Below are positions 1 through 64,000 of a stretch of 64,000 nt of DNA, one piece after another (positions within the stretch are counted from its first letter, which is position 1; each line of letters starts with the position of its first letter). Location: NCBI GenBank assembly GCA_030280995.1, contig JASXTE010000007.1, positions 11,189,001 through 11,253,000 of the forward strand, written 5' to 3'. Position numbers and translations under genes: made by a program. Under the pieces are notes generated by a model. That model was not told where the DNA came from, did not search any database, and worked only from the letters and a program-made list of their open reading frames with translations. This DNA comes from Hemileia vastatrix. Taxonomy: Eukaryota > Basidiomycota > Pucciniomycetes > Pucciniales > Zaghouaniaceae.

Positions 1-1786
1 GTTTTGTTTCTGGATTCAATTGAGAAATGACCCCTGTGATAGCATAATTGCTCGCATCTGTCTCGACTATTGTCAAAGCAGTAGGATCAAAGTGTCGAAG
101 AATTGGAGCTGTGGTGAACGCCGTCTTCAATGCTTCAAATTCCTTTTGCGCTGTAGAAGTAAAAACCAAAGGAATATCTTTTCTAAGAAGAGAAGTAAGA
201 TTGGAAATAGTTTTAGAGTAATCTTTAATAAATCTTCTATAGAAATTTGCAAAACCCAAAAATCCTTGGAGGGATTTAACGGATTTGGGCTCAGGCCATT
301 CCAGGACCTTTTGAACTTTTTTGTTGTCCATGACTAAACCATCAGTGGATAATGTAAAACCCAAAAAATCAATAGATTTAAGATGGAATTCGCATTTATT
401 ATGCTTGGCGTAGAGTCCATGATCTCGAGGCCAATTTAAAACCTGTCAAACATGATGAATATGTTCATCCAGTGTCTTCAAGAAAATTAAAATATCATCT
501 AAATAGACGACAACAAATTGTTCAACAACATCTTGAAAGATGTCATTGACAAAAGTTTTAAAAGTAGATGGTGCGTTACACAATCCAAAAGGCATAACTA
601 AATATTCAAAACTACCAAATCTAGTGCGCATTGCAGTCAGTGGTTCATGACCTTCCGCAATGCGAATAAGATTGTAAGCGCCTCTATGATCAATTTTATA
701 AAAGAAATTAGCACCATTAAAAAGGGTAAGAAGCAATGACATAGGAGGAACAGGATATGCATTCTTCTTAGTGAATGTGTTGAGCTTTCTATAGTCAACA
801 CACAACCTAAGACTACCATCCTTCTTTTTTACAAAGAGGACAGGGGAGCCGGTTGGAGATTTACTGGCTTTGATGAAACCTTTGGCTACATTCTCTGCAA
901 TGTAGTCTCAAAGAACTTGAGATTCGTCCTTCGACAAAGAATAGACAGGACCTGCCGGAGGTACTGGACCTATTAACTCTATCTGATGGTCGTAGGGTTG
1001 ATGAGGTGGTAACTTATCGGCCTTGCGGATTGAAAAAACATTAAGGAAATCATGATATATTTCTGGTAGAGTCAATTTAATGGCTTCAATGTCGATTTGG
1101 TTGTCCTCATAATCTTTGAGAGAATCTGTTGAGGGAAGACCAGAAATGAGAGAGCATAATTCGATTACTTCGAGGCAATTTAAATCCTCTTCGATTGAAT
1201 TCATTGAGCTAGAAGGGTTAGCCAATTTCTCATTTAAAGAAAGATCAGATGCTTGCAAGTCATCTGGCAGAGGTTTGTCCTCTAGCAGGACATTTTCAGG
1301 CGGGTTGTTTAACTCCCTATTGACATGCATTGAAGAATTAGAAATATACTTAGTCCATGGGGTGATCAATCCCCGTGTCCAGTCAATTTCAGGATTCCAA
1401 TGTGTTAAAAAGTCATGGCCAAGAATGGTATCGTCCATCCTTGGGGCGTCCAAGACTGTTAGTTCCCACTTGAAGGGGGGAAAATTCGGAAAGTTGAAAA
1501 CCCATAAAACTTTCTTACTGACCCAATATTTGGGTTCCTATGATTTGACCAAATAGATTGGAGTTCAATCGATATCTGTAAATTTCAGCTGTAACTTCTC
1601 GGCAAAAGATAAACTGACAAAAGAAATTGAAGCTCCAGAGTCTATAAGACAACTGAAGGGGATATCCTCCTTAAAAAGAATGAATCTCAAGCGGTTTAAG
1701 GCAACTCCAGTCCTTAAGACATGGAGGTTCTGTGCACTGGGAGATATAAGATAGTTTGCTTTGCACACAAGTAAACTATCTACTAG
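1..1786 (-). pseudogene. pol of family 1: protease, reverse transcriptase, RNase H start
   Basis: Read from 1786 downward. The aspartic protease has an L-I-D-S-G-A active site near 1640-1660, followed by the protease tail with an I-L-G-H-D-F motif near 1410-1430. The reverse transcriptase has V-D-Y-R-K-L-N near 790, the first catalytic Asp in [12 protein letters not shown], and the catalytic Y-L-D-D at 494-505. The thumb and the connection to RNase H (V-E-T-D-A-S, first catalytic Asp) lie at 1-100. In-frame stops are TGA at 446-448, 908-910 and 1565-1567 and TAG at 1538-1540. At 446 and 908 relatives normally have Arg, so CGA to TGA transition is the simple explanation. All catalytic residues seen are retained, so decay is recent. 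Confidence 0.85.
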
Positions 1787-2949
1787 TTTTTTGGCTTCGA
1801 ACTAGTAACTTCTCTTTCCTTCAACTTTACACAATCTTCCAACTTGTGCTTGCCCCCACAATACATACATAACCCATTATCTGTTCACCTCTTCCTCTCA
1901 GCTTCTTTAAGTTCCCCTTTAGGATCTAGTACTTTACTGATATCGCCTGGGGTCGAGCTTTTCGGTGGAGTTTTGTCCTTTCCCTTAATAGGTTTGGATT
2001 GAGTAGAGGAGTATTGAGTTGTTTGTGGGTGGGAAGAAGGTCCCAATTTGAAATTTAAGCCTTGAGATTTTTTGGTGTATCGACGATGTTGAAGTCGTCC
2101 TTGGTAAACGCCGTCAAGTTTGAGGGTTCGATCCATTAAATCTGTTAAAGTAGTAATCTTCTGACCGTGAAGATTTAACTGATCCAGAATCCTTGAAGGA
2201 AGTCCTTTTTTGAAATGATACTTAAAGGTAGCATCATTCCAACCTACTCAAGTTTGAAGTGCTCTGAAGTTGGAGATATATTCAGAGGCTTTCCCATTAT
2301 TACTCATGCGAAGGAAATCAAGTTCAATTTCTGCGTTGTCAGTTTCATTAGGGTCACCAAACAACGTGAAGAGTTGGTCTTTGAACTTTTCCCAGTTATT
2401 AATAAGTAAGTGGGTTTTGGTTGAAGAGAGCATGAGAAGATAAGGTTCAAACCATCTTGCTGCTTTTCCGGCCAGGAATGAAGAAGCATAAACAACTTTC
2501 GATCGGTCATTATGGAACAGGAGCTTTCAGGTTTGCAAGAAGGGTCGCAATCTGTCTGGATGTTCTCCATCGAATTTATCAGGAGATTTCATAGAAGGAG
2601 TTTTGAATTTAGATCCCTCTGAAGACGTTGAATTTGAAAGATTCTTCATGAAAAGTCTCATGAAATCTTCCAGAGAATTGGATGGTCCAGGTTCTGAAGG
2701 TTGACCAGAAGGGTGGTTAGCAGGGGCGGATGGTGCCTCGTGCATTGTATCCTCTCCTTCTTCATCATCACTACAATCATCGAAATCTTGTGGGATGTCT
2801 TCTACCGATTGGACTGAATGTTGCCGTTCTCTAAGGTCGAGTGGCTCCAAGGAGTGAGTGTGGGAAACAGGCCTAGTGGCTGTTGGCCTGCCTCTGGCGC
2901 GAGCTCTAGTAGTAGCGCCTGTAGGAGGAGTGCGTTGAACAGGTGCCAT
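1783..2949 (-). pseudogene. gag of family 1
   Basis: Starts at ATG 2949-2947. The N-terminus is Arg/Pro rich, then acidic. The capsid region begins with P-D-K-F-D-G near 2570 and continues in another frame after a frameshift at about 2530 (F-H-N-D, then L-F-G-D-P-N-E near 2355). A basic linker follows, and a zinc knuckle C-x2-C-x3-H-x4-C lies at about 1830-1870. TGA codons at 2248-2250 and 1885-1887 interrupt the frame; both sit where Arg is plausible. Gag coats the element RNA in cytoplasmic particles. The frame ends at tandem TAG codons directly after the frameshift heptamer. Confidence 0.8.
1786..1792 (-). promoter_or_regulatory. -1 ribosomal frameshift heptamer A-AAA-AAC at the gag/pol junction
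   Basis: In the gag frame the codons are CCA AAA AAC TAG TAG. The heptamer A AAA AAC fits the X-XXY-YYZ rule exactly and two stop codons follow at once. The next frame, -1, opens with CTA GTA GAT and leads straight into the protease. The site lies about 16 codons after the zinc knuckle, the usual place for a gag-pol shift. A one-base deletion in a run of A is the alternative, but the frame, the heptamer phase and the stop all agree with programmed shifting. Confidence 0.7.
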
Positions 2950-3193
2950 TTTAAGAATTTAGAGAAAACACCTGAAAAGGGAAGTAGTAGTGTAAAGAAT
3001 GAGAACTACGGAGAATTAAATTATACTGTCACCGGACGACCTATGCACAAGGTTGAGGATGTTCCTGAAAGTGAGATAAAAGGTTCAGATACTTCTTCGA
3101 AGCACAGAGGGATAGTTTGAGGAAGTGATTCGAAGATGACTCAAAGGAAGAACTACTGCTTCAAGTTATGTTCGATAAGGATTCTAATATAAT

Positions 3194-3829
3194 TGAACGG
3201 TAATATTAAAATTCTTAAGATCTCACAAATTTTTGGAAACTCAACAATCAATGATTTAGGATTTAGATATGATTATGGAGAAAATAAAGAAATATACAAT
3301 AATAATGATTCTCACGTAGAGTTTTATCACTATTAACTATAAATACGTTTTATAATTTAATTCTAAGGAATGTCGAACCAAAAACCCAGCCCCTTTTATA
3401 TCCTTTACTCCTCCTCGCATTGACCTCATACTCATCCACTATTCCGCACACCACAAACCATTTAAAATATATCCGGTACACCTGGACCCTCCTCACTAAC
3501 ATCCGTTAACCCCTTAATCCTTCAATAACCATTCTGTCCATGCTCACTACCCCTTAATAACCCACAGACATTTCATAAACCTTTTAATGTACTATTATAT
3601 TAACTATTGCGCTGTGTGTCGCTTATTGGGAAAAAGATTAAGACACACTATTGAGAGATTGACTAATTTAGATTTAGAGTTTTAGGCTAGCACGATTGAA
3701 TAGCGAGTACACAAAGGAAAGTTGCAGTTGCTATGGAGAGTTGCTTTCTGCGCTTCGAGTATGGATTTGAACCCTTTAGTATTGATTTAATGAGCTACTT
3801 TTGCCTCGAGTGTCACGTGGCGCGTGACA
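3194..3829 (-). repeat. LTR of family 1 (copy next to gag), 636 bp
   Basis: Read on the minus strand it begins TGTCAC and ends CGTTCA. A second copy of exactly the same length lies at 4907-5542, and the two differ by only scattered substitutions. The first 19 bases in minus orientation form a short palindrome (TGTCAC...GTGACA). It carries a TATA box pointing toward gag, so it is the 5' LTR of the 1-2949 element. Confidence 0.85.
3390..3403 (-). promoter_or_regulatory. TATA box of the family 1 LTR
   Basis: The minus strand reads GGATATAAAAGGGG, a strong fungal LTR core promoter directed toward gag. The same sequence is at 5103-5116 in the second LTR, exactly 1713 bases away, which equals the spacing between the two LTRs. 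Confidence 0.65.
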
Positions 3830-3839
3830 GATGCCCGGG

Positions 3840-3846
3840 TATAAGA
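3840..3846 (+). promoter_or_regulatory. TATA-like box upstream of the Cys-rich gene
   Basis: TATAAGA lies 11 bases after the edge of the LTR and about 90 bases before the ATG at 3931. It points along the plus strand, opposite to the LTR promoter, so the two transcription units would be divergent. Confidence 0.4.
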
Positions 3847-3930
3847 ACGCGAGCTTCGTTGAGCGTAAAACATATTTCCCAAACTAATTTCCCTTCCTCT
3901 TTTACTTCAATTTTATTACTTTAAATCATT

Positions 3931-4900
3931 ATGAAGGATTTCCCTACACCGACTCCCACGCCTCCACACCCTAAAGCAGATGAGGGTGTTGTCACACGGC
4001 AATTTTTGAAGACTTTCACGGCTTGCGAGTCGATGGATTATTTCTGCGTGGAGAGCACGGCGACACGAGGAACTCGCCAGAAGTGCGAGTTTTGCCAATG
4101 GAGAAGAGTGGCGTGTGACGCCTTAGCGAAGAATGCCGACATTGAGAGTCGGTTTACTAAGACAAAGGAAGTAGTCGAGGACATCTGGGATGTGTCCATT
4201 GGGGACAATCAATTGGTGGGGGAAAATGAGGAAGAAGTTGAAGATGATGTGAACATATGGGTGGCTAGGGCTGCAAACAAGAGGGGGGTTGTCGAGGAGG
4301 AAGTTGATGAATTGGTCGAGGAGGAGGAAGAAATTCCCATCTCGAGGAAAACCCCGAAAAAATGATGGGTGGTCATTGAAGATGACAAAGAGGAAAGGGA
4401 GGTGGAAGAGAAGGTCACTCCTAGATTGTTTTTGGAGCCTGACCCAATCTTCAAAGTAAGTTCACCCTTTTATAATTCATAATTTTAATTACTGATGATT
4501 CTGTTTAAGAATTCAGATGTCATCATCAAGGTCCCTACGACGGAAGCTTCAAATGTGGAAGCGACCCTTGTGGGACCCACTGCGGTGGAAGTGGCAGTGT
4601 TGGTGGAGGGTAGATTACCAACTGTTACCTCGAGGGAGGAAAACGAAGAAACCCTCGATCAAGTTTGGTCAAAGAAACCTCATCAGGTTTGATGAGCAAA
4701 ATATATTGAAGACTTCAGCGACGAGATTTATAATATTATCGATGCCGCTTCCTTCGACGTAGCCAAGGAGTTACTTAAACTTGGGGAGTTGATTCCGGTA
4801 GGAGAGGGAGAGAATTTTGAGAAATGTAGAAAGGAGATAAGGGAAATTTTGGAGAAGATGAAGGGATTGGTTCGGGAGAAGATAAAAGAGAAAAGAAGAT
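3931..4900 (+). pseudogene. Cys-rich zinc-finger-like gene, two exons, broken by TGA codons
   Basis: Exon 1 runs 3931-4455, a 54-base intron 4456-4509 (GTAAGT start, CTGAT branch site, AAG end), exon 2 from 4510. The exons join in phase. The N-terminal half has C-x6-C-x12-C-x2-C-x6-C (residues about 32-61), close to a fungal Zn2Cys6 cluster but with Phe where the first Cys would be. The middle is strongly acidic and the C-terminus is helical and charged (about 4700-4900). Stops are TGA at 4363-4365 and TGA TGA at 4690-4695, each readable as a former CGA. The two ORFs near 49-52 kb share the Cys spacing. It lies antisense to the two flanking LTRs. DNA binding is possible but unproven. Confidence 0.6.
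4456..4509 (+). other. Predicted spliceosomal intron, 54 bases
   Basis: The 5' site is GTAAGT, a branch-like ACTGATGA lies about 15 bases before the 3' end, and the end is TTTAAG. Removing it joins codon 175 of exon 1 to an open frame in exon 2 without a phase change. Ending at the later CAG (4516) would put exon 2 in a less protein-like frame. Confidence 0.55.
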
Positions 4901-4906
4901 TTAGAA

Positions 4907-5542
4907 TGTACGGTAATATTAAAATTCTTAAGATCTCACGAAGGGTTGGAAACTCAACAATCAAAGATTTAGGATTTAGATATGATTATTGAGAAAATAA
5001 AGAAAGATACAATAATAACGATTTTCACGTAGAGGTTTATCACTATTAACTATAAATACGTTTTATAATTTAATTCTAAGCAATGTCGAACCAAAAACCC
5101 AGCCCCTTTTATATCCTTTACTCCTCCTCGCATTTACCTCATACTCATCCACTATTCTGCACACCACAAACCATTTAAAATATATCCGTTACACCTGGAC
5201 CCTCCTCACTAACATCCGTTAACCCCTTAATCCTTCACTAACCATTCCGTCCATGCTCACTACCCCTTAATAACCCACAGACATTTCATAAACCTTTTAA
5301 TGTACTATTATATTAACTATTGCGCTGTGCGTCGCTTATTGGGAAAAAGACTAAGACACACTATTGAGAGATTGACTAATTTAGATTTAGAGTTTTAGGC
5401 TAGCACGATTGAATAGGGAGTACACAAAGGAAAGTTGCAGTTGCTATGGAGAGTTGCTTTCTGCGCTTTGAGTATGGATTTGAACCCTTTAATATTGATT
5501 TAATGAGCTACTTTTGCCTCGAGTGTCATGTGGCGTGTGACA
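4907..5542 (-). repeat. Second LTR of family 1, 636 bp
   Basis: Same length and orientation as the LTR at 3194-3829, beginning TGTCAC and ending CGTACA on the minus strand. It has lost several CpG sites that the other copy keeps (for example GTCACGTGGCGCG versus GTCATGTGGCGTG). No matching 5-bp target duplication flanks the LTR pair (ATAAT on one side, TTATA on the other). The arrangement is therefore more likely a shared-LTR tandem or recombination product than a simple insertion. Confidence 0.8.
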
Positions 5543-8500
5543 TTATATTTATCCCTTAAATTGATCCCTCCTCTCCACTTCTTCCCCCTTGGCCACATCT
5601 GAAAGTCTTTGCACTTTTTGGGGAGAATAGATTTTTTTCTCCAGGTTCTTTCCATTTATTTTCTGTTTTATTTTCTGCTAATCCTTTTAATTCTAACCCC
5701 AGAAGCACATCATTGTGTACCTTATAGTTTTATCACATGCTTTTTTGTAGTTACTTGTTTTTGTAAGGTGCACAGTTGCTGATTGACCTGGTTTCAGGTA
5801 TGTTTTTTTTCAATTATATCCAAATATTTTTCTCGATATTCTCTTTATCCCTTCCATTTCTCTCTCTTTTCCACTGTTCCCCCCCTGGCTGCATCTGACA
5901 GTCATGGGTAGAATAGAGTTATTTTCAAGTTTTAGCAGCCACTTTGTTGTAGTTATTTTTGTTGTAGGATGCACAGTTGCTAATTTACCTTTTTTCAGCC
6001 TTATTTTGTGCTTAAAAATCTTCATTGATTTTTTTTATAGGATGGTAAGGTCTGATAGGAAATAAGGAATAATGGGAAATAGAAGACAAATGATTTTTTT
6101 GATTTAATATATCTTGTAAAGGACAGCCCATATGAATTTATGGTTTATAGTCAGGAAGAAGAATGATTATTTTGAAGAGTTTTTTAAGTGCTTGGGAGAT
6201 AGTGAATAGAAAATTAGAATGATAGAAAATCAAAATATTAAATAGTAGGGGACAGTTGGTATCCTGTTGGGGTAATAATGTAGCTTCAATCCATATATAA
6301 GGGTGAATCTTGGACCAGAAGCCAATCCCCAACAAGAGAAATTAAAAATTGGTAGCCTGGTGGGCAATTTAGGTCATAGAGGATACTGAAACTAGTATAG
6401 AATGTTTTATCAAAGTTAATATGAGTTGAATGTGCCCTAGCCCTGATAGTATGTTTTTTTATGAGAGAGATAAAGTGAAACAGGTTTCTCCACCAAACCT
6501 GGGGAGCTGCTGACGTGATATATGTGAGATTTAACCAAGTCAATTCAGATGTGAGAGGTAGTATAAGATTATGCAATCTTGAAAAGAAATAAAGTTTGAT
6601 AAGAAAGAAGATAATTCAGGAAGAAATCAGTATTTATACAAGACAAGAAATATTTCTTTGTCATGTAAGTCACATGATATATATCATTACTGAATTTCTT
6701 ATGATGAGTTAATCTGTGTCAAACTCTTTAGGTCAATATAAATCACCAGAAATTATTTCAGAAATATATATTGACCAAATTAAATTTTTTACATATATTA
6801 AAACTACAAGATATCCTCATTAAAAACAAAAATTTGAAAAATTAATGAATGCTTTATTCATGTATGATTGGAACTCCACTTGTCAAAAATATGAATAAAT
6901 TTTTTCTGAAAAATTCAAATAATAGTTTGATAAAAATTATAACACTAGAAAATAGTTAATCTTCCACTGTTACAAGAAAAGTAACCATCTTTCTGACTTA
7001 AGAGATCTGCTTATGGACACAGAAATACATCTAACTCTAGTTCCATGCTACTGATATTTTGTATGGCCATAAATAGACAGGGCACTGAGGGCCTGAATTA
7101 TCCCCTTAAATTTAATACATGTTTTAAAACCCTGCACAAAGTTAAGCTAAAATAAAAGTGGATCTCAACCAAAGTATATAATAAATCTGGTATTGCAAAT
7201 GCCTTGTAATTTTAATTGATTTGTTTTGAAATTCCATAGCACAGGTTCAACTGCCTATAGTCAAAGTATTGTTGGTAAATTCACTAGCTCATTTATATCT
7301 AATAAAATAATAAATTTTTAATACAAAATATTAAATATAACTTTTCCCCTATATTTTTCTCAAGCTCATTTTAACAATTAAAACCACAATTAAATTCACT
7401 TTCTTTCTGTTACAGTAAAAATAACACAGTAAAAATAAATATTCAACTTTACATATTTACAAACCTATTCATCAACTTGAAGAGATGTAGAGTTGTTCCC
7501 TGGGGCACCCCACCCAGCCCCCCTGCAGACAGCCACTGGGACTTACACAATAATTTTCAAGTAAAACTTAGTTAATTCAAATTTTTCACTATTACTTAGC
7601 ATATTTTTATCATATACTCTGAAGTTTTGCATAAACTGATGTTTTTGAATAAATCACTTGAAATCTTCCACAAAAGTTTAACTTGAATTTACCACATCTC
7701 ACAAAAAAGACAAAACTTATTAAATGTAAATGAAGAAAGCTCCAGAAAATGGGAAATAACATTCATTTTATCTGAATAAAAGTTACACCCAATGATCCTA
7801 ATTTTATTGGAAACCAAATTATTCTGATAGTGTATCACAACATGAGGAAACATAAAGCCTCATGTTTGAAAAATTTTACACTCACCCAAATTACTCTACT
7901 AATTGAAATATCATTGACAAATTTTGTTGCTCACCCTATTATGAAAACAGGAAATGTAATGCCTATTCAAAAGGGAAAATGAGACAACATGATTCCTTAT
8001 GATATGAATATGTACCCACATAAACTCAACTGCTGAATGATCACAATTTAATAATAGGATCTATCAATTTCAATGATGAGGAAAAAAGATGGAATCTGAT
8101 AATTGAAGTGATTAGAAAAAAAATGTAGGGAGCAGGAGTAGATACTTTCCATCTGCAACAAAATTACACATCAAAAAATTTCTCATGATGCAGTGCACAT
8201 CTAGTAACATAAATTTAGCAGCTGCACTGGAAAATATGTCGCCCAGTTCAGCTCATTACTTGCACTTAATAACAAAAAATAATTATGTATCTTGATATAA
8301 TTGGTCAATCAAAGGATTAATATTTCCTAATGCTTTGAAATATATTTTGACTTATTTCATTTTTTTACAGAAAAAAATGAGGCAGCATGATGCTGTATTT
8401 TGTCCAATACATGCTAACTCAGATATTCAGAACAAAGGTAGCATTCAAATGTTTTTTGGAACACAATAGTACATACAAGAATATGCACCATGTCATCTTT

Positions 8501-8594
8501 TATCGGGGAAGAAAAGTTCCACCTTTCAAAAGAAAATTGAGTCTTTGCATATAGATGATGCAAAATTTGTCCTCATCTTATGCTTTTTGCCAAT
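5543..8594. other. AT-rich intergenic DNA, no gene recognised
   Basis: No frame reads like a protein. Between about 5560 and 6015 there is an imperfect direct duplication of roughly 230-240 bases; both halves carry a CCCCCTGG or CCCCTTGG...ACATCTGA block and a GCACAGTTGCTGATT-like block. A short GC-rich patch lies near 7494-7545. The rest is simple AT-rich sequence. Confidence 0.5.
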
Positions 8595-9610
8595 TTAATT
8601 GTAAGGGGAATTGAATTTTGCTACATGCATACATGAGGCAACATGTCACCTCATGTATGCATGTAAGTAATACCATTAATTTCTCACTATAAAATAAAAG
8701 AAGAGGAAATGGAAAACTAGAGAAAAATGAGAAAATGTAATTGCATACATGAGGCGACATGTCGCCTCATGTATGCAAAAGCAAGAGTGCTGGGACATTT
8801 CATTTCCGATCCCTCTCCCTGAACTTTTACTATTGCATACATGAGGCGACATTTCGCCTCATGTATGCAATTAAATTCCTTGATCAATTTGAAAATTTTT
8901 TGACTCTCCTTGCATTATTTATTAAGAAGTTACAGCTATTACCTACATGCATACATGACGCGACATGTTGCCTCATCTATGCAATTAACAAGTGCTGTAA
9001 ATAAATTGGTCAGTATTTGAATAGGAGCTCATGTAATTGTATACATGAGGTGACATGTCACCTCATGTATGTAATAGAAAGAGCATTGAAGATATAATGC
9101 AGTAGTTTCATTTTTCTGTCCCCCCTGCTATTGCATACATGAGGCAACATGTTGCCTCATGTATGCAACTACATGAGCTCTGATTCAAATACTGGCCAAT
9201 TTTTTTACAGCACTTGTTTATTGCATACATGAGGCAACATGTCGTTTCATGTATGCGTGTAGGTAATAGCTTTAAATTCTTAATAAATAATTCAAGGAGA
9301 GTCAAAAAAATTTCAAATTGATCAAGGAATGTATTTGCATACATGAGGCAACATGTCGCCTCATGTATGCAATAGTAAAAGTTAAGGGTGAGGGATCGGA
9401 AATGAAATGTCCCAGCACTCTTGCTTTTGCATACATGAGGCGACATTTCGCCTCATCTATGCAATTACATTTTCTCATTTTTCTCTAGCTTTCTATTTCC
9501 TCTTCTTGTATTTTATAGTGAGCAATTAATGGTATTACTTACATGCATACATGAGGCAACATGTCGCCTCATGTATGCATGTAGCAAAATTCAATTCCCC
9601 TTACAATTAA
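8595..9610. mobile_element. Giant palindrome 1 made of ten 36-bp palindromes
   Basis: The two halves are inverted copies centred on 9102.5. Ten units of 36 bp start at 8626, 8742, 8834, 8948, 9038, 9132, 9222, 9336, 9428 and 9544. Each unit is itself a palindrome whose half is TGCATACATGAGGCGACA. Start-to-start spacings are 116, 92, 114, 90, 94, 90, 114, 92, 116, so the layout is mirror symmetric. Outer ends are TTAATTGTAAGGGG and its inverse, so a TTAA lies on each side; this could be a TTAA target duplication of a cut-and-paste element or just part of the inverted arm. There is no coding capacity. It is probably a non-autonomous foldback-like transposon. Confidence 0.75.
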
Positions 9611-11496
9611 CTTGGAACACTTGAACTACCACTTTCAAGTTTATAGGATGTCACTACATTGAACCAAGAAAGACCCGATATTACAAGTTATTGTGCTGTT
9701 TTTACACATATCTTATTCATTGGAAACAAAAATTTTCCCCTTCATTTTACAAGAATCATCTTTGAAAACTTTTACACCGCAATTACCAGAAACCCATTTT
9801 GGAATAACCAAAAATATAAAAGATTGACCAATTTTCCTGTTAATCTTTTGGCATCTGGAGATGTAAGATGCACTCGGTGAAAAATTGGAGTTTTATATCT
9901 TTGGGGATTGTTTTTCTGCACAATTTTTCAAGGTGTAGACATGAAGATATCCCTATTGGAGACAATCAACCTGTAAAAAGAATAGTATACGGAGCACAAA
10001 TAAAAGCTTCATTTAAATCTGTAAGGAGGTACCTTAGTTGTCTTGCTGAGATGAAGAGTCATAGTCTATGAACTGACCTAGGTGATTATGAATTGTAAAA
10101 ATGAATGTGAGACAATTTTAGATGGGAAAAAGGATAGGTGAGGATTTCTGTGTGTTGCAGTTTGGAGTATTACAACAAATATTGGTGGAGATATGAGAGG
10201 CTAAAAGTGATAGATGTATAGTATACCAAATTTAACAGGTGACTGGGCCAAAAAACATATGGGGTGGCTCATAGTAAAGAACTTGATATTTTAGTTAAAC
10301 ATACAACATGAATTGCCCATGTTCTTCAGACAAGATTTGGGACACATTTTAATTATGTTGCTACATGTGAAAATGGGAACCAAAGAGTACCCGTTCCAAG
10401 GATGGTTAGTTCTTGTATTAAATAGATTATGTACTTGGTTGCAATGTAGATTAGCCTGGCAACTTAACATCTGTCTTTTCCTTGGTTCATTCCAGGATGA
10501 CAATTGATGTCGTATATACCAGTTAGTATTTTTTTAGTAATAAAAACATGTTTCATTCCACGACAACAACTGATGTTTTCTCTACAGTGTAAGTAAAAGG
10601 AATTGATATTTATTAATTACTGAAGAATAAAGATTAATTCACAAGAGCTTTAAGTAGGACAGCTAAATCAAGATTCACTACTCACCAAGATATTGTAGAG
10701 GGACAAACTTGAACTCCTACCACCATTTTTGTCTAGTCACATGACTTATTCCCAATTCATCTGTTCTCTATACACAAGTCTCTCCTTATCTTATACCTTT
10801 CATTTCCTTTGATGAGCTTTAGCTCTGCTATTATTCAATTTTATAAATTACAGGTTTTAGTGTAATAAGAACTAGTTCATTCTTTTTTTACCTTTGTTTT
10901 TAGAAACTTGAAAGTATAATTCTATCTTTAGATTGAGACTATAAATTATCTACAATTAAAAAGTGACCAATTCATTTGAAAAATTTCAAATTTTCTGCAA
11001 GAATTCAATTTGAAAATATGATTAAATTATGAATATTACATTAGTTCATCTAGGAAAATTTTAAATGATTAAACTCAACCAAAAGTTTCTTAACAAAAAC
11101 AGGGTATGAGAACTTTCAACATGCTTTCATTGATTTTTGTCCTGGGAAAATCTATGATGACAACCTTCAGAAAGAAAATTAAGAAAAGTTATTTCATGGG
11201 CCTGGAATAAAAGCTGTAAAGGTATTTAGTATGATCAATGTCTTTCCTGAAAAATTAATCTAATTTAGAAATGAGGCACAATTTTTAAAAATCACTCAAG
11301 ATAAAATCAGAGTAAAGCTTCAAAAATAAGCAGTGAGATGTAATTTCTCTATTTTCTTCAGTTCAGTGACACTCACAGTTTTTTTCAGGCATGTAAGTAA
11401 TTTAAGCACAAAAATTCCTTCAAAGGTTACTTCTGATGTTACTTTAAGATACCTGAAAAACCACTTGACTGCAAGTTTCCTAACTTTGACCTGGTG
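9611..11496. other. AT-rich intergenic DNA, no gene recognised
   Basis: No protein-like frame. A short imperfect direct repeat (TTCATTCCAGGATGACAA and TTCATTCCACGACAACAA) lies at about 10488-10570. No LTR is seen here, so the 5' LTR of the retroelement that begins near 11,500 is missing. Confidence 0.45.
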
Positions 11497-11577
11497 CATC
11501 CATCTCCTCAGCCCCATCCTTATCAGGGAGGCAGAAGAAAGAAGGCACAGGGGAAGTTTCCTCCCTTTCCATGGTGA
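11497..11577 (+). pseudogene. Copy D, tail of the first ORF
   Basis: This frame ends H-P-Y-Q-G-G-R-R-K-K...F-P-P-F-P-W and a TGA at 11575-11577. It matches the first-ORF ends of copy E (H-P-Y-K-G-K-K...I-P-W) and copy C (N-P-Y-Q-G-G-R-R). The main gag frame (ATG at 11571) is in the -1 phase relative to it, as in C and E. The A-rich heptamer is not preserved here (AGA AAG AAG). Confidence 0.6.
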
Positions 11578-12635
11578 GTAATTTGTTTAATAAACATGTT
11601 GGTATGTATAATAACAAATCTTCTTCAGTTAATATTGTGGATCCTGGTGAAAGAACAGTTAAACCCTTAAAAAGACAACTTCCTTTAATGAGTATCCCCA
11701 ATGATGTAATTAGCAAATTATCATTTGATGAACCATTACATTTGACTTCTACTTCTTTAATTAATCCTTCTCTTGCAATTAAGAATGATTCTTTTTCCCC
11801 TGATGTCTATACTTTAATTGAGAAAACTTCTGAAGAAATATTTAAAGATACCCTTGATTTTAATGTTGTAAAAGACAAACATTAAAGAAGTGTGTTAATA
11901 CATGAGAGTGATAGATTAAATAATTTGCTCTTGCATTGTAAAGTAAGTTCTTCTGTACAAGATACAGCTTTTTTTAAAATTAAAGAAACCTTGAATATTA
12001 ATCTTAGCCAACAAAAACAAATAAGGAGTGACCATAGATCTATTTCAGATAGGAATATCAATCTACATAAAACCTTGAGTGAATTGAAACCCCTTATTGA
12101 GGAAAATTATTCATTAAAAAGTGATATTAAATCTCTACAAAATGAGTTTAAAAAGCTAAAAAATGATTTTCATGCACTGAGTGCCAAACACACAGTTTCT
12201 GAGGACAGAAATGTTTTATCTCTTGCAAAAATAAATGACCAGATGTTTAAAATTCCAAGGATAGGAAACTATGTGGCTGACCTTCAGGAAAAATTTTCAA
12301 CCTTTACCATCAATAATTATGGTATAAATGAGAATGCTTCCCATAAGCTGCATAAAAATAAAAGAAAAGAACCTGAAAAGAGTTCCTCTTTTCTCCCTCA
12401 TATTTCAGCCATTAAAAAAACTGACAGTGAGTCTGTAAAATCTTTTGCTACTAGAAAAAAATCTTGTGATGGTCATGTACCAGCTGTTTCTGTAAATAAT
12501 GAAATTTCTGAACACCTGGAAAAACTTCAGGAATTATTAATGATAGATAATTCAAACCAAAGGATGGAACATCCCAGTTGTCAGAAAAATTGGCCTAAAT
12601 TGGACCAATATCCTACCTTTGATGGTGATTCTTAA
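11571..12635 (+). pseudogene. Copy D gag, N-terminal and coiled-coil region
   Basis: Opens with M-V-S-N-L, matching the V-S-N-L of copy E shortly after its frameshift site. The region is rich in Lys, Asn and Ser with a likely coiled coil. A TAA at 11883-11885 interrupts the frame and a second TAA at 12633-12635 follows F-D-G-D-S, where E continues S-S-D-W. About 150 bases further on, a short deletion (about 14 bases relative to copy C, W-N-D-W-K-K-L-I region) changes the frame before 12,793. Confidence 0.75.
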
Positions 12636-12792
12636 TCTTATTGGTAACACTTTATCCAAAGAATTGATAATTTAAAGATATCTTATAAACTACCTGATGA
12701 GGAAATTTTTTCTAAGCTAATTTCTTTATTTTCCAATGTAGCCTTGATGTGGTATGAATCTGTTCTTTTAGATAACAATTATTATACATGGA

Positions 12793-14667
12793 ATGATTGA
12801 GAATCAGTTTGGTGGCTCAAAATTCAGGTTGGCTCAGCAAAGACTGTATGAGAATACTAGATATGTATCCTCCTCTGTTGAAAAACCCATTTTTTTACTT
12901 ATGAAAGTAACAAGAATCCTGAGAGAAATTGATCCAAAGATGGATTATGATATTTGGAGAGATAAAATCTTTTATAAATTACCTAATTCTCTTAGGGATT
13001 TAATTGTAGCTAGAACTGAGAATGTAAGGGAAAATTCTTCTTTTATTAATATAGGTAATGAAGTACTTCTCAACCATAGATATGAACCAAAGAATTACCC
13101 TGGAAGATCTTATCATGATCAAAATAAACCCTCTACAAAGCCCCCAGAAAAACCTGGAAAACCCTCTGCCCCAGTTGCACCTAAAAAATATGCAACAAAT
13201 ACTTGTTATAAATTTAACAAATCATGGAAAAAGGGTCATATTTGTGACAAGAAAATTCATCTTGTTGAACAAAATGAAGACACTGATGAAGCTGAAATTG
13301 ATATCAATAATTCTTCTAGTGACTGTGAAAGTAATATCTCCTATGACAATGAATCTGTTAAAGATGTTTTAATGTTGGAACAGGATGTCCATTATTTAGA
13401 TAATATATCTGAAGAATGTGTATTGGATTTATCTTCAGTAGAAAATGCTGAAATAATTAAAGATATTACTAACAAGTCTATAGCCATATCTCCCTTGAAG
13501 GCACCTGTTATCATTAATGGTAAAAATGTTGATGTAGTTCTTGACTCTGGTTCTGGAGGAAGTGTAGTGTCTGAAAGAGCCTTAGCTTCAGTAGATAAGG
13601 ATTTTTTGGGTAAATTGTTACCTATGAGTTCTGAAAAATGGAGAGGGTATGTTTCTACCTTGTGTCCCATTGGCAAATACAAAATCTCTGTATTCTTCAA
13701 ATATAATGGTAGTTTTGTCAGAGCTATTTGTGAATTTTTTGTCATGAAAAATGATAATTTAAGCAATTGGTTTATTATGGGTAATGATATTTTAACCATG
13801 TTTGGTGTGAAATTGGACCCAGCAAATAATTGCTTCACCTTGGGATTGAATGGCAAGAGAAATTTCAAAATTTCCTCCTCTAGAACGCCTTCTGGGCATC
13901 TGTTAAAGTCTTGTAACTCCCTGATTCAGTGTAAAGGCAGACCAACAAATGAAATGGATGATTTATTAATTGAAATAAATACTGCTTCTTTTGGTGATCA
14001 GTTAACTAGTGAACAAAAGGATTCTATAATTGCCTCAATTACCTCCTTTCCTATGGCTTTTGCTCATGGTTCTCATGTCTTAGGAAGTGTTCAGGAAGAA
14101 ATTAAATTTACCTTATCCTGTAACTTGAGTGATATTCCTCCTAGACTTAAGAAAAAACCATATCCTGATTCTCCAACAAAAAGAAAAGATATTGAAGATA
14201 ATATTTCCACATTATTAAAAATGAATATCTTTGAGAAAGTGGATGTAACCCCTAAATATTGTGTCATCTCCCCAGTCTTGATTTCTTATGAAAAGGATAA
14301 GGCTAGATTATGTGGAGATTACAGAGGATTAAACACATATACTGTTGATGATATTTATCCTTTACCCAGAATGAATTCAATACATGCTACCTTGCAAGGT
14401 GAAAAATTTATTAGTTGTCTGGATGGTAACAAAGGGTATCATCAAGTTCCATTTGAGAAAAATTCTCAGAATTTTTTACTTATTGCTACTCATATGGGAA
14501 TATATAAGTATGTTAGAATGCCATTTGGCCATAAAAATGCACCTTCATTTTTCCGAAAATTCATGGATAACACTTTCCATCAGGAAATAATTGAAGGATG
14601 GCTTATGGTGTATATTGATGATATCATAGTTTTTCTAAAACTGTTGATTAACATATGGTTCATTTAA
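12793..14667 (+). pseudogene. Copy D gag C-terminus, protease and reverse transcriptase
   Basis: A 624-codon open frame. It holds the end of the capsid (Q-F-G-G-S-K-F-R-L), a zinc knuckle in which the second Cys is Phe (C-Y-K-F...K-K-G-H-I-C, near 13205), and an aspartic protease (V-V-L-D-S-G-S-G-G, near 13535). The RT follows with L-C-G-D-Y-R-G-L-N, C-L-D-G-N-K-G-Y-H and Y-I-D-D at 14611-14622. One base is missing from the T run after V-F, so the frame leaves the RT at about 14,635 and ends at 14,667. A family copy would read V-F-S-K-T here. Confidence 0.85.
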
Positions 14668-15242
14668 GTAGGGTTTTCCAAAAAATGGATGAAATTAATA
14701 TGACCTTGTCCTTGATAAAGTGTAAATTTGGTTTTCAATCTTTGAAAGTCCTTGGCCATGTTGTGTCAGGCCTACAAATTTCTGTAGACCACAACAAAGT
14801 TGCTGCAATTCAAAATATGAAAGCACCAACTTCTGTAAGAGAAATACAAAGTTTTTTGGGTATGTGTGGCTATTATAGACAGTATAATAAAAACTATAAG
14901 GTCATAGCTTTGCCTCTTACTAAACTAACTAGGAAAGATTTTGCATTCCTCTGGAATATTGACTGTCAAAAAGCTTTTGATGCATTAAAATGTTGTTTAA
15001 TGACAGCTCCTATCTTAGCTCTCCCAGATTTCAACAAACCATTTATCCTGTATACAGATGCTAGCTTTGTTGGGCTAGGTGCTGCCCTTCACCAGAAACA
15101 AATTATTAATGGTAAATCATCAGAGGTTGTAATTTGTTATATTTCAAGAACCTTGAGAAATAGTGAATTGAAATATGGTGCCACTCAATTAGAGTGCTTA
15201 GCAGTGGTTTTTGGGCCCTATAAATGCTTCATTACTACCTAG
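14655..15242 (+). pseudogene. Copy D RT thumb and RNase H
   Basis: Contains V-L-G-H-V-V-S-G-L, S-F-L-G-M-C-G-Y-Y-R-Q-Y (RT connection), then RNase H with L-Y-T-D-A-S and K-Y-G-A-T-Q-L-E-C-L-A. A small indel at about 15,210 (F-G-P-Y-K where relatives have W-A-L-E-K) throws the frame, and the chain continues in the 15,224 frame. Confidence 0.8.
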
Positions 15243-17035
15243 ATGACCAAAAGTTTGAATTGGTAACTGACTGTAGTGCTGTGAAGTCCCTCTTAAACCT
15301 AAAAACACCTAATAGACATATGTTCAGGTGGCAACTTGCTGTTCAAGAATACAGAGGAAGAATGAAAATTATCCATAGGGCTGGAAATTTTCACTCCAAT
15401 GTTAATATGCTGTCAAGATTGTCTCTGCAAAATAATGACTCCAATACTGCTTATGTACCTGAAGATGATAATGTTCATATCCATGGTATATTTATAGTTG
15501 ATATGGAAGAAGTGTTATTACAATTAATTCTGGATTCATATGATAAAGATTCTGATTTAAATAAATTAGTTACTATCTTAAATGATCCTAAGAATGCTTC
15601 AATTCAAGCATTGATTAAAACTCTTCCTGAAAAGTATCAAAATGCTTTGCTTAAAGGAAAGTTTTCTATTGAAGATGGATATATATATTATAGAAGGAAG
15701 ATTACTAATGTAATTTTAATTCCTCCTTCTATGGAAGAAACAATCCTAAAGCTTTGTCATGATGACATATTAGCTGGTCATTTCGATCTTGAAAAGACAT
15801 TTATTAGGATCAAAAACTCCGCCTGGTGGGCTAATATGTCTGAAGATACAAAATTATATGTTGAATCTTGTGATTCCTGCCAGAAATCTAAAATGCTGAC
15901 AGGTAAAAGAGCAGGGTTATTAAAACATATTGAAGCACCTGATTCTCCTTGGCTAATCATCGACATGGATTTTGTCACTGGTTTTCCTGTAGCAGGTCAA
16001 GACAGTTATAAATCTTGTTGGGTAATAGTGGATAGATTCACAAAAATGTGCAAGTTTATTCCCACCCACAAAGATGTATCCGCAAAGGAATTGTCTTTCT
16101 TATGGTGGACTTACATTTTCAATATTATTGGATTTCCAAAAGCCATTATCTCTGATAGAGATCCAAAATTTACTTCTGAGTTTTGGACCTCTTTGATGGA
16201 TATTTGTGGCTGTGAGTTAAATTTGTCTACAGCTCACCATTCTCAGACTGATGGTCTAGCTGAAAGAATGATTCAAACTCTGGAATATATTATTAGAAAG
16301 TATTGTGCCTTTGGATTAGAATATAAAGAAAATGACAGATTTACTCATGACTGGGTCACTCTATTGCCTGGTCTTGAATTTGCATATAATAGCACTGTTC
16401 ATTATGTCACTGAGAAAAAGCCTTTTGAGATTTGGTTAGGTTATGTCCCAAACACTCCTTCTCAGATTCTCAATAATAAATTACCTAAGTTGGAACTACA
16501 CCCTGGTGTAAAATCTTTTATGCAAATGCAACAGCTATTCAGAAAACATGCTCAGAGCTGTATTGATAAAGCATTTGAATATGAAAAGAAAAGATGGGAT
16601 AAATCCCATAAAAAATACACATTTAACAAGGGAAATGAAGTGTTGATATCTACTGTCCATTTCAATTTACAAGTTAACAACAAATTAAAAGATTCTTTTG
16701 TAGGATTATTTGTTGTTAAAAGAATGGTTGAAGATAATGCAGTAGAATTTGTATTTTATTCTATATATGATAGGAAACATCCTGTCTTTCCCATTTCTTT
16801 GCTTAAGCCTTATACTTCCAACAGTGACTTATTTCCCAAAAGAAGGGGAAGACCTAAGAAAAACCCTCAGGAAGTCACAGAAACTGCAGAAATTGATAAA
16901 ATTCTCAATGATAGAATTATCACTTCTGAAAGAGGTACTGAATATTTATTGAGATATTAGAACAAATCATCTGAAGATGATGCATGGATACCTGGCAAAG
17001 AAATTTCAAATCTTCCTACTCTGTTAAAGAAGTAG
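15224..17035 (+). pseudogene. Copy D RNase H end, integrase and chromodomain
   Basis: Open from 15,224 to a TAG at 16,958-16,960, and readable beyond it to TAG 17,033-17,035. Integrase has the H-x-C2 zinc site (C-H-D-D-I...G-H-F, E-S-C-D-S-C), then the DDE core: D-M-D-F-V-T-G, S-D-R-D-P-K-F-T and D-G-L-A-E-R-M-I-Q-T-L-E. The C-terminus (E-I-D-K-I-L...E-Y-L-L-R-Y...D-A-W-I-P) is a chromodomain-like module, which in chromoviruses directs integration to marked chromatin. The TAG at 16,958 lies inside this module. Confidence 0.85.
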
Positions 17036-17073
17036 AAAAAGAAAAAGTCTTAGCATTTTTTTATTGTTTTTTT

Positions 17074-17085
17074 AGAGTGAGGGAG
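17074..17085 (+). promoter_or_regulatory. Polypurine tract of copy D
   Basis: AGAGTGAGGGAG directly before the LTR start. Copies C (AGAGTAAGAGAG) and E (GGGGTGAGGGAG on the minus strand) have the same tract at the same place. It primes plus-strand DNA synthesis. Confidence 0.75.
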
Positions 17086-18370
17086 TGTCAGCCAGGCTAT
17101 ACCAGGAGCCCAGTAAATTTTATTTCAATTTACTGTTACTAAAAGAGGGCATAAAAATTTTCTTATTATGTATATAAATTAATCTTATATTTCATAATGA
17201 AATGATATAATTATTTTATTAAATATATATAAATATTATATTAATTTTGTTATTATATAAATTATTTATACATTTAAATTAAGCATGATATATATTCTAT
17301 AAATTATGGCGCATTTTTTATGTATTTAATATGTACAAATTTATAATTAATTAATTATAAATATATATTATAACTTTAGGTGTAAAATTGACTTATAATG
17401 TAATTAAATTAATTAATTAAATTTATATATTAAATAAACCTTTGTCATATATTATTAAACAATAATATTGGGCGCTTTATTGACCCTTAATTGTGTCATT
17501 TAAATTATTAAATAAATTATAACATTTATTTAATAATATGGTATTAAAATTCTCACTTTAAATTAGAAATATCATTAAATTAATATTATGTTTCATTTAA
17601 ACTAATTATTGAATTAATTACATAGTTAAAACAATTAGATAAAATTGGTTTATACTGGATTGAATTAATTACATGGATTTTTGGGTGAAAATTATTCTAA
17701 TTGTTTTGATTAAATTCTTTACATCCTACTGTTATGTCTGTTTTTGATTCCTTTTCTCACAGTTCTTATGTTTCAGGCTTACTTAGTAACTACTATTTTA
17801 ATTAACTGGTTTGGGAACTTATGGTGTAAAAATTAGTTACTTATTCATGGGTTTAGTTAATTGTTTCATGTTTTTCTCTTAATATCTATGTTTCATTTCT
17901 ATTTTTTTATATTCATGTTTTAGCTTATTATTATTTTGTATATACTGATTTTTGGCGCTTCAGAGGTCCCCTGGTCTATAAAAGGGCCTTGGGTAATCCC
18001 CTTTAACCCATCACTTATTACACTCAATTTTAACATATTTTTTAAATATATATAACATGTTTATTCTATTTTTTATTAGTATTATAAGTCTAATTTAAAA
18101 TGTAAATAAATATTCTAAGGTTTCAGTTAGTCTATTAATAATAGTAATTGTGAGCTGCGCACTGAGATATAATTATAAAAATTATTATTATTATATTTAA
18201 ATTGAACCTCCCGTTGTGTCTCTACTCAGGCAATTGTTGTTGCATTTCTTTATCTCTCTCTCTTCTTTTAATTAAAATTTTAAATTTCATTTATTATTAA
18301 TTACTCTCTCCTTACCTTATCCTAGTTCCCTTTTATTTCTTTCTTCTTCTTCTTCTTCTTCTTCTAGACA
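17086..18370 (+). repeat. 3' LTR of copy D
   Basis: Begins TGTCAGCCAGGCT immediately after the polypurine tract, like the LTRs of copy C. A TATA box (TATAAAAG) lies at 17977-17984, inside TTTTGGCGC...TAAAAGGGCC. I place the end at TCTAGACA (18370), after a TTC run, by analogy with LTRs ending in GACA. With no 5' LTR to compare, the right edge is uncertain. Confidence 0.6.
18338..18365 (+). repeat. TTC trinucleotide microsatellite
   Basis: An uninterrupted run of about eight TTC units near the right end of the copy D LTR. Confidence 0.9.
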
Positions 18371-18927
18371 ACCGGCTTACAATATTTATATAAATAGATG
18401 CTATAGTTGATATAATATTGATGTAAATAGCTACAATACTATGAATCTTTCAAAATAATAATTAAAAATTAAAAATTAAAAAAAATTTGGAAATAAGAAA
18501 AATGCAAGAATTGTGTAAAATGTGGAATTATTATAATACATGGATTAAAAATAAATGTGAATAATAATAAATATGAGGTATGCAAATGAAGTGTGGAAAG
18601 ATGGAGAAATAAGAATTACAAAGAATTTTAAAAAATAACATGACAGTTATAAATGTATTTAATGAGTATAAAGTGTTAGAAAAAAAGAATAGGTAAATGA
18701 AAAAACATCAAAAATTAAATATGAAGTACAGAATCATAAAAAATGTAAAAACTCTTAAGTCAAATGATCAAAAAATATATTCATTCATAGAAAGAAAGAA
18801 GCAGTTTTAAAACTGATAATAATAGGAGTATTCAAAGGCAAGGAATAATTAATATAATATACTCATGAAAAATATAATTGGATGAAGAAAAGGAAAAGAA
18901 TAATTTAAACACATTCAACTTATAATG
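18371..18927. other. AT-rich spacer, nothing recognised
   Basis: Very A-rich on the plus strand, with no protein-like frame and no obvious repeat. Confidence 0.5.
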
Positions 18928-21900
18928 GTGTACCTTAACCTACAGTGGTAGTTAAGGGTAATCCTAATTGATAGTCCAAAACAGATTGAAATAGAAGCAA
19001 AAAAACACAAGTGTACCCTGATCTTTGCCCAAAGATCAGGGTACACTTCTCAAAATCTCTGATACAACTTTAATTAAGGCCAATATACAGTGGTGGACTC
19101 TGATCTTTTGCCAAAGATGAAGGTCTACCTCTTCAAATATCACTTAACACATGGTTGCAGGCAAAAATACCATGGTGTACCCTGATCTTTGGCTGAAGAT
19201 CAGGGTACACCTCTTCAAATTTCAAGAAATATTTGAATAGGAGAAAAAACTTAAGTACCCTGATTTTTGTGTGAAAATCAGGGTAAAAATCTTCCATTTT
19301 CAAGCACAATGTGTAGAAAGGAAAAAATACAATAGATGTCTCTGATGGAGGTGTTAGAACAAGGGTCATTTATTTACAAATTCATGCACAATTTGAATAC
19401 AGGCTAAAATGAAAGGTGGACCCTGATCTTTGCCCAAAGATCAGGGTACATATCATTAATTTTCATGTAGTTTTTAATAACGGCAAAAAAATATTTGTGG
19501 ACTCAAATCATGGCCCAAACATTAGGGTACACTTCTCAAAATCTCTCATACAATTTAATTAAGGCAAAAATACAATGGTGGACTTTTATCTTCCGCCAAA
19601 GATGAAGGTCCACCTGTACAAATATTATTGAACACATGGTTGCGTGCAAAAATACTATGGTGTACCCTGATCTTTGGCTGAAGATCAGGGTACACCTCTT
19701 CAAAATTCAAGAAAATATGATTAGGAGAAAAAACCACAGGTGGGCATCCATCTAAAGCAAAAAATAAAGGCTAACTATTCAAAATTCAAATATGAAAACT
19801 GTTATTTTAGAAAATATAAAATAATATTATATATAATCTTTTATTGTTAGAATTGGAAGTTATTTTGTTCATGTATAAATTATAACAGACTAACCATGAT
19901 TAATTTCTAAAGTTCAAGATTTACATGTGGTTTTAGAAAGTATATTTAAATTTTACTTGAAAATCTTTCAGGTAAAATCTTACTTGCAGGGAAGATCAGA
20001 TTCCTTCATTGTATTTTTGCATGATTTTAAATAATATGAAATAAATTTAGAGGTTTACACTGATCATTGCCCAAAGATCAAGGTCCACTATGGTATTTTT
20101 GCCTGCAACTATGTTTTCAGTGATATTTTTAGAGGTGGACCTTCATCTTTGGCTGAAGATCAGAGTCCACAATTGTATAATGAGCTTGATTAAAATTGTA
20201 TGAGTCATTTAGAGAAGTGTACCCTGATCTTCAAGGAAATATCAGAATCTAAAAATATGTTATTGCTGTTATTCAAAAAGTAAATGAAAATTGATGATGT
20301 GTACCCTAATCTTCAGGCAATGATAAGAGTCCACCTTTGTATTTTTTATGTGGACTAAATTTTATGTGAGATTTTGAGAAGTGTACCCTAATATTTGGGC
20401 CATGATCAGAGTCCACAAATATGTTTTTGCTTTTATTCAAAAACTTCATGAAAATTAATGATGTGTACCCTGATCTTTGGGTGAAGATCAGGGTCCACCT
20501 TTTGTTTTGCCTGTATTCAAAGTTTGCTGAAATTTGAAAATAAATGACCCCTTTTCTAACACTTTCATCAGAGGTATCCATTGTATTTTTGCCTTTCTAC
20601 ACATTGTGCTTTAAAATTGAAGATGTGTACCCTTATTTGCACACAAAGATCAGGGTACATATGTTTTTTCTCCTATTCAAATATTTCTTGAAATTTGAAG
20701 AGGTGTACCCTGATCTTTGGCTAAAGATCAGGGTACACCATGGTACTTTTCCCTGAAACCATGTGTTCAGTGATATTTGAAGAAGTGGACCTTCATCTTC
20801 GGCTGAAGATCAGATTCAACCATTTTGTATTTGTCAGTATAGTCTAGTATATTAGTATGATATAATAGTGTTTATTTATGGTCCTACTACTTATTAATAA
20901 ATAATTTAGTGATTAAATCTCAGGGGAAGACTAATAAAATATTTATACTCAAATAAAACTCACAATACTTGGATTTAAATGTGTGCTAGTGGTGGAAAAT
21001 AGATGAATAAAATATAGTTATAGCTTATATAAAGATAATATCAATTTATAATGGCTTTATAATATATTTCTTAACTCTAATAATTGTATTGCAGTGTTTT
21101 TTTGAATTGTAGTAATTGAATGATGATAAATAACCATCAAAATCCCTCCTTACTTATACCCAAATCCACTGGAGTGCACAGACCTTCAATCCAGATGATG
21201 TCACTGCTATCCCCAGCAATTACAGCACTGTGAGGGCCCATCACCTCCCCATGGCGTCCACTTCAAGCAGATTCAACACCCAGATCTCCAGTAAGGACCC
21301 TCCATCACAATTAATGATAACACAGATCTATACCACAAATAGAAAATCCAGATAAAAGTGGATACCATAAAGAAACAGGTAAAATAAACAATCAAAAAGA
21401 GATTTAATGAAACCCAAAGCATATAAAGAAACAAATAAAATTTCCAAGCCCCCAATAACATCCCCAAGCATCCACATTAACCCAGAAATGACCTTCCAAC
21501 CCATAAATCCGTGAATAACCATCCAAGGAAGTAAATTAAGTTGTCCAAACTGAGTGTATGAGCCTGATATAGATGTCTATGCTTCTGTAGGTGTTGTGAG
21601 TCCACTGATTTTGTCCATATGACCTAAAATAAGCAGAAAAACAAAGGTTATAGGCTATTAAGGGGCTAAAACCCACTTATATACCTAAATATACATAATA
21701 AACTGCATATTTCATTGAATATGAGATTTATGTATACATATAAGCTTATGTATGTCAATAATTACTTCATAACACTTAAGATAAGTATATTATGACTCCA
21801 TTAACACCTTTATAAGTATTATTAGGCTATGGATAAGCTATTTAAACTACTATAATTTATATAATAGAATAATAATTATATATATATATATAATATAATA

Positions 21901-22263
21901 ATATATATTATTATTTTAACCTTATTTTTAAGATGTAAGCTTAATTTACTTAAGGTTATCTTAATTTAAGCATAAGAAATACTCAGTCCTAGGGATATCT
22001 AGGCTGACAATATTGGTCTTGATTAAAATTGTATCAGAGATTTTGAGAAGTGTACCCTGATCTTTTCCCAAATATTGGGGTACACATAAGTGGTTTTACC
22101 ATTATATTGTTTCCTCTCAACACATTGTTCTTAGAAATTGAGAAGGTGTACCTTGATCTACAGGCAAAGATCAGCATAAACATGTGTATTTTTGCTTCAA
22201 TTCAAAATGTTTATGAAAGTTTTTGAGGTGTATCTTGACCAATGGCCGTTAATCAGTGTCTGT
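18928..22263. mobile_element. Giant palindrome 2: palindromic 36-bp units on an 82-bp period
   Basis: Core unit half is GTGTACCCTGATCTTTGG followed by its inverse. Clear units start at 19011, 19093, 19175, 19252, 19416, 19497, 19578, 19660, 20053, 20135, 20217, 20299, 20381, 20463, 20625, 20703, 20785, 22050, 22146 and 22228, plus a divergent one at 18928. Most gaps are 81-82 bases or twice that. The spacers on the left half are inverted copies of those on the right, and matched units are symmetric about 19956.5. A solo LTR splits the array at 20832-22009. Subtracting the LTR and 5-bp duplication (1183 bases) puts the unit at 22050 exactly 82 bases after 20785. Non-coding. Confidence 0.75.
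20832..22009 (-). mobile_element. Solo LTR of the copy E family inside giant palindrome 2
   Basis: Begins TGTCAGTATAGTC and ends GGCTGACA on the plus strand, the same as the LTR of copy E at 55551-56727 and in the same orientation. Length is 1178 versus 1177 bp. Flanks are GTATT (20827-20831) and ATATT (22010-22014), a 5-bp target duplication with one change. No internal element sequence is present, so it is the product of LTR-LTR recombination. Confidence 0.85.
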
Positions 22264-22924
22264 CCTGGTATTTAGACCGGCTGAAATGGTCCTATCCTTT
22301 AATCACATTATTATTAATACTTTCTCAATAATCACATCTATATTAATATTGACCAAACTTCAACCTCCTTGAAAATTTATTCATCATTTATAATTCCTTG
22401 ATAATATTTTCTTTTTATCTTATTATTTGATGATCATCATATTTATTTTGCTATGTATTTTAACATCTACATAAGATTATATTATATTCTCATGTTTTAT
22501 GTTACTGTGATTCTGTTATCTATGTCATTCTTATTGACTTCACTATCAACTACATATCTTTCCTTGAGCCTCAATACATTAATATACATTGTTAACAAAA
22601 CCCTTTTACATAAGATTACTCCCTTTTTCTAAACTTCACTATCTATCTCTATACTGATTTTTTTAATTTAGTGGAATCTCCTTATTCAGATTTTATGGTG
22701 CTCTCACATAGATCCTCATATACACATACCTCCATAACCTTTTTTTATAACATTCTTTACCCTAATTTTGTTCATTCAACCCACAGCCATTACTTTACTC
22801 TACCTTTTCACACTACTTTTTCAAAGTTTCAGAACCTACATTTTATATCATCAGTATTTTTATCTTTTAAAAAAATCCTTAATATTATTTTTATTTAATA
22901 TTTTTCTTACCATCTTCTTCATCA
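22264..22924. other. AT-rich spacer, nothing recognised
   Basis: T-rich on the plus strand. A 75-codon frame at 22671-22898 has no recognisable features and looks like chance. Confidence 0.45.
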
Positions 22925-24125
22925 TTATTTCTTCTTAAGAGATTTATCAATACATTTCTGATAAGTTGTGAGTTTTTCATGATCCTTATCCACCAGATTT
23001 TTGTTTTGTAGTGTCATTTCAATTTTTTCTTTTAATAACTTTGGCTTTGTCTTTTTGTCTTTTGTTACAATGTACTGAGGAGTTTCTATTTCTAGAAGAG
23101 AAAAACTTCCAAGTCCTTTGAAAAGCTTCTTGAAAAATTGAATTGATGATCCCAGGCATGTGAACCCTTCTTCCTCATTACATTTTGAAATGTAATGCAG
23201 TACTTCATTTTCTGGCCAAAATATCAACAATAGTCCATCACAGTTGTTGAAGTTTATTTTTGACTCCAACTCTGGGAAAATAAACTCTCCTCATTCTTTT
23301 AGTGGTTTGTTCTTATTGTATGGGCGCTCAGTTAGTTCATTTTTATATGTATTTTTGGGGTTCCAAATCTCAAAAGCATTTTGACTCCCATCTCTATCGC
23401 AGTGTGGAGTGTTACTGTCTCCGTTACCATTAATCTCCAGGGTCAATTTCAGATTTCCAAAAAATTAGTCCTCTTACTCTTCCCATCTGGGTATACTTAA
23501 CTCTTTTTAAATGACCCATGCTTTCTCATATAACTTCTTGGACATCAACTGGAAGAAAAATCTATAAAAATTTGATAATCGTTTTTTGCTTGATCTCTTT
23601 CAGTTTTTCTAATTTTTTTATTCACATATTTCCCTAATACAGTCTATTAATGTTTAAATAATTGGAAAACATGATAAAATGCTTACTTAAATCTAGAGGA
23701 ATTGAGAATCCCATCAAAATTTCATCAGCAAACATTACTCCACTTTCTTGTGGTCCGTTACATGAGACCACATGCTCCAAAAGCTGAAGATCTCTCACAG
23801 CCTGTCTTTTATTGTCAAGTTTACTGAACTTTTCTAACTGTTCAAATTAAATCAATGATATTATGATCAGTTTTGCACCTCTTTTTCTGGGCTGAATGAA
23901 GTATGTTCCCTCATTCAGCTACTTGAAATCTTGTGGGTTTAATGCTCCATATTGTGCCTTGTGTATTGGTTTTATATTCAATTGTCTACCAAGCATCAGA
24001 TTTCCGTCTATCATACTTCTTCCCCCCTTTTCTACTTCTTTATTTGCCATAATATTTCTTTTTTTTATTTTTGTTTGGATGTTTTTTCTTCCCTGCCCTT
24101 CTCCCTTGATGTTTTTCTTTACCAT
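22925..24125 (-). pseudogene. Decayed TET/JBP-like 2-oxoglutarate Fe(II) dioxygenase gene
   Basis: From ATG 24125 one frame runs about 155 codons with only two stops (TAG near 23920, TAA near 23850). It includes Y-F-I-Q-P-R-K-R and a following S-L-I-x-F-E-Q-L stretch, and ends at a GTAAGC splice-like site near 23690. A second block (about 23560 to 22925) in one frame holds L-K-L-T-L-E-I-N-G-N-G-D, then P-H-C-D-R-D (candidate Fe-binding H-x-D), G-E-F-I-F-P-E-L, C-D-G-L-L-L-I-F-W and V-L-H-Y (candidate second His), then L-G-S-S-I-Q-F-F. The order and spacing fit the double-stranded beta-helix of TET/JBP enzymes, which oxidise 5-methylcytosine. The Arg expected to bind 2-oxoglutarate is Cys (TGC, possibly from CGC). 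Family assignment is from motif pattern only. Confidence 0.5.
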
Positions 24126-24239
24126 CCTTTCTCAATAAGTTCTCTTCTGAATCACACATCGGTTACTCTACTAAAACTTCAATTAAGATATAAATTCATG
24201 GTCAGTATATGAAACTTCTCAATCAGTTAAATCACATTA

Positions 24240-25100
24240 ATTAATTTTTTTAGTTGAAATAACATGATTCAGAGTCTAAGAGGGCCAATAATTCTCTAAC
24301 AACATGCTCACTACATAAAACCTTAATTATGTTATTTCATACTAATCAAAAACTAGACAATTTTTTGTTATAAAATGAAGATACTTTGACATACATTAAT
24401 TTAATTTAATCCAAAAATTTTCAACCTCCTTTTTGGTCACCAAAAAAAACAAGAACCAAACTTTAATTGCAAATCAAATGAAATTTAATACTTTTAAGTT
24501 AACATTACATGAATGAGTGACTAAGAGGGGAAATGAGGCTCTAACAGCACGCTTGCTGCATTAGTCATCAATCACATAACATTTACTATTCCCACAACTT
24601 GAAGAGAACAATTATGAAAAAAATACACATAATTTCATTAATAGTCCAGTTTTTTTGTATGGAAAAAAATCTGCAATACAAAAATAAAATAAAAATAAAA
24701 AGTAATAATACAAACAATTACTATATCTAAAAAAAATCTCTGGTATAAATACTTTTTGATTGAATGACTATGAGAAACAATATAAAATTCACAACACTAT
24801 TGCTGCATTAGTCATCATTCATGTAATATATTACCCCAAATTACAAAATTAAATGTGAAAAAAACCTAAGATTACTTACATAATTTTTTTAAAACATCTA
24901 TTTTCCCTAACTGGAACTGATCCTAAATTAAACAAATGCCATCCAAAATTCATAATGATAGTAAAAATATTCATTATTTTTTGAAAATCTGTCTGGTAAA
25001 AATTACATTATTGAGGGTACTAAGAGGGGCAATAATGCCCTAAAAAAATGCTCTCTGTATTAGCCTTAATCATGTAATATTTTCCTATTATGACAATTAT
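24240..25100. repeat. Tandem repeat, period about 245 bp, left part
   Basis: Four units share CTAAGAGGGG.AATAATGCTCTAA followed by a GCATTAGTCATCAAT-like block. The CTAAGAG anchor falls at 24276, 24531, 24778 and 25020 (spacings 255, 247, 242). The next unit is at 45574; it is in step only if the 20.3-kb insertion 25101-45410 is removed. No coding sense. Confidence 0.65.
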
Positions 25101-25860
25101 TGTCAGCCAGGCTGCTAGACTTACCCAGTAAAATAATTAAATATTTACTGTATGAAGCCATGACTTATTATTTTAATTATATTAATTATAATTTATTTAA
25201 ATTAAAATTACCTATAATAAATTAACTAATTGCAAAATGGTAAAGTTAAAAATTAAATATTAAAATGTCCCTTATATTTTTATTTTCTAACACTGTGCTC
25301 AATGACAGGTTGAAAGAAATAAGAATTTAATATTCAAAAAATATAATATATACAAAAAATTCAAGTTTCTTATTTAGGATTGACCTTTACAGTAAATATT
25401 AAATAAATTAATTTATTCCTGTCATATTCTGTAAATACACCTTTTTGATGCCTTCTTTTTGGAACAACTTTATTATTTGAAAATATTCCTTCCGGAATAT
25501 TCTTTTTTTCTCTCTCTCATACTACTGTGTTTAGAATTTTATTACCATGCTTTGTCTCTCCTTTGGCTATATAAGGCCTCTCTTTTTGGTTGTTTTTGGA
25601 CCATCCATTACTTACTTACATTAAACAAATACTTATTCCATTTAATTACTTATTTCTATTTATTATTGATTTTATTAATTACATTTTCATAGTTCTACCA
25701 CATTAATTTATAATAATAATTATAATTCTTACATCTTATATTTGAGTAAAACAAATAAAAGATAAATTAACTTATTTAAAGCTTTGAGATCCTAAATTTC
25801 CACTGTTACCACTGTTGGACCACCATTAGAAACCTTCTAGACCTAAAAGACCCCTTGACA
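25101..25860 (+). repeat. 5' LTR of copy C
   Basis: Begins TGTCAGCCAGGCTGCTAG and ends CCCCTTGACA, as does the 3' LTR. A TATA box, TATATAAGG, is at 25568-25576 followed by CCTCTC. It is about 46 bases shorter than the 3' LTR, mostly because of an A/T-rich indel near 25,330. Confidence 0.85.
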
Positions 25861-25862
25861 AT

Positions 25863-26045
25863 TGAGGCCCTTTCCAAATAGTTGATGGCGCATCGATACC
25901 TTGAAGCTGGCGACCGAGGGACCATCAACGACAAGGTGCCAATAGGATGAGTATATGACAAAGAAGACAAACGTCATCAGCCACGTGAATTTTTTTTTTG
26001 CTGAAACCAGGAATCGAACTGCGCTCCAAAAATTAGGTTCATATA
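25863..26045 (-). mobile_element. SINE-like, tRNA-derived insert at the LTR/leader junction
   Basis: A block of about 183 bases flanked by an exact 8-bp repeat, TTGACAAT, at 25855-25862 and 26046-26053. On the minus strand it contains AGTTCGATTCC, close to the pol III B box GGTTCGANTCC, then CTGGTTTCAGC like a tRNA 3' arm, then a run of ten A. No good A box or folded cloverleaf is visible, so the tRNA part is truncated. It holds about nine CpG in 180 bases, while the surrounding element has almost none. Confidence 0.5.
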
Positions 26046-26122
26046 TTGACAATAGTCATATATATTTATAGTAATTATTGATTACTATTTGTGGGTCATT
26101 TTACACATTTCATTGCACAAGT

Positions 26123-27352
26123 TGTGGCATTCCACATCTGGGTATGCCACTTAGGTTTATTTTTGAAGATTAGTATCAATTTTCTGGATTATAAGGCTGG
26201 ATATTTAGAATTTTGGAATTGTTTTACTTGATTTAGTGACTTATAGTATTATTGGTGGATATGGTGTGCTGATTGAATGACCACTGAGCTCCAGTGCTCC
26301 GGTGTGCTCCAGTGCACTCCAGTTTTCTCCAGTGATTTTCTGGTGCAAAATTGAAGTGTACTGGAAAAATTCTGTCATTTTGGCCAAGTTTGGTCATGGT
26401 GGCAAAATTATCTCACTGTGGAAAATTTAGCTTAATCTGGAAAAATTAGCTCATTGTGGGAAAAAGAGCTCATTGTGGCAAAATTTTCTCACAATGGGAA
26501 AGTCTGGTCAATTTGTTAAAGTTTGGTCACTGGACCAAAGTTTGGTCACTGTGCCAAAGTTTGGTCACTGTGCCAATGTTTGGTCACTGTGCCAATGTTT
26601 GGTCACTGTGCCAATGTTTGGTCACTGTGCCAAAGCTTGGTCACTGTACCAAAGTTTGGACACTGTACCAAATTTTGGTGACTGTGGAATAATTTGGCTA
26701 TTGTGGCAAAATTTGGTTAGAATTTATTATGCTTATTAGATCAATAGTTTATTTTAGATCCTATGCATGTAGGGTATTGTTGGAAAGGTCAGGAGTAGGA
26801 GAATCAGATAGAAAGGGGGGAATCTTAGTCTTCTACATGTTTCTGTCTCTTTAGTTTTGAGTAGGAGGATCTTTTTGATAATTAACAACCATTATTCATT
26901 TTTTTTATTACTCAAAAAAATTAAATAAAATTATAATACCCTTATAACATTTATATTTTTCATAACACTTTTGAAATACAGCACAACAATTATATTTTCA
27001 TCACATATAGGGTATCATTGGAAGGTCTCCATCTCAGGGACTTGTTTTTTATTGTTAACTCATTTAAAATCAAATCTTTAAAAAACATTTAAGTCTATCT
27101 TTTCAGATCTTTCACTAGTACACCTTATTTGTTGTCATCAGTATTTCTTTCTCAAAAGATGCTATATCTAAATCTCAATAAGCATTTATATAAATCAGAG
27201 TTTCATATATATATTTCAATCATTTCAAGTAGACTAGAGAGTTTAGTTAATTGAACAACCCTTATTTTACTTAGAATGACAGGTTTTTCTTCTGTTTATC
27301 CAACTCCTTTGGATTCTGCTTACAGAAAGGCAACTGTAAGAGTCTACCTACA
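26123..27352 (+). repeat. 5' LTR of element A
   Basis: Begins TGTGGCATTCCACATCTGG and ends GTCTACCTACA, as does the right copy at 36715-37833. The first 30 bases form a small hairpin (GTGGCAT...ATGCCAC). The copies differ in length mainly through the number of 19-bp repeats. Confidence 0.85.
26518..26712 (+). repeat. 19-bp tandem repeats in the element A LTR
   Basis: About nine units of GTTTGGTCACTGTGCCAAA, the outer ones diverged. The right LTR has about five at 37070-37165. Each unit has TTTGG and CCAAA arms around CACTGTG. Variable number in U3 suggests a protein-binding enhancer array, which is inference. Confidence 0.8.
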
Positions 27353-27356
27353 TATT

Positions 27357-27374
27357 TGGCGCCAAACATGGGGT
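27357..27374 (+). promoter_or_regulatory. Primer binding site of element A
   Basis: TGGCGCCAAACATGGGGT begins 4 bases after the left LTR. It starts with TGG, complementary to a tRNA CCA end, and resembles the TGGCGCC-type sites of many Ty3/gypsy elements. The tRNA itself was not identified. Confidence 0.55.
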
Positions 27375-27529
27375 TTGAAATCTATAGCTTTTTCTATGAC
27401 TTATTTGGAGCTAGGCTTTTCTTAGCCTGCAAGAGGCTTATTCTTTGGATCTCTAATTGATTTTATTTTATTAGCCAGCAAGAGGCTTGCTTATTTTTAA
27501 CGGTTTAAATGCTTTCTTACTTTATTGGG

Positions 27530-29315
27530 ATGTCTTCTGAAACTGCTTCTGGATCTTCTCTTCCTCTCACTCCTTCAGTTAGGATCGTTTCTTGGGATGG
27601 CCCAAAGTTTAATGGGGAGGAGGTTAAATGGTTTATTAGCAGGTATGAAGCTGCTGCTTCTGTTGATGGTGCTTCTAATGTGGATATTGTGAAGCAGGGT
27701 TAGATTTTTTACTGCTGATAGGGAGGTGGAAAAAGAAGTCATTGCTATGCAGAATTTCAAGGATAAGGATTGGGTAAAGCTTTCTAAGGCTATAGTTGAT
27801 AGATGGGGTGTTAGGTTTACTATGCTGAACCTTAATAAAATTGTTGGTGATTGGCAGGCAAAGGGTGGTGTTTCTTCCATGGCTGATTTTAAGAAGCTAT
27901 GTGTTCAGTTCAATGAAGTGGTCAAATGTCTTATTCAGGTGGACAAATTGGTGCATGAAAATCAAGCTAAGGATCTTTTCTGGTCAGCTTGTAGTAGGGA
28001 TATACAAATGGATGTCTTGAAGTATCTCTCAAGAAAGGATTTGATTAAGGAACTACCCAATGGCAAACAAAAACTGCTGCCTTTAGAGGTCATCAAAGAA
28101 AATATTCAAGCCCATCTTAAATTAATGGTGATGGAAAAGTATCAGGAGTCTTGCACTAAGTATTTCAGCAAGGTTAGTTAAGTTTTGGCTGAAAATAACA
28201 ACATCATGGTCAAAGCTCAGGAAGCCAAGAAGGCTCAAATGGGACTACCGGTGGCAAAAGTTGAGGGAAATGTGGACAAAAAGATGGTCAATCATTTGGC
28301 CTATTTAAAAAAGCAATTAAATATTTTTGTACAAGAGACTGAGAAGGCAAATAAGGCCCCAATTGCTTCTTTGTCAACGTCTACTTCTTATCAATCAAGG
28401 GGATATGAACTTCAAAATTTTAATGGCAAAGGAAAGGGTAACTGCTTCTTTGACAATGGAAGGAATGAGAATTGTAATGGTGGAAATGGATTTAGAGGTG
28501 GCTATTATGAGCCCAAGGTGTGCTCCTATTGTAATATGAGGGGGCACAGAGCTGGAGTATGTTTTACTCTAGATAAAGATTTGGATTCTGGGAGAGTGTT
28601 ATTTGATGGCAAGGTTTATAAATTTCCTGATGGATAGTTCATCAAGCACAGATATGGACAAGCACCTTCTGATTTGGTTAGAAGGAATATGGCGGCTGAA
28701 AGAAGAGCCCAATTTTAAGAATTAAAAGATGATGATGATAATGCCAAGGGTGGCAGAAATGGTGATGGTATAAGTTGTGGTAAAGCTGATAAAGGTAAAG
28801 AGAAAGAGGTCAGTAAGGCCAGATTTTCAACATCTTTTGGTGGTTTGGCGCTGGCAACAGTTGCTAGAGTGAAGGGTAATTGTATGGCTGGCAAATATGA
28901 TGTCAATGCTGCTAGAGGAGCAGCTGCTACTAAAGCTAAAAGTAGCATTCAGAGCCAACTAAAGGCTAAACCTAGAAAGGAAATCAACAAGTTGAGACCT
29001 TACTCTAAGGAAAAAATATATAAAATGCAGAAGGGTATGGCTGATATGGGGCCTCCTAGTTATGGCAAGCTTGATTTAAATGGTGAGCCTACACCAGAAG
29101 ATGATTATGATTCTGAGGAGGACATACCTTTGGTGTCACTACCCAGACCAAGTTTTAGCATTTCCATCCCAATGGAGGGAGTAAGAAGGACTAATGATGG
29201 ATCAGGATCAGAGAAAGAAGCTGGTGATGGATATAGGGATATCAGTAGTGAAGATGTTATTATGGGGGTGAAGATGGCAATGTGGGTCCTCAAGAGTTGC
29301 CCTGGGCCAATGTAA
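27530..29315 (+). pseudogene. Element A gag
   Basis: ATG at 27530 begins M-S-S-E-T. An inserted base at about 27,700 shifts the frame (R-F-F-T-A-D-R-E follows). After that one frame continues to 29,315 with stops TAA 28179-28181, TAG 28635-28637 and a TAA near 28,717. The capsid-like part lies at 27,700-28,200. The zinc knuckle is a perfect C-x2-C-x4-H-x4-C (C-S-Y-C...G-H...C) near 28,520-28,562. A -1 change near the G run at 29,259 leads into the protease frame; whether this is programmed or a lost G cannot be told. Confidence 0.8.
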
Positions 29316-30088
29316 TTAAATCTAAAGTCCAGTACAAACGGCCAGTAGTATCCAGTCAAGAGAATTTGATGGATGATGTTTTGAATAGGGTGAATCAACT
29401 TCAGATTCCCTTATCTTTAGGAGAGCTATTCATGATTAGTCCAGCGCTTGCAGAGAAGCAAAAGAAACATCTGATGAGGAGACGGGTTTCCGCTGGAGAG
29501 GTGGAATATATTTGTGAAAATGCTGAGAATTTTGGGGAGGATGTCAAAACACATTTTTCTTCTCCCCTGGGTTACCTAGTGGTAACTCTTAATGGTAAAG
29601 AGGTAAAGGCCTTGGTTGATTCAGGGTCTCAAATTAATTTGATTTCTTTAGAGCAAGCAAAAATTATAGGCTTGCCAATTAAAACTGGTACTGGGGGAAA
29701 CCTCAGAGGTATTGGAGGGCATGAAACAGAGCTGATAGGTACAGCTGAGCATTTCAAATTAGGTATTGGTTGATCTATTGGTAAGGTTCACGTTTATGTG
29801 GCCAGAGGGGCAGTTAAAACTGTTCTTGGTGGTCCTTTTTTGATAGATTTTGAGGCCAGGATTGGTTATCAAGCTGGCATGGGTATTAGTTTAGAGATAA
29901 CTGGAGAAGATATGAGGAGGCTACATATGCAGTTAGCACCTACTGGAGATGAAGGATGGGAAACACGTCCAGGGATCACTCCTCTGTGCCAGTTTTTTAC
30001 TTGCACCAGTAAGCAGCGTATTAAACGGAGGGCTTCTGGTGAATTATGTTTAGAGGGGAATTTTGGAGACCCTCATTTTTTGGGGTAG
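29282..30088 (+). pseudogene. Element A aspartic protease
   Basis: The active site reads L-V-D-S-G-S-Q-I-N-L at about 29,613-29,642, followed by the flap-like G-I-G-G-H-E and by V-L-G-G-P-F-L-I-D-F, as expected for a retropepsin. A TGA at 29771-29773 falls before the last third. Beyond L-G-G-P-F the sequence drifts into an unrecognised linker. Confidence 0.8.
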
Positions 30089-30626
30089 CTGGGGCTGATC
30101 ACTCTAATTTTGCAATCTCTCCCCAGGATGAGATCCCAGATTGCAATAGGTCAGCTCACTTGGGGATAATTCAAGTGGATTCTCAATTATTTTCTTTTAA
30201 TAATACATTAAATTGTTATTATGTCTTCAAATTTTTGGTTTGTCTCACTTCTCTATCAAGTTTTTCGATCACATTCAAGAATGGATCAAGAGGGAAGATG
30301 GGAAATATTATGTTGAATAAAAATTGGAATGGTATATTTTCTGACCTCCAGCAAGAGGGTAAACTGCAATTATTTCATCAAAATTCTATAAAAAATTTTA
30401 GTATAATTAAAACACAAAAAATAATTTTTTTGATAATTTGATTCCAGTCCTCCAGCAAGAAGATTAACTGCCAACTTTTATTACTGGTGATTTTATGATG
30501 AATAAGGGAATTAAAGGTGTTGTAAAAATTGTTGATAAACTAGATGAGGGAAAAGAGAAAAGGGTTAAATTTTAAAATGAAATAAAATATTTTTCTACTT
30601 ATATTGATTCTGATTCTGACAATGAA
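30089..30626 (+). other. Degenerate linker between protease and RT of element A
   Basis: No clear domain. It contains two copies of CCTCCAGCAAGA..G.TTAACTGC-like sequence (30,350 and 30,449), similar to the 20-bp motif repeated in the 3' region of the element. Confidence 0.45.
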
Positions 30627-32488
30627 GTGAATTCCTTTGATGAAATTTTAAATGGCAATACAAAAATAAATATTTTACCTCAAGTTTATGTAGATGTGGA
30701 GGCAGCAAAATATAAGAAGGCAGTAAATAAAATCCAACCGATTAATGAACTGCTACCCACTGAATTAAATCCACCTTTGAGAAGACCAAGACTATCAAGA
30801 GATCCTTATGAATGTGCCTTGGTGAAGAATCTGCCCAAAATTTCTGAAACGTCAATAATCACTTTTGATAGATTAGATTTTGTTAATTTTGGACCTGAGT
30901 GTTGGTTGTCTGGAGAAGAGAAGAAGTTTTTTTTGGATGTGATGGTCAAGCAAGAGAAGGCCATTGCTTTTGTAGAAGAGGATAGGGGTTTGTTGAAGCA
31001 TTCCTGTGGGGAGCCTTACAAGATTCCTGTAGTATGTCATGAACCGTGGCAGCAAAAACCAATCCCAATTCTGGCTGCATTAAAAGAAGCTTATATCAAA
31101 GTTTTCACAGAACGTATTTGAACTGGACTGTATGAGAAATCATCATCAAGCTATTCTAGTCCAGTATTTTGTATCAAGAAACCGAATGGCAAACTTAGAG
31201 TAGTTCATGATCTCAGGGAATTAAATAGGGTTACAATAAAGGATTCTGGTATACCACCTAGTGCTGAGGAGTTTGTGGAAGCATTTTCTGGGAGAGTGTG
31301 TTATGGTTTAGGAGATATTATGGGGGGATATGATGAGAGAGAGTTGCATCCAGACTCTAGGCCTCTCACTACTTTTGATACACTGCTAGGACAATCACAA
31401 TTGACAAGATTACCTCAAGGAGCAACAAATTCAGTTTCCGTTTATCAAGCTCAGATGGCTTGGATTCTTCAAGATGAAATTCCTCAATATGCTGGAATCT
31501 TTATTGACAATGGATGAATTAAAGGACCTTCAACAGATTATGATAATGAAGTGTTGGAGGAGAACTTAAGGATACAAAAATTCATCTGGGAGTATGCAAT
31601 CACTTTAGAGAGGATCTTGTTTAGAATTGAAGAAGCTGGTTTAACTATTTTGGATTCAAAATTTTCATGTTGTGTGCCAGCTTTATAGATTTTAGGTCAT
31701 GTGGTATGTAGAGAGGGAAGGATTATGTCCAAGAAGAAAGTGAATAAAATTCAGTCCTGGCCAAGACCCAAGAATATGACCAAATTTAGGGGGTTTTTAG
31801 GTGTATGTGTTTATGTTCAAATGTTTATCAAGGACTTTTCTTCATTGGCAGCTCTGTTGAGAAGGTTGGGGAGAAAGGATGCAGACTGGGAGTGGGATGA
31901 AGAGTGTGAAAGGGCGTTTGAGAGACTGAAGAAGGTTGTGGGGAAGGATTTAGTCTTGCAAAAGTTAGATTATGGAAAACATGCTGGTAGAATTTATTTA
32001 GCAGTTGACTCAAGTCAGGTTGCTTCTGGGGAAGTTTTGTCTCAGATGGATAAAGCTGGTTACATTAGGCCATTAAGGTACGAATCTGTGGTATTCACCA
32101 AAGTCAAATCAAGATATTCTCAGCCAAAATTGTAACTGTGTGGAGTGACAAAATTTTAAAGAAACTTCAAAATGTTTTGTGGGGCCAACACTTCAAATTT
32201 CAAGTGGATGTGAAATCTTTAACTCAAATGATTAATTCCCCAAGTTTACCAAATGCACCTATGACTATATGGGTAGCATTCATTCAACATTTTTCTTTTG
32301 ACTCAGTTCATAATCCTGGAAAAACTTTTACTATTCTGGATGGTTTGTCAAAAAGACCACCCACTGAAGATGATTCAGACTCAGAAGAGTTCAATGAATA
32401 TATACCTATGATTAAAGCCAGCACTAAAGGAGAAGAAGACATCCATACCTCCCCCATTAGGTTAAACTGGCAGGAATATTGTGTGTAG
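30627..32488 (+). pseudogene. Element A reverse transcriptase and RNase H
   Basis: One frame from 30,627 to 32,135 with stops TGA 31119-31121, TGA 31515-31517 and a TAG near 31,687. RT motifs are P-V-F-C-I-K-K-P-N-G-K-L-R, V-V-H-D-L-R-E-L-N, G-G-Y-D-E-R-E-L, and F-I-D-N at 31500-31511 where the catalytic motif should be [YF]-x-D-D, so the second catalytic Asp is Asn. The change GACGAT to GACAAT is a CpG transition. The connection has F-R-G-F-L-G-V-C, and RNase H has L-A-V-D-S-S. A frameshift at about 32,130 leads to the 32,138-32,488 frame with L-D-G-L-S-K-R-P. Confidence 0.85.
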
Positions 32489-34181
32489 ATATTTATGGTG
32501 ATGACCTCCACCAAGAGGATAAACTGGAAAATTATTTTTATGAGGATAAAATTGATGAAATTGGTGTAGATAAATTTGGTAAAAAAGAGGTAGAAGAAGA
32601 TGTTGTGTATATAGATGAAGATGGAGTGATAGTTTGGGATAGTAGTAGATTAAGGAAGGGTGTATATGTTGGAGAATTAGAAAATTTGGCTAAAAAGGGA
32701 GAAGAAGAGAAAGAGGTATTTTTGAATTTGGTTTCTAAGAGGTCAAAAGGTTCAGATGAAGAAAATAGACATAGCTTTATTAAGAAACAAATTTGGGGCC
32801 AACATTTATTGGCTCATTCATGTGCAGGTGATATTGATGATAGAGAAGTGCCCATTGATATTATATTAATCGATTTTCAAGAAGAAGTCTGGGGTCAGAC
32901 TGGTTTTTATTTGTTTTTGGTCAAATATTTATTGACTTTAGACAGGCCAGAAGATTGTGAAGACAATGAATGGGTGGCTATGAAAAGGAAGTCAACTACA
33001 TTTTACTTGTCTGGTCTATGATTAATTAAAGGAGGTATCCAAATCCTCAAGTAGTTTTAACTCAAAAGAAAGGGCAAGGATTAGTTTTAAAGTCACTGCA
33101 TTAAGATCTTGGGCAGGGAGGCGTTGGAGAAACGTTCAGAAGAATTTCTGATTGATTTTGGTGGCCATGAATGAATATGGCTGTTAAATAGTGGGTTCAG
33201 TCATCCAAAGAATGTTAAAGAAGAAGTTATTTAAGGCCAAAAGAATCTGGACACGCTACCCGCAAAAATACTCTCTTTGGATGTGTTAGCTTGGATGCCG
33301 TTCATATTAAGGAGGGATGTTATAAATATTTAATTGTAGCCAGAGATGATTTATCTGGTTGGGTAGAGGCAGCACCTCTTATTAATTTGACTTCCAAAAA
33401 TGTGGCAGAATTTATTCTGAAAAATTGGGTGTATCAATATAGAGTTATAAAATTGGTAAAGGTAGATTGAGGTCCTGAGTTTGGGACAGAGTTTAGAGAA
33501 GCTATATCAAAATTTGTGTTAAAGGTTAGGGTAGAAACCTTTTATTATCCTGAAGCTGAAGGTATGGTTGAAAGAGGGAATCAAGTAATTAAGGATGCTT
33601 TAGTCAAAATTTGTGGGTCAAGTGCTGAAAAGTGGAGGCATTATTTACCTTTAGTTTTGTTTTCTGATCAGATTACTGCCAAAAGGCCAACCAGATTTTC
33701 ACCCTATGAACTTGTTTTTGGACAGAAAGCAGTTTTACCAGTTGATTTGGAAGCTGAATCATATCTAAGAGTTGACTGGGACACGGTCAAGACTACTGAA
33801 AAGTTATTATGTGCAAGAATAATGCAGCTAGAAAAGAAAGAAGAGTACTTAGAAAAGGCATATTGGCAGATGATGAAGATTTGAAATCAGTTAGTAAGAT
33901 ATTGGGATGAGAGGTTGGCACATCGACTTAGAAAACCTTTGAAAACTGGAGATATGGTTTTGGTGTATAATAGGAGTTTGGAGAGAGAATGGGGCAAGAT
34001 GTTTGCAGATAGGTTGAATGGCCCATATAAAGTAAAGGAACAATTATCTGGCAGTTCATATGTTTTAGAAGAGTTGGATGGAGTGGTACTAAAAAAGAGG
34101 GTAGCTGCCGATCAAGTTAAGAGCTTCTATCCAAGAGGTACTACAAGGACAGGAGTATACTCTGCAATGAGGAAGAACTAA
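32479..34181 (+). pseudogene. Element A integrase
   Basis: An acidic linker (32,479-32,780) precedes the integrase. The catalytic core shows D in S-L-D-A-V-H-I-K near 33,290, R-D-D-L-S-G-W-V-E-A, a second D in K-V-D followed by TGA near 33,468 (expected D-x-G-P-E-F), and E in G-M-V-E-R-G-N-Q. The C-terminal part has F-S-P-Y-E-L-V-F-G, G-D-M-V-L-V-Y and N-G-P-Y-K-V. Frames change at about 33,020-33,280 and a TGA at 33,882-33,884 splits the tail. No chromodomain is seen. Confidence 0.8.
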
Positions 34182-36704
34182 ATGAAAAAAATCATTCATT
34201 ACCAAGTTTAACTCTGTAATGAGGATAAACTAGTTTCTTATTAAAAATATTACTGTCCTTTTACTATGGTGTGGAAGACAAAACCGTTAACAAAAGTTTA
34301 AGACATTTATGAAGACATTTGTTTGAAAATTTTTAAAACTCTTAAAGTGACAAAAACTATAGAGAAGATTAGGTTGTATTGATATATTTTTTATTGGTAG
34401 AAGTGCTCACAGGGGAACCTTCTGAATTAAATATTGGCAAGTTTGGGGGTAATTGATGGGCTGGCTGATCTATACACAATTACCCCACAATGTTTTTTTG
34501 CCGATTTCTCCCTGTTTCTAGTTGAATCCTGGATTTTTTTTGAATTATAAGAAGTACACTAAGACTATAAACTGGAACAAACAAAAAGACACCTCTCTTA
34601 GTGCCAGATTCAAGATTTCTTTTATTTTTTTTAGTTTTATTTTCTCTTTTATGTTTTTGTTTTGTGATTTAAATATATTTCATTTATATTTTACATCTTT
34701 AAAATTATTTTTAAGGGTAATGCTCACTGGTGATCTCTAATCATTTTTACAAATTGGAGGGAGCCCACCCAGTGATCATTATTTTAAAACTTCTATTTTC
34801 TAATAACAAAAAAAAACTTTCATTTAATTTATTATATTTAAATTCTCAAAACTGTTTAACCACATCAAGTTGCACTTGGATGTGGGTATGATGTCGAGGG
34901 TACGGCTCATTGATTGGCTAGGGGACATCTTTTAAATTTTATTTTTTATTTTTTTTAAATTTCTCAAATCTACTTTTAAACATTTTACTTTCTTAAACTT
35001 TCATAATATATAAAAAAATAATAATAAAATAATAAAAATAATAAAAAATAATAAAAATAAAAATAATAAAAAATAATAAAAAATAGAATAAAAATAAGTA
35101 AAAAAAATATAAACAAAATAATAAATAAAAAATATTAATAATAAAATAAAATAAATATATAAACATACAAATATTTTTCAAATTTTTAAAAAATTAATTT
35201 TCAATTTTTCTTTTGGTTTATTTCTTTCATAGTATATTTTATATATGAAAAATATTCAAGTGGAGCTTGAGCAAAATTGGATCCTACTTCAAGATCTTTT
35301 AGTTCTCCAAGACTTTAAACTGGCTAACTTTCAAGACTTTCTTTAAGGTTTTATTTGAATTTTTGGGATCTGTTAGTCCTCCAAGACTTTAAACTGGCTA
35401 TTATTCAAGACTTTCTTTAAAGGGTTATATTCATTATTTTAGGATCTGTTAATCCTCCAAGACTTTAAACTGGCTGAATTTCAAGATTTTCTTTAAGGTT
35501 TTATTTGAATTTTGGGATCTGTTAGTCCTTCAAGACTTTAAACTGAATTTCAACAACATTCATGATTTCATGGATATTTTTTTGGGGGGAAAGGATTTTT
35601 TTATATAAATTGGTATCAATAAAATCTTTGGTCCACCATGACCTTAAACTGGTAGTTCATTAAATATTTGGTCCACCATGACCTTAAACTGGTATGTAAT
35701 CAAAATTTTGGTCCTCTATGACCTCTAACTGGATTTTCTATCAATCAGAAGCTTGGTCCACCAAGACTATAAACTGGATTACTAAAATTATTCAATCTTT
35801 GGTCAAGCCTAGGCCTTAATTAGGAAGAATTTATGCACATAAACAATTTTTAGTGCACTAAGACTATAAACTGTCAATCAATTAAATGTTTGGTCCACCA
35901 AGACTTTAAACTGGAATGAAAATCTATTTGGTCAAACTCAATTCAATCATCTTAAATTATGACTTTCCACCAAGACTTTCAACTGGACATTCAATTATTG
36001 TTGTATTTAGGTGTTGTAAGCTTTAAAAGGATAAATTTTAGGTGGTAATGATGCTAAGAAGGCATAATGGTTTTATTAGGTGAAATTTGTGGCGCTTTAA
36101 CATGGTCTAAAAGATTAAAATTAAATATTGGAAGCCCGGCTAAAATATTTGTTAAAGATTGCTAAATAGAAAATGGATGAAAATTGTGATGAAGGAATTA
36201 GAAGTCAGGATGGTAGTTAGATTTATTATTGATTTTTTTAGAGCCTCAGTGTTTGGTTTTTTTTTGGTGTGAAGCTTGGAGGACTTCATGGTGAGATTTT
36301 AATCATAGAATTTGGCCCAGTGGGGGGACCTATGTGAATGGAATCAAGAAAATCTGGCTTATTAGGGAGATCCACTCTCTCATGCTGTGACATATATGGA
36401 AGACTGGTATATGGGAGTCTGAAGGGATTCAAACCTTTCTCTCAGTAGTGGAATCATTGCAAAATTATTTTTATTATTATTATATTTTTATTATGATTTA
36501 TATCAAGAGCCAGAGAAGAAGAGAAAAAAGTTAAATTTATAGAAGACCAGCAAAAGGACAATGATTGAAAATCTCCAACAGTAAAATTTCAGAAAAGATG
36601 TTACTTGGTTCTATTTCCACATCATTATCAAAGACAATTAACAAATAGGTGAAAACAAATTTATATTGATTGAAAATTGAATACAAATGAGGACATTCCA
36701 TATT
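34182..36704 (+). other. Non-coding 3' region of element A
   Basis: No open frame of interest. At 34,443 GTTTGGGGGTAATTGATGGG and the following 30 bases recur near 50,705. GGAGGGAGCCCACCCAGT (34,757) recurs near 48,194, and CACTTGGATGTGGG (34,873) recurs near 48,619, all in the same orientation. 34,990-35,170 is an AAT-rich low-complexity tract. It is therefore homologous to the 48-51 kb relic, which carries antisense ORFs that this copy lacks. Confidence 0.6.
35304..35990 (+). repeat. Dispersed 20-bp motif CCACCAAGACTTTAAACTGG, eleven copies
   Basis: Copies lie near 35304, 35378, 35454, 35526, 35632, 35672, 35711, 35757, 35855, 35893 and 35966. Spacing is irregular (about 40-95 bases) and the motif is much better conserved than the sequence between. 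At least seven more copies are at 50,541-50,940 and one near 48,098. Confidence 0.75.
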
Positions 36705-36714
36705 GGAGGGAGGA
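36705..36714 (+). promoter_or_regulatory. Polypurine tract of element A
   Basis: GGAGGGAGGA lies directly before the right LTR, as needed to prime plus-strand synthesis. Confidence 0.7.
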
Positions 36715-37833
36715 TGTGGTATTCCACATCTGGGTATGCCACTTAGGTTTATTTTTGAAGATTAGTATCAATTTTCTGGATTATAAGGCTGGATATTTGG
36801 AATTTTTGAAGTGTTTTACTTGATTTAGTGACTTATAGTATTATTGGTGGATATGGTGTGCTGATGGAATGGCCACTGAGCTCTAGTGCTCTGGTGAGCT
36901 CCGGTGATTTTCCAGTGCAAAAGCAAAGTGTACTGGAAAAATTCTGTTATTGTGGCCAAGTTTGGTCATGGTGGCAAATTTAGCTCACTCTGGAAAAAGT
37001 AGCTCATTATGGAAAAATGAGCTCATTGTGGCAAAAATTGCTCACAATTGGAAAGTCTGGTCACTGGGTTAAAGTTTGGTCACTGTGCCAAAGTTTGGTC
37101 ACTGTGCCAAAGTTTGGTCACTGTGCCAAAGTTTGGTCACTGTGCCAAAGTTTGGTGACTGTGGAAAAATTTGGCCATTGTGGCAAAATTTGGTTAGAAT
37201 TTATTATGATTATTAGATCAATAGTTTATTGTAGATCCTATGCATGTAGGGTATTGTTGTAAAGGTCAGGAGTAGGAGAATCAAATAGAAAGGGGGGAAT
37301 CTTTGTCTTCTACATTTTTTTGTCTCTTTAGTTTTGATTAGAAGGGTCTTTTTGAAAAATTAACAGCCATTATTCATTTTATTTATTACTCAACAAAATT
37401 AAAAAAAATCATAATACCCTTATAACATTTATATTTTTCACAACACTTTTGAAATACAACATGACAATTATATTTTCATCACATATAGGGTATCATTTGA
37501 AATTTCTCCATCTTAGGGACTTGCTTTTTATTTTTAACTCATTTTAAATTAAATCTTTATAAAAGATATTAGCCTATCTTTTCAGATCATTCACTGGTAC
37601 ACCTTAATTGTTGTCATCAGTATTTCTTTCTCAAAAGCTGCTATTTCTAAATCTCAACAAGCGTTCATATAAATCAGAGCTTCATATATATATATTTCAA
37701 TCAATTCAAGTATACTGGAGAGCTTAGTTATTTGAACAACCCTTATTTTACTTAGAAGGACAGGGTTTTCTTTGGTTTATCCAACTCCTTTGGATTCTGC
37801 TTACAGAAAGGCGACTTTAAGAGTCTACCTACA
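36715..37833 (+). repeat. 3' LTR of element A
   Basis: Begins TGTGGTATTCCACATCTGG and ends GAGTCTACCTACA; colinear with 26123-27352 apart from fewer 19-bp repeats and scattered substitutions. The following ACGTACATC resumes the leader of copy C. Confidence 0.85.
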
Positions 37834-38564
37834 ACGTACATCTTTTGTTACTCAGCACTCTGTAAAGTGGAATTGAATTGCTTATTCTACAGGGAGAGGT
37901 GTCTGGCAAAATAAATTTTTTTCCTAGTTGACAAAGATAGAACTATATTGTTCTTAGTCCTAGAAGTGATATAAAAGTTAAATCAATTATATTATTTTTT
38001 TTTAATTATTTTATTTGACTTCTGTCCTGATAATTAGAAATTTATATTATTATTTCAGTTGAAAAATTGTCCTGGAAGTGAATTAATAATATTATAAATT
38101 AATTATATAAATTATATCAAATTATTTCAGTTGACATTAAGTCCTGGTAATTAAAATTATTTCAGTTGACAGTAAGTCCTGGTAATTAAAATTATTTCAG
38201 TTGACAATAAGTACTCATAATTAAGTTATTTCAGTTGACAATAAGTCCTGGTAATTAAATTATTTTTCAGTTGATTTCTAGTCCTGATAATTTTCAAAAT
38301 ATTACTAATTATTAAATTATTTTATTATTTCAGTTGATTTATTTTAAATCCTGGTTATAAAATTACCTTAAAATTAATAAAATTGTGATTATTATTTCAG
38401 TTTATTTTTTGTCCTGATAAACATTATAATTTAATTATTCCAGTTGATTACAAGGTCCTGATAATTACTTATACAATATATTTTTTTCCTTATTTATCTT
38501 TGAATAAAGTAAAAATAATAACTGATTAAATATTTCTATCTCTCAGTTCAAGTTAATTACAACT
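37834..38564 (+). other. Leader of copy C, downstream of element A
   Basis: AT-rich and non-coding up to the ATG at 38565. From about 38,050 to 38,460 it holds about nine copies of a 33-bp unit, TTATTTCAGTTGACAATAAG then TCCTGGTAATTAAAA. Each unit contains TTATTTCAG, which looks like a 3' splice site. The four units at 38,125-38,257 are nearly exact. Confidence 0.65.
38050..38460 (+). repeat. 33-bp tandem repeats in the copy C leader
   Basis: Unit features are TTATTTCAGTTGA and GTCCTGGTAATT. Units near 38125, 38158, 38191 and 38224 are regular at 33 bp; flanking ones are longer and diverged. An internal transcript-processing role (repeated acceptor-like sites) is speculation. Confidence 0.75.
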
Positions 38565-39162
38565 ATGACTGATCAAGGTGCTTCTGCTGGCCATGATGAG
38601 GAAGTAGATTTAATTGATTATGATGAAGCTTCTTCTGTAAGCTCTCCTTTGACTACAAACTGGCCAAATTAAGATGTAGAAATGCAGGAGATGGAAATAT
38701 TAGTGGAGACCACTTCTCAGGAACAAAAGCCTTCTATCAACCCCCCCAGAAGAGCTTCCCAAAAGCTTCAATATAAAAAAGATGCCTTTAAATCAGCAAG
38801 TCAAAAATCTCTCCACTCACATCAAGGAGTTGAGGTCAGAAAACATCAAGCTGAGGTCAAAAATAGACTGTCTAGAAGAAAAGGTAAGAAAAATAGAGTC
38901 CTTCCTTCAAAAGAAGAAGAAACCTCCTCCTCCAAAAGCCCATCCACAACTGGCCCCCCAGTAACAATAAAAGGTGGAAGTCTCAAAGTGGCAGTGGGAT
39001 TGGCTGAACACCCATTGGGATTATCTGTCCCAACAGAAACAGCAACAAGTACCTCAGGCAGTTCCTTCAAGAAAAAATCAGTTCAATCCAACACCTCCTA
39101 ATCCCTACCAAGGAGGAAGAAGAGGAAAAAACAACCACATCCAAGTCTTGCCCAAGCCATGA
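38565..39162 (+). pseudogene. Copy C, first ORF (small coiled-coil gag-like protein)
   Basis: ATG at 38565 opens an acidic N-terminus. After at least two stops or frame changes the frame at 38,782 gives a coiled-coil-like stretch (L-N-Q-Q-V-K-N-L). The frame at 38,974 ends W-Q-W-D-W...N-P-Y-Q-G-G-R-R and stops at 39,162. Copy E has the same architecture (coiled coil, K-W-K-W-D-W, H-P-Y-K-G-K-K). Confidence 0.6.
39126..39132 (+). promoter_or_regulatory. -1 frameshift heptamer A-AAA-AAC, copy C
   Basis: In the first-ORF frame the codons are GGA AAA AAC AAC, so A AAA AAC is in the required phase. The -1 frame from here is the same frame as the main gag ORF (ATG 39,246), apart from one TAA near 39,183. 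Copy E has A AAA AAG at the same place. Confidence 0.65.
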
Positions 39163-39182
39163 TAAGCTCCTCTATTGAATCT

Positions 39183-40993
39183 TAAGTACCATTTCTTGTA
39201 ACTGATTCAGTTCCTTCAGGTAATTCTGGAAGAGGAGATGAGACTTTGAGACCAGTAGAGGCTGAGAACAGTAGACAAATTGCTCAATATTCTAATGTAT
39301 CTAATTCTTTAGTTTTAATTGCTACTTCAATGATAAATTCGGATATGGCTATTATTAATGAGACACTTGATCCTGAGTTTTATGAGAGTCTGGAAATTTA
39401 TTCTGTTTCACTATTGAGAAATACTCCAGATGTAGAAAACATTAATGATGAATATTTGAGGGATTTTATTGCGAAACAAAATCATATAATGAACAATATG
39501 CAATTGACTCAGAAATATAATAGTTTGTTAACTGAACAGGGTTATCAAGAATTGAGGAGTGAGTTACAGAGAGTTTATGATGATTTGTTTCATTACAAAG
39601 TAACTCATGAAAAGAAAGTTGCTTTATGGAAAAATATCAACAATGATTTGTCTAAATTAAAAGGTACTGTGTCCATCTGTTTCCAGGAGCTAGAGGGACA
39701 TAAGATGAACTTAGAAACATTGAGTAACCATTATTCATCTTTACAAAATAAAAATCGATTATCTTTTGAAACCATAAATGAGAATTTATCTGGTATTCCA
39801 AGAGTAAAGACTAGGTTAACAACCATTGAGGAGAAATTTCATTCATTGTTATATAATCAAAAGTTTTCTGAAATTTCTTTGAAAAAACCTGCTGAGCAAG
39901 ATACTCCAATTTTACATGTTCCTAGTTCATCTAAAGAAAAATTAGTTCCAGAAATATCTGTGGATATCACTGATTTTCCATCAAAAATTGATGATATACC
40001 TGGATCATCCACAGAAGGATTAAACAATGAAATTACTGCCCAATTGGAGAAGTTAGAGATCCTTCTCACTCAGAAACAAGCTTATAACAAGGAGACTACT
40101 TCAAATCAAAAGAATTGGTCAAAACTTGACCAGTATCCAACATTTGATGGTGACTCTTCCTCTGATTGGAAACAGTTCATTTGCAGAATTGATAATCTAA
40201 AAAATTCTTACAAACTCCCAGATGAGAAAATTGTGTCAAAATTAAACTCTTTATTTACCAATATAGCCCTAATGTGGTATGAATCTTTTCTCTTGGATAA
40301 AAATGACTACTCATGGGGAAATTGGAAAAAATTAATTAAAGCACAATTTGGTGGTGATCAGTTTAGATTATCTCAACAAAGGCAATATGAAAAAACCAGA
40401 TATAGCTCTTCTACTGAAAAACCTATTGAGTTCTTGATGGTGAAATTTTAAGGGCAATGGACCCAGAGATGGAGTTTGAATTATGGAAGGACAGGATCCT
40501 CTATAAATTACCTATGTCTCTGAGAGACTTAATAGTTTCTAGGACTGAGTTCTCAAGGGAACCTTCTTCTTTCATTAATACTTGTAATGAGATCCTTCTT
40601 GACAACAAGTATGATGCTAGAAGATTAATTTATAGAACTTCATTGGAGAAAACCTCCAATTACCAACAAAAACCTGTGGAAAAGGTTGGTAAATCATCTG
40701 CCCCTGTTGCATCCAAAAAGTATGCAACAAATACTTTCTTCAAATGCAGTAAGCCTTGGAAAAAAGGCCATGTTTTTGACAAGGAGATAGATCTTGTTAA
40801 GCAGACAGAGGAACATACTGATGACACAATAGCACTGGATAAAACCTCAAGTTATTGTGCCATCAATATCTCATATGAATCTCACCAGGAAATATTAATG
40901 CTGGAAGAGGATATTCATTATTTAAATAATATTGATATTGAGAATAATGATTTATCTACAGTGAAGGATGCTGAGAGCATAAAAAAAACTTGA
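39183..40993 (+). pseudogene. Copy C gag
   Basis: The main frame 39,246-40,451 carries a long helical region (about 39,400-39,870), then the capsid (N-W-S-K-L-D-Q-Y-P-T-F-D-G, W-Y-E-S-F-L, A-Q-F-G-G). One T is missing at about 40,447 (E reads L-N-K-I-L-K where C has V-K-F then TAA). The second frame, 40,457-40,993, includes the degenerate zinc knuckle T-F-F-K-C...G-H-V-F in which two Cys have become Phe. CpG is zero in the 600 bases 40,021-40,620. Confidence 0.8.
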
Positions 40994-41029
40994 GGAATTC
41001 TTAATTATTATTGCCCCTCCCAAGATACC

Positions 41030-42372
41030 AGTATTGATCAATGAAAAAAATATTGAGGTTGTCTTAGATTCTGGAGCTGGAAGAAGTGTAGTATCTGAAA
41101 AAGCACTTGTTTCAGTGGACCAAGATTATAAATCAAAACTAATGCCTATCATTTCTGAGAATTGGAAAGGTTATGGCTAAGTTTAGTCCCCCATTGGTAA
41201 ATACAAAGCCACAAGATTTTTCAAATATAACCATGGTTTTGTAAGAGCTATATGTGATTTTGTTGTCATGAAAAATGATAAATTGAGTAGTTGTTTCATT
41301 GTGGGAAATATCATTTTAACCAAATATGGAATAAAATTAGATCCTTCAAACCAATGCTTCACAATGGGGATGAATGGGAAGAGAAAATTTAAAATTTACT
41401 CCCCCAAGAAATTTTTAACACCAGGATTGAACGTATGTCATTCTGTAGTTCAAGATAAAGGAAGATCTACAAAAGAAATACCTGCCCTTTTGTCTGAAAT
41501 TGACAATGCTTCTTTTGGAGAACAACTTTCTGGTGAGGTTAAAGATTCAATCATTAAATAGATCAAATCTTTTCCTATGGCCTTTGCTCATGGATAACAT
41601 GAATTAGGATTGGTAAAAGAATAAATGAAGCTTTCATTATCTTTCCCATTGATAGAAATACCACTTAGTTTAAAAAAATGGTTATACAGCTTCTCCCATA
41701 AAGAGAAAAGATATTGAAGATAAAATCTCTACCCTTTTAATAATGAATATTATTGAAAAGGTAGTTGAAACACCTAAACATTGTGTTATCTCACCGATCC
41801 TAACTTCTTATGAGAAAGATAAGGCCAGGTTATGTGGTGATTATACAGCATTGAGCACTTATACTGTTGATGATATCTATACTTTACCCAAAATTAGCTC
41901 TATACTTGCTACCCTACAAGGTGCTAAATATATCAGCTGTTTTGATGGTGTTAAGGGATATCACCAGGTACCTGTTGAGAAGAACTCTAAGAATTTTCTG
42001 ATGATTGCTACTCATATGGGTATTTATAAGTATATTAGGATGCTATTTGGCGTTAAAAATGCCCCTTCAGTTTTTCAAAAAGTTATGGATAATACATTCC
42101 ATCAAGAAATAATTGAAGCATGGCTGATGGTTTATATTGATGATATCATTATATTCTCATAAACATTTGAGGACCATCTTAACTACCTGTGTAAAGTTTT
42201 CCATAAGATGGATGAGATAAATATTATACTAGCTTTGAAGAAATGCAAATCTGGTTTTCATTCCTTAAAAGAGCTTGGTCATGTTGTCTCAGGGTTACAA
42301 ATATGTCTTGACCAAAACAAAGTGGCAGCCATACAACAGGGGAAGGCTCCTACAACAGTTAGAGAGCTCCAG
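41030..42372 (+). pseudogene. Copy C protease and reverse transcriptase
   Basis: The protease active site V-V-L-D-S-G-A-G lies near 41,060. 41,268-41,561 gives the protease tail. After stops and small deletions the RT resumes at 41,743: Y-E-K-D-K-A-R-L-C-G-D-Y, C-F-D-G-V-K-G-Y-H, and Y-I-D-D at 42133-42144. A TAA at 42160-42162 replaces Lys of the family's F-S-K-T. Further RT thumb sequence continues to 42,380, where a TAA replaces Leu in S-F-L-G-M-C. Confidence 0.8.
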
Positions 42373-42384
42373 AGTTTTTAACAA

Positions 42385-43254
42385 ATGTGTGGATACTATA
42401 GACAGTATATTAAAAATTACAAAGTCATAGCATTACCCCTTACACAACTTACTAGGAAAGATGTTGCTTTTTTCTGGAACAGTGAAAGACAAAGAGCTTT
42501 TGGCACTATGAAACATTGTTTGATTTCAGCACCAATTCTTGCTTTACCTGATTTTAATCAACCATTTGTTTTATACACTGATGTCAGTTTTATTGGTCTT
42601 GGTGCTGCCCTCCATAAGAAACAAGTGATGAATGATAAAGTATCAGAAGTAGTAATTTGTCATATTTCAAGAACCTTGAGAAATAGTGTTTTGAAATATG
42701 GTGCCACTCAACTAGAATGTTTAGCAGTAGTGTGGGCTCTAGAGAAGCTACATTATTACCTGGATGACCAGAAATTTGAACTTTTCACTGACTGCAGTGC
42801 AGTTAAATCCCTACTAAACTTTAAAACACCTAACAGACATATGTTCAGATGGCAACTGCCTGTTCAAGAGTATAGGGAGAGAATGACAATAATTAATAGG
42901 GCTGGTATTGTTCACTCAAATGTGAATATGTTATCAAGGTTACCTTTGCCAAATGATGACTCAAATCCTGCATATGTTCCTGACAATGAAATTATTCATA
43001 TTCATGGGATATATGAGGTTGATATGGAGGAAGAGCTATTACAGTTTATTCTGGATCCATATGATAAGGACACTGACTTAAAAAATTTATGTTCCATATT
43101 AAATGATCCAAAGAATGCTTCAATAAAAGCATTAATTAAAACACTTCCACCAAAGTACCAGAAGGCTTTGGAAAAAGGAGAATTTTCAATTGATGAAGGC
43201 TACCTCTATTATAGACAAAAGTTAAGTAATGTTATTTTATTCCCCCTTTTATGA
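42385..43254 (+). pseudogene. Copy C RT connection and RNase H
   Basis: Opens M-C-G-Y-Y-R-Q-Y and continues through RNase H with L-Y-T-D-V-S (Ala to Val after the catalytic Asp), L-E-C-L-A-V-V-W-A and F-T-D-C-S-A-V. A 289-codon frame, the longest undamaged stretch of pol in this copy. The end overlaps the next frame by four bases because of a small indel in the integrase N-terminus. Confidence 0.8.
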
Positions 43255-44573
43255 ATGAGATCATCTTAAATTTTTTTCATGATGAAATATTGGCTGGAAA
43301 TTTTGATCTTGAAAAAATAATGATCAGAATTGAAAAAACTGCTTGGTGGGTTAATATTTCTGAAGACACCAAACTATATGTTGAATCCTGTGATTCTTGC
43401 CAAAAATCAAAAAGATTGACTGGTAAAAGAGCTGGATTTATGCAACATATTGAATCTCCTGATGCACCATGGCAGATAATAAACATGGATTCTGTAACAG
43501 GACTACCCATTGATGGGAAAGATAGTTATAACTCTTGTTGGGTTATTTTGGATAGATTCACAAATATGTGTAAATTTATCCCCACCCACAAGGATGTTTC
43601 CACTAAAGAATTAGCGTTCTTATGGTGGTCTCATATGTTTAATACGGCAGGTTTTCCTAAAGCCATAATCTCTGAAAGTGACCCTAGATTTACTTCTGAA
43701 TTTTGGATTTCCCTGATGGATGTTTGTGGTTGTGATCTGAAACTTTCTACTGCCCCTCACCCCCAAACTGATGGATTAGCCGAAAGAATGATTCAGACTT
43801 TAGAGGACATGATAAGAAGGTATTTTGCCTTTGGCCTTGAGTACAAAGACAATGACAGATTCACTCATGATTGGGTTACCCTACTTCCTGCGTTGGAATT
43901 TTCTTATAATAGCACTGTTCATTCTGTTACTTAGAAAAAGCCTTTTAAGCTCTGGTGGGGATATCTTCTAAATACTTTTGCCCAAATTCTCAATAATAAA
44001 ATTCCGAAATTGGATTTACATCCAGGTGTAAAATCTTTTTTTCAAATGCAACAACTTTGCAGAAGTCATGCTCAAAAATGTATTGAAAAATCCTTTGAAT
44101 ATGAGAAGAAGATATGGGATAAATCCCATAAAGAATACACTTTTAAAAAGGGTGATGAAGTACTGATTTCTACTTTCCACTTCAATTCACAAGGTAATAA
44201 AAAATTGAAAGACCCATTTGTAGGTCCATTTTTTGTCAGAAGAATGGTTGGTGATAATGCAGTTGAAGTTATTTTGTATACTCCATATGACAGAAAACAT
44301 CCTGTTTTTCCAATATCTCTTTTGAAACCTTACATATCCAATAGTGATTTATTTCCCAAAAGGAGGGGAAGACCAAAGAAGACCCCTAATGAAATCACTG
44401 AGACAGCAGAAATTGATAAGATTTGAAATGAAAGAATAGTTACTTCTGAAAAAGGCACAGAATACCTATTGAGATTCAAGAATAAATCTTCTGAATATGA
44501 TTCTTGGATACCTGGGAAGGAGATATCTAATCTTCCTACTCTTCTAAAGAGATATAAAAAGAAAAAATCATAG
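43251..44573 (+). pseudogene. Copy C integrase and chromodomain
   Basis: The zinc site has F-H-D-E-I...G-N-F (second His lost) and E-S-C-D-S-C. The core has N-M-D-S-V-T-G, S-E-S-D-P-R-F-T (D-R-D changed to E-S-D) and D-G-L-A-E-R-M-I-Q. A TAG at 43,932-43,934 breaks the core. The frame resumes by 44,010, and a TGA near 44,424 breaks the chromodomain, which reads on to TAG 44,571-44,573. Confidence 0.8.
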
Positions 44574-44604
44574 CATTTTTTATTGTTTTTTTAGAGTAAG
44601 AGAG

Positions 44605-45410
44605 TGTCAGCCAGGCTGCTAGACTTACCCAGTAAAATAATTAATTGTTTACTGGATGAAGCCACACCTTATTATTTTAATTATATTTATTATAATTTAT
44701 TTAAATTAAAATTACCTTTAAAAAATTAACTAATTACAAAATGTTAAAGTTAATTAATAACTAAGATTAAATATTAAAATGTCCCTTATATTTTTATTTT
44801 CTAACACCGTGCTCAATGACAGGTTGAAAGAAAGAAAAATTTATATTAAAATAAACTTTAAATTAAAATAAAAAATTAATATTCAAATAAAAATAAATAT
44901 ATACAAAAAATTCAAATTTCTTATTTATAATTGAACTTTACAGTAAATATTAAATAAATTAATTTATTCCTGTCGTATTCTGTGAATACCCCTTTTTGAT
45001 GCCTTCTTTTTGGAACAACTTTATATTTGAAAATTTTCCTTTTGGAATATTCTTTTTTTTTCTCTCTCATACTAGTGTCTTTAGAATTTTATCATTGTGC
45101 TTTTTCTCTCCTTTGCCTATATAAGTCCTCCCTTTTTGGTTGTTTTTTGACCATCCATAACTTACTTACATTAAACAAATACTTATTCCATTTAATTAAT
45201 TATTTCTATTTATTAATTATTTTAGTAATTACATTTTCGTAGTTCTACCGCATTAATTTATAATAATAATTAAAATTCTTACCTCTTATATTTGACTAAA
45301 ACAAATAAAAGATAAATGAATTTACTTAAAGCTTTGAGATCCTAAACTTCCACTGTGATCACCGTTGGACCGCCATTAGAAACCTTCTAGACATAAAAGA
45401 CCCCTTGACA
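44605..45410 (+). repeat. 3' LTR of copy C
   Basis: Preceded by polypurine tract AGAGTAAGAGAG (44593-44604). Begins TGTCAGCCAGGCTGCTAG and ends CCCCTTGACA. A TATATAAG box lies near 45,119. The following ATTAT matches the 5 bases before the 5' LTR. Confidence 0.85.
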
Positions 45411-46439
45411 ATTATAAAGTAATATTTTTAAAAATTATAACCATTTACAAACCTTTTATACCATTAAGCTTCTGTTCCCAAAAAAGAGCATGTAAAAGAA
45501 AATTCAAAAAAAAATTAGCAAAATCTTTTATTTATTTAAAACATTTTTTCATATATATTACTTGATTTAGTTACTAAGAGGGTAAATAATGCTCTAAAAA
45601 AATGCTTTCTGCATTAGAACTCAATAATTTAATAATACAAAAAAATTTAAAGAATTTTCTTTGATGGAGAAACAAATTTTTACATACCTTTATCTACGCA
45701 ATGATATAATTTTGAATCAATAAATATTTTCAAATAGATATGATTGAAACAGAACCTGAAGAAAAAAATCCAAGTCAATATCAGAACCACTCATACTATG
45801 TTTAATAATTCTTTAATGCAAAATCAATTCATTCATTCACTAAAATTCTTTGTAATATTTATGTACTTCATCATGCCATATATCAAAAAATATATTTTTC
45901 TGAATAACATGCTCAAACCTTTTCAATAGTAGTTTGTTTTTATTCACCAAATATCTTCAAGCAATCCAAGTAGATATTTTCTGGATAACTTGTGGAAAAA
46001 GTAATATGGGGTGCTATAAAATTGCGCTCATCTTGCAATTTCACAAAAAAAAATAGTAACTGAAGTTGCAAAGGCAATAATTCCCCACAAGTATCTCCAA
46101 AAATCATACTTTTTTCATTAAGAAGATAGGATATACATTTTTATCACACTAAAAAGTACAAATATAATGTTAAGCTGTGTGGAAGGTAAAATTCAAATTA
46201 TTGTAGACCACTTGCTGCTAATGGATACCATCCAGTAACATGTCTAGTCTTATATTTACTAGATTGAATGTCAAAAAATGTGACGGATATATATCACTTG
46301 CCTCCTAGAAATTAACTCACTCTTAGTTGGATGGAAAAAAATAAACAAATTATTATTTGCAGGGGGATACATTTGCTATAGAATTCTTGCCAGCAATCTT
46401 AAATGATAGTCTTTCTGGAAGGTTACAATTTTAATCAAT
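45411..46439. repeat. Right part of the 245-bp tandem repeat, then AT-rich DNA
   Basis: A unit with CTAAGAGGGTAAATAATGCTCTAA lies at 45,574, 239 bases after the last left unit once the insertion is removed. A weaker match (GGCAATAATTCCCCAC) is near 46,070. No gene seen. Confidence 0.55.
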
Positions 46440-47400
46440 TTTTTGACCACTTTCTAGCCATGGATTCAATATTTAGATGGCTAGCAAGCCAAAAATAGGT
46501 GCAAGTACCTACCAGCCAGAAATTTGCTTGTTAGTTGACTGGCAGGTTGGTTCATTCAATGATTTGTTTAGCCCCTAATTTCTTGCCAGCTAGAAACAAA
46601 CTACTTTGATTTATGGTTGGCAGGGTAGCAGATTTTGTGGTTGGGGAAATGCATCAATTTCTACTTCCTTTCATCAGGAAATATAATGCTTAGCTTGCTG
46701 GAAAAAATGGAGAAAATCTATGCTTTTTTGGAAACCTGAAAATGCCTTCCAGCCAGCTGAAAAGCATATTGCTTTCTAGCTGGCAGGTTGTGATTGAAAT
46801 TGATCATATTTGATCAATTTTCTTCAGCAACTTGCTTGCTACATGCCAGCAAGTTTAAAAACGATTGAGGGGAAGAAGGAGATAAAAATTCATATTTGAG
46901 AAGATGATTTGCCTTCTAGCCAGCAGAAAATGATTAACTTTCTGGCTGGAAGGTTGATGTATCAAGCAGTGGCAATTGATTTATTGACTTGAAAGCTGCC
47001 TGTCAGCCATCCATACAGACTTTTTCTGGCTGTCAGGCAGCTTTCAAGTTGAACAATCAATCAACTTGAACTCTACATCAACCTTCCAGCCAGCTGAGAA
47101 GGGATTTATTTGCTGGCTGGAAGGGATTCAAAATTCATTTACTAGCTGCATGCCAGAGAGCTAGGAAGCAACTGGCTGTCTGGCATACAGCAAGCAGTTA
47201 ATTTTTGGGGTGATACTTGCAAGAGAATGGTGGCAAGTGCCTTGTAAACTTGGACATGCCTTCCAGCCAGCTTAAAACTAATCTGTATGCTGGCTGGAAG
47301 GGTCAGGATAAGAGATATTTTTAAGATTCCAGCCAGACAGCAATTAAAATGACAGCTTTCTGGAAGGCACTAAGTGAGACAGCAGTTAAAGAAACTAAAT
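46440..47400. mobile_element. Giant palindrome 3 built from CCTTCCAGCCAGC hairpins
   Basis: Hairpins with arms CCTTCCAGCCAGC and GCTGGCTGGAAGG (or close variants) lie at 46745-46787, 46912-46953, 47082-47124 and 47259-47301. The centre is a 23-bp inverted repeat at 46987-47049 (ACTTGAAAGCTGCCTG arms, one mismatch). The outer pairs are symmetric about 47018 and 47023, and sequence between them is inverted too (GGAAGGTTGATGTA...TACATCAACCTTCC). More CCAGCCAG or TTGCCAGC half-sites occur from about 46,390 and to 47,370. Edges are not defined and no coding frame is present. Confidence 0.65.
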
Positions 47401-48060
47401 ATAAGAAAAGAAACAAAAAAAAAGAGGCAGGAAATAAAAATTAAAGAGAAATACAGGCCAAAAAATAAAGAATGAGAGAGTGAAACAATATAAAAATAAT
47501 TAAAAAGAGAAAAAAAGAGAGAAACAGTCATTGATGAGCCACCCAAAAAAAACTTACTATTTAATTATTGACAGGTTCTGTAGGAAGTGATCAGAAGCAA
47601 GTCAAGGGGTCAAAGAGTTTGTTTGAGGAAGCATAGGTAGTGAATTTTTGATGAATAATGACAATTTGGGAATATCAAATTAAGACTCAGTCATAGAAAT
47701 AAGTGAGGTCAAGCAAATAAAATGAGAAAACTTCAGAGATGGATAATATGCAACCTTCAACATCAAAAAACATTTGGCATGTAAATAAGGAAGTTTTTCT
47801 GTCAAACAAAAATCCATGCAAAATAATTAAATCTTTAAATTCAAATAAAATATTTAACATTTCTTAATTAAATTTTAATCGCCTACATTTCAATTTCTAA
47901 CTATAGTTAGTTGAATGTTTCTGATTTTGTAGAATAGAATGTACAATACCAGCTCAAAAATGTTTGAACAATGACAAAAAAATATGGAAAAAAATTATTT
48001 TGTGTTGAATTTATGATAACCATTAGTAAGTCAATGATTAACTTCAATTATTTATTTAAA
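47401..48060. other. A-rich spacer, nothing recognised
   Basis: Purine-rich then AT-rich; no protein-like frame and no repeat seen. Confidence 0.45.
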
Positions 48061-48851
48061 TTTTTCCTATAGGGGACATATCTTTATTCAGGTTTCAAGT
48101 CCACTATGACTTTGAACTGGTTTGGGACTGGCTTCTTTATCTTTGGTTTTTTTGGGTTGGTGGTGGATCACTGGTGGTCTCCCATCATTTTTACTTATTG
48201 GAGGGAGCCCACCCAGTAATAATTTCTATGGACTGGACTTTGTCTTACTGGACCTTCTCTTAATATGGATCATCCATGGAGCTGGACTTTCTTTGATTTT
48301 TTAGTTATGATTTTGCTAGATAGTAGTTTCAGATTATTTTCTTTTTTCTCTTTTTTTCTTTTAATTTTTTATGGGGGTTGTTTAAATTATAAAATCAAAA
48401 ATATAAGGTGTTACCACATCAGGGTCACCTGGATGTGGGCAAGCATTGGTGGGGAAAAGCTCATCAATTGGACGGGCAATGCTATTTTATCATTTTATTT
48501 TACTTTATTTTTATTTTTATTAATGTCATTTTTTATTTTTTATTATCATTATTACCCTTAATTTATGTTTCTTATTTCAAATCATTTAAATTATTTAAGG
48601 TGTATCTACATCAAGGTGCACTTGGATGTGGGCAAGGTATCAGGGGATCAGCTCATCAATTGGCTGGGGGGACACCATTTGTATTATTTTTTATCTTTTA
48701 TTTTATTTATCAATTTTTAATTTTAGTATGTAAGTAGACTTTTAAAAAGAAAAAATTAGAATTTATAGTTATTAATTTTTTTATTTATTTATTATTATGT
48801 TTTTAATATTTTTTTAGGAGCTCAATGTCTGGATAATGAAGTTTCTGGAGG

Positions 48852-50389
48852 CTAGTCTGGATTATGATGTCGTTTTTGTTTTTTGTTGGGGTTGTGGGAA
48901 GCACTGTTTTCTTTGAAGTGCATCCTGCTGGATAGATTATATGGATTATAATGGGCAGGAATAAGTTTGGATGGAATTTCAGAAGAGGAAGAAGAAGAGG
49001 CAGGAATGGATTTTTGGAAGGTGTGCTTAATGATCCTAGACATTTTCAAATGGTCGTCCAATAGTTGTTTCCTCAAGGTTCTCTCAAAGTCATTTAACGG
49101 TCCATGGAGGGCAAAGGCTTTCAGCATGTTTGAACACACGGTGCTGAGGTGTTGTTTTATGTCTCCATAATTTAGGGTCAAAGAAGTTTCTAGAGGTTGG
49201 AAACTCCAATAGTAGATTCAAGAAGAGGGGTGCCAACTAGACAAGAATAATTGGATCAGTAATTATTTTTGTTGAAGAAATTGGATGAATTAATGTGGTA
49301 CTTACAGATTGGAAGCTCATCAAATTTTTAAGCTGCCGGAAATTGGACTTCTGAAGATTTTGGAATGGTGATAGTAGGTGGATTAATTAGGGAAAGATAT
49401 GGAATCTATTGGTCTTCCTCTGAAAGGTTTTGAGAAGTTGAACTAGGAGGCTTATGTTCCTGGGGCCTAGTTGGAGCAGCAGGCCTTTTCTTGCTGTTGT
49501 TAATATTTCTGCTTGATTCAGTTGAATGAGGTGCTGGTGATGGAGTACCAGGGTTGTTATAAGATGGGGTAGGAGAGGGTGATCTGGGAGCAGATTGATC
49601 TCTTCTGGATGGAGCTCTTGAAGAAATGGAACTTTCAGAAGAATAGTTGGCTGGAAGAGGAGAGGTGTAGTTTTGTTGCCTTAACTGGGGGCAAAGTTGT
49701 TTTTTTGGTGCAGTGTTGGGTGCTCTGGTGTCTTCCTGAGGTCCTCTGGCAGGTCTCCTAGAAGGTTGGGAAATTTTAGAGTTTTTGGACCTTAGAAAGG
49801 TTGGCTGCATTTCTTGGGGAGCATTGGGAGGTGGCTGCGTGGAGTTGTTTTTGTTGATTGGAGGAATTTGACTGTTTTCTGGTTGTTTTTGGAAGTTTTG
49901 AGCCTGATTTTCACTGTCTAGTGAGGCAGGCGGGCTGCCTGACGTTGGCCAGGCCGCCTGGATGCGGTCTAGCAGCCTAGGAGCTGATTTTGAAGCTTTT
50001 TGAGCTAAATTAGCAGAGATAAAAGCTGTTTCTTGGAAATTTAAAGCAGGCCTTTTGGGGAGAGTTCTGGAAACTGAGTTCTGGGATCTTCTGGATGGTG
50101 CTGAGGATAAAGATGAAGAGGCTGGACCAAGCTCTGGAGATCTGGTAGGGGATCTGGAGAGGTATTTATGAGAAGGTGAAGGAGGAGGAATAGGGTAGTT
50201 GGAATCTCTGTCACATTTCTTCTTTTTGGAGTAGCAAGAATCACAGGCCCTGTTGTAGAATTTGGCTTCCGGAGTTGGAAGAGTGAATGTGCAAGGTCTG
50301 CACATGTGGATGCACTGTTTGCAGGCATAGTCCTTGGGAGCAGTGAAGCAAGGAAGATTGGAGGGGTCAAAATCAGGGGATCCAGCCAT
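48852..50389 (-). pseudogene. Cys-rich zinc-cluster-like gene 2 with probable intron, decayed 3' half
   Basis: ATG 50389 opens a 327-codon frame ending at TAG 49408-49406. Residues about 23-56 hold C-x2-C-x6-C-x15-C-x2-C-x6-C, which fits the Zn2Cys6 spacing of fungal DNA-binding clusters, with Lys/Arg after the last pair (C-D-S-C-Y-S-K-K-K-K-C). The rest is Pro/Ser-rich and disordered. Downstream there is a splice-like pair (GTAAGT at 49305, branch TTACTGATC, TCTAG at 49237), and a further helical frame 49181-48852 (L-N-D-F-E...L-D-D-H-L-K). That frame resembles the C-terminus of the ORF at 50994-51755. Exon phases do not agree and two in-frame stops precede the intron, so the 3' half looks damaged. 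Function unknown. Confidence 0.5.
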
Positions 50390-50540
50390 GATCTGTGGTG
50401 AGAAAAGATGATGGAAAGAGATAAGAAGGAGATTTTTGTCAGCGATGGGTAGATGATGAAGTGAAGGTGGAAGTTCAGCAGGTTGGCTGTAGGTGTATTC
50501 TGTATGAAACTAGCTGGGTCTTATTTATGCAAAGCTCTGT

Positions 50541-50940
50541 TAGTCCATCAAGACTTTAAACTGAACACTGTTTTAGTCCCCCAAGACTTTAAACTGAGGA
50601 TTGTTTGATGGTGTAGTCCCCCAAGACTATAAACTGAGGAATGGGTTAGAAAGATTGGCAGAAGGTATCCACAGGGGGAGCCTCTGAATTTAGAAAAGGA
50701 ATGTTTGGGGGTAATTGATGGGCTGGCAGCTCTATTCACAATTACCCCAGAATGTTAGTTGTTTCTCTGTGTCTTAATGTGGTTGATCTCTGGTTCTGAG
50801 TTTATGATTTAGGTTTTTGAGTCCCCCAAGACTTTAAACTGAGGGTTTTTGAGTCCCCCAAGACTTTAAACTGAGGGTTTTTGAGTCCCCCAAGACTATA
50901 AAATGAGGATGGTCCCCCAAGACTTAAAACTGAGGGTTTT
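50541..50940 (+). repeat. GTCCCCCAAGACTTTAAACTGAGG motif, seven copies
   Basis: Copies lie near 50545, 50575, 50614, 50820, 50850, 50884 and 50910, on both sides of the GTTTGGGGGTAATTGATGGG block. It is the same motif as the eleven copies in element A (35.3-36.0 kb), with CCCCC in place of CCACC and GAGG in place of GGC. Confidence 0.75.
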
Positions 50941-50993
50941 TTGTGGTTACATCCTATAGAGGGTGTGGTCAATCTTTCTTTTCTGAATCAAGC

Positions 50994-51755
50994 TCAAGTA
51001 CTAGTGGAATTACAGAGGGAATCAAGAGATGAAATTAAGTGTTCAGAATTAGCCTTGAACTGGTGAATGAGGTGTCTTCTGTTCTCAATTTCCTGTGGAT
51101 CTCTAGCAGGAGTGGATTGGAAGTAGTGTAGCAGAAGGCGTTTCTGTTGAGATGTGTGTTGTTGGAAATTGGCCTTAATTGCGGGCAAGTGGTTTGTTGT
51201 TGGTGGTTCAATGGATCTTACATTGTTATCATCACTGTCAGAAGATAAAGTAACTGAGAATTCATCAGTTTTATAAAGTGGAAAGAAGAAATGGAAGTTT
51301 TTACCATCAGATAGACCAGGGATGGTGCAACTTGTTGTTTTAGTTGTTTTGGAACTCTTCTGGGAAGGGTGTAGCTTTTTGATTAATCTGGGAATCAAGA
51401 TGGATGGCCCAGATCTTTTGGTGCTGGTAGAAGATGGACCAGGTGGAGGTGGAGGTGAAGCTGTTGCAGAAGATAATGGACCAGGTTTGTAGCAGGTCTT
51501 CTTTCTGGAGTTGCAGACATCACAGGACGTTCTGTATGGATGGACAGGAGGTGTGATGGTGCAGATTAGATTATTTTCAATGCAGTATTGGAAAGGACCC
51601 ATTTCAGAGGCAGATTTGGGAAGAAGGTTGAAAATGGTAGTTTGATGAAGAAAGAATGTGGAAATTCTTAATTTGAGGGAAGATGTGGTCTTCCAACATT
51701 GGCAGGGGCCTTTGTTGTGTTGTTTGGCGCTGTTTGTGCATGTCTTAATTGACAT
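50994..51755 (-). CDS. Cys-rich zinc-cluster-like protein 3, function unknown
   Basis: An undamaged 253-codon frame. The start could be ATG 51755 or, more likely, the ATG at 51602 (residue 52), just before the Cys cluster. The cluster reads C-x6-C-x12-C-x2-C-x6-C (C-D-V-C-N-S-R-K-K-T-C at the end), exactly the spacing of the 3931 gene, again with Phe in place of a first Cys. A Pro/Ser stretch follows, then a basic patch (I-P-R-L-I-K-K-L), an acidic Ser/Asp run (S-S-D-S-D-D-N-N) and a helical C-terminus (P-Q-E-I-E-N-R-R-H-L-I-H). It could bind nucleic acid, but that is inference. It lies antisense to the retroelement blocks around it. Confidence 0.5.
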   Translation of the reverse strand: MSIKTCTNSAKQHNKGPCQCWKTTSSLKLRISTFFLHQTTIFNLLPKSASEMGPFQYCIENNLICTITPPVHPYRTSCDVCNSRKKTCYKPGPLSSATASPPPPPGPSSTSTKRSGPSILIPRLIKKLHPSQKSSKTTKTTSCTIPGLSDGKNFHFFFPLYKTDEFSVTLSSDSDDNNVRSIEPPTTNHLPAIKANFQQHTSQQKRLLLHYFQSTPARDPQEIENRRHLIHQFKANSEHLISSLDSLCNSTST

Positions 51756-52049
51756 CTTTTGAAGAATTGGGTGTTTTTCTGTATTTATTCCATGAATATT
51801 GGGACTGCAGGTATGTGGGTACTATCATTGGATAGCCCCGGCTTTTCTATATATTTCATGTCTTGATGATATTTTTCATATTCTATGTTTTAAGAGGTCA
51901 TTTCCTCATTTTTCAGTTACAAAAGATAGCTGTTTAATTTTGTTTTTCGCGTTTTACGGGATAACCTTAAGTCTTAGGGTTAAGTGTTTAGTACCATTAG
52001 ATAGGACTAATTTAGCTCTATATTTCATGTCTCAATGTTGTTATAGCGT

Positions 52050-52957
52050 TGTGGTGATCCAAACCTGGGTAGGCCTTTGGAGTGCATATTTGGGGGTATT
52101 TGGTATGTAGGATGTTATTGGGGTTATGGTGTTATTAGTGGATTTTTTCATCTTTAGGTAATATTTAGTAGTGTTTATGGAGGCTTAAGCTAGGATAACT
52201 TATTATGTCTCAGCTTAATGTCCTTTCTTTTCTCTTCATTTTGGTATCCCTATGGGTGGTTACCTTGTTTTAAAGGGTAGTTATGGTGTTGTTATTGGTA
52301 TTTGTTGGAAGTTTATTGCTTAGGGGTGCTTATGTAGGCTTAAGCTAGGGTCACTTATTATGTCTCAGCTTATTTTATTTATTTTCTTTTCATTTTGGTA
52401 TGTCTTATGTGTGTTTATCTTGTTTATTAGTGAAGTTATGGGATTTTAGGGTTTTTAAGGTTTTTATGGGTGGTATGGGTGTTTTAGGGCCTAGAAGTGG
52501 CCCGCCCGCCCCTAAGCGGGGTGCCTTACTGGGCGCTGGGGTAGCGCTAAAATGCACTTTTACGCATGAAAAAAGCTGGGAAAGCTGGATTTTGGGTGGG
52601 GAATTGGTCAGGGTGGTCTGTGCACTGGCTGTATGATGCGTGTGTTGGAAGATTTTTAGGGAAGGATCTCATCTCCTTACTCATCACCTCTCTGTTCCTC
52701 ACTGTCTCATTGGCTGGTTTTTTGTTGGAATATATTACTGTTCATTTCAACTCTTTCTGGCAGTCTGTCTGGGACTATTATCTTTCACTTTTAAAGAGTT
52801 CAAGAGTGTTTAATTAGAGGGTCTAGCAAACAGATCTCCAATTTGCTGCAACAGGTAAATCTCACTTTTTTTTCTAAAGGGACAGGGGTTATTTTTTCTG
52901 GTTTTTCTCCAACTCCCTTGTTCAAGCCCTATAGCTAGTACTATAGGATTGTCTACA
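52050..52957 (+). repeat. LTR-like block related to the element A LTR
   Basis: Begins TGTGGTGATCCAAACCTGGG (compare TGTGGCATTCCACATCTGGG of element A) and ends GGATTGTCTACA (compare GAGTCTACCTACA). A partial direct duplication (GGCTTAAGCTAGG...TTATTATGTCTCAGCTTA) lies at 52,170-52,215 and 52,335-52,375. A CpG-rich patch (GCCCGCCCGCCCCTAAGCGG) is near 52,500. No polypurine tract precedes it, so the edges are tentative. Confidence 0.4.
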
Positions 52958-53029
52958 GCTTAATTTTGTGTTTTAAGGGTTTTAGTAGTTGTAGTGAATT
53001 TTTCTAAGTAGATTAGATGTTTTTATTAT

Positions 53030-53686
53030 TTTTCTGGCTTCAGGGAGGCCGGGCCGCTTCAGGCGGCACCTCCGACGTCGGGCGGCCCACCTGCCTCTGT
53101 TTTAGAAGGTTGGGTAGTGCTTCTGGAGGGTTTGTATTCAATTTGGCTGGTACAGGTGCCAAATTTGTTGGTGTGCATGGGCTGTTTGATAGTGGTCTGT
53201 GTGTACATAGTGAATAAGACAGTTTGGGGAAACTTTAATTATCATACAATTATCCAGAGGTTATATCCTTGTTCCTCACTCAGTTTTCACTGTTTTTTGC
53301 CACAATTGGCTGTGTTTATTGCAAGTTTAGTTCTTCATTTAACTCAACTTTAGCAACAGGTTCTCTGGTATAGTCTTGCAAGCTATATCAAGTATTATTG
53401 CTGTCTCTGGTGTGGATTTGCAGCCTACATCAAGTATCTTTTCTTTCTCTGGTGTGGACATTGGTCTACATTTCAATTCTTTGGTCTGGTAGTCTGTCTG
53501 GGGACTACTTTCTTGGCTCATCAAGCAGTCAAGTGTGTTGAAAAAGGGGCTTCAGAAAACAGGAACCAACTTACTTTAGCAAGTAAATCTCACTCTATTT
53601 TTCTAAAGGGACAGGGGATTTTCTCTCTGGTTTTTCTCCAACTCCCTTGGTCAAGGCCTATAGCTAGTACTATAGGATTTTTTACA
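53030..53686 (+). repeat. Second, partial copy of the right half of the LTR-like block
   Basis: GTCTGTCTGGGGACTA, AAATCTCACT...CTAAAGGGACAGGGG and CTATAGCTAGTACTATAGG repeat the order seen at 52,760-52,957, ending TTTTTTACA at 53686. A GC-rich hairpin-prone patch (GGCCGGGCCGCTTCAGGCGG) is at about 53,046. The following base begins retroelement copy F, so the junction is a recombination or insertion point. Confidence 0.5.
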
Positions 53687-53694
53687 CCGGAATG

Positions 53695-55550
53695 CTATTC
53701 TGTTTCCCTATTAAGAAATACTCCAGATGTAGCTAACATTAATGATGAATATTTGAGGGATATTATTGCTAAACAAAATCATATAATAAACAACATGCAA
53801 TTGACTCAGAAATATAATAGTTTGTTAACTGAACAGGGTTATCAAGCATTGAGGAGTGAGTTACAGAGAGTTTCTGATGATTTGTTTCATTACAAAGTAA
53901 CTCATGAAAATAAAGCTGCTTTATGGAAAAATATAAAGAATTTTTTGTCTAAATTAAAAGATACTGTGTCCATCTGTATCCAGGAGCTAGAGGGACATAA
54001 GATGAACTTAGAAAGATTGAGTGACCATTATTCATCATTCCAAAATAAGAGCCAGTTATCATTTGCAACCGTCAACAAGAGTTTATCTAGTATTCCAAGA
54101 GTAAAAACTAGGTTAACAACCATTGAAGAAAAATTGAGTTCATTTTTACATGATCAAAAGCTTTCTGAAATTTCTTTGAAAGAACCTGTTTTGCAGTATA
54201 CCCCAATGGTACCTGTTCTTAGTTAATCCAAAGTAAAATTAGTGCCAGGAATGCTTGTTCATACCATTGAGTTTCCATCAAAACTTGATGATGTACCTGG
54301 ATTATCCACAGAAGGATTTAACAATGATATTACTTCCCAATTGGAGAAGTTACAGCTTGTTTATCTAGTATTCCAAGAGTAAAAACTAGCTTAACAACCA
54401 TTGAAGAGAAATTGAATTCATTTTTACATGATCAAAAGCTTTCTGAAATTTCTTTGAAAGAACCTGTTGTGCAGTATACCCCAATGGTACCTGTTCTTAG
54501 TTAATCCAAAGTAAAATTAATGCTAGAAATGCCTGTTCATACCACTGAGTTTCCATCAAAACTTGATGATGTACCTGGATCATCCACAGAAGGATTAAAC
54601 AATGATATTACTGCCCAATTGGAGAAGTTACAGCTCCTTCTCACTCAGAAACAATCTTGTAATAAGGAGAATACTTCAAATTGAAATAATTGGCCAAAAC
54701 TTGACCAGTATCCAACATTTGGTGGTGACTCTTCCTCTGATTGGAAGAAGTTCATTTGCAGGATTTATAATCTAAAAAATTCTTACAAACTCCCAGATGA
54801 GGAAATTGTGTCAAAATAAATTTCTTTATTTATCAATGTAGCCCTAATGTGATATGAATCTGTTCTCTTGGATAAAAATTACTACTCATGGGATGATTGG
54901 AAAAATTAATTAAAGCACAATTCAGTGATTTCAAGTTTAGATTAGCTCAACAAAGGCAATATAAAGAAACCAGATATAGCTCTTCTACTGAAAAACCTAT
55001 TGAGTTCCTGATGAAACTTGTGAAAATCTTGAGGGAAATGGACCCAGTTATGTAGTTTTAGTTATGGAAGGACAGGATCCTCTATAAATTATCTATGTCT
55101 CTAAGAGACTTAATAGTTGCTAGGACTGAGTTCTCAAGGGAACCTTCTTCTTTCATTAATACTTATAATGAGATCCTTCTCAACAACAAGTATGATGCTA
55201 GAAGAATCATTTCTGGAACTTCATTGGAGAAAACCTCCCATTACCAACAAAAACCTCTGGAAAAGTTGGGTAAACCTTCAGAACCTGTTGCACCCAAAAA
55301 GTATGCAAAAAACACTTGCTTTAAATGTAGAAATACTTGGTAGAAAGGCCATGTTTGTGACAAGAAGATAAATCTTGTTGAAAATACAGAGGAATATGCT
55401 GATGAACCAATAACCCTAGATGATACTTCAAGTGATTTTGCCAGCAATATTTCATACAAGTCTTACCAAGAAATTTTAATTCTGGAAGAGGATATTCATT
55501 ATTTAAACAATATTGATATTGAGAAAAATGATTTATCTACAGTGGAAGTT
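53695..55550 (+). pseudogene. Copy F: gag fragment of the D/C/E family, interrupted by copy E
   Basis: Homology to copy C begins at Y-S-V-S-L-L-R-N-T-P-D and follows its gag through the helical region and the capsid (D-Q-Y-P-T-F-G-G-D near 54,705) to a zinc knuckle C-F-K-C-R-N-T-W-stop-K-G-H-V-C (55,318-55,362). It ends at D-L-S-T-V-E, 55550, where the LTR of copy E begins. Many stops. An internal tandem duplication of 278 bp (54081-54358 repeated from 54359) is peculiar to this copy. The remainder should lie beyond the right edge of the window. Confidence 0.8.
54081..54636 (+). repeat. 278-bp tandem duplication within copy F gag
   Basis: GTTTATCTAGTATTCCAAG starts at 54081 and again at 54359. 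The two units match across the whole length to TTGGAGAAGTTACAGCT, with scattered substitutions (for example GGATTATCCACAG versus GGATCATCCACAG). Confidence 0.8.
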
Positions 55551-56727
55551 TGTCAGTATAGTCTAGTATATAAGTATGATATAATAGTGTTATTTTATGG
55601 TCCTACTACTTATTAATAAATGATTTAGTGATTAAACCTCAGGGGAAGACTAATAAAATAGTTATACTCAAATAAAACTCACAATACTTGGATTTAAATG
55701 CGTGCTAGTGGTGGAAAATAGAAGAATAAAATATAGTTATAGCTTTTATAAAGATAATATCAATTTATAAGGGCTTTATAATATATTTCTGAATACTAAT
55801 AATTGTATTGTAGTGTTTGTTTGAAGTGTAGTAATTGAATGATGATAATAAACCGTCAAAATCCCTCCTTACTTATACCCAAATCCACTGGAGTGCACAG
55901 ACCTTCAATCCAGATGATGTCACTGCTATCCCCAGCAATTACAGCACTGTGAGGGCCCATCACCTCCCCATGGCGTCCACTTCAAGTAGTTTCAACACCC
56001 AGACCTCCAGTAAGGACCCTCCATCACTATTAATAATAACACAGAGTCATACCATAAATAGAAAACCCAGATAAAAGCGGATACCATAAGGAAACAGGTT
56101 AAATAAATAATCAAAAAGAGATTTAATGAAACTAAAAGCATATAAAGGAAAAAAATATAATGTCAAAGCCCCCAATAACATCCCCAAGCATCCACATTAA
56201 CCCAGAAACATCCTTCCAACCCATAAATCCGTGAATAACCATCCAAGGAAGTATTTTTAGTTGTCCAAACTGGGTGTATGCGCCTGATATAGGTGTCTAT
56301 GCTTCTGTAGGTGTTGTGAGTCCACTGATTTCGTCCATATGACCTAAAATAAGCAGAAAAACAAAGGTTATAGGCTATTAAGGGGCTAAAACCCACTTAT
56401 ATACCTAAATATACATAATATACTGCATATTTCACTGAATATGAGATTTATGTATACATATAAGCTTATGTATGTCAATAATTACTTCATATCACTTAAG
56501 ATAAGTATATTATGACTCCATTAACACCTTAATAAGTATTATTAGGCCATGGATAAGCTATTTAAACTATTATAAATTATATAATAGAATAATAATTATA
56601 TATATATATAATAAAATAATATATATTATTATTTTAACCTTATTTTTAAGATATAAGCTTAATCTAGTTAAGGTTATCTTATTTTAAGCATAAGAAATAC
56701 TCATTCCTTAGGATATTTAGGCTGACA
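55551..56727 (-). repeat. 3' LTR of copy E, 1177 bp
   Basis: On the minus strand starts TGTCAGCCTAAATATCC and ends GACTATACTGACA. A TATATAAGTGGG box on the minus strand lies at about 56,393-56,404. Same family as the solo LTR at 20832-22009. Confidence 0.9.
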
Positions 56728-56739
56728 CTCCCTCACCCC
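56728..56739 (-). promoter_or_regulatory. Polypurine tract of copy E
   Basis: Minus strand GGGGTGAGGGAG directly before TGTCAG, the same as the tract in copies D and C. A long T run lies just upstream. Confidence 0.75.
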
Positions 56740-56863
56740 AAAAAAAAACAATAAAAAAAATGTTAAGACATTTTAATTAATCTTAAGGAATGAAATAATA
56801 AAATAAAAAAAAATTTTATAATACATATACTGAATAAACAGTATTATTTAGATTTAAATTTTT

Positions 56864-58070
56864 TCAAGAGATTTTTAAGATCAGAGATTTCATTTTCTGG
56901 AATCCACTGGTCATATTCACTTGATTTATTTTTAAACTTAATAGATACTCAACTCCCTTTTCTTTAGTAAGGTGTCTCTTTTTAAGTATCTTTTCAATTT
57001 CTGCTTTTTCCACTATTTCTTCAGGTTGCTGTTTATGCCTTCCTGATCTTCTTGGAAAGAGAGCAGTATCATTAGAATGGTATGGTTTTATAAGAGAAAT
57101 AGGAAATACTGGATGTTTTCTATCATAAGGTGCATATAGAATAACCTCAACAGCATTATTACCAACCATCTTTTTAACTACAAATGGTCCAATGAATGGA
57201 TCCTTCAATTTAACATTACCATTTAAATTGAAATGTAGCGTTGAAATAAGGACTTCATCACCTTCTTTGAACATTTGTTCTTTATGGGCTTTATCCCATC
57301 TTTTCTTTTCATACTCAAAAGCCTTATTTATACATTCTTGAGCATGTTTTCTGCATAATTCCTGCATCTGAAGAAAAGATTTAGTACCTGGATGAATATC
57401 CAATCTAGGTAACTTATTAAGAGTTTTAGCAGGGGTATTAGGTACATAACCCAACCATAACTCAAATGGCTTTTTGCCAGTGACAGAATGTACTGTACTA
57501 TTATATGCAAATTCTAAACCTGGGATAAGGGTTACCCAATCATGCGTGAATTTGTCATTGTCTTTAAAATTAAGACCAAAAGCACAGTATCTTCTTATCA
57601 TATCTTCTAAGGTTTGTATCATTCTTTCTGCTAGCCCATCAGTTTGTGGATGGTGTGCTGTAGAAAGTTTTAATTGACACCCTGAAACATCCATAAGTGA
57701 CGTCCAGAACTCAGAAGTAAATTTAGGATCTCTGTCAGAAACTATTGCTTTGGGGAAACCTGCTGTATTTAACATTTGTGTCCACCATAAAAAAGCTAAG
57801 TCCTTTGCAGAAACCTCTTTGTGGGTTGGAATAAATTTACACATCTTTGTAAATCTATCTACAATTACCCAGCAGGAGTTATAACTTTTATGCCCTGCTA
57901 TTGGCAAACCTGTTACAAAGTCCATGTTAATGATTTCCCATGGAGCTTTTGGTTGCTCAATTTGTTGTAATAAACCAGCTCTTTTTCTTGTTAATCTTTT
58001 AGATTTTTGACAAGAATCACATGTTTCAACATATTTCTGAACATCCTCAGAATGTTAATCCACCAAGCTG
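56864..58070 (-). pseudogene. Copy E integrase core and chromodomain
   Basis: After a missing base near 58,055 the integrase continues in the frame that contains Met 57925. Core residues are D in M-D-F-V-T-G, D in V-S-D-R-D-P-K-F-T and E in D-G-L-A-E-R-M-I-Q-T-L-E-D-M, all present. The C-terminal domain has L-K-D-P-F-I-G-P-F-V-V-K. The chromodomain starts A-E-I-E-K-I-L and G-V-E-Y-L-L. One missing T near 56,935 sends the frame off; the other frame gives W-I-P-E-N-E-I-S-D-L, the expected chromodomain end. Confidence 0.85.
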
Positions 58071-58365
58071 TGTTTTTTACTCTGGTTAATGTTTTATGGT
58101 AGTCAAAATGACCTGCTAATATATCATCATGACATATACATAACATTAACTCCTTCATTGAAGGGGGAATCACAATTACATTACTTAATTTTTTCCTGTA
58201 ATATATGAAACCATCCTCAGTGGAAAATTTTCCTTTCTCTAATGCCTCTTTATACTTATTTGGTAATGTTTTTATTAAAACATTCATTGAAGCATTAGAT
58301 GGATCATTTAATATTGTAGTTAATTTACTTAAGTCAGGATCTGAATTATAATTATCAAGAATTTA
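58055..58365 (-). pseudogene. Copy E integrase N-terminal (zinc) part
   Basis: Same frame as the 1312-codon ORF, after its TAA at 58363-58365 (Q-stop-I-L-D-N, likely L to stop). Contains C-H-D-D-I-L-A-G-H-F (His pair of the zinc site) and T-A-W-W. The missing base near 58,055 then shifts the frame before the two Cys, which are readable in the next frame. Confidence 0.8.
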
Positions 58366-61300
58366 TTGCATAAATTCATCCTCAAGATCTACAATATAAA
58401 TGCCATAAATGTTAATAATCTCTGACTCAGGAACATAAGCAGGATTATCATCATTATTAGGCAGAGGTACTCTAGATAACAGATCTACATTAGAGTGCAA
58501 GGTTCCTGCTCTATGTGTTATAGTCATCTGTCCTCTGTATTCTTGTACAGCTAATTGCCATCTAAACATGTGTCTATTAGGAGTTTTCATGTTTAAGAGT
58601 GACTTAACTGCACTACAGTCAGTTATTAACTCAAATTTTTGGTCTTCAAGGTAATAATGTAGCTTTTCAAGAGCCCATACTACTGCCAAACATTCAAGTT
58701 GAGTAGCACCATATTTTAATTCACCACTTCTCAGAGTACGTGAAATATAGCAGATTACTACTTCTGACATTTTACCTTCAATAAGTTGTTTTTGATGCAA
58801 AGCAGCACCCAGTCCAATAAAACTTGCATCTGTATATAATACAAAAGGTGATTGGAAATATGGTAATCCCAAGATAGGAGCTGTCATTAAACATTCTTTC
58901 AACTTATTAAAAGCTTGTTGTCTTTCATTATTCCAAATGAAAGCTTCTGATTTCTTTATCAGTGTGGTCAGTGGTGCAGCAATTGATTGGTAGTTTTTTA
59001 TATATTGTCTATAATAACCACACATTCCAAGAAAAGATTGTACATCCTTCACATTTTGAGGAATGCCAATATTCTTTATTGCAGCCACTTTATTTTGGTC
59101 TACACATATTTGTAAGCCAGATACAATATGACCAAGCACTTTTAAAGATTCAAACCCAAATTTACATTTTTTCAATGCAAGGGTCATTTTTATTTCATCC
59201 ATTTTCTGAAATACTTTCCTTAAATGGATTAAGTGTTCATCAAAAGTTTTAGAGAACACTATGATGTCATCAATGTATACCATTAACCATCCCTCAATCA
59301 TTTCATTATGGAATGTTATATCCATTAACTTCTGAAATACTGATGGAGCATTTTTTGGTCCAAATGGCATTCTGACATACTTATAAATTCCCATGTGTGT
59401 TGTTATCAACAAAAAGTTCAGTGAATTCTTTTCAACAGGAATTTGATGGTACCCTTTATTTCCATCTAGGCAACTTATATATTTAGCACCTTTAAGGGTA
59501 GCATGTATAGAGGCAATCCTTGGCAAGGGATAAATATCATCTACTGTAAATGTATTTAATTCTCTATAATCACCACACAGTCTTGCTTTATCTTGTTCAT
59601 AAGAAATCAGCACTGGTGATATTACACAATATTTTGGTGTAGTTTCAACCTTCTCAAGAATGTTCATTTTTAATAACATCTTAATATTATCCTCTATGTC
59701 TTTCCTCTTCATTGGTGAAGCAGGGTATGGTTTCTTTTTAAGACTAGCAGGAATATTATCCATATCACAGGTTAAACTAATTTTCATTTCATGATCTTTT
59801 ACAAGGCCAAGTTCATTTGTACCATGTGCAAAAGCCATTGGAAAAGCTTTAATTAATTCCAAAATATTATCTTTCTCAGTTTTACTTATCTGAGTGCCAA
59901 ATGATGCTTTTGAAATTTCTGTTTCCAGAAGTTCCAACTCATTGGATTCTCTTCCTTTAGATGGGGAATTTGTTACTGACTCAATGTGTAAGACTGTGTT
60001 AAAAGAATTTATTTTAAATTTCCTTTTACCATTCATGCCAATTGTAAAATTGTTATTAGCAGGGTCTAATTTTACACCAAATTTAGTCAGAATATCATTT
60101 CCAATGATAAAACAGTTACTACAATTTGTATTATCCATTACTACAAAGTCACAAGTTACCCTTACATAACCATGTTGGTGTTTAAAGAAAACAGCAGCTT
60201 TGTATTTACCAATGGGGTGTAGTACTGATCCAAAACCTCTCCAATTTTTATTCTGAAGTGGTTCAAGCTTAAACTTATATTCACTATCAATTTTCTGTAA
60301 TGTATTAGTGGAAACAACTGAACCAGCAGCTCCTGTGTCCAATACTATATTAACATTTTCACCAGAAATGATAGCTGGAACCGTGATAGGTGTCATTCTA
60401 AAGTTATCAGCTTGTATATCCTTAATGATTTCAGCATCCTCAAAATTCATTAAAGATTCATTTGAGTCCATATTTAATATTGGATTTTCAAAGATGGACA
60501 AATCATCTTCCAACATACAGACTTCATTTTCATCACTATATGAGATATTTCTGTCATAATCACTTGATTCTTTACTTTTTTCAGTTTCAGTTTCAGATTC
60601 ACGTTGATTTTCAACAATATTTATGTTTTTCTCACATTTGTGACCTTTTACCCAAGGTTTGTTACACTTATAACAAGTATTTGTTTCATACTTTTTAGGT
60701 ACTACAGGTGCAGTAGGTTTTTTCTGCTTCTCCTGAAGTGTTTTTGAATTCTGAGTTTTTACAGGTTCAACATTTTGCTTATAAGTGGAATACCTTGATT
60801 CATACTTATGGTTTAATAATATTTCATTGCAAATATTAATAAAGTCAGAATATTCAGTAACATTTAATGTTCTAGCTACAACAATGTCTCTGACAGATAT
60901 AGGTAATTTGTATATTATCTTATCTTTCCATAAGTTAAAATCCATATGAGGCTCAATGGCTTTTAATATTTTATTTAAATTCATTAAAAATACCATAGGT
61001 TTGTCACCATTCAACGGATTATACCTAGTCTTCTCATACAGTCTCTGCTGAGTAAGCCTGAATTTAGAACCTCCAAATTGTTTTTCAATAAGTTGTTTCC
61101 ATTCAGCCCAAGAGTAGTCTCTACCCTCACTTAAGACAGCTTCAAACCATAATAAAGCAACATCCTTAAATAAAGAAATTAATTTTGATGTTATCTCTTC
61201 ATTTGGTAACTTATATGAGAATTTCAAGTTGTCAATTCTTTGAATAAAATGTTGCCAATCAGAGCTGGCTTCCCCATCATAAGTTGGGTACTGATCTATT

Positions 61301-62301
61301 TTAGGCCAGTTCTTCTGATTGGATTTTATCTCACTAATCTTAGGTAAATTCAACAACTCATTCACTTTTGATAAATGGTCTTGTATTTCTTCCTGCACGG
61401 ATTTGTGACTTACATTTTCAGATTTGACACTACCACCAGATGGTTTTAATTGTGGTGGTACAGGGAAGGAATGAGATTCACTTTTGCCAATGAAAGGATT
61501 ATTATTATATTGATTATACTTATGATTATCCTGGTTCATTAGTAGATTGGCAGTTTCAATCTCAACTTTAGTTAATCTTTGTAGCAACTCAGAGACACTT
61601 TGATTTGTCTGGGCAAAAGATAACTTTGTTCTTGATTCAGTCTTTAATAAGTGTGTTTCATATAATTTTTCTAACTCACAAAATTTGTTTGAAAGGTCAT
61701 TATATTTATTACTCAATGAATCATATTTAAGAGTTAGAGACAAATGTTCTTTCTCTAATTCTTTATTACGTGTTGCTAATTGAGAAATGTTCAATGTTAA
61801 GGATGAAATTGTATCACTAGTGAGCTTAACTGTCTGTTCCTCACAATCAGTCATTCTATTCCACAATCCTGAAACAATTCTATGGACAGTTGGATTATTG
61901 TTAAAATATTCCATGTCCTCCTTTTCAATTCTCTCACTCTCCTGTGAACTTCTCATCTCACTAGTAGGTGGTTGCAACTGAGGATTAACTGTATTATCAT
62001 TGTATATAGTACTGTTATTATGGACAAAAGACAAGTCAGGTGTATCTACTCTAAAACTTAAATTTCTTAAATCCTCCTCTATTTGTTGTACAGATTTAAC
62101 ATCAATAGAATTACCTATATTGTAATTATCAGTATTATGTCTAATCTGAGAGGGTAAGTTACTTACCAAGGGATGGTTGCCAGTCCTGATTTTTGGCGCT
62201 TTTTTCCCTTGTAAGGGTGAGCTGAGGAAGTCAGATGAGGGGGTGGATCCCTGTTGCAACTGTGGCTTGTCCACTGTTGGTGAAACCAGTCCCATTTCCA
62301 T
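58363..62301 (-). CDS. Copy E gag-pol: capsid, zinc knuckle, protease, RT, RNase H
   Basis: 1312 codons. The coding frame probably starts by -1 shifting at 62,205-62,199 rather than at the first Met. Approximate residues: coiled coil 160-245; capsid 330-500 (N-W-P-K-I-D-Q-Y-P-T-Y-D-G, K-Q-F-G-G-S-K-F-R); zinc knuckle 543-556 (C-x2-C-x7-H-x-C, the chromovirus type); protease D-T-G near 656; RT 880-1060 with C-L-D-G-N-K-G-Y-H near 945 and Y-I-D-D near 1009; RNase H from about 1150 with Y-T-D-A-S, L-E-C-L-A and I-T-D-C-S. All catalytic residues seen are intact, so the frame has been under selection until recently. CpG is very rare (1 in 60,001-60,600), so the depletion predates this insertion. 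Confidence 0.9.
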   Translation of the reverse strand: MEMGLVSPTVDKPQLQQGSTPSSDFLSSPLQGKKAPKIRTGNHPLVSNLPSQIRHNTDNYNIGNSIDVKSVQQIEEDLRNLSFRVDTPDLSFVHNNSTIYNDNTVNPQLQPPTSEMRSSQESERIEKEDMEYFNNNPTVHRIVSGLWNRMTDCEEQTVKLTSDTISSLTLNISQLATRNKELEKEHLSLTLKYDSLSNKYNDLSNKFCELEKLYETHLLKTESRTKLSFAQTNQSVSELLQRLTKVEIETANLLMNQDNHKYNQYNNNPFIGKSESHSFPVPPQLKPSGGSVKSENVSHKSVQEEIQDHLSKVNELLNLPKISEIKSNQKNWPKIDQYPTYDGEASSDWQHFIQRIDNLKFSYKLPNEEITSKLISLFKDVALLWFEAVLSEGRDYSWAEWKQLIEKQFGGSKFRLTQQRLYEKTRYNPLNGDKPMVFLMNLNKILKAIEPHMDFNLWKDKIIYKLPISVRDIVVARTLNVTEYSDFINICNEILLNHKYESRYSTYKQNVEPVKTQNSKTLQEKQKKPTAPVVPKKYETNTCYKCNKPWVKGHKCEKNINIVENQRESETETEKSKESSDYDRNISYSDENEVCMLEDDLSIFENPILNMDSNESLMNFEDAEIIKDIQADNFRMTPITVPAIISGENVNIVLDTGAAGSVVSTNTLQKIDSEYKFKLEPLQNKNWRGFGSVLHPIGKYKAAVFFKHQHGYVRVTCDFVVMDNTNCSNCFIIGNDILTKFGVKLDPANNNFTIGMNGKRKFKINSFNTVLHIESVTNSPSKGRESNELELLETEISKASFGTQISKTEKDNILELIKAFPMAFAHGTNELGLVKDHEMKISLTCDMDNIPASLKKKPYPASPMKRKDIEDNIKMLLKMNILEKVETTPKYCVISPVLISYEQDKARLCGDYRELNTFTVDDIYPLPRIASIHATLKGAKYISCLDGNKGYHQIPVEKNSLNFLLITTHMGIYKYVRMPFGPKNAPSVFQKLMDITFHNEMIEGWLMVYIDDIIVFSKTFDEHLIHLRKVFQKMDEIKMTLALKKCKFGFESLKVLGHIVSGLQICVDQNKVAAIKNIGIPQNVKDVQSFLGMCGYYRQYIKNYQSIAAPLTTLIKKSEAFIWNNERQQAFNKLKECLMTAPILGLPYFQSPFVLYTDASFIGLGAALHQKQLIEGKMSEVVICYISRTLRSGELKYGATQLECLAVVWALEKLHYYLEDQKFELITDCSAVKSLLNMKTPNRHMFRWQLAVQEYRGQMTITHRAGTLHSNVDLLSRVPLPNNDDNPAYVPESEIINIYGIYIVDLEDEFMQ

Positions 62302-62709
62302 TTGTCTACCAGGATTTTCTCCTGGGAGTGAGTGGACCCTCCTTGGGTAGGGGGTTGCTGATTTGATTGACTGGGCTGGCCTCCCTTTAATTCTGCCATT
62401 GCCTGATTAATCTGCTGAAACCCTACCTTGCAATTGTTTTGCAACTGCTCTACCTCTTTGAACATGAGAGATTTTGATTCCTCTAGCTTCAGAACCTGTT
62501 TGGCCAGGTGGGACAGTTGATCCTGAAGAGGAGGAGACGTCTTTTTGATAGTTATCTTTTTTAAGAGGGCGTCCTTTTCCTCTATACTCATGCTTTCTGG
62601 CTGGGGGTACTGTTGTCCCTCCATGGTGATGTCCTGGAAAGTTTTTGTTAGCTTTAGACCTGGTATTATAAGCAGGCTGTTCACTTACACTATCCTGGGG
62701 AGCACTCAT
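62163..62709 (-). CDS. Copy E first ORF: small basic coiled-coil protein, N-terminus uncertain
   Basis: The likely start is ATG 62624 (M-E-G-Q-Q), giving about 153 residues to TAA 62165-62163. Residues 20-60 form a charged coiled coil (L-S-H-L-A-K-Q-V-L-K-L-E). The middle is Gln/Pro rich, then K-W-K-W-D-W and H-P-Y-K-G-K-K. An overlapping frame from ATG 62709 (M-S-A-P-Q...Y-N-T-R-S-K) looks like a genuine gag N-terminus, so a one-base change near 62,640 may have split a longer ORF. No known domain; probably a gag N-terminal region or an RNA-binding partner. Confidence 0.55.
62199..62205 (-). promoter_or_regulatory. -1 frameshift heptamer A-AAA-AAG, copy E
   Basis: In the first-ORF frame the codons are GGA AAA AAG CGC. 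The heptamer has the correct X-XXY-YYZ phase, and the 1312-codon frame is exactly -1 relative to it. The overlap between the two frames is 139 bases. Copy C keeps A AAA AAC at the homologous site, so the site is conserved between diverged copies. Confidence 0.7.
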
Positions 62710-63220
62710 ATTGTTCAGAATAACAATATTTTACGTCTACAAAAGGAAAAAACTCTGTGGAATTAGTAGACAAATAATATTAGCAATTATATTACTAATA
62801 AAAAAGCAATGGAGCTTACCCTGAATTTATATCTTTATTTATTTAAATAAAATATAAGAAAAATTCGAAAAAATCTGTTAAAAATATAATAATAAGTTTA
62901 ACTAGACCTCTATAAGGGTGAATAATTAGCTTACCAAGCTTTAGCCAAATACCAATTTAATTGGGTGTTATATTGGTGTCCAAATACCAAGTGAAATTGG
63001 GTTTATATTGGGTACAGTTACTACTGCAAATATCTAATTTTTATGGTAAAAAATTAGTACAATTATTATAAGGGTTCTTTTCCGCAATCAATGAGTTATG
63101 ATGACCCACTAATATGCAGCAGACCCAAATATTTGGTTAATTTTGAGTTGTACTAAGGTAAAAATCACGTCCCAAGGCTTATACTAAATAATAAGTAAAA
63201 TATAAGGAAAAACCCCCAAT
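62710..63220 (-). other. Leader of copy E
   Basis: Non-coding. Next to the LTR the minus strand reads ATTGGGGGTTTTTCC; TGGGGGTT, two bases in, is a candidate primer binding site, but I cannot match it to a tRNA. Near 62,943-63,000 a CCAAATACCAA...ATTGGGT.TATATTGG block is repeated twice. Confidence 0.5.
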
Positions 63221-64000
63221 TGTCAGTATAGTCTAGTATATAAGTATGATATAATAGTGTTATTTTATGGTACTACTACTTATTAATAAATGATTTAGTG
63301 ATTAAACCTCAGGGGAAGACTAATAAAATAGTTATACTCAAATAAAACTCACAATACTTGGATTTAAATGCGTGCTAGTGGTGGAAAATAGAAGAATAAA
63401 ATATAGTTATAGCTTTTATAAAGATAATATCAATTTATAAGGGCTTTATAATATATTTCTGAATAATAATAATTGTATTGTAGTGTTTGTTTGAAGTGTA
63501 GTAACTGAATGATGATAATAAACCGTCAAAATCCCTCCTTACTTATACCCAAATCCACTGGAGTGCACAGACCTTCAATCCAGATGATGTCACTGCTATC
63601 CCCGGCAATTACAGCACTGTGAGGGCCCATCACCTCCCCATGGCGTCCACTTCAAGCAGTTTCAACACCCAGACCTCCAGTAAGTACCCTCCATCACTAT
63701 TAATAATAACACAGAGTCATACCATAAATAGAAAACCCAGATAAAAGCAGATACCATAAGGAAACAGGTAAAATAAATAATCAAAAAGAGATTTAATGAA
63801 ACTAAAAGCATATAAAGGAAAAAAATATAATGTCAAAGCCCCCAATAACATCCCCAAGCATCCACATTAACCCAGAAACATCCTTCCAACCCATAAATCC
63901 GTGAATAACCATCCAAGGAAGTATTTTTAGTTGTCCAAACTGGGTGTATGCGCCTGATATAGGTGTCTATGCTTCTGTAGGTGTTGTGAGTCCACTGATT
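63221..64000 (-). repeat. 5' LTR of copy E, cut by window edge
   Basis: Matches 55551-56330 with 8 substitutions and no indel in 780 bases. About 400 bases of this LTR should lie outside the window. Confidence 0.9.

Follow-up and report, generated by a model that had tools for sequence, protein, structure and literature searches.

The analyzed stretch of 64,000 nucleotides, hereafter referred to as the window, corresponds to C42:11189001-11253000 of the source genome. Gypsy-type gag/pol stretches are located at 11892-16960, 39246-43934 and 58363-62301, the last of which is a 1,312-aa frame with reverse transcriptase and RNase H domains. A comparison of the gypsy protein with database proteins yielded 15 relatives of 23-33% identity. 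Two separate minisatellites (26499-26717 and 37052-37194) share a common 19-bp unit, AAAGTTTGGTCACTGTGCC, and a near-identical 278-bp tandem duplication (54081-54635, 95% matches) overlaps a gypsy-like reading frame. The subject of this study is a block of ten 36-bp palindromic boxes. Box P2 (8742-8777) and box P6 (9132-9167) are perfect palindromes with 36 of 36 self-symmetric positions, while 28 to 34 positions are self-symmetric in the others, i.e. P1 (8626-8661, 32/36), P3 (8834-8869, 34/36), P4 (8948-8983, 30/36), P5 (9038-9073, 32/36), P7 (9222-9257, 28/36), P8 (9336-9371, 34/36), P9 (9428-9463, 32/36) and P10 (9544-9579, 34/36). The perfect or near-perfect palindromes listed in an initial annotation and their unit spacings of 116/92/114/90/94/90/114/92/116 were recomputed and borne out. 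The boxes are contained in a 1-kb inverted repeat whose left arm (8590-9077, forward strand, 488 nt) is 93% complementary to the right arm (9128-9615, reverse strand, 488 nt), with a gap of 50 nt between the arms. The block had been described as mirror-symmetric with spacers that are inverted copies of each other. This holds for the arms and for all non-central spacers (partner identities of 1.00, 0.98, 0.99 and 0.89 in the family consensus), but the centre is formed by a non-palindromic 58-nt spacer, S5 (9074-9131), without an inverted partner. A TTAA motif is present at both block ends (8595-8598 and 9607-9610), as had been noted.

The 14-mer half-box (up to two mismatches) has 20 matches in the window, 19 inside the block and one at position 7857. 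As only 0.31 matches are expected and the maximum in 100 shuffles was 2, a chance origin is excluded. Folded as single-strand DNA, one box forms a hairpin of -18.7 kcal/mol (z -9.5) and the centre spacer S5 folds no better than shuffled sequences. Cruciform formation by the block is possible. Additional degenerate boxes were scored against 200 Markov shuffles of a 6-kb region, for which the maximum was -7.2 and the 99% level -11.4. A degenerate box at 7835-7870 (score 4.0) exceeds all 200 shuffles and is also found in L039 and L051. A second one at 8548-8583 (score -9.8) ranks above the 99% level and below the shuffle maximum, and candidates at 7972 and 8370 fail to exceed the 99% level. All of these positions lie to the left of the left TTAA, and the array therefore extends past the border that had been assigned to it.

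Searches of the source genome (747.6 Mb, 791 contigs) were employed to align the block with potential further copies. The block as a query gave 111 matches (40 of 595 candidates scored) and its end sequence was found at 37 forward and 37 reverse places. The 38 loci obtained from both searches (L001-L038) collapse to 28 distinct sites. All 28 fetched sites have the same flanks (both sides were read at 27 of them and a single side at L016). The block is bordered by ...TTTTTGCCAAT and, at its opposite end, by CTTGGAACACTTG..., and it can run in either direction with respect to the query, which is itself nearly symmetric. Elements that duplicate TTAA, such as piggyBac MITEs, carry this motif at both ends of an inverted repeat, and the block had been proposed to be a non-autonomous transposon of this kind, for which empty sites with a single TTAA should be found. 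A joined empty site with a single TTAA (up to three mismatches) had no match in 747 Mb. Given the same flanks at all sites and zero empty sites, the TTAA is not a target duplication, and membership in a TTAA-duplicating (piggyBac-type) group was rejected. In contrast to piggyBac MITEs, the TTAA of the block was not duplicated on insertion and the true ends are found elsewhere. Moreover, boxes one to six are retained together with the left flank in a sister subfamily (L055-L057), and no TTAA is present at the border of L055, the sole sister copy in which this border was read. What remains of the initial reading is that the block is DNA transposon sequence and that its boxes have the appearance of recognition sites; the borders of the mobile unit were misplaced. 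A separate observation concerns L058 (C502:14046900-14049200), in which the palindrome block is split at about 450-1222 by a relative of the LTR-like sequence located at 3.0-5.5 kb of the window.

To define the element that carries the block, left and right stretches were fetched around eight further sites. Long sequence beyond the block is shared by every right stretch and by seven of the left ones; in the remaining site, L053, the left match comprises only 163 bp. The outer ends are inverted repeats of about 39 bp, CACCAGGTCAAAAGTTAGACGACTTGCAGTCAAGTGGTT... and its complement, and these terminal inverted repeats (TIRs) start with CACCAGGTC. The block is separated by about 5.1 kb from the left TIR with its target duplication and by 1.9 kb from the right one, and a complete element measures about 7.4-8.0 kb (7,365-7,988 bp, the lower values belonging to copies with a block of 422 bp). 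Both ends were in hand for six of the eight sites (L045/L046 is without a right end and L053/L054 without a left end). Four of these six complete copies are flanked by exact 3-bp target duplications (GTG, AAA, CTA and TCT), one has a 4-bp match (TATA) without a 3-bp match and one has neither. Mismatched left-right pairs served as a control and gave no 3-bp match in 30 comparisons. At the sites examined, the array is thus located inside a TIR-bounded element. Exact TIRs facing each other at distances of 1.7-2.2 kb were also observed (C19:4847078-4848974, C34:29123739-29125485 and C42:26743373-26745528), which suggests short non-autonomous derivatives of the same family.

The remaining part of this element in the window spans 5543-11496 on the forward strand and is common to at least seven other sites up to position 11496. 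Its right TIR (11456-11496, reverse strand) is a degraded copy of CACCAGGTCAAAAGTTAGACGACTTGCAGTCAAGTGG, to which the left TIR of L039 could be aligned by BLAST at 88% identity (11496-11456, minus strand). A gypsy element at 11571-16960 was considered as the owner of the block and dismissed, as the shared element ends at 11496. The window copy is without the left 2.03 kb (approximately) of complete copies, position 2030 of the L039 element corresponding to window position 5542. Of these missing 2.03 kb of L039, only three parts have a counterpart in the window, namely the TIR (11456-11496), the sequence at the break (5542) and 67 bp at 5818. The broken left edge is adjoined by an LTR-like pair of 636-bp direct repeats (3194-3829 and 4907-5542, 96% identical) with TG...CA ends.

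Decayed reading frames are present on the minus strand of complete copies, near the left end. A transposase search had been recommended and led to such a decayed remnant, which sits at one end of the larger element. Pfam gave no significant match for the transposase fragments of the window family and only DUF4218 at an E-value of 0.14 for the relative L059, and a search for protein homologues returned a single metagenome protein of 37% identity. In the source genome, the 150 relatives of a 110-aa fragment that were scored among 3,281 candidates are 81-100% identical to it. The distance between the transposase remnant and the block is a constant 3.83 kb at nine block sites compared by eye. A search with PF02992 (Transposase_21), in which the best 150 of 2,198 candidates were scored, placed all 150 over the cut-off, and no matches to PF02992 were detected in 14 control genomes. 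Comparison by eye revealed that at least 22 of the 150 listed PF02992 matches sit 1.3-1.5 kb upstream of relatives of the 110-aa fragment on the same strand. A TIR follows about 920 bp beyond the fragment, as in the coordinate pairs C2:32098624 and 32099546 or C42:17903257 and 17904181. The order of the element is TIR, transposase (reading towards that TIR), array and TIR, which places the array upstream of the transposase gene. Transposase_21 matches with 781-aa open frames (e.g. C34:19189746, C579:34233564 and C26:60481424), longer than the window-family relatives, were also observed and possibly represent another CACTA lineage.

The features of the element were compared with those of CACTA (EnSpm/CMC) transposons, the structure of which is outlined in PMC8978399. 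A Transposase_21 (tnp2-type) gene is connected to the element by the linkage described above and not by a Pfam match of the remnants themselves. A 3-bp target site duplication is present in the four complete copies listed above, and subterminal repeats in direct and inverted orientation were seen on one side only. The TIR starts with CACCA instead of CACTA. Given the transposase linkage and this CACCA start, the family was filed as CACTA-like and not as strict CACTA. Box arrays are found 0.5-2.6 kb from a TIR at the places compared; the array of the window family lies 1.9 kb from the element end, which is far for a subterminal array, and was seen on the right side only. Neither a binding protein nor a complete intact element was seen among the copies read, in which the transposase is decayed.

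The box is not restricted to this family. A box pattern of 34 positions, four of them free, with up to two mismatches was found at 4,563 places on each strand of the source genome and the reversed control at none; viral contigs and prokaryote genome contigs contained no match to the pattern either. A 30-nt core of spacer S3 (up to three mismatches) occurs at 67 places, and those with compared coordinates are inside blocks of the window family. The half-site (up to one mismatch) was detected at 4,632 and 4,605 places on the two strands (9,237 in total, 2.02 per palindrome), and all 100 listed half-sites fall into listed box clusters or within about 300 bp of listed boxes, so that the full palindrome is regarded as the unit. 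Placements of boxes and TIRs, of which the genome has about 4,560 and 1,080, respectively, rest on the first 100 exact places and are partial counts. Ten clusters, all on C2 below 21.65 Mb, are made up by the first 50 boxes among the matches listed. In this region, a cluster was found no more than 3 kb away from three of four exact TIRs among the matches listed (at distances of 0.5, 2.6 and 0.5 kb); the exact TIR at C2:10169681 has no box nearby among the matches listed. Each of the three relatives of the 110-aa fragment listed for the region is accompanied by a cluster on the 5' side, the distances being about 19, 4.7 and 7.2 kb, and no box is near the PF02992 match C2:3659998 among the matches listed. 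An 801-bp stretch located 0.4-1.2 kb inside the end of a transposase-bearing element of about 17.8 kb contains no box; this stretch ends short of the depth of the window-family array.

Arrays with other spacers allowed us to analyze how the mirror arrangement varies. L060 and L062 contain 10 and 12 boxes, respectively, with arms that are 87-89% complementary and spacings of 92, 92, 92, 96, 129, 130, 129, 95 (93), 92 (, 92, 92). L063 belongs to the same family. L061 represents a third array type with spacings of 221, 103, 222, 96, 222 and 102 and an inverted self-match of 84%. A spacer-by-spacer comparison located the mirror centres in S5 (58 nt) for the window family, S6 (94 nt) for L060/L062 and S4 (60 nt) for L061. 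Of 758 cross-family comparisons, the top 24 included no pair of these centre spacers. The window spacers M4 and M6 resemble N4 and N7 of L062, N7 consisting of two merged spacers in a comparison in which one degenerate L062 box was left uncalled. The left array border region of the window (8546-8664, forward strand, about 120 bp) is common to other spacer families and was read in four other-family arrays. Positions 4-124 of L060 match 1452-1570 of L001 at 82%, and L055, L062 and L063 are similar; positions 551-664 of L061 match 864-975 of L055 at 78%. Spacers S1-S5 and the left flank are common to the window family and its sister subfamily L055-L057 (84-86% identity), whose arrays continue with unrelated spacers and have no mirror. 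The presence of these unmirrored arrays beside the mirrored window family thus indicates that the mirror differs between close relatives. L055-L057 fit a progenitor type, a fit that does not prove a change from unmirrored to mirrored arrays. As the arms of the window family are 89-100% identical in the consensus, its mirror probably formed shortly before the family spread.

Individual copies differ in the number of boxes. Between 10 and 3 boxes per block were found in 28 distinct block sequences brought into one orientation (27 sites and the split block L058). P5 is absent from five and P6 from 11 of 27 aligned copies, lost singly or together by 34-bp deletions. Block lengths that differ by 34 or 68 bp had raised the possibility of mobile 34-bp palindrome insertions, yet the alignment shows each event to be a deletion between 8-bp direct repeats (CTCATGTA and TACATGAG), one within the box and the other beside it. 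The ideal box and the consensus of the spacers served as references for divergence, with L058 left out and with the inherited changes in P5, P6 and P10 included for the boxes; divergence amounts to 1.7% in boxes and 1.9% in spacers outside CpG and to 24% and 22%, respectively, at CpG. This similarity of boxes and spacers and the high values at CpG point to CpG methylation and no constraint after insertion. Hairpin-templated self-correction was rejected as a main force, as non-CpG double changes occur twice with 1.1 expected (three with 0.7 expected in other families). All five of these double changes are complementary. The symmetric TG..CA class at CpG is in excess (15 observed with 5.4 expected, and 3 with 0.4 expected in other families), which is largely due to the inherited P5 form. 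Without boxes 5, 6 and 10, TG..CA is observed 0 times with 0.6 expected and CA..TG twice with 2.7 expected. A weak effect of hairpin self-correction is possible.

The reading that we consider probable is that the block represents the array of subterminal recognition sites in a CACTA-like (Transposase_21) DNA transposon family, that its boxes serve as protein sites and that its mirror arose by recurrent fold-back between boxes. Each 36-bp palindrome would be recognized, as a site with two-fold symmetry, by a DNA-binding protein that the element itself encodes, either TNPA-like or the transposase, and the bound protein may pair the element ends, regulate the promoter or do both. As each box is a palindrome, any pair of boxes constitutes an inverted repeat, a property that could account for the mirror symmetry. 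At a break or a stalled fork, one box would anneal to its neighbour on the same strand with S5 as the loop; the 3' end would then copy the array backwards, generating an inverted duplicate that became fixed shortly before the window subfamily spread. The position of S5 between P5 and P6 agrees with this proposal, as an inverted duplicate surrounds a non-palindromic loop between inverted repeats, and other centres are present in L060/L062 and L061, where separate events around different centre spacers may have taken place. More tentatively, the box could be both a recognition site and an amplification primer, so that the array would grow by repeated mirror doubling in a series of box, box-spacer-box, half array and whole array. 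If true, this doubtful but possible extension would describe a self-amplifying nested-palindrome design that has arisen repeatedly and spread to over 4,500 boxes in a single genome.

The same arrays could be produced by boxes without any binding function, i.e. by a hairpin that spreads selfishly within these elements through slippage and fold-back and whose uniformity reflects young copies or recombinational homogenisation. The gain and loss of boxes (10 to 3 per block) speak for such a hairpin, the 34-bp losses between 8-bp direct repeats are what slippage across a hairpin predicts, and boxes drift like spacers after insertion. However, the box is the same in families whose spacers mostly fail to align, which needs either constraint on the box or efficient homogenisation, and the signs of self-correction reported above are weak. 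We therefore regard this explanation as unlikely. An equally low probability is assigned to the idea that ordinary box-to-box recombination built the arrays and that mirror symmetry itself was selected, e.g. because bound complexes need a symmetric array. Such recombination is clear from copies with four and three boxes and mirror arrays recur in three families, but the unmirrored L055-L057 arrays and lopsided deletion derivatives are each present at several sites.

The two remaining explanations concern the nature of the block as a unit. An independent non-autonomous TTAA transposon that inserted into the larger element and was then carried along would explain the TTAA at both block ends. Such an origin is very improbable in light of the uniform flanks (other flanks at 0 of 28 sites), the missing empty site and TTAA-free border of L055, the degenerate boxes outside the TTAA and the box arrays of other families that occupy the corresponding place. 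Even more remote is an assembly artefact at the inverted repeat, for which no support was found and which was discarded, as the block is present at 28 sites distributed over many contigs and its copies have substitutions and deletions of their own.

Palindromic subterminal repeats are already known in plants, and the closest counterparts are the asymmetric subterminal arrays of the soybean CACTA elements Tgm/Tgmt*, which form palindromes or stem-loops; in the right border, 24 repeats in 732 bp are able to form 12 palindromes (PMC2613891, in the parts considered here). Shared with Tgm/Tgmt* are a subterminal palindrome-forming array, the 3-bp target duplication and a tnp2-type transposase. According to the same parts of that source, short repeats of Tgm/Tgmt* pair across into stem-loops, whereas each unit described here is a contiguous 36-bp palindrome; the array reported here also differs by a spacing of about 90-220 bp, its mirror symmetry, the CACCA start of the TIR and probably the kingdom of its host. 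Maize En/Spm likewise has a repeated motif near its ends, and the binding of TNPA to these subterminal repeats provides a model for the function proposed here; the motif is 12 bp long, and the portion of PMC2613891 considered mentions neither 36-bp palindromes nor mirror arrays for En/Spm. In yeast, breaks that lie close to inverted repeats give rise to inverted duplications through fold-back priming (PMC10622511, in the part considered). In both cases, a short inverted repeat and its non-palindromic loop lie at the centre of the inverted duplication, but the yeast events covered there are chromosome-scale and come from repair mutants, whereas the fold-back proposed here would span about 1 kb in a transposon and is deduced from sequence alone. 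In the titles and abstract openings covered, which include few subscription journals, no description of a contiguous 36-bp box in thousands of copies and of recurring mirror arrays was found.

For annotation, the block serves as a warning that TTAA on both sides of an inverted repeat can be mistaken for a target duplication. Although long palindromes are usually unstable, a 36-bp palindrome was kept and multiplied to several thousand copies, apparently within transposon recognition arrays. These arrays constitute natural records of inverted duplication with several centres and of hairpin deletion between 8-bp repeats, two processes that are normally studied with engineered constructs, and they suggest how a CACTA-type element can build a cis-acting array.
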